NCBI GenBank assembly: GCA_948470905.1
Contig: CAOKQK010000028.1
Location: 1 to 39,052, forward strand
DNA: 39,052 nucleotides
Reading direction: 5' to 3'
Source: an uncultured Lachnospiraceae bacterium
GTDB taxonomy: Bacteria > Bacillota > Clostridia > Lachnospirales > Lachnospiraceae
Shown one piece after another: positions 1 through 39,052 of this stretch (position 1 is the first letter of the stretch; each line of letters begins with the position of its first letter). Under the pieces are notes generated by a model. It was not told where the DNA came from. It was given only the letters and a program-made list of their open reading frames with translations, and made no database searches. The position numbers and the translations under genes were made by a program.

Positions 1-48
1 AAGCCAGGGCTAATGTTATAAATTTTTCGGGACATTTTCAAAAATGCT

Positions 49-117
49 TGACAGATGGTCTGCTGCATTTGCCTATATTGAGTTTACTCGTATATAGGCA
101 AGCAGGGCAGACTGTCA
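49..117. repeat. Large imperfect inverted repeat (hairpin) upstream of the HAD-type remnant
   Basis: The core is a perfect 10-bp stem: TTGCCTATAT at 69-78 pairs with ATATAGGCAA at 92-101 around a 13-nt loop. Outer segments also pair: GTCTGC (58-63) with GCAGAC (107-112), and TGACA (49-53) with TGTCA (113-117). The whole could fold into a hairpin of about 69 nt. A TTGACA hexamer at 48-53 overlaps the left edge, so the structure sits on or just after a possible promoter. It could be a cruciform, an attenuator or the end of a small repeat element. No T-run follows, so a simple terminator is unlikely. Confidence 0.55.
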
Positions 118-184
118 GGGGATTTGGAATATAAGCATAGGATAGTAAGAATAAACCGTACCAGAAGGTATGCCTGGAGGCATA

Positions 185-726
185 ATGATTAGAAATCGGA
201 TACACAATTTTTGCGTAAACAGACATCCCGGTATATCGGCCCGGTATCATAAGCTGCATGATGGCTCAAGAGGGGCAGTGAAGCTCCTTTCCTGGATCTA
301 TCTGTTGTGGCTGAATTTTGCGTTTTACATCCTGCATTTCCGCTTCCTGGGACGGGTGCCGGAAATGGAAGCATACGAGAGCAAACGGTTGAATTGTGCG
401 CGGAGTGAATCGGAGGAATATTTACGGAAGACTCCGCAGCTGAGCGTGGAACAGTATGTGGAGAAGCTGTCGGCATATGATGTGGTTTCCTTTGATATAT
501 TTGAGACATTGATCTTCAGGCCGTTATCCCTGCCCGCCGATGTGTTTTATATGGTTGGGAATGAACTTGGTATCATGGATTTCAAAAATATCCGTGCATG
601 GGCGGAATGGGATGCCAGGGTGAAGTACAATGCCAGGGAGGGCAATATGGAGGTCAGTCTTTCCGATATATGGGATAACCTTCAGATGGTATTTTTGCAG
701 AGATCCTGAAAGAGGACGGTGTCTGA
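185..726 (+). pseudogene. 5' fragment of a HAD-superfamily (COG5610-like) surface-polysaccharide protein, truncated
   Basis: I chose the ATG at 185 because GGAGG lies at 176-180; an in-frame ATG at 170 lacks a good site. After a hydrophobic segment near residues 33-53 comes VVSFDIFETLIFRPL, the Asp-x-Phe-x-Thr motif I of HAD hydrolases in the form typical of the large HAD proteins found in rhamnan-type polysaccharide loci. Family members continue for several hundred residues, but this frame stops at 709. Shifting frame at about 685 extends the reading by 13 codons (DGIFAEILKEDGV) to a stop at 724-726, which suggests a one-base deletion. Nothing resembling the rest of the protein follows; the next sequence is the rfbB promoter. 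It is best read as a degraded remnant. A short functional membrane protein is possible but less likely. Confidence 0.6.
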
Positions 727-729
727 TGC

Positions 730-758
730 TTGTTATTTTGGATGCTTTATGCTATAAT
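730..758 (+). promoter_or_regulatory. Sigma-A-type promoter for the rfb/polysaccharide operon
   Basis: TTGTTA at 730-735 is followed after exactly 17 nt by a perfect TATAAT at 753-758. Transcription would start near 765, leaving a leader of about 145 nt before rfbB. The promoter lies directly after the truncated HAD-type remnant. Confidence 0.65.
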
Positions 759-854
759 GTCCAAAAAGCGGCGGACAGGTGCCAAAAAATGGAGAACAGC
801 GCATAAAAACGGGTACTGCGAAAAGGCGGGGCACGGCGCAGGAGGCGGAGTGTT

Positions 855-899
855 ATGAAAAGCAGAGCACAGCGCAGGACACAAGGCGCCGCGGTATAA
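855..899 (+). CDS. Possible 14-residue leader peptide upstream of rfbB
   Basis: An ATG at 855 is preceded by AGGAGG (840-845) at 9-nt spacing and encodes MKSRAQRRTQGAAV before a TAA at 897-899. The stop codon runs into the AAAGGAG ribosome binding site of rfbB, so translation of the two could be coupled. The peptide is basic (four Arg/Lys in its first eight residues). No family is recognised. The only support is the well-placed ribosome binding site, and the region contains near-repeated GCACRGCGCAGGA words that could create it by chance. Confidence 0.25.
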   Translation: MKSRAQRRTQGAAV

Positions 900-910
900 A
901 GGAGAAAAGC

Positions 911-1993
911 ATGCGAACTTATCTGGTGACAGGCGGGGCCGGCTTTATCGGCTCAAATTATATTCATTACATGTTCAGGAAATACGGGGATGAGATCCGT
1001 ATCATCAACGTGGACGCCCTGACCTATGCGGGTAATCTGGAAAATTTGAAGGATATTGAGGACAGGACAAACTATACCTTTGTGAAGGCGGATATCTGCG
1101 ACAAGGAGGCGATATCCAGGGTTTTTGCGGAGAATGATATCGACAGGGTTGTCCACTTTGCGGCGGAGAGCCATGTGGACAGGAGCATCCTCAATCCGGA
1201 GGTCTTTGTGCAGACCAATGTGCTGGGGACGGCAGTCATGCTGAACTGCGCGAAGGCGGCCTGGGAGCTTCCGGACGGCAACTTTAAAGAGGGTAAGAAG
1301 TTCCTTCATGTGTCCACGGACGAGGTGTATGGCTCCCTTCCGGAGGACGAGAACGCCTTCTTTTATGAGACTACGCCCTATGCCCCGCACAGCCCTTATT
1401 CTGCAAGTAAGGCAAGCTCGGATATGCTGGTGAAGTCCTATATGGACACCTATCATTTCCCGGCGAATATTACCAATTGTTCCAACAATTACGGGCCTTA
1501 TCAGTTCCCGGAGAAGTTTATCCCCCTGGTCATCAACAATGCGCTTCAGGGCAGGGACCTGCCGGTGTACGGCGACGGGAAGAATGTCCGTGACTGGCTC
1601 TTTGTGGAGGATCATGCCAAGGCTATCGACATGGTGCAGGAGCAGGGCAGGCTGTTCGAGACTTATAATATCGGCGGTCACAATGAGAAGCAGAATATTG
1701 AGATCATCCATATCATAATCGAGACGCTGCAGGAGATGCTGTCTGAGGACGATCCGAGGAAGGCGCTTGTGACGACGGATCTGATCACTTATGTGGAGGA
1801 CCGGAAAGGGCATGACCGCAGGTATGCCATCGCTCCCGACAAGATCAGGAAGGAGATTGGCTGGTATCCGGAGACAAACTTCAAGGAGGGCATCCGCAAG
1901 ACCATCGTCTGGTTCTTCGAGCATGAGGACTGGATGAGGAATGTCACCAGCGGGGATTATGAGAAGTACTATGCCGAGATGTATAAAAAGTAA
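911..1993 (+). CDS. rfbB: dTDP-glucose 4,6-dehydratase
   Basis: This enzyme converts dTDP-glucose to dTDP-4-keto-6-deoxyglucose, the second step of dTDP-L-rhamnose synthesis in the cytoplasm. The 360-residue product matches the usual family length. It opens with the NAD-binding TGGAGFIG (residues 7-14) of extended short-chain dehydrogenases. It carries the family's STDEVYG segment with Thr136, Asp137 and Glu138, and the YSASK active site with Tyr163 and Lys167. The start at 911 is set by AAAGGAG about 6 nt upstream; an upstream extension to 779 in the same frame has no ribosome binding site and low-complexity content. It is the first intact gene after the promoter at 730-758 and is followed by rfbA, so it opens the polysaccharide operon. 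Confidence 0.95.
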   Translation: MRTYLVTGGAGFIGSNYIHYMFRKYGDEIRIINVDALTYAGNLENLKDIEDRTNYTFVKADICDKEAISRVFAENDIDRVVHFAAESHVDRSILNPEVFVQTNVLGTAVMLNCAKAAWELPDGNFKEGKKFLHVSTDEVYGSLPEDENAFFYETTPYAPHSPYSASKASSDMLVKSYMDTYHFPANITNCSNNYGPYQFPEKFIPLVINNALQGRDLPVYGDGKNVRDWLFVEDHAKAIDMVQEQGRLFETYNIGGHNEKQNIEIIHIIIETLQEMLSEDDPRKALVTTDLITYVEDRKGHDRRYAIAPDKIRKEIGWYPETNFKEGIRKTIVWFFEHEDWMRNVTSGDYEKYYAEMYKK

Positions 1994-2009
1994 AAAAGAG
2001 CTGACAAAT

Positions 2010-2033
2010 GGGGACGACGATGAGCCGTTCCCA
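2010..2033 (+). repeat. Intergenic hairpin repeat family A, short copy 1
   Basis: The segment from GGGGACGACGATGAG to CCGTTCCCA closely resembles the hairpin end at 6089-6111 (GGAAACGACATAAG to CCGTTTCCCA). Both form a short stem between GGRAACG-type and CGTTYCC-type arms. It lies in the 132-nt gap between rfbB and rfbA. Only the hairpin end is recognisable here, not the GCTTCGCAG-containing body seen at the other copies. Confidence 0.45.
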
Positions 2034-2125
2034 TTCGGTGTGTTATCTGACAGAGGGATTTCCGACAGAAAATTATCTGGGATGGAATTTCCCAAAAGGA
2101 TTATTAACATGAAAGGGATTTTGAT

Positions 2126-2995
2126 ATGAAGGGAATTATATTGGCAGGCGGTTCCGGCACAAGGCTTTATCCTTTGACCAGGGCTATCTCCAAGCAGATC
2201 ATGCCGGTTTATGACAAACCGATGATATATTATCCGCTTTCCACCTTGATGCTGGCGGGGATCCGGGAGGTGCTGATCATTTCCACGCCCAGGGATCTGC
2301 CTGTATTCCAGGAGCTTCTGGGAGACGGAACCCAGCTGGGCATGGAATTTTCCTATGAGGTGCAGGAGCAGCCAAGGGGGCTTGCGGACGCTTTTATCAT
2401 TGGAGAAAATTTTATCGGGAATGACAGGGTCGCGCTGGTTTTGGGGGATAATATCTTTTATGGCCAGAGCTTTTCCAGGCTGCTCAAGGAGGTTGCCGCC
2501 AGGGAAAAAGGCGCCACGATCTTCGGCTATTATGTGCGTGATCCCAAGGAGTACGGCGTGGTGGAATTTGACGAGAACGGCAAGGCGCTCTCCATTGAGG
2601 AGAAGCCGGAGAAGCCCAAGAGCAATTATGCGGTTCCGGGCCTGTATTTTTATGATAATGAGGTGGTGGAGATCGCAAAGAATGTAAAGCCTTCCGCCAG
2701 GGGTGAGATTGAGATCACCAGCATCAACAATGAATACCTCAGACGGGGGACGCTGCAGGTGGAGACAATGGGGCGCGGTTTCGCGTGGCTGGACACGGGG
2801 AATCACGACGCGCTTCTGGACGCTTCGGACTTCGTGGCGGCGTTCCAGAAAAGGCAGGGGCTTTATATTTCCTGCATCGAGGAGATTGCGTACAGAAGAG
2901 GGTTCATTGACAGGAATCAGCTTCTGAGCCTGGCGGAGCCTTTGATGAAAACGAATTATGGCAAATATCTGGTAGAGGTAGCAAATGGACTCTAA
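2126..2995 (+). CDS. rfbA: Glucose-1-phosphate thymidylyltransferase
   Basis: This enzyme makes dTDP-glucose from dTTP and glucose-1-phosphate, the first and regulated step of dTDP-rhamnose synthesis. The product is 289 residues, the normal RmlA length. Visible motifs are the nucleotide-binding [11 protein letters not shown] (residues 8-18), [19 protein letters not shown] and LGDNIFYG. The ribosome binding site is AAAGGG at 2112-2117. Just upstream, an ATG at 2109 with its own AAAAGG opens a six-codon frame (MKGILI) whose TGA overlaps the rfbA ATG; it looks like a partial duplication of the rfbA start. The 3' end overlaps the GH25 gene by 11 nt, so the two are translationally linked. Confidence 0.96.
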
Positions 2996-4256
2996 ACTGC
3001 GAAGAACAGCGATCCTGTCTTCCCTGGCCGTGATCCTGCTGGTGTCCTTTCTGGTGCTGGGGGCGAATGACGGGAACAGGGGAGGCGGTCCTGCGCCGGG
3101 CGGGCGGCCGTCACAGGGGGCGGAGACGCCGTCTGCGGGAAGTGGCGGCGTAAACGGGCAGATCAACGGACAGATCGGAAATGACCTGTCTGCTTTCCTG
3201 CGGGATGATTCTTTTTTTGATCCGGAGAAGGATCCTGTCCTGGAATCCATCAAGGACAAGATCAACCGCCTGTCCCTGGTGGTGACGTCTGTGGAGAAGG
3301 ATCTTCGCATCCAGGTTGTGGGCAGGGACGGAAAGCCGGTGGCTGGGAAGGAATTCCTGGTAGAGCTGGGAGACATGGGGCAGTATGAGGATCTGGATCA
3401 GGATGGTATCATCTATATCGAAGGTCTTGCGGCGGGAGAATACCTTGTGAAGCTGAAGCCCGTGGAGGGATTCCGGGTGCCGGAAAACGGGATCAAGGTC
3501 CGGGTGAAGGACAAGGTGGAGTATCTTCCCATAGAGGACATTGAACTGCTGATCAGGGCAGAGGCGGATGTGGATGCAGAGAGGGAAGATGCCGCTGTAA
3601 AAGATGCGCTCACTGACGGGGATGAGACGGAGATAAGGAGCCTGCAGAAGGTATCAGGAGCCAGGACCGGAATTGATGTCTCCGGGAAGAACGGTGAGAT
3701 TGACTGGAAGAAAGTGGGCGATGCGGGGGTGGAATTTGCCATTATCCGCGCAGGATATCGGGGCGCGGTGACAGGAAGCCTGGTGGAGGACCCTTTTTTC
3801 GAGGAAAATATGAAGGGCGCCGCCGCCAATGGCATATCGGTGGGTGTCTACTTTTCCACCCAGGCGGTGAACGAGGTGGAGGCTGTGGAGGAGGCATCCG
3901 CGGTGCTGCGGCTTATCCGGGACTATGAGCTTGATTTTCCGGTCTTTTTAGACACGGAGGGTGTAGGCATAGATGGCAGGGCGGATGCGCTGGACGCGGA
4001 GACAAGGGCTATGGTGTGCGAGGCGTTCTGCAGGACAGTGGAAAGCGGAGGCTATGACGCGGGGGTTTACGGCAGCAGGCATTGGTTTGGCGAGCGTCTG
4101 AAAATGGACGGGCTACAGGACTATCATATCTGGCTGGCGGAATATCGCAGCATTCCCCGGTACGAGGGCTATTACCATATGTGGCAGTACACTTCCAAGG
4201 CAGCGGTGGACGGTATTTCCGGAAATGTAAACATGAATGTGAGCTACATGGAGTGA
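2985..4256 (+). CDS. Membrane-anchored GH25 muramidase with a CnaB-like domain
   Basis: This is predicted to be an extracytoplasmic N-acetylmuramidase that cuts the glycan strand of peptidoglycan. The N-terminus has Lys/Arg and a hydrophobic segment (about residues 8-26) without a lipobox, so it is probably a signal anchor. A Gly/Pro-rich spacer follows, then a CnaB/prealbumin-like beta domain (about 105-185; [13 protein letters not shown] through [10 protein letters not shown]). The C-terminal half (about 228-423) is a GH25 domain with GIDVSG (Asp231) and FLDTEG (Asp323, Glu325), the acidic residues of the family's active site, and a WLAEY...MWQYTS tail. It overlaps rfbA by 11 nt and precedes rfbC, an unusual position inside dTDP-rhamnose genes. 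A role in opening or remodelling the wall where the polymer is inserted is inferred from context. Confidence 0.88.
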
Positions 4257-4410
4257 GGGGCTTGCCTGGTGTGCTGCAGGATTGACGTCCTGTCAGCCAG
4301 CTGAGGGGGCGTTCCGCGGGCAATGAGCCGGAGCCGGTAAGATTTTGGCCAGTGCAGCGGGGTTGTTGACTGAAAATACGATGGGATGAAAGAAAGGTGT
4401 GGATATTATT

Positions 4411-4965
4411 ATGGGCAAGATTACAGTTGAGACATGTGAGATCGAGGGCCTGAAGGTCATTACGCCGACGGTGTTCGGGGATGCCAGGGGTTATTTTTAT
4501 GAGGTTTATCAGTATGAGGATTACAAGGCGGCGGGAATCCCGCAGGTCTTTGTCCAGGATAATCAGTCGGCGTCCAGAAAGGGAGTGCTGAGGGGGCTGC
4601 ATTTTCAGAAGCAGTTTCCCCAGGACAAGCTTGTGCGGGTGATACGGGGAGAGGTCTTTGACGTGGCGGTAGATCTGCGGGAAGGCTCCGAAACCTATGG
4701 GAAATGGTTCGGCGTGCTATTGTCTGAGGAGAATAAGAAGCAGTTTTTTGTGCCGAAGAACTTTGCCCATGGATTTCTTGTGCTGTCTGATTACGCGGAG
4801 TTTTGTTATAAAGTGACAGATTATTATCATCCCAACGATGAGGGCGGGATCATTTACAACGACCCTGCTATCGGTATCCAGTGGCCTGTCCCGGAGGGGA
4901 TGGAGCTGATCCTGTCCGAGCGGGATACCAGGTGGGGCGGGATTGAGAGCGTAAGGCAGCAGTAA
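4411..4965 (+). CDS. rfbC: dTDP-4-dehydrorhamnose 3,5-epimerase
   Basis: This enzyme epimerises C3 and C5 of dTDP-4-keto-6-deoxyglucose, the third step of dTDP-L-rhamnose synthesis. From the ATG at 4411 the product has 184 residues, the usual length of this cupin-fold family. Motifs seen are DARGYFYEVY, VQDNQSASRKGVLRGLHFQ with the conserved His64, and VPKNFAHGFLVLSD. A GTG at 4399 would add four residues but sits directly on the AAAGG site at 4393-4397, so the ATG is preferred. The fourth enzyme of the pathway, rfbD, is not in the window. The gene is followed 15 nt later by wzm. Confidence 0.94.
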   Translation: MGKITVETCEIEGLKVITPTVFGDARGYFYEVYQYEDYKAAGIPQVFVQDNQSASRKGVLRGLHFQKQFPQDKLVRVIRGEVFDVAVDLREGSETYGKWFGVLLSEENKKQFFVPKNFAHGFLVLSDYAEFCYKVTDYYHPNDEGGIIYNDPAIGIQWPVPEGMELILSERDTRWGGIESVRQQ

Positions 4966-4980
4966 GGAGCAGCGTGGGAG

Positions 4981-5964
4981 ATGAAGATTAGCAAGAAGCT
5001 CAGCATTACCATATTCTCGCTGGTTGGGCTGGCGATGGCAGTCATTATCATAGTGCATCAGAATCACGGTCCCAGCGCTGATCCCGCGCAGGAGTTGGTC
5101 AAGAAGATCATTTCCTGCGCGGTGATCCTGGGGGCATGTATCGGTTTTGCGGTGTGGTATGACAAGTTTATCACACTTCCGGCGGAGCTGCTGCAGAGCA
5201 GGCACCTGATCTGGAAGCTGGCAAAAAACGACTTTAAGAAACGGTATGCAGGCTCTTATATGGGTGCTGTGTGGGCGCTGGTGCAGCCGGTGGTGACGGT
5301 GCTCATGTACTATGTGGTCTTTGAAAAGGTCATGGGCAATCCCGGGCGGGGGGATGACAGCGTGCCGTTTGTACTGTTCCTCACGGCGGGGCTGGTTCCA
5401 TGGTTTTATTTCACGGAGGCGCTGAACAGCGGGACCAACGCTCTTTTGGAGTACAATTATCTTGTGAAGAAGGTGGTCTTCAAGATCAGCGTGCTGCCTA
5501 TCATCAAGATTATTGCCGCCACCTTTATCCATGTCTTTTTTGTGTTCGTGCTGCTGATTGTAGCCGCCTGTTACGGTTATTTTCCCACATTGTATACGTT
5601 GCAGATCGTGTATTACAGTATCTGCCTCTTTGTATTTGTGCTGGCGCTGTGCTACAGTACCTGCGCTGTTGTGATCTTTTTCAGGGATTTGGTGCAGATT
5701 ATCAATATCGTGCTGCAGATCGGCATGTGGGCGACTCCGATCCTGTGGAATATGGACGGTCTGGGACCTGTGTGGGTGACGATACTTAAGCTCAATCCGC
5801 TGGTGTATATTGTAAACGGTTACAGAGATGCGGTTTATGGGCAGCGGTGGTTCTGGCAGGATTTTTTCTCCATGATGTATTTTTGGATCGTGACGGTGGT
5901 ACTCTTTGGATTGGGAGCTGCTGTCTTTAAAAGGTTGAAGGTGCATTTTGCGGATGTGCTTTGA
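4981..5964 (+). CDS. wzm: ABC-2 polysaccharide export permease (Wzm/TagG type)
   Basis: This is the membrane half of an ABC exporter for an undecaprenyl-linked polysaccharide. The 327-residue protein is about 60 residues longer than a usual Wzm because two extra membrane segments (about residues 8-26 and 42-60) precede the core. The core starts near residue 72 with the amphipathic LIWKLAKNDFKKRYAGSYMGAVWALVQP, characteristic of the family, and has six membrane spans. FRDLVQIINIVLQIGMWATPILW and LNPLVYIVNGYRDAVYG are the conserved C-terminal motifs. The next gene, 155 nt on, encodes the matching ATPase. What the two additional helices do is unknown. Confidence 0.93.
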   Translation: MKISKKLSITIFSLVGLAMAVIIIVHQNHGPSADPAQELVKKIISCAVILGACIGFAVWYDKFITLPAELLQSRHLIWKLAKNDFKKRYAGSYMGAVWALVQPVVTVLMYYVVFEKVMGNPGRGDDSVPFVLFLTAGLVPWFYFTEALNSGTNALLEYNYLVKKVVFKISVLPIIKIIAATFIHVFFVFVLLIVAACYGYFPTLYTLQIVYYSICLFVFVLALCYSTCAVVIFFRDLVQIINIVLQIGMWATPILWNMDGLGPVWVTILKLNPLVYIVNGYRDAVYGQRWFWQDFFSMMYFWIVTVVLFGLGAAVFKRLKVHFADVL

Positions 5965-6011
5965 CGGTTGAGACGGATATACGGCGGAAAGCCCGCAGGG
6001 CAGTTGAGAAT

Positions 6012-6111
6012 GCTTTGGATTCAGAAAGGTAAATGCGCAAAACCGCAGGCGGAATCTAATTGCTTCGCAGTGTGGGGCCTGCGCAAAAGGAAACGACATA
6101 AGCCGTTTCCC
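6012..6111 (-). repeat. Intergenic repeat family A, copy 2 (inverted relative to copy 3)
   Basis: Read on the - strand this begins GGGAAACGGC...CGTTTCC (hairpin arms within 6089-6111), followed by GCGCAGG, CTGCGAAGCA and AGATTCCG. The same words in the same order occur on the + strand at 7865-7940. The two copies therefore flank wzt as imperfect inverted repeats about 1.75 kb apart. It fills most of the wzm-wzt gap and ends just before the wzt start. Confidence 0.55.
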
Positions 6112-6119
6112 ATAAATAT

Positions 6120-7865
6120 ATGGATGAGGTACAAAATAAGGTGCAGGGATCAGGTACAGCGGCGAAAAACATGTCAGTAGAAACAATATCAATGCAGGAA
6201 ACACCGGAAAAAACGCAGTCGGAACGATTGCCGGTGATCCAGATCAAGGATCTGGTAAAGATATACAAGCTGTATGATAAGCCCAAGGACCGTATGAAGG
6301 AGGCTCTGGGCTTTGGGAAGAAGCAGGTGCATAAGCAGCACTATGCCCTGAAGGGTATCAATATGGATATCTATAAGGGAGAGACGGTGGGTATTATCGG
6401 CACCAACGGCTCTGGAAAGTCTACGATCCTGAAAATTATAACGGGTGTTTTGAATCCCACAAGCGGGCAGGTGACGGTGAACGGGCGTATTTCCGCCCTG
6501 CTGGAGCTGGGCGCAGGCTTCAACATGGAGTACAACGGGATTGAGAATGTGTATCTGAACGGTACCATGATGGGCTTTTCGGAGAAGGAGATTGACGGGA
6601 AGCTACCGGAGATCCTGGAATTTGCGGATATTGGGGATTATATCTATCAGCCCGTCAGGACTTATTCCAGCGGCATGTTCGTGCGGCTTGCCTTTGCTGT
6701 GGCGATCAATATTGAGCCGGAGATCCTGATCGTGGACGAGGCTCTTTCTGTGGGCGACGTATTTTTCCAGGCAAAATGTTATCATAAATTTGAAGAATTT
6801 AAGGAGATGGGCAAGACCATCGTCTTTGTCAGTCATGATTTAAGCAGCATCAGCAAGTACTGTGACAGGGTGGTGCTGTTGAATCAGGGCGCTCTTTTGG
6901 GGGAAGGCTCGCCCAAGGAGATGATAGATGCATATAAGCGTGTGCTGGTAGGGCAGTATGAGCTTCCGGAGTCCCAGCAGGGGGAGAGCCTGCTGGAGGA
7001 TCCGGAGGTAAGGCATGCTGCCAAGGGAGCCGCGGCGGAGCTGTCGGATGCAGGAGCGGGTTCCGGTACGCCGGGGGCGGGCTCGCCGGGAACGGGAGCG
7101 GGCTCGCCGGAAGCGGGAACAACTTCCGGTACGACAGGTACGGGCTCGCCGGGAACGGGAGCAGCTTCCGGTATGACAGGTGCGGGCTCGCCGGAAGCGG
7201 GAACAACTTCCGGTATGACAGGTGCGGGTTCGCCGGATGCGGGAGCAGCTTCCGGTACGACAGGGGCAGGCTCGCCGGAAACGGGAACAGCTCCTGGTAT
7301 AACAGGTACGGGCTCGCCGGATGCGGGAAAGGCTTCGGGAGCGGCTGGTGCTGTGGGATCCGGGCAGGGGAGGGAAACTGCGGAAAAGAGGCAGGGGCAC
7401 CAAATGGGTGTCAACCCCAAACTTTTGGAGTATGGGACGAAGCAGGCAGAGATCCTGGAATTTTACCTGACAGATGACAGAGGGGTGCGCACCACGGCGG
7501 TGCTGAAGGGCAGCGAGTTTACGGTACACATGAGGGTGCGGTTTTATGATCATATTCCGGCGCCTATCTTTGCTTTTACCATTAAAAATGTCATTGGGAC
7601 AGAGATCACCGGGACGAATACCATGCTGGAAAAGGCTTTTCTGGAGAGCGCGGAGCCGGGGCAGGTAAAGAATATCACGTTTGCCCAGAGGATGAACCTG
7701 CAGGGCGGGGAATATCTGATCTCCTTTGGGGTGACGGGATATAACGGGGATGCCTTTGAGGTGTATCACAGGCTATATGACGCTTTGAGCATCACAGTAG
7801 TCTCGGACAAGAATACGGTGGGCTATTACGACATGGAGTCCACGGTCAAAGTGACGGACGGTTAG
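6120..7865 (+). CDS. wzt: Polysaccharide export ATPase with C-terminal glycan-binding domain and variable repeat linker
   Basis: This is the ATP-hydrolysing half of the polysaccharide exporter. The ATPase domain (about residues 38-285) has Walker A GTNGSGKST (94-102), the relaxed signature YSSGMFVRLAF typical of Wzt/TagH proteins, and Walker B ILIVDEALSVGD. A Gly/Ser/Thr/Pro-rich linker (about 310-420) contains six 14-residue tandem repeats. The last 150 residues (from about LEYGTKQAEILEFYL) look like the Wzt C-terminal beta-sandwich (PF14524-like), which in E. coli O9a binds the modified chain end before export. No ribosome binding site is convincing: the ATG at 6120 gives the longest frame, and the ATG at 6171 is a fair alternative. 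It is flanked on both sides by family A intergenic repeats. Confidence 0.92.
   Translation: MDEVQNKVQGSGTAAKNMSVETISMQETPEKTQSERLPVIQIKDLVKIYKLYDKPKDRMKEALGFGKKQVHKQHYALKGINMDIYKGETVGIIGTNGSGKSTILKIITGVLNPTSGQVTVNGRISALLELGAGFNMEYNGIENVYLNGTMMGFSEKEIDGKLPEILEFADIGDYIYQPVRTYSSGMFVRLAFAVAINIEPEILIVDEALSVGDVFFQAKCYHKFEEFKEMGKTIVFVSHDLSSISKYCDRVVLLNQGALLGEGSPKEMIDAYKRVLVGQYELPESQQGESLLEDPEVRHAAKGAAAELSDAGAGSGTPGAGSPGTGAGSPEAGTTSGTTGTGSPGTGAASGMTGAGSPEAGTTSGMTGAGSPDAGAASGTTGAGSPETGTAPGITGTGSPDAGKASGAAGAVGSGQGRETAEKRQGHQMGVNPKLLEYGTKQAEILEFYLTDDRGVRTTAVLKGSEFTVHMRVRFYDHIPAPIFAFTIKNVIGTEITGTNTMLEKAFLESAEPGQVKNITFAQRMNLQGGEYLISFGVTGYNGDAFEVYHRLYDALSITVVSDKNTVGYYDMESTVKVTDG
7098..7349 (+). repeat. Six in-frame 42-bp tandem repeats inside wzt
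   Basis: The units start at 7098, 7140, 7182, 7224, 7266 and 7308, each exactly 42 bp. The consensus peptide is [AT]GSP-[EDG]-[AT]-G-x-x-[SP]-G-x-[TA]-G, 14 residues. Units 1 and 3 differ at one base (Thr/Met codon). A less regular 42-nt half-unit pair (7056-7097) precedes them. The length is a multiple of three, so copy-number change would lengthen or shorten the linker without breaking the frame. Confidence 0.93.
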
Positions 7866-7940
7866 GGAAACGCTGATTAAAGCGTTTCCCGCGCCGGATT
7901 TTCGCTGCGAAGCAGCAGATTCCGTTGCAAATCCGTGAGC
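7865..7940 (+). repeat. Intergenic repeat family A, copy 3
   Basis: A perfect 10-bp hairpin, GGGAAACGCT (7865-7874) and AGCGTTTCCC (7881-7890) with loop GATTAA, overlaps the last base of the wzt stop codon. It is followed by GCGCCGG, CTGCGAAGCA and AGATTCCG in the same order as on the opposite strand of 6012-6111. There is no T-run after the hairpin, so it is not a typical terminator. It may stabilise the upstream mRNA or simply be a mobile repeat. Confidence 0.6.
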
Positions 7941-8013
7941 ATCCGCCGGAGGCTCTGAGGACACCGCCGGTTGTGGTAGAAGTGAAGAATGGTACTGGAA
8001 TGGGAGGATGAGG

Positions 8014-11000
8014 ATGATTGAGGAGATCGGGAAGGTAAAACTGGATTACAGCAGGTATCCGGGGGAGGATTTTTACTGTGACGGTGCGGTGGAGGATGAA
8101 CTTCTGGATATTGTGAAGACTTTGCCTCCGGAGGAATATGTGAAGGTAGTGGAGGAGCGGAATAATTGGCCGATCTTGTACCATCTTTCGCCCCTGAGAC
8201 AGAACATCATCGAATGGATTCCCATGAGGAAGGACGCGAAGGTGCTGGAGGTTGGCAGCGGCTGCGGCGCCGTTACGGGGGCGCTGGCAGGCAAGGCGGG
8301 GAGCGTCACCTGTGTGGATCTTTCCAAAAAGCGCAGCCAGATCAATGCGTACCGCAACAGGCAGTGTGACAATATTACAATCCATGTGGGCAATTTCAAG
8401 GACATTGAGCCGGAACTTCCCCGAGATTTTGATTTTATCTTTCTCATAGGGGTGTTTGAGTATGGGCAGAGCTATATAGGCGGGAACACGCCCTATCATG
8501 ATTTCCTGAAGATACTCCTGCCTCACCTTGCGCCGGGCGGAAGGCTTGTGATAGCCATTGAAAATAAATATGGTCTGAAATATTTTGCAGGCTGCAAGGA
8601 GGACCATCTGGGGACTTATTTCTCCGGCATTGAGAATTATGCCGGGGGCGGCGGGGTGCGTACTTTCAGCAGGAACGGGCTGGAGCAGATCTTTGAGAGC
8701 TGCGGGGTAGAAAAGTATCAGTTCTATTATCCCTATCCGGACTATAAATTTATGACAACACTTTACAGCGACGCGCGTCAGCCGGGCAGGGGGGAGCTGG
8801 TCAATAATGCCCGTAATTTTGACAGGGACAGAATGCAGCTTTTTGACGAGAAGGATGCCTTTGACGGGATTGCGGAGGATGAGCTGTTCTCTGTATTTTC
8901 CAATTCCATATTGGCGGTTGTGGGCGACGGTTTTGACACGGAGTTTGTAAGGTATTCCAACGAAAGGGCTCCCCAGTACGCTATCCGCACGGAGATCGGC
9001 AGGGACAGCACGGGAGAGAGGGTCGTCAGGAAATATCCCTTCGGCAGCGCTGCCAGAGAGCACGTGTCCGATATGGCGGCTGCATATGAGAAGCTTGCGG
9101 AGAGATACCAGGGCGGGAAGCTGGAGATCAACAAGTGCAGGCTGGCGGAGGATGAGAGCGGGATGTACGCCTGCTTTGAGTTTGTGCAGGGGGTACCGCT
9201 CACCGAGCTTTTGGATGACTGTCTAAAGAGAGATGACCTGGAGGGCTTTTACGGGTATTTTCAGAGGTATCTGGAATGCATAAGCTATAACGAAAGCTTC
9301 CCTTTTGTGGATTATGACCTGATCTTTTCCAATATTCTGGTGGATACCAGCCGGGATAAGTGGACATTGATCGACTATGAGTGGACTGTGGATGTGTCGG
9401 GCGATTCCAGAGAGCTTGCCTTCCGGGCTGTTTACTGTTATCTGCTGGAGAATAAAAAGCGGGAGAAGATCCGGCAGGAGGTCATTTTGGACAGGCTTGG
9501 CATCAGCGAGGAGGATGCTCAGGTTTATCGTGAAGTGGAGATGAAGTTCCAGAGGGCTGTGACGGGGAACAGGGCAACGCTGGCGCAGATACGTGACAGG
9601 ATCGGCAACAGCGTCACGGATCTCCAGGAGATGACGGACAGGTATCATGACCTGCTGAAAGTAAACAGGGTGCAGATTTTTGAGGACAGAGGTGAGGGAT
9701 GCAGTGAGAAAGAGTCCTATTTTGCCTGGGATGCCTTTAAGAGCGAGAAGCTCATAGAGCTGGAGCTCCATGTGGACGGGGAGGTGGAGCTTCTGCGCAT
9801 CGATCCGGGATTTCTGCCATGTGCGGTGAGGGTGCAGGAGATGACCTTTAACGGGAAAGATATCCTGGAGGACTGGAGCAGTATCTTATCCGCCAACGGC
9901 AGGATTATGATGCCTGTGGAACAAAGAAATGGCAGGGGCTGCCCGGTTATTGTGCTGCCTACGGAAGACCCGAATGTGAATGTGGACCTGCGTAGGTTGG
10001 AGCGCAGGAAGTCAAATATCCTCTGGGTGCGCATGGAGATGGAGGGGATTATCCTGCCTATGGCGCAGAGCCTGGCGGATTTTGCGGAAGCATATGAAGA
10101 CAGATGCAGACAGTATGAAGAAATAAAGCAGGAATGTGCGGACAGGGAAGCGCAGATTGCGGAGCTGACGGCACAGGCTGCAGATCTGGAGGCAAAGCGG
10201 GATGAACTGGACTGGAAGCTGAACCGCATTGTGACGAATCCTCTCTGGAAGCTGAGCAAGCCGGCGAGAAGCTGTTTCCACTGGGCGTCCAGGCAGAAGA
10301 ACAGACTGAAAAACTGCGGTGGCCCAAGGGGAGTGCTGCATAAGATTGGATACAAAAAGAGAGAGCGGGAGGCAATGAAGCAGTTTGGGACGGCAAGCTT
10401 TCCCTCTCAGGAGCAGGCGGCTGCGGAAGCGTCGGCGACCTTTCCATACATGCCGAAGGTCAGCATCCTGGTCCCTCTGTGGAATAATCAGCGGGAATTT
10501 CAGATTGAGATGCTGGATTCCGTGATGAACCAGACTTATCAGAACTGGGAGCTGTGCCTGGCGGACGGCTCGGACGGGGAACATGGCTATATTGGGGACA
10601 TCTGTGAGGAATATGCGGCAAGATCGGGCGGCAGGATCGTGTACAGGAAGCTGGAGAAAAACGACGGCATCTCCGGGAATACCAACGCCTGCCTGCAGAT
10701 GGCGACAGGAGAGTACATCGGGCTTCTGGACCAGGATGACATCCTGCATCCCAGCGTGCTGTACGAGTATGTGAAGGCAATCAACCAGCAGGGTGCGGAC
10801 TATCTCTATTGTGATGAGACTACCTTTAAGAGCGGCAATATCAACCATATGCTTACCATGCATTTTAAGCCTGACTATGCTCCGGACAATCTGCGCGCGA
10901 ACAATTATATCTGCCATTTCAGCGTTTTTAAGAAAGATCTGCTGGACGGAAACGAGCTGTTTCGGACCAAATATGACGGCAGCCAGGATCATGACATGAT

Positions 11001-12108
11001 TCTTCGTCTGACGGACAACGCAAAGAAGGTGGTCCATGTGCCAAGGCTGATGTATTACTGGCGGAGCCACGCGGGCAGCACCGCAGCCAGCATCGAGGCG
11101 AAGCCCTATGCCATCCAGGCGGCAAAGGAGGCTGTGTCGGAGCATCTGCGCAAGAATGGTTTCGGCAATTTCCGGATTGAGAGCACCAGGGCATTTGAGA
11201 CGATTTTCCGCATCCGGTATCAGGTGATGGGCATGCCGAGAATATCAATCATCATTGCCAACCGGGATCATATGGAGGATCTGGAGCGCTGTATTTCTTC
11301 TATATTGAATAAGTCCACTTATGGTAATTATGAGATCATCATTGTGGAAAACAACAGCACCACGCAGGAAATCCGGGACAGCTACGGCAGGCTGCTGGGT
11401 TGTGCCTATGATCCGGATCAGGTGCAGCACAGCCCGGATGGCAGGATTACCATAGTCACTTATAAGGGTGAGTTCAATTATTCCGCAGTAAACAATCTGG
11501 GGGTGCAGTATGCCACCGGGGAATATATCCTGCTTTTGAATAACGACACATCTGTCATAACAGTCAATTGGATGGAGGAGCTTCTCATGTACGCCCAGCG
11601 TGAGGACGTGGGCGCAGTGGGGGCGAAGCTTTATTATGAGGACAGGACTATCCAGCACGCGGGGGTGGTCATTGGGCTGGGCGCCCACAGGACGGCAGGG
11701 CACACCCATTACAAGCAGCCCAGACAGAACCTGGGCTATATGGGAAGGCTTTGTTATGCGCAGAATGTAACCGCTGTCACCGGGGCGTGCCTTCTGGTGA
11801 AAAAGGAACTGTACATGGCGGTGGGGGGGCTTGACGAGGGCTTTGCCATCTCGTTAAACGATGTGGATTTCTGCCTGAAGCTTCGGGAGAGGGGATATTT
11901 GAACGTGTTTACGCCCTTTGCGGAGCTGTATCACTATGAGTCAGTCTCACGGGGGTTGGACGACAGCGGCGAGAAAGCGGAGCGCTATAATAAGGAGTCC
12001 GAGAAATTCCGGGAGAAATGGAAAAAGGTGCTGGAGGCGGGAGATCCCTATTACAATCCCAATTTTTCCCTGGACAGGAGCGATTATTCGCTTAAGATAA
12101 AGGGTTGA
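8014..12108 (+). CDS. WbdD-like methyltransferase-kinase-coiled coil fused to two GT2 glycosyltransferases
   Basis: This 1364-residue cytoplasmic protein probably extends and caps the exported polysaccharide. Domains in order: a class I SAM methyltransferase (about 50-240; VLEVGSGCG with Gly81-Ser82-Gly83); a kinase-like domain (about 315-520) with Lys340 in VVRKYP, helix-C Glu359, hinge CFEFVQGVPLTELL, catalytic-loop DYDLIFSN (Asp435, Asn440) and metal-site LIDYEW (Asp454); a beta-rich linker; a coiled coil (about 690-740); GT2-1 (about 812-1070; LLDQDD, Asp906-Asp909); and GT2-2 (about 1075-1330; LLNNDTS, Asp1178). Methyltransferase-kinase-coiled coil is the order of E. coli O9a WbdD. The start at 8014 is chosen for GGGAGG at 8002-8007; an ATG at 8008 abuts that site. 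It follows a Wzt that has a substrate-binding tail. The kinase call rests on motif pattern only. Confidence 0.88.
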   Translation: MIEEIGKVKLDYSRYPGEDFYCDGAVEDELLDIVKTLPPEEYVKVVEERNNWPILYHLSPLRQNIIEWIPMRKDAKVLEVGSGCGAVTGALAGKAGSVTCVDLSKKRSQINAYRNRQCDNITIHVGNFKDIEPELPRDFDFIFLIGVFEYGQSYIGGNTPYHDFLKILLPHLAPGGRLVIAIENKYGLKYFAGCKEDHLGTYFSGIENYAGGGGVRTFSRNGLEQIFESCGVEKYQFYYPYPDYKFMTTLYSDARQPGRGELVNNARNFDRDRMQLFDEKDAFDGIAEDELFSVFSNSILAVVGDGFDTEFVRYSNERAPQYAIRTEIGRDSTGERVVRKYPFGSAAREHVSDMAAAYEKLAERYQGGKLEINKCRLAEDESGMYACFEFVQGVPLTELLDDCLKRDDLEGFYGYFQRYLECISYNESFPFVDYDLIFSNILVDTSRDKWTLIDYEWTVDVSGDSRELAFRAVYCYLLENKKREKIRQEVILDRLGISEEDAQVYREVEMKFQRAVTGNRATLAQIRDRIGNSVTDLQEMTDRYHDLLKVNRVQIFEDRGEGCSEKESYFAWDAFKSEKLIELELHVDGEVELLRIDPGFLPCAVRVQEMTFNGKDILEDWSSILSANGRIMMPVEQRNGRGCPVIVLPTEDPNVNVDLRRLERRKSNILWVRMEMEGIILPMAQSLADFAEAYEDRCRQYEEIKQECADREAQIAELTAQAADLEAKRDELDWKLNRIVTNPLWKLSKPARSCFHWASRQKNRLKNCGGPRGVLHKIGYKKREREAMKQFGTASFPSQEQAAAEASATFPYMPKVSILVPLWNNQREFQIEMLDSVMNQTYQNWELCLADGSDGEHGYIGDICEEYAARSGGRIVYRKLEKNDGISGNTNACLQMATGEYIGLLDQDDILHPSVLYEYVKAINQQGADYLYCDETTFKSGNINHMLTMHFKPDYAPDNLRANNYICHFSVFKKDLLDGNELFRTKYDGSQDHDMILRLTDNAKKVVHVPRLMYYWRSHAGSTAASIEAKPYAIQAAKEAVSEHLRKNGFGNFRIESTRAFETIFRIRYQVMGMPRISIIIANRDHMEDLERCISSILNKSTYGNYEIIIVENNSTTQEIRDSYGRLLGCAYDPDQVQHSPDGRITIVTYKGEFNYSAVNNLGVQYATGEYILLLNNDTSVITVNWMEELLMYAQREDVGAVGAKLYYEDRTIQHAGVVIGLGAHRTAGHTHYKQPRQNLGYMGRLCYAQNVTAVTGACLLVKKELYMAVGGLDEGFAISLNDVDFCLKLRERGYLNVFTPFAELYHYESVSRGLDDSGEKAERYNKESEKFREKWKKVLEAGDPYYNPNFSLDRSDYSLKIKG

Positions 12109-12238
12109 TCCAGGGTGGAAAAATGCACAAAATTAAGTGGAATAATCTGGAAAAGTATGTTAAAATAGTAATATCAAGCGCAGGCGCAGCGCGCGATGGG
12201 AACGGTGAAGACAGCTGCGCAGAAATGAGGGAAAGAAA

Positions 12239-13960
12239 ATGAGTTTTATGGACGAGTTTCATTTCTGGCTGGAGGACGATTACTTTGACCAGAGCACAAA
12301 AGACGAGCTTCTTGCCATCCGCAATGAACAGGGTGAGATTGAGGAGCGCTTTTACAAGGAGTTGGAGTTCGGCACCGGCGGACTTCGCGGTATCATCGGT
12401 GCGGGCACGAACCGCATGAACATATATACGGTCCGAAAAGCCACCCAGGGGCTTGCAAACTTTATCCTGAAGCAGGGAACCCAGGAGAAGGGGGTTGCCA
12501 TTGCCTATGATTCCAGGAATATGTCCCCGGAATTTGCGGACGAGGCGGCGCTCTGCCTTGCGGCAAACGGCATCAAGGCTTATGTGTTTGAATCGCTGCG
12601 CCCTACGCCGGAGCTTTCGTTTGCGCTCCGCACGCTGGGCTGTACCGCGGGTATTGTGGTGACGGCGAGCCACAATCCGCCCGAGTACAACGGCTATAAG
12701 GTATACTGGGAGGACGGCGCCCAGGTGACGGCGCCCAAGGATAAGCAGATCATAGAGGAAGTCCAGAGCATCAAGGACTACCATACCGTAAAGACCATGT
12801 CCAAAGAGGATGCACAGGCTAAGGATCTGTATCAGGTCATCGGCAAAGAGATAGATGACAAGTACATGGCTGAGCTGAAGAAGCAGATCATCCACCCTGA
12901 TGTGATCGCGGAGGTCGCGGATGACTTAAAAATCGTGTACACACCTCTCTGCGGGACCGGAAATGTTCCCGTGAGACGGATCCTGTCAGAGCTTGGTTTC
13001 AAGCATGTGTACGTGGTTCCCGAGCAGGAAAATCCCGATCCCAGGTTTACCACATTGGATTATCCCAACCCGGAGGATCCCAAGGCGTTTACTTATGCCC
13101 TGCGCCTGGCGAAAGAGAAGGACGCGGATATTGTCCTTGCCACCGACCCGGATGCAGACCGTCTCGGCGTGTACGCAAAGGATACGGCGACCGGGGAGTA
13201 TGTGTCCTTTACCGGCAATATGTCCGGCATGCTGATTGCGGAGTACATCTTAAGGGAGAGGACAGCCACAGGCACAATGCCTGCAAACCCTGCTCTGGTG
13301 ACGACGATTGTTACCACCAATATGACACGCCCCATCACGGCGGCTTACAATGTAAAGCTCATTGAAGTGCTCACGGGCTTTAAATTCATTGGCGAGCAGA
13401 TCAAGCTCTTTGAGCAGACCGGCAGCAACAATTATGTGTTTGGCCTGGAGGAGAGCTACGGCTGTCTGGCAGGCACCCATGCCAGGGACAAGGATGCGAT
13501 TGTAGCCGTGATGTGTCTCTGCGAGGTGGCTTCCTACTGCAAGAAGCACGGCAAGACCCTGTGGGATATGATGCTTGAAACTTACGAGAAATACGGCTAC
13601 TTTAAGGAGTCCCAGTACACCATCACCCTCAAGGGGATCGACGGCTCCAGGCAGATTGCGGCAATCATGGATAAGCTCCGCCAGAACCCGCCCAAGGCAT
13701 TCGGTGAGCGCAGGGTTCTGAAGTTCAGGGATTATCAGACCGACCGTATCCTGGATATGGCTACCGGAGAGGAGACAAAGACGGGACTGCCCGGGAGCAA
13801 TGTGCTGTACTTTGAACTTCCCGACGATGAGTGGTGCTGCGCGCGCCCCTCCGGCACCGAGCCAAAGATCAAGTTCTACATGGGCGTAAAGGGCACAAGC
13901 CTTGAGGATGCGCAGGCGAGGCTGGAGCAGCTGACGGAAGATGTGAAGGCTGTGCTGTAA
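12239..13960 (+). CDS. pgcA: Phospho-sugar mutase (phosphoglucomutase/phosphomannomutase)
   Basis: This enzyme interconverts hexose 6-phosphate and hexose 1-phosphate. Here it would supply glucose-1-phosphate for RfbA. The 573-residue length and motif set fit the PgcA-type alpha-D-phosphohexomutases of Firmicutes: FGTGGLRGIIG near the N-terminus, the phosphoserine loop VVTASHNPPEYNGYK, the metal loop ATDPDADRLG, the sugar loop GLEESYG and the phosphate loop RPSGTEPKIKFY. Specificity for glucose or mannose cannot be told from sequence. The ribosome binding site is GAGGGAAAG. A 130-nt gap with a TAAAAT at 12161-12166 but no good -35 precedes it, so it may have its own weak promoter. Strong hairpins follow the stop codon. 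Confidence 0.94.
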   Translation: MSFMDEFHFWLEDDYFDQSTKDELLAIRNEQGEIEERFYKELEFGTGGLRGIIGAGTNRMNIYTVRKATQGLANFILKQGTQEKGVAIAYDSRNMSPEFADEAALCLAANGIKAYVFESLRPTPELSFALRTLGCTAGIVVTASHNPPEYNGYKVYWEDGAQVTAPKDKQIIEEVQSIKDYHTVKTMSKEDAQAKDLYQVIGKEIDDKYMAELKKQIIHPDVIAEVADDLKIVYTPLCGTGNVPVRRILSELGFKHVYVVPEQENPDPRFTTLDYPNPEDPKAFTYALRLAKEKDADIVLATDPDADRLGVYAKDTATGEYVSFTGNMSGMLIAEYILRERTATGTMPANPALVTTIVTTNMTRPITAAYNVKLIEVLTGFKFIGEQIKLFEQTGSNNYVFGLEESYGCLAGTHARDKDAIVAVMCLCEVASYCKKHGKTLWDMMLETYEKYGYFKESQYTITLKGIDGSRQIAAIMDKLRQNPPKAFGERRVLKFRDYQTDRILDMATGEETKTGLPGSNVLYFELPDDEWCCARPSGTEPKIKFYMGVKGTSLEDAQARLEQLTEDVKAVL

Positions 13961-13995
13961 AATGCCTGCCCGGCCCTGTATAGTTGTGCGGAACG

Positions 13996-14105
13996 ATCAA
14001 AGACCTCGCAGCAGGCTGCGGGGTCTTTGAACCCTGCGGCTTTTGCCAAGACCCCAAGCCAGAGAATCCTGCTTCTCTGGCTTGGGGCACATTGCCTGCT
14101 GGAAT
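13996..14105 (+). repeat. Double-hairpin intergenic repeat family B, copy 1 (also likely terminator)
   Basis: The first hairpin pairs AAAGACCTCGCAG (13999-14011) with CTGCGGGGTCTTT (14016-14028), 13 bp with one G-T pair. The second pairs CCCCAAGCCAGAGAA (14052-14066) with TTCTCTGGCTTGGGG (14073-14087), a perfect 15-bp stem. Shared landmarks with 37665-37804 are ATCAAA, CCGCAGCA.GCTG, TTGACCCT-type and GCGGC words between the hairpins, and a CATTGCC.GC.GGAAT end. The first hairpin follows the phosphohexomutase and could end its transcript, although its T-run is only three bases. Confidence 0.65.
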
Positions 14106-14123
14106 CAAAAGATGGAAAGTCTG

Positions 14124-14166
14124 TTCCCTGCCTGGATGAAAAGAATGCTGCAATCCAGGCAGGGAA
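14124..14166 (+). repeat. Third strong hairpin in the leader of the GT2 gene
   Basis: TTCCCTGCCTGGAT (14124-14137) pairs perfectly with ATCCAGGCAGGGAA (14153-14166), 14 bp around a 15-nt loop. It lies between the family B repeat and the 14-bp tandem array, so the whole 300-nt gap between the mutase and the glycosyltransferase is structured. Confidence 0.75.
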
Positions 14167-14170
14167 TCCT

Positions 14171-14240
14171 ATTGCGAGAGATGTATTGCGAGAGATGTAT
14201 TGCGAGAGATGAGTTGCTAGGGATGAGTTGCAAGGGATGT
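14171..14240 (+). repeat. Five 14-bp tandem repeats directly before a glycosyltransferase start
   Basis: The units are ATTGCGAGAGATGT (14171, 14185), ATTGCGAGAGATGA (14199), GTTGCTAGGGATGA (14213) and GTTGCAAGGGATGT (14227), followed by a partial sixth (ATGCAAGGGGG) that supplies the ribosome binding site of the gene starting at 14262. Each unit contains a purine-rich word and an ATG. The period is not a multiple of three, so adding or losing a unit would change the frame of any translation starting upstream. Confidence 0.9.
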
Positions 14241-14261
14241 ATGCAAGGGGGAAACCTTCAC

Positions 14262-15620
14262 ATGGGTAAGATCAATATTGCAAACCTGAAAAAAACAGCA
14301 TATTATTTAAGGCGGAACGGATTAAAACGTACTCTGGACGCGGTCAGGGAGAGATTTGACGGCAGCGTGCAGCCTCCGTACACTTATGTGCCGCCCACAA
14401 GACAGGAGCTTGCGGGGCAAAGGGAGAAGGCAGAGCAGGAGGGCTTCACCGTGTCCTTCAGCATTGTGGTTCCCACATATCGGACGCCGGAGCGGTATCT
14501 TCGGGAGATGATAGGCTCGGTTTGCGCCCAGAGCTATCCAAACTGGGAACTGATCATAGCGGATGCCACGGAAGGAGGGGAAGTCCGGGAGGTGGTGGAG
14601 TCGCTCTGCAGGCAGGAAGACAGAATCCGGTATATCCGTCTTCCCGGCAACGGCGGCATCCCGGCAAACACCAACGCGGGCATTCTCCAGGCAGGGAAGG
14701 CGTATACGGGGCTGCTGGATCATGATGATCTCCTGGAGGGAAATGCCCTGTATGAAATGGCGGCTGTGATCGAAGGGGCGAAAAGGGATGGAAGGCAGCT
14801 TCAAATGCTCTATTCCGATGAGGATAAATGCGACGGGGATGGAAGGGCATATTTTGAGCCGAACTTTAAGGAGGACTTTAACCTGGATCTGCTCCTGACA
14901 AATAATTACATTTGTCATTTTATGGTGATGGAGACAGGGCTGATCAAGGAGCTTCTGCTGCGGGGGGAGTACAACGGTGCTCAGGATTTTGACCTTGTGC
15001 TGCGGGCGGCGGACAGGCTTTTTGGCAGGGAGGAATACATAGCGCATATTCCCAAGGTGCTCTATCACTGGCGCTGTCACAGCCTCTCCACGGCGGAGAA
15101 TCCCCAAAGCAAGCTGTATGCCTATGAGGCGGGACGGCGGGCAGTACAGGACTTTCTGGACAGAAGGAAGTGGCGCGCCAGAGTCTTTGACACATCCCAT
15201 CTGGGATTTTATGCGGTGAAATATGAGGATAACCCTCTGAAAATAAGGCAGGACCTGGGCGCGGTGGGGGGGAGGCTTTTGCATAAGGGAAAAACTGTCA
15301 GCGGCAGGCTCTCGGAAACGGGGGATATTTTTTATGAGGGGCTTTCTGTGAATTACAGCGGTTATCTACACCGTGCCGTCCTGGCCCAGGACGCGGAGGC
15401 ACTGGATATCCGCAATCTGGAGGTGGCGCCGTCCTGGCGGGAGAGCTTTGAGCGGATTGTGGGAGTGCCCTATGCCACCCTGCCCGGCTCGGAGGTCTTC
15501 GATGCCTCCACCCTGCCGGAGGGTACGGACTATATTGCGCTCAGCCTCAGAGTGTGCCGTGAGCTTAGACGCCAGGGGCTCAGGCTTTTGTACCTCCCGG
15601 AGAGAAGTTTGGAAGTATAG
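14262..15620 (+). CDS. GT2 glycosyltransferase with a residual second domain
   Basis: This cytoplasmic enzyme probably adds a sugar to the growing polysaccharide. The ATG at 14262 is preferred because AAGGGGG lies at 14245-14251; the open frame runs back to 14043 through hairpins and repeats and has no support there. Residues about 65-290 form a GT-A/GT2 domain: FSIVVPTYRTPERYLREMIGSV, the nucleotide-sugar motif LLDHDD (Asp153-Asp156), and a YNGAQDFDLVLR segment. It resembles GT2-1 of the large fusion protein. The last 120 residues (GAVGGRLL through LRVCRELRRQGLRLLYLP) resemble only the C-terminal half of a second GT2 domain, as if the first half had been deleted. The acceptor and donor sugars are unknown. 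Confidence 0.87.
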   Translation: MGKINIANLKKTAYYLRRNGLKRTLDAVRERFDGSVQPPYTYVPPTRQELAGQREKAEQEGFTVSFSIVVPTYRTPERYLREMIGSVCAQSYPNWELIIADATEGGEVREVVESLCRQEDRIRYIRLPGNGGIPANTNAGILQAGKAYTGLLDHDDLLEGNALYEMAAVIEGAKRDGRQLQMLYSDEDKCDGDGRAYFEPNFKEDFNLDLLLTNNYICHFMVMETGLIKELLLRGEYNGAQDFDLVLRAADRLFGREEYIAHIPKVLYHWRCHSLSTAENPQSKLYAYEAGRRAVQDFLDRRKWRARVFDTSHLGFYAVKYEDNPLKIRQDLGAVGGRLLHKGKTVSGRLSETGDIFYEGLSVNYSGYLHRAVLAQDAEALDIRNLEVAPSWRESFERIVGVPYATLPGSEVFDASTLPEGTDYIALSLRVCRELRRQGLRLLYLPERSLEV

Positions 15621-15652
15621 AGGACAGATCAAAACGGATAAAAAGCAGAAAA

Positions 15653-16717
15653 ATGGAAAATCAGATAAACAGACAGGCAGGCTATTCTAAGGATAACAAA
15701 ACCACCGTCCAGGCGGACCGCACAAAGAGCGGCTGTCTGGAAAAAATAACGGTTGTTATACCAAATTACAACGGCATAAAATTCATAGGCGGATGTCTGG
15801 AGTCCCTGTTTGGGCAGGACCCTGACACGCCGGAGTATCGCGTGATCATGGTGGACAACGGCTCTGAGGACGGGAGCAGGGAGCTGGTAGAAGAAAAGTT
15901 TCCCCAGGTGGAGGTGATCGCCCTGCCGGAAAATACCGGCTTCAGCCATGCGGTGAACCGGGGCATCCTTGCCGCCGGGGCTCCCTATGTGATCCTTCTG
16001 AATAACGATACGAAAGTGGCGCCTTCCTTTATTAAGGCGCTTTACGACGCCATGGAGGAGAGGGGAAGGAAGGCATTTTCCGTAAGCGCCAAAATGCTCA
16101 TGTGGGACAGGCCGGAGCTTCTGGATGGGGCAGGGGACAGATACTGCGTGCTGGGATGGGCTTATGCCCGCGGCAAGGGAAAGCCTGCAGCGGAGTACGG
16201 ACAGGGCTGCAGGGTCTTTTCGGCGTGCGCCGGAGCGGCGGTCTACAGGAAGTCAGTGTTTGACGAGATAGGGTACTTTGATGAAAGCCATTTTGCCTAT
16301 CTGGAGGATCTGGACATAGGCTACCGGGCGGCAATCCATGGCTATGAGAATTATTATGAACCCAAGGCGGAAGCAGTCCATTATGGCAGCGCGTCCAGCG
16401 GTTCCCGCTACAATCGCTGGAAGACGGAGCTGGCGGCGGCCAACAGCGTCTATTGTATTGCAAAAAACATGCCCTTTTTGCAGCTGGTCTGGAATTTGCC
16501 GTTTTTAATGATGGGATTTTTGTTAAAATATCTCTTTTTTGTAAAAAAAAGGATGGGAACCTGCTATTTGAGGGGGCTGGCAAAAGGTCTGAAGCGCTGC
16601 CTGTCTTCTGAGGGAAAAGCCCATAAGGTCAGCTTTCGCAGGCAGAACCTGACATATTATTTTTCCATACAATGGCAGCTTTATGCCAATACCCTCAGGT
16701 TTCTTAAGAAATATTAA
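15653..16717 (+). CDS. GT2 glycosyltransferase (RfbN/WbbL-like)
   Basis: This 354-residue enzyme probably transfers a deoxyhexose such as rhamnose. The GT-A domain begins near residue 28 with ITVVIPNYNGIKFIGGCLESL and has the LLNNDTKV donor-site motif and LEDLDIGYRAAIHGYENYYEP, typical of COG1216 rhamnosyltransferase-like proteins. A hydrophobic segment near residues 275-295 (LVWNLPFLMMGFLLKYLFF) would tie it to the membrane where the lipid-linked acceptor sits. It starts 33 nt after the previous glycosyltransferase, with only a weak purine-rich site, so it is probably translated in the same operon. Sugar specificity is inferred from the dTDP-rhamnose genes nearby. Confidence 0.88.
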   Translation: MENQINRQAGYSKDNKTTVQADRTKSGCLEKITVVIPNYNGIKFIGGCLESLFGQDPDTPEYRVIMVDNGSEDGSRELVEEKFPQVEVIALPENTGFSHAVNRGILAAGAPYVILLNNDTKVAPSFIKALYDAMEERGRKAFSVSAKMLMWDRPELLDGAGDRYCVLGWAYARGKGKPAAEYGQGCRVFSACAGAAVYRKSVFDEIGYFDESHFAYLEDLDIGYRAAIHGYENYYEPKAEAVHYGSASSGSRYNRWKTELAAANSVYCIAKNMPFLQLVWNLPFLMMGFLLKYLFFVKKRMGTCYLRGLAKGLKRCLSSEGKAHKVSFRRQNLTYYFSIQWQLYANTLRFLKKY

Positions 16718-16789
16718 GAAACATCTTCATAATTTCCTAAACTGTTTTTTTTATAATAATTAAAGCAACGTGAATGTCAGGTGGCGCTT

Positions 16790-18196
16790 ATGATAAAAGA
16801 TAATCAGAAAGTATTTAACCGATTGATGGTAATTATCGATGCTGCCATTACGGCAGCATCTTTTATGCTGGCATATTTTGTGAAATTTTATGTTTTAAAT
16901 GCCGGCCCGGGACCCGGTGTGCTTCCTGTAAGGGATTATCTTCTGCTGCTGGTTTTTATCGTACCCCTCTATGCGATGCTGTATTATTTCTGCAACGTAT
17001 ATGCACCCAAGAGGACAGTGCGCCGACGCTTTGAGATTTACGGCATCCTGAAAGCAAATACCATCGGGATCGTGGCGCTGATTGTCACCCTGTATATGAT
17101 CGTGCGGGTGTTCAACTTTTCCCGGTCCGTCATGGTGATATTTTATGTTTTCAATGTTTTCTTTACTTCGTGCTTCCGCCTTGCCCTGAGAAAGGGTCTT
17201 AACACGATAAGGAGCAAGGGTTACAACCTGAAGCACATTCTGCTGGTGGGCTACTCCCGTGCAGCGGAGGAATATATCGACCGTTTAAACGATTATCCCC
17301 AGTGGGGGTATGTGGCATGCGGGATCCTGGATGACCATATCCCGGTAGGGACAATGTACAAAGGCGTAAAGGTCCTGGGACGTCTGGACAACCTGGAGGT
17401 GATACTTCCGGAGAACGAATTGGACGAGATTGCCATTACCCTCTCGCTGAGAGACTACGATTACCTGGAAAGCATTGTGTCAATCTGTGAGAAGTCGGGC
17501 GTACACACAAAGTTCATCCCGGATTACAACAGCCTGATTCCCGGCAGGCCCTACACGGAGGATCTGATGGGGCTTCCGGTCATCAATATCCGGTATGTGC
17601 CGCTGACCAACACCGGCAATATCATGGTCAAGAGAGTGATGGATGTGATCGGTTCGCTGGCGGGGATCGTAGTGACATCGCCTGTGATGCTGCTGGCGGC
17701 GGCGCTGGTCAAGCTGACCAGTCCCGGCCCTGTAATCTTTAAACAGGAGAGGGTGGGGCTGCACAACAAGCCTTTTTACATGTACAAGTTCCGCAGCATG
17801 GAGCTGCAGGCTCCCGGCGAGGAGAAAAAGGCTTGGACAGTCAAAAACGACCCGCGCGTGACGGGGGTGGGGAAATTCCTGAGAAAGACCAGCCTGGATG
17901 AGCTTCCCCAGCTTTTTAACATCCTGAAAGGGGATATGAGCCTGGTGGGCCCGAGGCCGGAAAGACCGCTTTTTGTGGAGAAATTCAGGGAGGAGATCCC
18001 TCGATACATGGTGAAGCATCAGGTGCGGCCGGGGCTTACAGGCTGGGCGCAGGTGAATGGGCTGAGAGGGAACACTTCCATCAGGAAACGGATCGAATAT
18101 GATATTTATTATATCGAGAACTGGACCCTGGGGCTTGATATAAAAATTATATTAATGACCTTTTTTACGGGCTTTATCAACAAGAACGCATATTAG
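16790..18196 (+). CDS. Undecaprenyl-phosphate sugar-1-phosphate transferase (WbaP/CpsE family)
   Basis: This membrane enzyme transfers a sugar-1-phosphate to undecaprenyl phosphate and so starts the repeat unit or primer. The 468-residue protein has four or five N-terminal membrane spans, a CoA-binding-like middle domain ([16 protein letters not shown], near residue 145), and a Bac_transf catalytic domain from about residue 280. The latter shows [62 protein letters not shown] and the C-terminal [14 protein letters not shown] chose the ATG at 16790 because AGGTGG lies at 16779-16784; a GTG at 16781 overlaps that site. A TATAAT at 16752-16757 suggests a promoter, but no -35 is evident. Likely donors are UDP-Glc, UDP-Gal or UDP-GlcNAc; which one cannot be told. 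Confidence 0.93.
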
Positions 18197-18292
18197 CGCA
18201 GGCATGGGGCCGCAAGCGACTGATGTACAGTTCCCGGGGTCCGCAAAGGAGTGCATGGGTAAAAAACGAGTGATCAACAAGGAGAAAATGTT

Positions 18293-19486
18293 ATGGCGAC
18301 AGCAGAAGCAAAGAGTACAAGGCAGCAAGGGGCGAGGAAAAAAAGGAAGATCATTATTTTTGCGTTTGAGATCTGTCTGATCTTGATCATGTTGGGAGTG
18401 TTGTGGCTGGTGATGAAGACTCCCTCTGAGGGACCGAGCAGAGTGGTGATCGAGCCTGGAAATATTGCCATCAATGAGGATATCCAGAAAGGGAAGGACG
18501 AGGGGGAAAGCCCCATGCTCGGCTATTTAAATGTGGCGCTGTTTGGTGTGGACGCGAAAACAGACAATCAGTTGTACAAGAGCAGCCGCAGCGACAGCAT
18601 GATGATCGCCAGCATTAATCTTGATACGGGGGATATCAAGCTGGTCAGCGTGTACCGTGACACCCTGCTGGATCTGGGGGATCTGGGCGTTACCTATGAT
18701 GACAAGAAAAACAAAAAGATAGTGGATAATAATACCCTGGAAGATCTGAGCGACGACATTTTCCAGAAATGTAATGCGGCGTATTCTTACGGCGGCGCGG
18801 AGCAGGCGCTGAAGATGCTGAACATGAATCTGGATATGGATATCGAAACCTTTGTCACGGTGGGGTACCAGGGGTTAAGGACGGTGGTGGACGGACTGGG
18901 CGGCATATGGATTGATGTGGATGAGACAGAGCTGCTGCATATCAATAATTATCAGATGGATGTGGCAAATGTCTTAAAGTGCAGTTATACGCCGGTGACG
19001 AACACGGGCTACCAGAAACTGGACGGCCTGCAGGCGACGGCTTTCTGCCGTATCCGCTATGTCAGCGGAGGAGATTTCAAGCGCACATCTAATCAGAGAG
19101 AGGTGCTGAAGGCAATTGAAAAAGAGGCAAAGAGCAAGGATCTGGCTACCCTCACTGAGATCTTTACCAGCTGTATGGAGGAAAAGATCATTTATACCAA
19201 TATCACCAATGAGCAGATCCTGAAGCTGCTCTCCAACATCACAAAATACAGCATTGTGGAGGAAGGCGGTTTCCCTAACGAGAGCAACCGTACTGTGGCG
19301 AACATTGATCAGATAAGGGGCTCCAGCGTGGGAAGCACGGTTATTCCCGTGAGTCTGGAAGAAAATGTCGTATGGCTGCATCATTTCCTGTTTGACGATA
19401 AGGAGTATGAGGTCACTGACAGGGTCAAGAAAATCAGCAAGGTAATCGCTGACGAGACGGCGGTGTATATTAACAGCAAGAAGTAA
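18293..19486 (+). CDS. LytR-CpsA-Psr (LCP) family cell-wall polymer ligase
   Basis: LCP enzymes transfer undecaprenyl-pyrophosphate-linked polymers onto peptidoglycan outside the membrane. A basic N-terminus and a single span (about residues 20-42) make it a type II membrane protein. The LCP domain (about 80-290) has LFGVDA, SSRSDSMMIASIN, LVSVYRDTLLDL, GGIWIDVDE and AFCRIRYVSGGDFKRTSNQR, including the Arg and Asp residues known to hold the polyprenyl pyrophosphate. The start has AAGGAG a few bases upstream. Its place right after the initiating transferase points to ligation of the locus's own polymer. Bond type and acceptor are inferred from the family. Confidence 0.93.
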   Translation: MATAEAKSTRQQGARKKRKIIIFAFEICLILIMLGVLWLVMKTPSEGPSRVVIEPGNIAINEDIQKGKDEGESPMLGYLNVALFGVDAKTDNQLYKSSRSDSMMIASINLDTGDIKLVSVYRDTLLDLGDLGVTYDDKKNKKIVDNNTLEDLSDDIFQKCNAAYSYGGAEQALKMLNMNLDMDIETFVTVGYQGLRTVVDGLGGIWIDVDETELLHINNYQMDVANVLKCSYTPVTNTGYQKLDGLQATAFCRIRYVSGGDFKRTSNQREVLKAIEKEAKSKDLATLTEIFTSCMEEKIIYTNITNEQILKLLSNITKYSIVEEGGFPNESNRTVANIDQIRGSSVGSTVIPVSLEENVVWLHHFLFDDKEYEVTDRVKKISKVIADETAVYINSKK

Positions 19487-19495
19487 TTGGATCCT

Positions 19496-19517
19496 GGGGG
19501 AGCTGTACAGCTCCCCC
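19496..19517. terminator. Perfect 22-bp palindrome after the LCP gene
   Basis: GGGGGAGCTGTACAGCTCCCCC is self-complementary over all 22 bases and begins 9 nt after the LCP stop codon. Only CTTAAG follows, not a T-run, so it may be a weak or factor-assisted terminator, an mRNA 3'-end protector, or a protein-binding site. Confidence 0.5.
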
Positions 19518-19572
19518 TTAAGTACGTGAGCCCGGAGGTACGCATCTGTAAGAATACAGCCAATATCCGGAG

Positions 19573-20508
19573 ATGGAGAAAACTTTGAAAATAGATGTCA
19601 TTATTCCGGTGTATAAGCCGGGACAGGAGCTTTTCGCACTGCTTGATCTGCTGGAGGCGCAGACGCTTTCCGTGAACAGGATCATTTTGATGAACACGGA
19701 GAAGAAATATTTCGATGACCTCACAAAGGGCACAGATTTCAAGGCGCGGTATCAGAATGTAAAAGTGTATCATCTGTCCAAGAAGGAGTTCGACCACGGC
19801 GGCACCAGATGTAAGGCGGTACAACGCTCCGATGGGGATATTTTCGTGTGCATGACCCAGGATGCCATGCCGGTGGACAGGCATCTTTTGGAGAGGCTGA
19901 CGGCGGGGCTCTCCGGCGATGTGGGAGCCGCCTACGCAAGGCAGCTGCCCGGGGAGGGTTCCTCTGAATTCGAGAGGATATCCAGATGCTTTAATTATCC
20001 TCCGGACTCCCGCCTTAAGTCCGCCGCGGATCTGGAGAGCCTGGGCATCAAGACATTTTTCTGTTCCAATGTATGTGCCGCATACCGCAGGGATATCTAT
20101 GAGGAATTGGGAGGCTTTATCCCACATACTATTTTTAATGAGGATATGATCTATGCAGCCGGGCTTGTGAGGGCGGGCTACCGGATCGCATATGAGGCGC
20201 ATGCCCAGGTGGTTCATGCTCATAACTATACCAACATGCAGCAGCTGCGCAGGAATTTTGACCTGGGAGTGTCTCAGGCAGAACATCCGGAGGTATTTGC
20301 GGCGGTCCGCTCCGAGTCGGAGGGCAGAAAGCTTCTCCGCGCAGCATGGAATTATTTAAAAAAGAAGAAAAGGCTTTACAAGTTCCCGGGTTTTTGTGTA
20401 CAATGTTGCTTTAAGTACATGGGCTTTCTGCTGGGAAAGCACTATGCGCGGCTGCCGCGCGGACTTGTGCTGAAAATTACGGCGAACAGGGAATACTGGG
20501 GGCTGTAG
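19573..20508 (+). CDS. GT2 glycosyltransferase of rhamnosyltransferase type
   Basis: The 311-residue product has the GT-A start KIDVIIPVYKPGQELFALLDLLEAQT and the FDHGGTR motif seen in dTDP-rhamnosyltransferases (TIGR01556-like), then CMTQDAMP as the metal/donor site, NEDMIYAAGLVRAGYRIAYE and a hydrophobic C-terminal part rich in Lys and aromatic residues. The start is uncertain: the ATG at 19573 sits directly on GGAG (0-nt spacing), whereas a TTG at 19585 has GGAG at 19575-19578 and gives the usual family start MKIDVIIPVY. It is the last gene of the polysaccharide region and is bounded on both sides by hairpins. Confidence 0.9.
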   Translation: MEKTLKIDVIIPVYKPGQELFALLDLLEAQTLSVNRIILMNTEKKYFDDLTKGTDFKARYQNVKVYHLSKKEFDHGGTRCKAVQRSDGDIFVCMTQDAMPVDRHLLERLTAGLSGDVGAAYARQLPGEGSSEFERISRCFNYPPDSRLKSAADLESLGIKTFFCSNVCAAYRRDIYEELGGFIPHTIFNEDMIYAAGLVRAGYRIAYEAHAQVVHAHNYTNMQQLRRNFDLGVSQAEHPEVFAAVRSESEGRKLLRAAWNYLKKKKRLYKFPGFCVQCCFKYMGFLLGKHYARLPRGLVLKITANREYWGL

Positions 20509-20550
20509 GGCAAATACGGAACTGGAATAAAAAAACAGTCTCGGAACGGA

Positions 20551-20618
20551 AGCCCCCCGGGAGAATTTTTAGATGCGTACTAAGCAGCTGAAAATTGCTC
20601 CCCCCTCAAGGGGGGGCT
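20551..20618 (+). promoter_or_regulatory. Structured leader upstream of glmS with alternative pairings
   Basis: GAG-AATTTT (20561-20569) can pair with AAAATT-G-CTC (20591-20600), and AGCCCCCC (20551-20558) with GGGGGGCT (20611-20618). Alternatively CCCCCC and GGGGGG near 20600-20616 form a tight local hairpin around TCAA. The G-run cannot be in both. This may be an attenuator or the terminator of the preceding gene. The conserved core of the glmS ribozyme is not visible. Confidence 0.45.
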
Positions 20619-20654
20619 GTAGAGAAGAGACGGAACTAAAATGGAGGGCTTTTT

Positions 20655-22652
20655 ATGTGCGGTATTGTGGGTTATATCGGAAAAGAGCAGGCTGCGCCTA
20701 TTATCTTAGACGGGCTGGCGAAGCTGGAATACAGGGGCTATGACTCTGCGGGGCTTGCTGTGTTTAACGGAAGTGAGATCAGGACAAAGAAGGCGATTGG
20801 AAGGCTGAAGGTTCTGGAGAACCTGACCAGGGGAGGAGAGACCATGCCCGGCATGGCGGGGATCGGTCATACTAGGTGGGCGACCCACGGTGCGCCCAGC
20901 GACAGGAACGCCCACCCTCATGCCAACGGGGAGGGAACAATCGCAGTAGTCCACAATGGCATTATTGAAAATTACATTACATTAAAAAATAAGCTGGTGG
21001 ACAGGGGCTACAGCTTTGTTTCCGAGACAGATACGGAAGTCCTTGCCCATCTTCTGGATTATTACTATAAGGGCAATCCCCTGCAGGCGATCACAAAGGT
21101 GCTCCACCGAGTGGAGGGCTCCTATGCGCTGGGGATCATGTTTGCGGACCATCCCGACGAGATCTATGCAGCAAGGAAGGACAGCCCGCTGATCGTAGGG
21201 CAGAACGAGGACGGCTGCTTCATCGCCTCCGATGTGCCTGCGATCCTGAAATATACCAGGAACGTCTATTATATGGATAATCAGGAGGTTGCGGTCCTGC
21301 GTGCAGACGGCCTGAAATTCTATTCCGTAGACGAGGAGGAGCTGGTAAAGGAACCTGTTACCATTGATTGGGATGCCGACGCGGCGGAGAAGGGCGGTTA
21401 TGAGCATTTTATGCTGAAAGAAATGTATGAGCAGCCCAAGACCATCACGGACACGATTTCTCCCCGCATCCGCAGCATAGGCGGTGCTTCGGGCAATAAC
21501 GCAGGAGTAGCTGCGGACAGTGGCAGTGCAAACGGTGCTTCGGGCAATAACGCAGGAGCAGCTGCAGGCAGTGTCAGTGCAAACGGTGCTTCGGGCAATA
21601 GCGCAGCAGGCAGCGGAATTGCAGGAAACACAGCGAATAACATCGTAAATGACATCGTTATAGAGGAACTGAATATGACTGACCAGGAGCTGCAGGCAGT
21701 CAAAAAGATCCACATCGTTGCCTGCGGTTCCGCGTACCATGCCGGCGTCACCGGAAAGTACGTGCTGGAAGGGCTGGCGAGGATCCCTGTGGAGGTGGAT
21801 GTGGCAAGTGAATTCCGCTACCGCAACCCTATCCTGGAGGACGGCAGCATGGTGATCGTCATCAGCCAGTCCGGTGAGACTGCGGACACCCTTGCCGCAT
21901 TGCGGGAGTCTAAGGCAAAGGGCTTTAAGGTGCTGGCGATCGTCAATGTGGTGGGCAGTTCTATCGCCAGGGAGGCGGATGCCTGCTTTTATACATGGGC
22001 AGGACCGGAGATTGCCGTGGCGACTACCAAGGCTTACAGTGCGCAGCTTGTGGCGCTCTACATGCTTGCCATGAAGTTTGCCAAAGTGAAGGGGCTGCTT
22101 GATGCGGGACAGTTCGCCGGGCTTCTGGCTGATCTGAAATGCCTCCCGACCCAGATTGAGCTTCTCCTTGGCCAGAAGGAAAAGATACAGCACTTTGCCA
22201 ACCGTTATCTGGGCGCAAAGGATATTTTCTTTATAGGAAGGGGGATTGACTATGCCATTTCCCTGGAAGGCTCCCTGAAGCTGAAGGAGATATCCTACAT
22301 ACATTCTGAGGCGTATGCGGCGGGAGAGCTGAAGCACGGCACCATATCCCTGATCGAGGACGGGACTCTGGTGGTGGCGCTGTCCACACAGAGGGAGCTT
22401 TACCAGAAGACCATCAGCAACATTGTGGAGGTAAAAGCCAGGGGGGCATTTGTCATGGCGGTGACGAATGAGGAAAACCGGGAGATAGAGAAGGCGTCCG
22501 ACTATGTGGTGTACATCCCTCAGACCAATCCCTGGTTTGCCAACTCGCTGGCTATCGTTCCCCTGCAGCTCTTTGCCTATTATGTGGCGGTGGGAAGGGG
22601 CTGCGATGTGGATAAACCCAGGAATCTGGCAAAGTCGGTGACGGTGGAGTAA
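20655..22652 (+). CDS. glmS: Glutamine-fructose-6-phosphate aminotransferase with a repeat insertion
   Basis: GlmS makes glucosamine-6-phosphate from fructose-6-phosphate and glutamine, the entry step to UDP-GlcNAc and peptidoglycan. The N-terminal glutaminase domain begins MCGIVGYIG with the nucleophile Cys2 and has HTRWATHGAPS and VHNGIIENY. Two SIS domains follow (from about residue 350: IVACGSAYHAG, SQSGETADTLAAL, GRGIDYAISLEGSLKLKEISYIHSEAYAAGELKHG), ending in the conserved KSVTVE. The protein has 665 residues; the usual length is about 600-610. The excess is a Gly/Ala/Ser/Asn-rich stretch (about 277-335) between HFMLKEMYEQP and the first SIS domain, made of 51-bp repeats. A GGAGGG site lies 6 nt before the ATG. 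It appears to be monocistronic. Confidence 0.97.
   Translation: MCGIVGYIGKEQAAPIILDGLAKLEYRGYDSAGLAVFNGSEIRTKKAIGRLKVLENLTRGGETMPGMAGIGHTRWATHGAPSDRNAHPHANGEGTIAVVHNGIIENYITLKNKLVDRGYSFVSETDTEVLAHLLDYYYKGNPLQAITKVLHRVEGSYALGIMFADHPDEIYAARKDSPLIVGQNEDGCFIASDVPAILKYTRNVYYMDNQEVAVLRADGLKFYSVDEEELVKEPVTIDWDADAAEKGGYEHFMLKEMYEQPKTITDTISPRIRSIGGASGNNAGVAADSGSANGASGNNAGAAAGSVSANGASGNSAAGSGIAGNTANNIVNDIVIEELNMTDQELQAVKKIHIVACGSAYHAGVTGKYVLEGLARIPVEVDVASEFRYRNPILEDGSMVIVISQSGETADTLAALRESKAKGFKVLAIVNVVGSSIAREADACFYTWAGPEIAVATTKAYSAQLVALYMLAMKFAKVKGLLDAGQFAGLLADLKCLPTQIELLLGQKEKIQHFANRYLGAKDIFFIGRGIDYAISLEGSLKLKEISYIHSEAYAAGELKHGTISLIEDGTLVVALSTQRELYQKTISNIVEVKARGAFVMAVTNEENREIEKASDYVVYIPQTNPWFANSLAIVPLQLFAYYVAVGRGCDVDKPRNLAKSVTVE
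21483..21608 (+). repeat. 51-bp in-frame tandem repeats inside glmS
   Basis: Units 21483-21533 and 21534-21584 are each 51 bp and start GGTGCTTCGGGCAATAACGC; a third partial unit starts at 21585 and decays after about 24 bp. The 17-residue unit reads GASGNNAG-x-AA-x-S-x-SAN. The differences between the units are single-base changes, so the duplication looks recent. Confidence 0.92.
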
Positions 22653-22807
22653 GGAACTGTGCAAAAATAACTTTACATATTACTTGTCTTTTTCTCCGAT
22701 AGCACTGCTCAAAAATCAGTTACATAGCCCACTATGCGCCTGATTTTTGAGCAGCACTCTCGAAGAAAAATCCTACGTACTATTGTAAAGTATTTCCGCA
22801 CAGTTCC
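22653..22807. mobile_element. 155-bp hairpin element, MITE-like, directly after glmS
   Basis: The left arm begins GGAACTGTGC and the right arm ends GCACAGTTCC. The arms stay complementary for about 75 nt each, including CTGCTCAAAAATCAG (left) and CTGATTTTTGAGCAG (right), and meet at CATAGCCCACTATG near 22730. TAA lies immediately outside both ends. On the left it is the glmS stop codon, and it is not part of the inverted repeat, so it fits a 3-bp target duplication. No transposase is encoded. As RNA it would form a very long stem and might also end glmS transcription. Confidence 0.72.
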
Positions 22808-22933
22808 TAATTACAATTTTTTTTCAAATTTTAAACACATTTCTGTCACAAATGGAAGATATACTAAAGTGCATAAAGAGAAACAAACCAGCTCTGGACA
22901 GTTTATAAGAGCCATGAAAGAGGAGGTAATCTT

Positions 22934-24691
22934 ATGTACGAAAATGATATTTATTCCAATTCCTATGAAAGCAATAATGGAAACGGCAGCAATAGCGGAA
23001 ATGACAATGGTCTGGGCGGCAGCAACAGCGGAAATAACAGCACCATGGACAGCAGCAGCGGCGGAAGTAACAGTATGGGCAGCAGCAACAGCACCATGAA
23101 CAGCAGCTACAGCGGAAATGACAATGGCATGAACAGCAGCTACAGCGGAAGTAACAGCGGCATGAACAGCAGTTACGGCGGAAGCAACAGCATGGGCGGC
23201 AGCAATAGCGGAAATAATAGCGGCATGAACAGCAGCTACAGCGGCAATAATAACAACATAGGCGGCAGCGTCTACAGCGGTGTCAGAAATGACAGCAGCG
23301 TCGGTAATGATAACAGAGGTGCAAGCCCGTACTTTGACTATACCGCATATCCTACCGGCAGTACCGTAATGGTGACGGAAGACAAGAAGAAAAAAAAGAA
23401 AGAAAAGAAGGCGAAGAAGCCGATCACAGGTGTCGGCAAGGTTGCTTTAAGCGCTGGTCTGGGGCTCTGTTTCGGACTCTTTGCCGGGGCGGGCTTCTAC
23501 GGTGTTAAGCTTGGAACAGAACATTTTTTGCAGGCCAATGAATCAAATCTCCAGATGGATCAGGGCCAGACACCTGACCTTGAGGAGATGCTGAACAGTG
23601 CTGACATTAATGCAATACTGAACAGTGATGCCTTTACCAATGCGATGCTGAGCGGCAGCGGAGGGCTGCTCCAGGCGGGCAGGCTCAGCTATGTGACAAG
23701 CGATGTGTCGGAGGTTGTGGAGGATGTGATGCCTGCCATGGTGACGATCCTCAACACGTATACCGTCACCGGCACCAGCATATGGGGCCAGACCTACAGC
23801 CAGCAGCAACAGGGAGGCGGCTCCGGGATCATTGTGTCCGAGAATGACAGTGAGCTTCTTATTGTCACCAACAACCATGTGGTGGAGGGTGCGGATGAGC
23901 TTCAGGTGACGTTCAGCGACGGCAGCACCGCCAAGGCGAGTATTAAGGGCCTGGACGCGGATATGGATCTGGCAGTGATCGCGGTGAACCTGAAGGATAT
24001 TTCCTCTGAGACAAGGGGAGCTATCACCATCGCTACCCTGGGGGACAGCGAGAGCCTGAAGCTGGGAGAACCCGTGATCGCCATCGGTAATGCTCTGGGC
24101 TATGGGCAGTCCGTGACTACAGGCATCGTCAGTGCCCTGAATCGTGAGATGACAATGGATGATGGTTCTGTCGGTATTTTTATCCAGACGGATGCGGCGA
24201 TCAATGAAGGGAACTCCGGCGGCGCGCTCCTGAATATCAAGGGCGAGGTCATCGGTATCAATTCCAGCAAGATTGGCGGCAGTAAGGTTGACAACGTGGG
24301 CTTTGCCATTCCCATCAGCTCTGCCAGCCCCATTATTTCCGAACTGATGGAGCGCAAGACCAGGGTCAAGGTGGCGGAAAGCGACAAGGGCTATCTGGGT
24401 ATTGAAATGCTGGCGCAGGAGGTTCCCGAGGAGATCATGGCGCTGTACGGCATACCTCAGGGCGTCTATATCGCCGCGGTACAGGAAGGCTGCGCTGCGG
24501 AAAAGGCGGGCATCATACAGCGTGATGTAGTGACGAAGATTGACGGCGTGAGGGTTACATCCCGAGTGGAGCTGCAGAAGGAAATGGAGTACCATGCTGC
24601 AGGCGACACCATTACCGTCACTGTAAAGAGGCTGGAAAACGGGGAGTATGCCACCTACGATTTAGAAGTGACACTGGGAAAGAGACCTTAA
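22934..24691 (+). CDS. htrA: HtrA/DegP-family membrane serine protease
   Basis: HtrA proteases degrade or refold damaged proteins on the outer side of the membrane. A strong GAGGAGG site precedes the ATG. The first 115 residues are Asn/Ser/Gly-rich with 11-residue repeats and lie on the cytoplasmic side. A Lys-rich stretch (KKKKKEKKAKK) leads into one span (about 168-193). The protease domain has VTNNHVV (His315), DMDLAVI (Asp345) and EGNSGGAL (Ser428), a complete catalytic triad. A single PDZ domain follows (about 475-575; GVYIAAVQEGCAAEKAGI). A TATACT at 22860-22865 is a candidate -10 without a clear -35. It stands alone between glmS and clpX. No CssRS-type regulator lies nearby. Confidence 0.94.
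   Translation: MYENDIYSNSYESNNGNGSNSGNDNGLGGSNSGNNSTMDSSSGGSNSMGSSNSTMNSSYSGNDNGMNSSYSGSNSGMNSSYGGSNSMGGSNSGNNSGMNSSYSGNNNNIGGSVYSGVRNDSSVGNDNRGASPYFDYTAYPTGSTVMVTEDKKKKKKEKKAKKPITGVGKVALSAGLGLCFGLFAGAGFYGVKLGTEHFLQANESNLQMDQGQTPDLEEMLNSADINAILNSDAFTNAMLSGSGGLLQAGRLSYVTSDVSEVVEDVMPAMVTILNTYTVTGTSIWGQTYSQQQQGGGSGIIVSENDSELLIVTNNHVVEGADELQVTFSDGSTAKASIKGLDADMDLAVIAVNLKDISSETRGAITIATLGDSESLKLGEPVIAIGNALGYGQSVTTGIVSALNREMTMDDGSVGIFIQTDAAINEGNSGGALLNIKGEVIGINSSKIGGSKVDNVGFAIPISSASPIISELMERKTRVKVAESDKGYLGIEMLAQEVPEEIMALYGIPQGVYIAAVQEGCAAEKAGIIQRDVVTKIDGVRVTSRVELQKEMEYHAAGDTITVTVKRLENGEYATYDLEVTLGKRP
23096..23191 (+). repeat. 33-bp tandem repeats in the N-terminal part of htrA
   Basis: Units at 23096-23128 and 23129-23161 encode MNSSYSGNDNG and MNSSYSGSNSG. 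A 30-bp unit (23162-23191) encodes MNSSYGGSNS, and looser copies lie on both sides. Length changes here would keep the frame and alter only the cytoplasmic tail. Confidence 0.85.
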
Positions 24692-24759
24692 GAGCAGTAT
24701 CATGCAACAGACGCCTGTGGGCTCTGGAAGTGGTAAGGTAACGGTTCCTAAGTGAAGAT

Positions 24760-24803
24760 AAAATCCCGAATGGGACTGTATATGCAGGCCTGTCCGGGAT
24801 TTT
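24760..24803 (+). terminator. Rho-independent terminator of htrA
   Basis: AAAATCCCG (24760-24768) pairs with CGGGATTTT (24795-24803) around a loop that has further GGAC/GTCC pairing. The descending arm ends in TTTT. It lies 69 nt after the htrA stop and before clpX. Confidence 0.7.
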
Positions 24804-24889
24804 CTGTTGCCTTGATCCCAAATATATGGTATGTTAGTTGTGATGGTTTGTCTATTGTAGAAAAGACGAAGCTGTAGATGGAGGTAAAA

Positions 24890-26437
24890 ATGTCTGATAT
24901 ATACGAGGAAAACGAAAAAAAAGAGGCTGAGGATCTGGACGGGGAGGAAGTGACGGAAAAAAAGCAGGATGCCTCCAGTGCCAAGAATGCGGGAAAGAGC
25001 GACAATAAAGAGTATGAGGATGTGTGCTTCATCTGCCGCAGGCCGGAGAGCAAGGCGGGGAAGATGTTCAAGCTGCCCAACAATATCTGTGTCTGTGACG
25101 ACTGTATGCACAAGACCATGGATACGGTCAGCCAGTTTGACTATCAGGGAATGCTGAACAATGCACAGTTTCAGGAGGAGCTGGACCAACTGAAAAAAAC
25201 CGGTTTCCCCAACATCAGCTTTGTAAACCTGGCGGACCTTCAGGGAGACGGGGGGATCCCCAACAAACAGAAACTGAAAAAAAAGAAGAAAAAGGAAAGC
25301 CAGGAGCCGGTGCTGGATATCCGCAAGATTCCGGCTCCCCACAAGATCAAGGCAAGCCTTGACGAGTATGTGGTGGGGCAGGAGCATGCGAAGAAGGTGA
25401 TATCCGTGGCGGTCTACAATCACTACAAGCGTGTCGCCACCAACACCATGGACAATATTGAGATCGAGAAGTCCAATATGCTGATGATCGGGCCTACCGG
25501 CTGCGGCAAGACCTATCTGGTCAAGACGCTGGCAAGGCTTTTGGATGTGCCCCTTGCCATTGCGGACGCCACCTCCCTGACAGAGGCAGGCTATATCGGC
25601 GACGATATCGAGTCCGTGATTTCCAAGCTCCTGGCGGCGGCAGACAATGATGTGGAGAAGGCGGAGAGGGGTATTGTCTTTATTGACGAGATCGACAAGA
25701 TTGCCAAGAAAAGGAATACCAATACCCGCGATGTCAGCGGTGAGAGCGTCCAGCAGGGCATGCTGAAGCTTTTGGAGGGCGCGGAGGTGGAGGTGCCGGT
25801 GGGAGCCAACAGCAAGAACGCCATGGTGCCCCTTGCCACGGTCAACACCCGCAATATCCTCTTTATCTGCGGCGGCGCGTTTCCTGACCTGGAGACTATA
25901 ATCAAGGAACGTCTGACCAAGACGGCGTCCATTGGTTTTAATTCCGAATTAAAAGATAAATACGACAAGGACAAGAATATCCTTTCCAAAGTGACGGTGG
26001 AGGATATCCGTAAATTTGGCATGATACCGGAGTTTATCGGGCGTCTTCCCATTATATATACACTGGAGGGGCTTAGCAGGGAAATGATGGTCAAGATCCT
26101 CAAGGAGCCCAAGAATGCTATTTTAAAACAATACCAGAAGCTTTTGGAGCTGGACGAGGTGAGCCTGAGCTTTACGGACGATGCGCTGGAGGCGATCGCG
26201 GAGAAGGCAATGGAGCGGGATACCGGCGCCAGGGCTCTGCGGTCCATCATTGAGGAATTCATGCTGGATATCATGTATGAGATTCCCAAGGATGACAATA
26301 TCGGCCAGGTCACGATTACCAGAGAGTATATTGAAGGGACCGGAGGACCGGTCATCCAGATTCGCGGAAACCGTCCCCCGGAGATCCCGGTGCAGTCTGC
26401 CAAGGATGCGGAAGCCTGCCCGACGAAAGCAGATTGA
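24890..26437 (+). CDS. clpX: ClpX-type AAA+ unfoldase with a divergent zinc-binding domain
   Basis: ClpX unfolds tagged proteins and feeds them into ClpP. The ATG at 24890 has GGAGG at 24880-24884, 5 nt away; an ATG at 24878 overlaps that site. The product is 515 residues against about 420 for typical ClpX. An acidic N-terminal tail precedes a Cys4 finger (Cys46, Cys49, Cys69, Cys72) and a Lys-rich linker. The AAA+ core has Walker A GPTGCGKT (near residue 202; Cys where most have Ser), pore loop GYIGDD, Walker B IVFIDEID, the ClpP-docking SIGF loop, and sensor-2 GARALRSIIE. No clpP or tig is adjacent, so this may be a second ClpX. A paired bidirectional terminator follows. Confidence 0.92.
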   Translation: MSDIYEENEKKEAEDLDGEEVTEKKQDASSAKNAGKSDNKEYEDVCFICRRPESKAGKMFKLPNNICVCDDCMHKTMDTVSQFDYQGMLNNAQFQEELDQLKKTGFPNISFVNLADLQGDGGIPNKQKLKKKKKKESQEPVLDIRKIPAPHKIKASLDEYVVGQEHAKKVISVAVYNHYKRVATNTMDNIEIEKSNMLMIGPTGCGKTYLVKTLARLLDVPLAIADATSLTEAGYIGDDIESVISKLLAAADNDVEKAERGIVFIDEIDKIAKKRNTNTRDVSGESVQQGMLKLLEGAEVEVPVGANSKNAMVPLATVNTRNILFICGGAFPDLETIIKERLTKTASIGFNSELKDKYDKDKNILSKVTVEDIRKFGMIPEFIGRLPIIYTLEGLSREMMVKILKEPKNAILKQYQKLLELDEVSLSFTDDALEAIAEKAMERDTGARALRSIIEEFMLDIMYEIPKDDNIGQVTITREYIEGTGGPVIQIRGNRPPEIPVQSAKDAEACPTKAD

Positions 26438-26472
26438 CAGCAAAAAGTCGGCTTGACAGAAGCAGATTGCTG

Positions 26473-26560
26473 TAAAACGCCCGCCTGACGGATGCGTTGT
26501 CGCAGTTTAACGACATGTGTGAACTGCGGCGTTGTATTTGCATCTGTCAGGCGGGTTTTA
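26473..26560. terminator. Bidirectional terminator between convergent genes
   Basis: CCCGCCTGACGGATGC (26480-26495) pairs with GCATCTGTCAGGCGGG (26540-26555) with one G-T pair, flanked by AAAA on the left and TTTT on the right. An inner stem CGCAGTT (26501-26507) pairs with AACTGCG (26522-26528). It separates clpX (+) from the secreted protein gene (-) and would work in both directions. Confidence 0.88.
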
Positions 26561-26591
26561 TGAGGTTCTGCCTTTTGAGCAGGGCAGCTGC

Positions 26592-27425
26592 TTAATCAGG
26601 ATATCTAGTTGTGATGTAATTGCCTTCCCCGGGCAGTTTGGATTTTGCGATCTCCCTGCCCCAGTGGATGGAGCGGTTGTAGTTTCCCTCCGCAACCACC
26701 ACGGAGGACTCTTTCACTTCCAGGACGATCACGGAGTGGGTGTCGTTGTTTATTCTTAAGATATCGCCCACTCTGATATTTTCATAATTTTCATGGATCC
26801 TGGCCGGTGCGCTGCCGAACGCCGCATCGCTGAGGGCAAACGCAAAAGCTGCGCAGCCGGTGCCTCCGGAATAGATGCCTCCCTGCCATGTGACGAAATT
26901 ATCGTTTGTCCAGGACATTCCTTCGGGAAATAGCTCTTTCTGTGCGATCAGGGCGTTATAAACCTGATCAGAGGGCGCCTGACTGTCCGTTGGCTGCTGC
27001 ACTGTCTGGGAAGCTGCCGGATTTTCGCCGGGAGCAGCGTCCGTGGCAGCTTTCCTGTCAGCATCCGCTGCGGACATGACGCCGGAGGTTCTTCCCTCCG
27101 CAATCCCGAAATTCATATAATGGTCCACATAAGCATCCCAGTTATCCCCGAAAGCCTGATTCAGATCTTCATAATTTTTGCGATATTGAGCCACATTCAA
27201 TACCGGGCTGGCGCATCTGCCTTCCTTCAGGCCGCAGGTTATGTAGTGGTTGTACAAAGCGGTTTCGTCATACCCGAACGCTGTTTTCAGGTCGGCATAG
27301 GAATCCGCATAATATGCTGCGTCAAAGACATCCCGTACCCCTGCTGCGGCGACATCCATGGAACTGCCCAGCATAATCGTGGCGGCCGCTGCCAAAACGG
27401 CAAAGCCTTTCAAGAAACGTTTCAT
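26592..27425 (-). CDS. Secreted protein with two HY-EGR repeats and a CHAP/NlpC-like cysteine domain
   Basis: This is predicted to be exported: a basic N-terminus and hydrophobic segment end in VAAA near residue 28. Two repeats of about 40 residues follow (FDAAYYADSYADLKTAF...NHY..CGLKEGR and VAQYRKNYEDLNQAF...DHYMNFGIAEGR), a pattern common in secreted Lachnospiraceae proteins and probably binding the surface. After a Ser/Ala/Gln-rich linker, the C-terminal domain has GGTGCAAFAFALSD (Cys191), IRVGDILRINNDTHSVIV (His230) and VAEGNYN, the Cys/His layout of CHAP/NlpC-like amidases or peptidases. The start at 27425 is set by GGAGG 4 nt upstream. Substrate is unknown; a peptidoglycan or surface-protein target is inferred. 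Confidence 0.82.
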   Translation of the reverse strand: MKRFLKGFAVLAAAATIMLGSSMDVAAAGVRDVFDAAYYADSYADLKTAFGYDETALYNHYITCGLKEGRCASPVLNVAQYRKNYEDLNQAFGDNWDAYVDHYMNFGIAEGRTSGVMSAADADRKAATDAAPGENPAASQTVQQPTDSQAPSDQVYNALIAQKELFPEGMSWTNDNFVTWQGGIYSGGTGCAAFAFALSDAAFGSAPARIHENYENIRVGDILRINNDTHSVIVLEVKESSVVVAEGNYNRSIHWGREIAKSKLPGEGNYITTRYPD

Positions 27426-27484
27426 TTTTCCTCCATTTCTGCGCTGTTTTCTGCGCAAAGCTCGTAGTTTTCAGTGTACTTTTT

Positions 27485-27512
27485 ATCATAGCTCTCTGAC
27501 AGGATTTGTCAA
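27485..27512 (-). promoter_or_regulatory. Promoter of the secreted CHAP-like protein gene
   Basis: On the - strand TTGACA (27512-27507) is followed after 16 nt by TATGAT (27490-27485). The start site would be near 27478, giving a leader of about 50 nt. Confidence 0.72.
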
Positions 27513-27551
27513 GTCATTATGTTATGCCCGGCTGTAATAGTTCAGGCAATC

Positions 27552-27583
27552 GTAACAGTCCGGACAGGTCGCGGGACTGTTAC
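27552..27583. repeat. Hairpin repeat family C, copy 1
   Basis: GTAACAGTCC...GGACTGTTAC forms a 10-bp stem around GGACAGGTCGC-type sequence. The same layout (TAACAGTYCRGACAGGTC) recurs at 27661-27692 and 30104-30133. It lies in the 413-nt divergent gap between the CHAP-like gene and the HMA gene; apart from the repeats and promoters nothing else was recognised in that gap. Confidence 0.65.
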
Positions 27584-27660
27584 AGGCAATCCCTCCCCAG
27601 GAGTCAACAATTGCAATGCGCCTGAAAGCCGCATTTGTGTATGATTTTGAGGGGCACAGC

Positions 27661-27692
27661 GTAACAGTTCAGACAGGTCATTGAACTGTTAT
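27661..27692. repeat. Hairpin repeat family C, copy 2
   Basis: GTAACAGTTCAGACAGGTCA followed by TTGAACTGTTAT; the arms GTAACAGTTC and GAACTGTTAT pair except at the last base. It lies 40 nt before the -35 box of the HMA gene promoter. Confidence 0.65.
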
Positions 27693-27731
27693 CACCCAAC
27701 TGTTTTTGCATAAAGGGCGGACAAAAATGTC

Positions 27732-27760
27732 TTGACATTCACACGGCAGCATGCTATCAT
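27732..27760 (+). promoter_or_regulatory. Sigma-A promoter of the HMA/P1B-ATPase genes
   Basis: A perfect TTGACA (27732-27737), 17-nt spacer and TATCAT (27755-27760). The transcript should start near 27767, inside the operator-like palindrome that follows. Confidence 0.85.
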
Positions 27761-27763
27761 AAA

Positions 27764-27785
27764 CATATGAACAATGGCTCATATG
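27764..27785 (+). promoter_or_regulatory. ArsR/SmtB-like operator overlapping the transcription start
   Basis: CATATGA (27764-27770), 8 nt, TCATATG (27779-27785) is a perfect dyad. The pattern ATATGAACA...TCATAT resembles the operators bound by ArsR/SmtB-family metal sensors (CadC, CzrA, BxmR type), which are released by Zn or Cd. Its place on the start site suits repression. No ArsR-family gene lies in the window, so the regulator must act from elsewhere. Confidence 0.6.
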
Positions 27786-27838
27786 ATAATATGATGAAAT
27801 ATATGGGCAGACAATGAGACAAAGAGAGGGAGATTGAG

Positions 27839-28060
27839 ATGAAGAAAACTTACAAAATTGAAGTGGACTGCGCGAACTGCGCTCTGAAGATGGAAGAGGC
27901 GGCGAAGAAAGTGGAGGGAGTGGCGGAGGCGACCGTCAGCTTTATGGCCCAGAAGATGAAGGTGGAGTTTACGGAGGGCGCTGATGATAAGGCGGTTATG
28001 CAGAATGTTCTGAAGGCGTGCAAAAAGGTTGAGGACGACTGCGAGATTTTCTTAGAATGA
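27839..28060 (+). CDS. Heavy-metal-associated (HMA) domain protein, metallochaperone
   Basis: This 73-residue protein is a single HMA domain with the metal-binding Cys11-Ala-Asn-Cys14 in EVDCANCALKMEEAA and the usual beta-alpha-beta pattern ending in ACKKVEDDCEIFLE. It is expected to bind Zn, Cd or a similar soft metal in the cytoplasm and pass it to the P1B-ATPase encoded 81 nt downstream, which lacks its own N-terminal metal-binding domain. The ribosome binding site is GAGAGGGAG. A hairpin at 28070-28089 between the two genes could make this small protein more abundant than the pump. Confidence 0.92.
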   Translation: MKKTYKIEVDCANCALKMEEAAKKVEGVAEATVSFMAQKMKVEFTEGADDKAVMQNVLKACKKVEDDCEIFLE

Positions 28061-28069
28061 TTCTTGATG

Positions 28070-28089
28070 CCCCGCTGCCTGCAGCGGGG
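28070..28089 (+). terminator. Intercistronic hairpin between HMA gene and P1B-ATPase gene
   Basis: CCCCGCTGC (28070-28078) pairs with GCAGCGGGG (28081-28089), followed by TGTTG rather than a T-run. It may be a partial terminator or an RNA-processing/stability element. Confidence 0.5.
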
Positions 28090-28141
28090 TGTTGACTATA
28101 TGATTGATTAAAGATATTTGACAGAGGAGTGTGAGATTTGT

Positions 28142-30076
28142 ATGACAAAAAAACAAAAACGGGTTTTGTACCGCATCATTATAGCAGCGGTTTTGATGGC
28201 TGTCCTGCACTTTGTGCCTGTGGAAGGGTATCTGAGGTGCGTGCTGTACCTGATCCCTTATTTTATCATTGGCTATGATATTCTGAGGAAAGCGGTGCTG
28301 GGCATTATCCATGGGGAGATTTTTGACGAAAATTTCCTGATGGCGGTGGCAACAGTGGGAGCCATGGTGCTTGGCGTGTACCAGGAGGCAAGCGGCGGCG
28401 AGGGAGAGTTTGCGGAAGGCGTGGCTGTAATGCTTTTTTACCAGATTGGCGAGCTGTTCCAGGCGGTGGCGGTGGGAAAGAGCCGCAGAAACATCGCCGC
28501 CCTTATGGATATCCGCCCGGATTATGCCAATATAGAGGATGAGAGCGGCAACCTGGAGCAGGTAGACCCTGACGAGGTGGAAGTAGGTACAGTGATCGTG
28601 GTACAGCCCGGCGAGAAAGTGCCCATTGACGGTGTTGTGACGGAAGGGGTTTCCAGCCTGGACACCAGCGCCCTGACCGGGGAGAGCGTGCCCAGGGAGG
28701 TACGTCCCGGGGACGAGGTGATCAGCGGCTGTGTGAATCATGCGGGGCTGTTGCGGATCCGGACCACGAAAGAGTTCGGGGAATCCACCGTCTCCAAAAT
28801 CCTTGATCTGGTGGAAAATTCCAGCATGAAAAAGGCGCGCACGGAGAACTTTATCACCAAATTTGCCAGATATTATACTCCGGCAGTGTGTTACAGCGCA
28901 CTGGCGCTGGCGCTTGTTCCTTCTATCATAAATCTTGTGATGGGAAATCCCGCCAACTGGAGTACCTGGATATTCCGCGCACTGACCTTCCTGGTCATCA
29001 GCTGCCCCTGCGCGCTGGTGATCTCCATACCCTTAAGCTTCTTTGGGGGCATCGGCGGAGCGTCGGCCTGCGGTATCCTTGTGAAAGGCTCCAACTACCT
29101 GGAGGCGCTGGCAGAGACGAAATATGTGGTCTTTGACAAGACCGGCACCCTGACCAGGGGTGTATTCCAGGTGACGGGGCTGTATCCTGCAGCTGCTTTT
29201 GAGGAAAAACATGGCGGGGAGGCGCAGCAAAAGCTCCTGGAATACGCGGCGTACGCAGAGAGCTATTCCGCCCATCCCATCAGCAGGAGCTTAAAAGAAG
29301 CCTATGGGCAGGAAATCATAAAAACGAGAGTATCTGATGTGGAGGAGATCAGCGGGAACGGTGTGACGGCACAGGTAGACGGCACAGTGATCGCTGCCGG
29401 CAACGCCAGGCTCATGAAGAAGCTGGGGCTTATCCATGAGGAAAGCACAGGGGTCGGGACCGTGGTCCATGTGGCGGTTGACAGGGAATACGCGGGCTAT
29501 ATCCTGATCTCCGACGTGGTGAAGGAGCAGTCTGCAGGGGCAGTGGAGGCGCTGAAGGCGGCGGGCGTGAAAAAGACCGTGATGCTCACTGGAGACAGTA
29601 AGGCGGTGGCGGACCATGTGGCAGCCGAGCTTGGGCTGGATGAGGTGCGCAGCGAGCTTCTGCCCGGTGACAAGGTGGAAGCCGTGGAACAGCTGCTTGC
29701 GGCAAAAGGCGCAAAAGAAAAGCTTGCCTTTGTGGGAGACGGCATCAATGATGCTCCTGTGCTTTCCCGGGCGGATATTGGTGTTGCCATGGGGGCGCTT
29801 GGCTCCGACGCGGCCATCGAGGCGGCGGATATCGTGCTCATGGACGATAATCCCATGAAGCTTGCCCTGGCGATGGAAATTTCCCGGAAATGCCTGCGTA
29901 TCGTCTATGAAAATATTGTCTTTGCCCTGGCTGTTAAGGCCGTCTGCCTGATTCTGGGGGCAGTGGGCATCGCCAATATGTGGCTCGCTATTTTTGCCGA
30001 TGTGGGAGTCATGGTGCTGGCGGTCCTGAACGCCGTCCGGTGCCTGAAGGTTTCAGATAGAAAACGACATGCGTGA
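28142..30076 (+). CDS. P1B-type heavy-metal ATPase (Zn/Cd/Pb exporter, CadA/ZntA type)
   Basis: This pump exports soft divalent metals using ATP. The ATG at 28142 is used, with GAGGAG at 28124-28129 (12-nt spacing, somewhat long); a TTG at 28118 lies upstream of that site. Key motifs are SCPCALVIS (Cys288, Cys290 in the transport site), the phosphorylated DKTGTLT (Asp332), SYSAHPIS (His-Pro of the nucleotide domain), and GDGINDAPVLS in the hinge. The last membrane segment has IFADVGVMVL; its Asp is typical of Zn/Cd (P1B-2) pumps. At 644 residues it has no N-terminal HMA domain, which the preceding gene supplies in trans. Confidence 0.94.
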   Translation: MTKKQKRVLYRIIIAAVLMAVLHFVPVEGYLRCVLYLIPYFIIGYDILRKAVLGIIHGEIFDENFLMAVATVGAMVLGVYQEASGGEGEFAEGVAVMLFYQIGELFQAVAVGKSRRNIAALMDIRPDYANIEDESGNLEQVDPDEVEVGTVIVVQPGEKVPIDGVVTEGVSSLDTSALTGESVPREVRPGDEVISGCVNHAGLLRIRTTKEFGESTVSKILDLVENSSMKKARTENFITKFARYYTPAVCYSALALALVPSIINLVMGNPANWSTWIFRALTFLVISCPCALVISIPLSFFGGIGGASACGILVKGSNYLEALAETKYVVFDKTGTLTRGVFQVTGLYPAAAFEEKHGGEAQQKLLEYAAYAESYSAHPISRSLKEAYGQEIIKTRVSDVEEISGNGVTAQVDGTVIAAGNARLMKKLGLIHEESTGVGTVVHVAVDREYAGYILISDVVKEQSAGAVEALKAAGVKKTVMLTGDSKAVADHVAAELGLDEVRSELLPGDKVEAVEQLLAAKGAKEKLAFVGDGINDAPVLSRADIGVAMGALGSDAAIEAADIVLMDDNPMKLALAMEISRKCLRIVYENIVFALAVKAVCLILGAVGIANMWLAIFADVGVMVLAVLNAVRCLKVSDRKRHA

Positions 30077-30103
30077 ACAGTAATGGAACTTGTGTACCTG
30101 ACC

Positions 30104-30133
30104 TAACAGTTCAGACAGGTCACTGAGCTGCTG
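30104..30133. repeat. Hairpin repeat family C, copy 3 (decayed)
   Basis: TAACAGTTCAGACAGGTCA matches copy 2, but the right arm has decayed to CTGAGCTGCTG. Together with copies 1 and 2 it brackets the HMA/P1B-ATPase unit. Confidence 0.55.
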
Positions 30134-30171
30134 CCTGACTGGCTGATGTGTTGAAATTTTCGTCCAGGGGC

Positions 30172-30201
30172 TTGACAGCATATTGTCTGTGGAAATATAC
30201 T
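30172..30201 (+). promoter_or_regulatory. Promoter of the ZIP transporter gene
   Basis: TTGACA (30172-30177), an 18-nt spacer and TATACT (30196-30201). It gives a leader of about 80 nt before the ATG at 30290. Confidence 0.7.
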
Positions 30202-30289
30202 TACTTTGGAGCCCATAACATTGAATGACATAAGACAATTCCGCATACCATATATAATATTTGATGATCAGGATAGCGGGGTCAGATTG

Positions 30290-31066
30290 ATGAATGAGTT
30301 TGCGGTTATTATAATTCCCTTTCTGGGGACGTCTCTCGGTGCGGCAATGGTCTTTTTCATGAGGGCAAAGATGAACACGAAGCTGGAAAAGCTGCTTTTA
30401 GGCTTTGCCTCGGGGGTGATGATAGCGGCGTCCGTGTGGTCGCTTTTGATCCCGGCAATCGAGCTGTCAGAGGAGCGGGGAGGAAATGTATGGATTCCGG
30501 CGGCGGCAGGTTTTATGCTGGGGGTAGGTTTCCTGCTACTATTGGACAGTATCGTGCCCCATCTTCATCCGGATAAAGAGAAGCCGGAAGGGGTTCGGTC
30601 ACATTTACGGAAAACGACAATGCTGGTTATGGCGGTAACACTGCACAATCTGCCGGAGGGCATGGCGGTAGGTGTCTCCCTTGCGGGGGCAATGATGGGC
30701 AATACAGGTATTGCCATGGCGGGGGCGCTGGTGCTTTCCATAGGGATAGCCATACAGAACTTTCCGGAGGGCGCTATCATCTCCATGCCCCTTAGAAGCG
30801 CAGGGGCATCCAGACCGAAAGCGTTCTGGTATGGGGTGCTGTCAGGGGTGGTGGAGCCCATAGGTGCAGTGATAACGCTCCTTCTGGCGGAACAGGCAGT
30901 GAGGATCCTGCCCTATCTTCTGGCTTTCGCGGCAGGCGCCATGATCTATGTGGTGGTGGATGAGCTGATCCCGGAGTCACAGTCGGGCGAGCATACCAAT
31001 ATCGGTACTATCGGCGTGACGGTGGGATTTGTATTGATGATGGTACTGGACGTGGCGCTGGGGTAG
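30290..31066 (+). CDS. ZIP family divalent metal transporter (ZupT-like)
   Basis: ZIP proteins bring Zn, Mn or Fe into the cytoplasm. From the ATG at 30290 (weak GGGG site 8 nt upstream) the protein has 258 residues and about eight spans, normal for the family; a TTG-initiated frame from 30206 would add 28 polar residues with no ribosome binding site. The metal path motifs are HNLPEGMAVG (His119, Asn120, Glu123) and QNFPEGAIIS (Asn157, Pro159, Glu160). HLHPDKEKPE lies in the variable cytoplasmic loop. It sits next to a Zn/Cd exporter, so the two may balance metal levels, but each has its own promoter. Confidence 0.92.
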   Translation: MNEFAVIIIPFLGTSLGAAMVFFMRAKMNTKLEKLLLGFASGVMIAASVWSLLIPAIELSEERGGNVWIPAAAGFMLGVGFLLLLDSIVPHLHPDKEKPEGVRSHLRKTTMLVMAVTLHNLPEGMAVGVSLAGAMMGNTGIAMAGALVLSIGIAIQNFPEGAIISMPLRSAGASRPKAFWYGVLSGVVEPIGAVITLLLAEQAVRILPYLLAFAAGAMIYVVVDELIPESQSGEHTNIGTIGVTVGFVLMMVLDVALG

Positions 31067-31100
31067 GAGTGCAGAGGGCGGAACTGAAATAGGAGATACA

Positions 31101-31829
31101 ATGAGAATACTTATTATACGGCACGGGGATCCGGATTACGAGAATGATTCCCTGACAGAGAAGGGCTGGCGGGAGGCGGAGCTGCTGGCGGATAAGCTTT
31201 CCAGGCTGGAGGTGAAGGCATTTTATGTGTCGCCGCTGGGACGCGCCAGGGACACTGCTTCCGTCACGCTGGATAAAATGGGCAGGACGGCGGTTCAGTG
31301 TGACTGGCTGAGAGAGTTCCCGCCCCAGATCAACCGTCCCGATATCAAGGACAGGAAGAAAATTGCCTGGGATTGGCTGCCGGAGGACTGGACAGCGGAT
31401 CCTGCGTATTTCCTGCGCGATAAATGGGCGGATACGGAGATCATGCGGGAGGGAAAGGTGAAAGAAGCCTATTCCTATGTTGTGGAAAACTTTGACAAAA
31501 TGGTGGCAGCGCACGGCTATGTCAGGGAGGGTGAATACTACAGGGCAAAGAGCGCTAACCGTGACACCATCGTTATTTTCTGCCACTTTGGGCTGGAGTG
31601 CGTCCTGCTCAGCAGGCTGATGAATGTGTCTCCCATGATTCTCTGGCATCACACCTGCGCTGCACCTACCGCCGTGACTACGGTGGTCACGGAGGAACGC
31701 AGGGAGGGCAGGGCGATTTTCCGCATGACCGGATTTGGAGACATTTCGCATCTCTATGCGGGAGATGAGGAGCCTGCCTTTGCCGCCAGGTTCTGCGAGA
31801 CTTTTGACAGTGATGAGAGGCATGACTGA
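31101..31829 (+). CDS. Histidine phosphatase (phosphoglycerate mutase-like) family protein
   Basis: The 242-residue product starts MRILIIRHGDPDYENDSLTEKG with the RHG catalytic motif (Arg7, His8, Gly9) of the branch 1 histidine phosphatases, then FYVSPLGRARDTA with the conserved Ser and Arg. The second catalytic His lies in IVIFCHFG. An insert of about 60 residues rich in Trp (WDWLPEDWTADPAYFLRDKW) separates the halves. The substrate is not known. The ribosome binding site is TAGGAG. It is 34 nt from the ZIP gene and probably shares its transcript. Confidence 0.85.
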   Translation: MRILIIRHGDPDYENDSLTEKGWREAELLADKLSRLEVKAFYVSPLGRARDTASVTLDKMGRTAVQCDWLREFPPQINRPDIKDRKKIAWDWLPEDWTADPAYFLRDKWADTEIMREGKVKEAYSYVVENFDKMVAAHGYVREGEYYRAKSANRDTIVIFCHFGLECVLLSRLMNVSPMILWHHTCAAPTAVTTVVTEERREGRAIFRMTGFGDISHLYAGDEEPAFAARFCETFDSDERHD

Positions 31830-31863
31830 CGGCGCGCTGCCATTTTTTCGGTAAAGGGTGTTT

Positions 31864-32238
31864 TCACCCTTCTTCTCCGAAGGAATACTGTTCTACTGTA
31901 AGTACTTTGATGCCTCCAGCTTGGGGGAGCCATATAACAGATTTACTGGCAGCTATCGTAGATGTTCTTTTATTACCATCCCAAAAAAGTTGTTGTTTAC
32001 ATGCATATGCAAAATACTCTAATGCCCTCATGGGGGCTTCTATCGTAACGATTTTATTGAGCTCATCAATTTCTTTTTCCCTCATCGGTATTTCCGGGAT
32101 GAAATTACCCACACTAACCTTTCCTGTACGCAATGTCCCCCACTGCAGACTTTCATTTCTGGAGACAAATTCATTTATCTTACATACATACTCAGCCCTT
32201 TGCGGTTGTGCGTATACTTTGCAGGAAAATCCCGGCTT
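31864..32238 (-). pseudogene. Remnant of a Fic/DOC-family protein
   Basis: The open frame on the - strand holds QQLFWDGNKRTST, the Fic active-site loop in the form [HQ]xFxxGNKRT, preceded by KINEFVSRNESLQWGTLRTGKVSVG, typical of the region before it. The frame has no ATG, begins after a stop at 32239 and ends only about 30 residues after the active site, so both ends are missing. The catalytic His is Gln here. The stretch looks more AT-rich than its neighbours. It is probably an inactive horizontally acquired relic. A hairpin (AAGGGTG/CACCCTT, 31854-31871) lies at its 3' end. Confidence 0.65.
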
Positions 32239-32250
32239 TCATGCAAGGCG

Positions 32251-32266
32251 GTGCAGCCGGCTGCAC
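32251..32266. repeat. 16-bp perfect palindrome
   Basis: GTGCAGCCGGCTGCAC is self-complementary. It lies just beyond the 5' end of the Fic remnant and may mark the junction of a past insertion or deletion. GTTACTGTAAC at 32272-32282 forms another small dyad. Confidence 0.5.
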
Positions 32267-32319
32267 GGGGGGTTACTGTAACAGCGTAACAGCTCTTAAT
32301 GTTCAAGTAAAAAAATATG

Positions 32320-32348
32320 TTGACATCTTAAGAATGGTGTGCTATTTT
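32320..32348 (+). promoter_or_regulatory. Promoter of the padR-DUF2812 operon
   Basis: TTGACA (32320-32325), exactly 17 nt, then TATTTT (32343-32348). The predicted start, near 32355, is 9 nt before the repeat array. Confidence 0.75.
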
Positions 32349-32363
32349 ATATTTACAAACGCT

Positions 32364-32423
32364 ATGTCGAGACTCGACATGTCGGAACGCAACATGTCGA
32401 CTGATAACATGTCGCCATATGAC
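32364..32423 (+). promoter_or_regulatory. Four-copy 15-bp repeat array, likely PadR operator
   Basis: ATGTCG occurs at 32364, 32379, 32394 and 32409, exactly 15 bp apart, and each unit ends in AC (ATGTCG-N7-AC). The first unit joins the second to make a 17-bp palindrome, ATGTCGAGACTCGACAT (32364-32380), and a 10-bp one, CGACATGTCG (32375-32384). Placed just after the promoter and before padR, it suits autorepression by a dimeric winged-helix protein. The same DNA read from 32364 encodes a 23-residue peptide of MS-x-x-[DN] repeats ending at the TAG of 32433-32435. Confidence 0.75.
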
Positions 32424-32439
32424 AGGGAAGGATAGAGTA

Positions 32440-32793
32440 TTGGAGGAAGGTATTCAGAAAAAATACATACCAATGACAGAGACGACCTATTACACCCTGC
32501 TGTCAGTTATTGTTCCCAGGCATGGTTACGCCATAATGCAGTATGTCAGCGAGCTGACCAGGGGACGGATCGTGCTGGGCACCGGCACTCTGTATACTAT
32601 GGTGGGCAGGCTGGTTGCGGATGGGATCATCGTGCAGGTTCCCCAGGATGGGAAAAAGGCGTATCAGATAACAGATACCGGCACAGAGCTGCTGCAGGTG
32701 GAGACGCAGCGGCTGGGGAAGCAGCTTGCCGACGGTGTGAGCGTTATGAAGGAGGGAGGGATAGCTGATGGATCAGAACAGCAGCCGCAGTAA
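32440..32793 (+). CDS. PadR-family transcriptional regulator
   Basis: PadR proteins are small winged-helix repressors. The core reads MTETTYYTLLSVIVPRHGYAIMQYV (recognised family start; ATG at 32473) and TRGRIVLGTGTLYTMVGRLVADGII, the helix-turn-helix and wing region, ending in a dimerising helix. The N-terminus is uncertain: TTG at 32440 has GGAAGG at 32425-32430 (9 nt) and gives 117 residues; ATG at 32419 lies inside the last repeat of the operator array and has no ribosome binding site. The 3' end overlaps the DUF2812 gene by 26 nt, so the two are translationally coupled, a pairing common in Firmicutes. Confidence 0.9.
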   Translation: MEEGIQKKYIPMTETTYYTLLSVIVPRHGYAIMQYVSELTRGRIVLGTGTLYTMVGRLVADGIIVQVPQDGKKAYQITDTGTELLQVETQRLGKQLADGVSVMKEGGIADGSEQQPQ

Positions 32794-33883
32794 GAAAGTT
32801 TTCAGAATCTTTTTCAGCTTCCAGAAAGAGAGAAAGTGGCTGGAGGAGATGGCAGGAGAAGGGTGGTTTCTGACGGATCTGGCCATGGGATCAGTCTATA
32901 CCTTTATCAGGGGAGAGCCAAAGAGAATGCTCTATGATATAGACAGATTCAGCCTGCCCAAGAAGCCTGACCTGGAGGAGGTACGGCACAAGGAGTTTTT
33001 CCTGGAGATGACCCAGGAGATGGGCTGGCGGGAGGTCACACATGACGGAAGCATGACCTACTATTTTGCCAAGGAGTACGAGGAGGATGGTGTCAACGAG
33101 CTCTGTAATGACGAGGATTCCCGCAGATACAGGGCGCGGAAGTTCAGGGAAATGTATAATCTGTATGCCAAAAAGCTTGTCTTCTGGGGAATGGCGGTAT
33201 TGGCGGCTGATATTTTCCTGAAGCTGTTCCTGAAAAACTTTGAAGAGACCAAACAGGTTGCAGGGTATTGGTATAACTGGTTTGCGCTGATCTATACCTG
33301 TCTGGGGAACGCTCAGGCGGTGGCGGTATGGAGGCGCGGCGTGAAATGTGAAAAGGAACTTTCCATGACCAGGCAGGAATGGGAAGAATCAGTGGATCCC
33401 GCTACACATAAGATGGTCAGGAAACTCATACTCACCAATCGGGGGCTGAACCGCTTCCTGAGCTGCCAGGCTGCGGAGGGGTGGATACTGACGGAAGTGA
33501 CGCCGGTGCGGTATTTCTTCCAGAAATCCGACGGAGAGAGGCAGATTTACACCATGGACAGCAAGTATCTGGTGAATCAGAGACGAAAGGCACAGAGCCA
33601 GAGGAAGATCAGCGACAATAAGGACTGGAACGGCATGAACAGCGACTGGGAGATCCAGAGTGTCCACGATGCGGAGGAAAGGGGCTGGAGCTTTGTATGC
33701 GCCCTGGAAAACAGAAGCATTATCTATAAGGGCCAGGAGGGGAAGGTGCAGCCCTTAAATGACGGCAGGTATGACAACAGCCTGAGGAGTATTTCCCTTG
33801 TGGGTGAATATGGTCTGTATATGATACTTTGCGGAATAGTTGGAGGCATTATCGGCTTTGTGGCGGGTATTCTTTTGGAATAG
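32768..33883 (+). CDS. Membrane protein with two DUF2812 domains
   Basis: The 371-residue product has two related cytoplasmic domains: residues about 10-110 (EERKWLEEMAGEGWFLTDLAMGSVYTF-type segment) and about 212-320 (LNRFLSCQAAEGWILTEVTPVRYFF). Each carries the E..[AM]AxEGW-[FI]L pattern of DUF2812. Two spans lie between them (about 137-157 and 168-186) and one at the C-terminus (about 348-369). The family's biochemical role is not known; it is found next to PadR regulators and ABC exporters, as here, and may sense membrane state or act on the regulator. It is followed by a 139-nt gap and an ABC transporter. Confidence 0.85.
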   Translation: MDQNSSRSKKVFRIFFSFQKERKWLEEMAGEGWFLTDLAMGSVYTFIRGEPKRMLYDIDRFSLPKKPDLEEVRHKEFFLEMTQEMGWREVTHDGSMTYYFAKEYEEDGVNELCNDEDSRRYRARKFREMYNLYAKKLVFWGMAVLAADIFLKLFLKNFEETKQVAGYWYNWFALIYTCLGNAQAVAVWRRGVKCEKELSMTRQEWEESVDPATHKMVRKLILTNRGLNRFLSCQAAEGWILTEVTPVRYFFQKSDGERQIYTMDSKYLVNQRRKAQSQRKISDNKDWNGMNSDWEIQSVHDAEERGWSFVCALENRSIIYKGQEGKVQPLNDGRYDNSLRSISLVGEYGLYMILCGIVGGIIGFVAGILLE

Positions 33884-34022
33884 GCTGATACCGTCTTAAA
33901 GGTTAAAAGGCAGAGATAGAACTGAAAAAGACGTCAGCCGGAAGTGGCATTGTACACATCCATATGCTCACGGGCATGGAAGGCGGACGAGGAGCTTTAG
34001 ATTAAGAAAGGAAAGTGCAAAA

Positions 34023-34940
34023 ATGAAACTGGAAGTCAAAGACTTACGTAAGTCCTTTGGGGAAAAGGAAGTCCTTCACGGCATCAGCTTTGCGGTGGAG
34101 GCAGGAAGTGCGCTGGGACTCCTGGGGAGGAACGGCGCAGGCAAGACCACGACCATCCGGATCTTGATGGATGTGTTTCATTCAGACAGCGGGGAGATCT
34201 CTCTGGACGGCAGGAAATTTGTGCCCTCCAAACATAAGATAGGATATCTGCCGGAGGAAAGGGGGCTGTATCCCAAGCGCACCGTCATTGACCAGATGGT
34301 GTACCTTGCCTCGCTTCGGGGCATGAGCGCCAGAGAGGCAAAGGAAAGCGCCGGGAAATGGCTGAAAAGGCTGGAGGTCGAGGAATATGGGAACCGAAAG
34401 CTGGAGACGCTGTCCAAGGGAAACCAGCAGAAAGTGCAGCTGGCGGCTTCGCTTGTGAACAATCCGGAGATTGTAATCCTGGATGAACCCTTCAGCGGAC
34501 TGGACCCGGTGAACTCCCAGATTTTGAAGGATGTGGTGAGCGAGCTGATAACCGAAGGGCGGCTGGTGATTTTTTCCAGCCATCAGATGAGCTATGTGGA
34601 GGAATTCTGTGATAATATCGCTGTCATTAACCAGGGCCAGGTAGTCCTGGAGGGAAAATTAAAGAATATCAAAAAAGATTACGGAAAGAACCGCCTGATG
34701 CTGGCGTCGGAGAATTATTCTCTGGATGAGCTGGCAGGCAGGCTGGAAAAAGAGTGGACGGAGCTGGTGAGCGTCTCCGGGAGGAAGAAGGAATTCCTGA
34801 TCCTGGAGCTGAAGGCGGGCGTGGATAAGCAGGCAATGGTGGAGCGGCTGGCAAAGTCCGATATAGTCATAGAAAAATATGGAAATTATGAGCCGTCCTT
34901 AAATGATATATTTGTGGCAAAGGTGGGTGAAGAAGAATGA
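34023..34940 (+). CDS. ABC transporter ATP-binding protein (NatA-like)
   Basis: This is the ATPase subunit of an ABC-2 exporter. Walker A is GRNGAGKTT (residues 35-43), the Q-loop region reads YLPEERGLYPKRTV, the signature is LSKGNQQKVQLA and Walker B VILDEPFSGLDPVNS, with the switch His in FSSHQMS. The last 90 residues match the DUF4162-type tail of NatA-like ATPases. The 305-residue length is normal for that group. The stop overlaps the permease start by 4 nt (ATGA). The substrate could be Na+, a lipid, a peptide or a drug; context with padR favours a stress- or antibiotic-response role, which is inference. Confidence 0.93.
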   Translation: MKLEVKDLRKSFGEKEVLHGISFAVEAGSALGLLGRNGAGKTTTIRILMDVFHSDSGEISLDGRKFVPSKHKIGYLPEERGLYPKRTVIDQMVYLASLRGMSAREAKESAGKWLKRLEVEEYGNRKLETLSKGNQQKVQLAASLVNNPEIVILDEPFSGLDPVNSQILKDVVSELITEGRLVIFSSHQMSYVEEFCDNIAVINQGQVVLEGKLKNIKKDYGKNRLMLASENYSLDELAGRLEKEWTELVSVSGRKKEFLILELKAGVDKQAMVERLAKSDIVIEKYGNYEPSLNDIFVAKVGEEE

Positions 34941-36184
34941 GAAAGTTCAGTATTGTATTAAAATATGAGTTGAAGGAATATTTCAGCAACAAGGCGTTTA
35001 TGGCGCTGACCATTGTGCTGGCGCTGCTGGGGGCAGCCCTGCTGTTCCTGCCCCGCTTTGTGGATATGTCCGGCTTTACCGGCGTAAAGGTAGTGGGCGG
35101 GGAGGATGAGACGGAACAGGTGTCTCAGGAGCACAAGGACGATTTTGGGTATGTAGATCTGGCTGGTGTCGTGCGGGAGGATGTGCTGCAGCAGGTATTT
35201 CCAGACGGTGTCTGGCACAGGCTGGAAAGCGCGGAGGATCTGGAGAGCGCCGTCCAGGGTGGCTACAAGGCAGGATTTCTGGTCACAGGAGCCACTCAAT
35301 ATGAGTACTATGTCTTTAACAAGGCAATGACGGATAACAATATGGCGCGGTTCAACCAGGCGATGCAGCTGTTTTACCGCATGGATTACTGTGCGGAAAA
35401 GGGTCTGGATCTGGGTGAGCTGGCAGCAGCCTATGAGGTGCCCATCAACGTGACAGAGCAGATACTGAACAAGGATTCTAGCAGTAATTACTGGTATTGT
35501 TATGTGCTTGTGATTATCGTGTTCATGCTCATTGTATATTATGGGCAAATGATCGCAGTCTCCGTCACCAACGAAAAGAGCAACCGTGCCATCGAGGTGC
35601 TTGTGACGAGCACTACCTCAAACAGCCTGCTTTTCGGCAAGGTGATCGCCGGGGCAATCGGCGGCCTGTTCCAAATGGGAGTGACACTGGGGGCAATCCT
35701 CCTCGCCTATCAGGTCAACAGAGGGCAGTGGGGCGGCATGCTTGACATGTTCCTCCACATCCCTGCCCAGGTGCTGCTTGCCTTTATGTTCTTTGGAATC
35801 GGAGGCTATCTGTTCTATGCGTTCCTCTACGGCGCCATGGGAGCCCTTGTGAGCAAGACCGAGGACATCAGCAAAAGCGTCTCCGGGCTGATGGTCATTA
35901 TTATGGTGGTGTATTTCTTCTCGCTCCTGCAGCTGACAAATATTGACGGGACTGTCATCAAGGTTTTGTCTTTCCTGCCGTTCAGCTCCTACAGCACCAT
36001 GTTTGCCCGCATTGCCATGGGGACTGTGGCGCCCTGGGAAATTATCGTATCCTTCCTGATACTGGTGCTTTCCATCCTGGGCACAGGCTGTCTTGGTGCG
36101 AAGATCTACCGCATGGGCACGCTGAGGTACGGCAACCCTATCAAGCTGGGCACGGCGCTGAAAGACCTTAAGAAAAGCCGGTAA
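34937..36184 (+). CDS. ABC-2 type exporter permease (NatB-like)
   Basis: This is the membrane subunit paired with the preceding ATPase. The 415-residue protein has one span near the N-terminus (about 20-40), a large extracytoplasmic domain (about 45-185) and five or six further spans. Landmarks are VSVTNEKSNRAIEVLVTSTTSNSLLFGKVIAGA, the coupling helix of NatB/ABC2_membrane_3 proteins, and LSFLPFSSYSTMFARIAMG. The start codon overlaps the ATPase stop. It ends 15 nt from the convergent GGDEF gene with no clear terminator between them. Confidence 0.92.
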   Translation: MRKFSIVLKYELKEYFSNKAFMALTIVLALLGAALLFLPRFVDMSGFTGVKVVGGEDETEQVSQEHKDDFGYVDLAGVVREDVLQQVFPDGVWHRLESAEDLESAVQGGYKAGFLVTGATQYEYYVFNKAMTDNNMARFNQAMQLFYRMDYCAEKGLDLGELAAAYEVPINVTEQILNKDSSSNYWYCYVLVIIVFMLIVYYGQMIAVSVTNEKSNRAIEVLVTSTTSNSLLFGKVIAGAIGGLFQMGVTLGAILLAYQVNRGQWGGMLDMFLHIPAQVLLAFMFFGIGGYLFYAFLYGAMGALVSKTEDISKSVSGLMVIIMVVYFFSLLQLTNIDGTVIKVLSFLPFSSYSTMFARIAMGTVAPWEIIVSFLILVLSILGTGCLGAKIYRMGTLRYGNPIKLGTALKDLKKSR

Positions 36185-36199
36185 AAGCCTGCACTGTCC

Positions 36200-37564
36200 T
36201 TAATAGCCGTAGGCGTCGGCAAAATGGATAAATTTTTCCACCAATTCCGGATCATACATGTCCCCGCTGTACTTGATCAGGCGCTCTCTTGCCTCGTCCT
36301 TTGAAAGGGAAGTGCCAAAGGCAGTGGGGACTACCCAGTAACAGTAATTGTTTGCAATGCGGATGATCCTTGCCTCAAGAGCAATCTGGGTCCCGCTGAG
36401 CTTTCTGGGGTAGCTGTTGCCTGCCCAGTTCTCATGGCAGCACAATATGATATCAGCGATCTGGTACAGCTGTTCAAACTGTCTTGCCATCTCATAGCCC
36501 CGCGTGACATGGCCCTGGAGCATCTGTTGTTCTTCCGGGGTCTTGGACTGGCCGCGGATCATAAAGCAGTCGGGCAGCTGCGCCATGCCGATATCTTCGT
36601 AACGGGCGGCGAGGGTGGCTTTCTGCACCCGGCTCTCTGACAGTCCCAGATATCTTGAAAAATCGCAGACCACCTGGATCGTATATTTAAGGATATCCTC
36701 ATTGAGGATCTGCCTGTCAAACAGCCTTTCCAGGATATAGTCGGGCAGATGGAGCTCTTTTTTTAATTCTGCCTTGTTCTGGTACATTTTTTCGTCGGCG
36801 CGTGAGAAGCATTCCTGCAGGGTTTCCTTCCCGCATTGCCACTCCGCCACGCCCAGCGCCACCGACAGTGGGAAGGCATAGCTGTGCTCGTTTTTGCAGT
36901 TGTGGGCAACACGGCGGCAGTAATCCCTGGCTGAGATCAGCTTGGTGTCGGGAAGAAGGACACGGAATTCGTCCCCGCCGCAGCGGGCGACCGTCCATCC
37001 CTGTCTTGCCAGCTTGGACATGATCATAGCAATCTTTTTTAACATCTGATCCCCGGATTCGTGCCCGAAGACATCATTGGTCAGTTTCAGAAAATTTGCA
37101 TCCGCGGATATGATACAGATGCTTAAATCTGTCCGCCCGGAGTATTCTTCCATTACTTCCTCGAATTTTCGGTGGTTGTATAGCCCGGTCAACGAATCCT
37201 TCTCCGCCATTTCCGCCAGGAGGCTGCGTTCCTTTTTGTGCAGCGCCTCCTGGTCTTCCAGAGAATTTACCAGGGATTTCAGATATAAGATTTGGTAGCC
37301 AAGCTGTGAAAGCTGCTCTGCCAACAGAGTCAGTGAGCCCCTTATATCCGCAAGCCGTTCGGCAGAGAGCGGTTTGGCCGGGGAGGTTTCCACAACGAAT
37401 CCGGCAACAGGCGCTTCGCCCAGCACAATCTTTATATCGCTGTCAGTGAGAGCGGAGATATCGCGGCACAGGCGAATATTCACGCCCAGTGAAACAGACA
37501 GGGAATCCGTTAATTTCTGGAGCATTGTCTCGTCAAATATATCCTGGAATGTACAAGCTTTCAT
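36200..37564 (-). CDS. GGDEF diguanylate cyclase-like protein with degenerate HD-GYP domain
   Basis: GGDEF domains make the second messenger cyclic di-GMP. The ATG at 37564 follows GAGAGGTG; a GTG lies one codon upstream. Residues 1-100 resemble a small sensory (possibly PocR/GAF-like) domain; a short helix leads to the GGDEF domain (about 118-285) with DSLTGLYNHRKF, SADANFLKLTNDVFGHESGD and an intact CGGDEF (196-200). The C-terminal domain (about 305-440) follows the HD-GYP pattern, but the key HD is ED (YEDIG), the HHE is CHE, and GYP is SYP, so phosphodiesterase activity is doubtful. No membrane span is seen. It is convergent with the ABC permease gene. Confidence 0.88.
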   Translation of the reverse strand: MKACTFQDIFDETMLQKLTDSLSVSLGVNIRLCRDISALTDSDIKIVLGEAPVAGFVVETSPAKPLSAERLADIRGSLTLLAEQLSQLGYQILYLKSLVNSLEDQEALHKKERSLLAEMAEKDSLTGLYNHRKFEEVMEEYSGRTDLSICIISADANFLKLTNDVFGHESGDQMLKKIAMIMSKLARQGWTVARCGGDEFRVLLPDTKLISARDYCRRVAHNCKNEHSYAFPLSVALGVAEWQCGKETLQECFSRADEKMYQNKAELKKELHLPDYILERLFDRQILNEDILKYTIQVVCDFSRYLGLSESRVQKATLAARYEDIGMAQLPDCFMIRGQSKTPEEQQMLQGHVTRGYEMARQFEQLYQIADIILCCHENWAGNSYPRKLSGTQIALEARIIRIANNYCYWVVPTAFGTSLSKDEARERLIKYSGDMYDPELVEKFIHFADAYGY

Positions 37565-37664
37565 CACTTTATCACCTCTCGTATATATATTAATTTAACA
37601 TATTTGCAATGCATTTGTCCATAGTACTTGATTATTTGCCTTCACAAAACGCAGAGAACTGTAA

Positions 37665-37804
37665 ATCAAAAACCCCGCAGCAAGCTGAAGGTGTCCAAAG
37701 GACACCTTGGTTTTTTGACCCTCGCGGCATTCGTCAAGGTCCCAGAGAAGTAAACTTTAAGGAAGTTCACTTCCTTGGACTTATGACTCATTGCCCGCGG
37801 GAAT
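37665..37804 (+). repeat. Double-hairpin intergenic repeat family B, copy 2
   Basis: This copy shares ATCAAA, CCCCGCAGCAAGCTG, TTTGACCCTCGCGGCATT, CAAGGTCCCA and the CATTGCCCGCGGGAAT end with 13996-14105. Its hairpins have different sequences: AAGGTGTCC/GGACACCTT (37688-37708), framed by AAAAACC/GGTTTTT, and AAGGAAGT/ACTTCCTT (37759-37776). It lies in the 499-nt divergent gap between the GGDEF and DHH genes. Apart from this repeat and the hairpin at 38026-38043, I recognise nothing in that gap. Confidence 0.65.
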
Positions 37805-38025
37805 AAACAGGTCTTTACAATTAACTTGCCTTTGGGAATTCGTTCTGTGCCACAGGCGGCATGAAATCCACTTGGACGAAATGACAGGCGGATTATTTGT
37901 GAATTACATTACAGTAACCATTATCCTGCAAAAACCGAAAAAAGGGGTATAGAATATTGAAGCAAAGTATGTTACACTTAGTAACAGCTATTCATTAATA
38001 AACAAGTTTCTGTGAGGCGGAACAG

Positions 38026-38043
38026 GTTCCCGCAAGCGGGAAC
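38026..38043 (+). repeat. Small hairpin before the DHH gene ribosome binding site
   Basis: GTTCCCGC (38026-38033) pairs with GCGGGAAC (38036-38043) with a 2-nt gap (loop 4 in practice). It ends about 8 nt before the AGGAGG site, so it could affect translation. Confidence 0.5.
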
Positions 38044-38063
38044 TGGAATAGGAGGACAAAATT

Positions 38064-38984
38064 GTGAGATTGGTAACACGTTCGGATTTTGACGGGCTTG
38101 CCTGCGGGGCGCTGCTGCTGGAGGTAGGCATTATTGACAGCTGGAAATTTGCACATCCAAAAGATCTGCAGGATGGCCTGATAGAGATCAATGAGAATGA
38201 CTGTCTGGCAAATGTGCCGTTTGTGGAGGGCTGCGGGCTTTGGTTTGACCATCATTCCAGTGAGCATGAGAGGCTGCAGCTTCAGGGAAAGTATAAGGGC
38301 GAGAGCCGGATCACGCCGTCCTGTGCAAGGATCATCTATGAATATTATGGAGGAAGGGAGCGCTTCCCGCAGTTTGACGAGCTGATGGCGGCGGTGGATA
38401 AGGTGGATTCCGGAAACCTCACTGTGGATGAGATCATGAATCCTGAGGGCTGGATCCTGATAGGCTTCCTGATGGATCCGAGGACCGGGCTGGGAAGGTG
38501 GCGGCAGTTTACCATTCCCAATTACCTGCTGATGGAGAAGCTGATGGAGGCGTGCCGCACCATGACGACGGAAGAAATTCTTGCCTTGTCGGATGTACAG
38601 GAGCGCATCGAAGTCTATAATGAGCAGACGGAAAAGTTCAAGGAAATGGTGAAGAAGTATACAAGGGTGGAAGGAAATGTCATTATTTCCGACTTAAGGG
38701 GTGTAGATCCGATTTATACCGGCAACCGCTTTATGATATACAGTATGTATCCGGAACAGAATATCTCGGCATGGATCGTGAGCGGCAAGGGAGGCAAGGG
38801 CTGTTCTGCGGCTGTGGGCTACAGCATTATCAACAGGACCTCGGAGGTCAATGTGGGAAGCCTGATGCTGAAATACAATGGCGGAGGACATAAGAAGGTC
38901 GGGACCTGCCAGTTTACGGATGAGAATATGGAGACAGACCTTCCCAAGATGCTGGAGGAGCTCTGTGGAATGGCGAATGGCTGA
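38064..38984 (+). CDS. DHH-family phosphoesterase (NrnA/exopolyphosphatase-like)
   Basis: DHH proteins are metal-dependent phosphoesterases acting on nano-RNA, cyclic dinucleotides, pApA/pAp or polyphosphate. The start is GTG at 38064, with AGGAGG 8 nt upstream. The 306-residue product begins RLVTRSDFDGLACGALL (motif I, Asp8 and Asp10), has LWFDHHSSEHE (the DHH motif) and ends with the DHHA1-type KYNGGGHKKVGTCQF. No membrane or sensory domain is present, unlike GdpP. The closest functional class cannot be fixed by eye. It stands alone after a 499-nt gap, next to a c-di-GMP-type gene on the other strand, which hints at nucleotide signalling but proves nothing. Confidence 0.88.
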   Translation: MRLVTRSDFDGLACGALLLEVGIIDSWKFAHPKDLQDGLIEINENDCLANVPFVEGCGLWFDHHSSEHERLQLQGKYKGESRITPSCARIIYEYYGGRERFPQFDELMAAVDKVDSGNLTVDEIMNPEGWILIGFLMDPRTGLGRWRQFTIPNYLLMEKLMEACRTMTTEEILALSDVQERIEVYNEQTEKFKEMVKKYTRVEGNVIISDLRGVDPIYTGNRFMIYSMYPEQNISAWIVSGKGGKGCSAAVGYSIINRTSEVNVGSLMLKYNGGGHKKVGTCQFTDENMETDLPKMLEELCGMANG

Positions 38985-39052
38985 GGACTGGGGCAGATTC
39001 CTTCTTCCGCCTTGCCCTGGCATAAATATTCAGCGCTGATATTCACTGTTAT

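Follow-up and report, generated by a model that had tools for sequence, protein, structure and literature searches.

The closest described system to the locus reported here appears to be ORF6 of Klebsiella pneumoniae O7, a single polypeptide in which a methyltransferase is followed by an unannotated kinase, then by an Ig-like domain and a coil, and finally by two GT2 domains, the first with a DXDD and the second with an NXD motif (Kelly et al. 2024, PMC11231755). According to the main text of that paper, rhamnose is added from dTDP-rhamnose and the terminal rhamnose is phosphorylated and methylated, one chain both polymerising the glycan and capping it with methyl-phosphate; a D441A variant is inactive, and with it the polymer is not exported in cells (PMC11231755). 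The discussion of the same paper presents Klebsiella O12 WbbB as a further polypeptide uniting polymerase and terminator, with a coil ruler and three GT modules of families GT99, GT102 and GT103 (PMC11231755). In the Gram-positive Geobacillus stearothermophilus, WsaE is described as having three active domains, one a methyltransferase and two with GT2 activity; its polymer is capped by 2-O-methyl rhamnose and exported by Wzm/Wzt (PMC2943079).

Since O7 ORF6 already polymerises and caps in one chain, a fusion of polymerase and terminator is not new. The preliminary description of the DNA analysed here had proposed such a dual function, and homology supports it; as a novelty the idea was anticipated by O7 ORF6, O12 WbbB and WsaE. 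What does seem unreported in the literature searched is a Gram-positive branch of the O7 ORF6-type family. No Gram-positive methyltransferase-kinase terminator was found in that literature, which mostly lay outside subscription papers, and the main text of PMC11231755 nowhere uses the term 'Gram-positive', further orthologues being listed in its supplement.

Organisation of the fused open reading frame and its operon

The window, a 39,052-nucleotide stretch of DNA from an uncultured Lachnospiraceae bacterium (GCA_948470905.1, contig CAOKQK010000028.1), carries an unbroken terminator-polymerase ORF at 8014..12108 (possible earlier ATG at 8008) on the forward strand, which also holds the domains and operon genes described in this and the next paragraph. 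Pfam and AlphaFold place its domains in the order methyltransferase, kinase fold, beta domain, long helix, GT2 and GT2. The SAM methyltransferase domain (residues ~15–250, 8056..8763), recovered by Pfam and structure searches, is followed by the kinase-fold domain (residues ~308–520, 8935..9573), a predicted all-beta, CBM-like domain (residues 554–678, 9673..10047) and a predicted long helix or coil (residues 680–741, 10051..10236), the latter two modelled by AlphaFold. Pfam identifies the first GT2 domain at 10462..10935, with a DXDD motif at residues 906–909 (DQDD), and the second at 11236..11940, with an NXD motif at residues 1176–1178 (NND). The preliminary description had the order of methyltransferase, kinase, coil and two GT2 domains right, its coil corresponding to the predicted helix, and left out the predicted beta domain between kinase and coil. 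This beta domain has no Pfam match, and BLASTP found no match to it among the best 80 of at least 544 relatives.

Upstream of the fused ORF lie rmlB (dTDP-glucose 4,6-dehydratase, 779..1993), rmlA (glucose-1-phosphate thymidylyltransferase, 2126..2995), an rmlC family gene (dTDP-4-dehydrorhamnose 3,5-epimerase, 4399..4965), the ABC-2 polysaccharide exporter permease Wzm (4981..5964) and the ABC ATPase Wzt (6120..7865), which carries a C-terminal Wzt_C cap-binding domain (residues 437–572, E 3.3e-40). Downstream are a phosphoglucomutase/phosphomannomutase family enzyme (12239..13960), two more GT2 genes (14043..16717; ORFs 14043–15620 and 15653–16717), a PF02397 sugar-phosphate transferase as candidate initiating enzyme (16781..18196) and a LytR-CpsA-Psr (LCP) family gene as candidate for wall attachment (18293..19486). 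Because the operon has rmlA, rmlB and rmlC, and a gene of the RmlD family lies outside it (G000:C2:96930), rhamnose would be the sugar; because Wzt_C is present in the window Wzt and in all 10 further Wzt proteins examined, eight of them from genus relatives, the exported chain would be a capped one. The host is taken to be monoderm since Spo0A is present and a search for Omp85 in the host found none.

Several further features of the window were observed. A GH25 lysozyme-family gene (2985–4256) lies in the operon between rmlA and rmlC, and a relative directly precedes rmlC in five of the eight genus loci laid out, being unseen there in three. In-frame 42-bp (14-codon) tandem repeats at 7072–7336 fill the Wzt linker between ATPase and cap-binding domain, bringing the window Wzt to 581 aa, whereas its counterparts from eight relatives in the genus have 424–469 aa. 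Near the start of the GT2 ORF 14043–15620 lies a 14-bp repeat (14170–14242) in about five copies, with a period not divisible by three; it could switch or shift the expression of this ORF. Other tandem repeats occur in a glmS-like ORF (51 bp, 21482–21614) and around the start of an HtrA-like ORF (33/117 bp, 22982–23250).

Relationship to known terminators

The kinase assignment of residues ~308–520 is of modest strength and derives from structure prediction: when the isolated domain was searched against structures, all 50 VIA-align rows were kinases by title, in agreement with the kinase fold claimed in the preliminary description. By sequence, searches of solved structures returned mostly GT2 enzymes and methyltransferases. 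For the kinase region there were only weak kinase matches (CDKL3, E 0.014; GCN2, E 0.024), and Pfam gave choline kinase (0.02) and Pkinase (0.06) for the window protein, both below cut-off and each in one of 15 members. The genus kinase profile (14 sequences) aligned to 61 Gram-negative-family relatives with an hhalign probability of 99.2 (E 3e-19, 182 of 238 columns) after the window had been taken out of both alignments, compared with 0.1 for a control against the methyltransferase profile. These Gram-negative relatives came from a scan of named genomes that gave at least 593 stretches and at least 544 relatives, the best 80 being kept; alignments A3 and A5 omit 19 of the 80 loci (14 thinned at 85% identity and five more left out). 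Among these best 80 of at least 544, 27 proteins unite the two homologous GT2 domains in a single chain with their order unchanged, and 59 proteins exceed 1000 residues while 19 have 760 or fewer, some being cut by contig ends.

At residue level, D435, N440, E456 and W457 are kept in 62 of 62 aligned sequences, and the Asp, Asn and D-x-E-W residues (here D435, N440 and D454-x-E456-W457) are invariant or nearly so in the 62 and present in 35 of 35 within the genus; the genus kinase alignment took in 34 genus proteins with a query coverage of 95% or more, and left out loci that were duplicates and proteins that were truncated or split. The SAM-site residues of the window protein (Y21, Y56, G81, G83, D102 and Y150) were mapped through a Pseudomonas asturiensis-type homologue (1457 aa, downstream of wzm/wzt-type genes) that has all six O7 ORF6 SAM-site letters at the same numbering; five of the six are identical in the window to those published for O7 ORF6, and the sixth is changed from E to D.

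The window protein resembles O7 ORF6, as judged through homologues and the published description of that enzyme, in its order of methyltransferase, kinase, a predicted beta domain (where O7 has an Ig-like one), coil and two GT2 domains, its DXDD and NXD motifs, its SAM-site residues, its wzm/wzt and rml neighbours and a catalytic Asp at 435 corresponding to 441 in O7. It differs in that O7 ORF6 serves a Gram-negative O antigen whereas the window host is monoderm, in belonging to a genus that mostly encodes the two halves as separate genes, and in K340, a feature of that genus. We consider it rather likely that the window ORF is a Gram-positive member of the O7 ORF6-type terminator-polymerases, acting on a rhamnan exported via Wzm/Wzt with a cap-binding domain. 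By this homology, the protein probably both polymerises its glycan and caps it with methyl-phosphate.

The E. coli O9a and Klebsiella O3 enzyme WbdD, to which the preliminary description had likened the protein, shares the order methyltransferase, kinase, coil, the window adding the beta domain between the latter two. As a closest family WbdD was rejected: the genus kinase profile against the WbdD-position protein of E. coli HS reached an hhalign probability of 0.4 with no BLASTP match, unlike the O7 ORF6-layout family, and the window kinase is thus unrelated to WbdD by sequence at the sensitivity used. The stand-in was this one E. coli HS protein, named in its record only as 'class I SAM-dependent methyltransferase' and picked for its length of 708 codons and for lying beside wzt and wbdA. 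Against it, alignment A3 matched at the coil end only (50 columns, probability 19.5) and alignment A2 at the methyltransferase only (probability 66). In structure, a Foldseek search with residues 1–760 placed five WbdD entries in the best 50, with 4ax8 at rank 10 (E 1.4e-8; 564 columns over 450 residues, rmsd 19.4), a match that from its length would cover both methyltransferase and kinase domains; the 50 VIA-align rows for the kinase domain include no WbdD entry, an absence that by itself is no evidence. The gene order wzm-wzt-terminator-polymerase is shared with E. coli HS, whereas the WbdD system makes a mannan with a separate polymerase protein, WbdA, and the window locus is read as a fused rhamnan system. 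Klebsiella O12 WbbB, for which the cap is Kdo, differs from the window protein in being without the methyltransferase-kinase pair.

WsaE offers an alternative model. It shares with the window protein a Gram-positive host, a methyltransferase and two rhamnosyltransferase/GT2 domains in one chain, and Wzm/Wzt export. In a WsaE-like reading the methyltransferase would place a methyl ether directly on the terminal rhamnose, the kinase-fold domain being inactive or serving substrate binding only; the lack of K340 conservation over the family as a whole fits such a reading. We nevertheless regard it as unlikely, given that the catalytic Asp, Asn and D-x-E-W residues are so uniformly kept and that the O7 kinase is active, D441A abolishing its activity (PMC11231755). 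The window protein also has a kinase-fold domain of a kind missing from the description of WsaE, by which the two were compared (PMC2943079).

Distribution in the genus and origin of the fusion

The terminator half (residues 1–689) is matched in 88 of 90 same-genus genomes, in some as fragments only, and a query spanning the junction has matches in 133 of 138. The fusion of terminator (gene A) and coil with two GT2 domains (gene C), joined approximately at 10075..10092, is an exception in its genus, where the two are usually separate: among the matches listed for the 138 genomes, only the window's genome crosses the junction without a stop. Two genomes (G048 and G189) cross it with one TAG; likewise, only one TAG separates the neighbouring, in-frame genes A and C at L164 and L165, loci of two genus genomes, and in G047 A and C share a frame with a TGA between.

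In the eight genus loci laid out, wzm, wzt and A are consecutive, with an extra ORF of ~495 aa between wzm and wzt in two, and rmlC is upstream of wzm in all eight. Genus A proteins have ~690–750 residues and end soon after the beta domain, without the long coil; gene A is standalone in six loci, and two carry it as a fusion with a B-like GT2 protein (L035, 1479 aa; L034, 1122 aa). Gene C lies downstream in seven loci, at 66–81% identity to the C-terminal part of the window protein, and gene B stands between A and C in four, L050 and L030 being without B; at L048, pgm directly follows A. Gene B is absent from the window operon, and a relative of it at 42% identity lies on another contig of the window genome (L143:6638-8806, G000:C18).

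Beyond the genus, the kinase profile matches seven of 398 genomes in a phylum sample, the window's own included, and in four of six loci outside the genus, as in L031, methyltransferase and kinase are separate neighbouring ORFs. A plasmid search returned four records, two alignable with 80% and 74% of the query (27–28% identity) and two with the methyltransferase only; viral contigs scanned with the genus profile gave 33 pattern matches and no relatives. The window genome itself encodes a second methyltransferase-kinase-like protein, fused to a LicD domain (L042:4089-6944, G000:C2), which, judged by eye, seems to carry Glu where the catalytic Asp would be expected.

The fragmented state of the genome (157 contigs, 89.9% complete) and the unbroken frame in one of the 138 genus genomes, among the matches listed, could indicate an assembly or chimera error in a species that truly has separate genes as its relatives do. 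This is improbable, as the junction is in frame and joins homologous ends with no leftover intergenic sequence, A is followed directly by C without B in L030 and L050, and L034 and L035 have A in one chain with a B-like GT2 protein.

The coil provides a further argument. Measured from a conserved Tyr to a conserved Trp-Lys/Arg, the coil segment has 40 residues in all 31 unfused C proteins read (11 of 11, then 20 of 20, of which 16 were counted by script and L163, L150, L156 and L161 by eye, owing to one differing letter or an interfering earlier pattern match), compared with 54 in the fusion (residues 693–746). The 14 extra residues equal two heptads in length, heptad register aside, and as they occur in none of the 31 unfused proteins they argue against a chimera. 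The constancy of the segment suggests that coil length matters, and by analogy with the published WbdD and O12 systems the coil may set chain length.

Proposed mechanism and implications

In the O7 ORF6-type reading of the window protein, the two C-terminal GT2 domains would extend a lipid-linked, rhamnose-containing chain from dTDP-rhamnose, and the growing end would reach past the coil to the N-terminal head. There the kinase would phosphorylate the terminal sugar and the methyltransferase would then methylate that phosphate, whereupon Wzt_C would bind the capped end, Wzm/Wzt would export the chain and an LCP enzyme may attach it to the wall. That the kinase instead targets a lipid carrier, a protein or a side-chain sugar, leaving the protein no chain terminator, is very improbable: its fold is common to kinases that act on varied substrates (APH, choline kinase, Bud32, lanthipeptide kinases), but gene A follows wzm/wzt and Wzt_C is present in all eight genus loci laid out, and the protein is homologous to a proven terminator.

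For the genus as a whole we offer a tentative picture, which we hold with less than even confidence, of a rhamnose-rich wall chain capped with methyl-phosphate by a terminator lacking a long coil, with a fixed 40-residue coil on the polymerase instead, the window species having fused both and lengthened the coil by 14 residues, two heptads in length. Among close relatives the same modules occur as separate genes, as partial fusions and as a full fusion. If the terminator-polymerase reading is correct, methyl-phosphate-capped, ruler-controlled assembly, known from Gram-negative O antigens, would reach a Gram-positive wall glycan. With a coil of fixed length in the relatives and one 14 residues longer in the fusion, the idea of a molecular ruler becomes testable through the polymers of sister species, and the fused species with its lengthened coil would then be a natural test of the coil as the setter of chain length.
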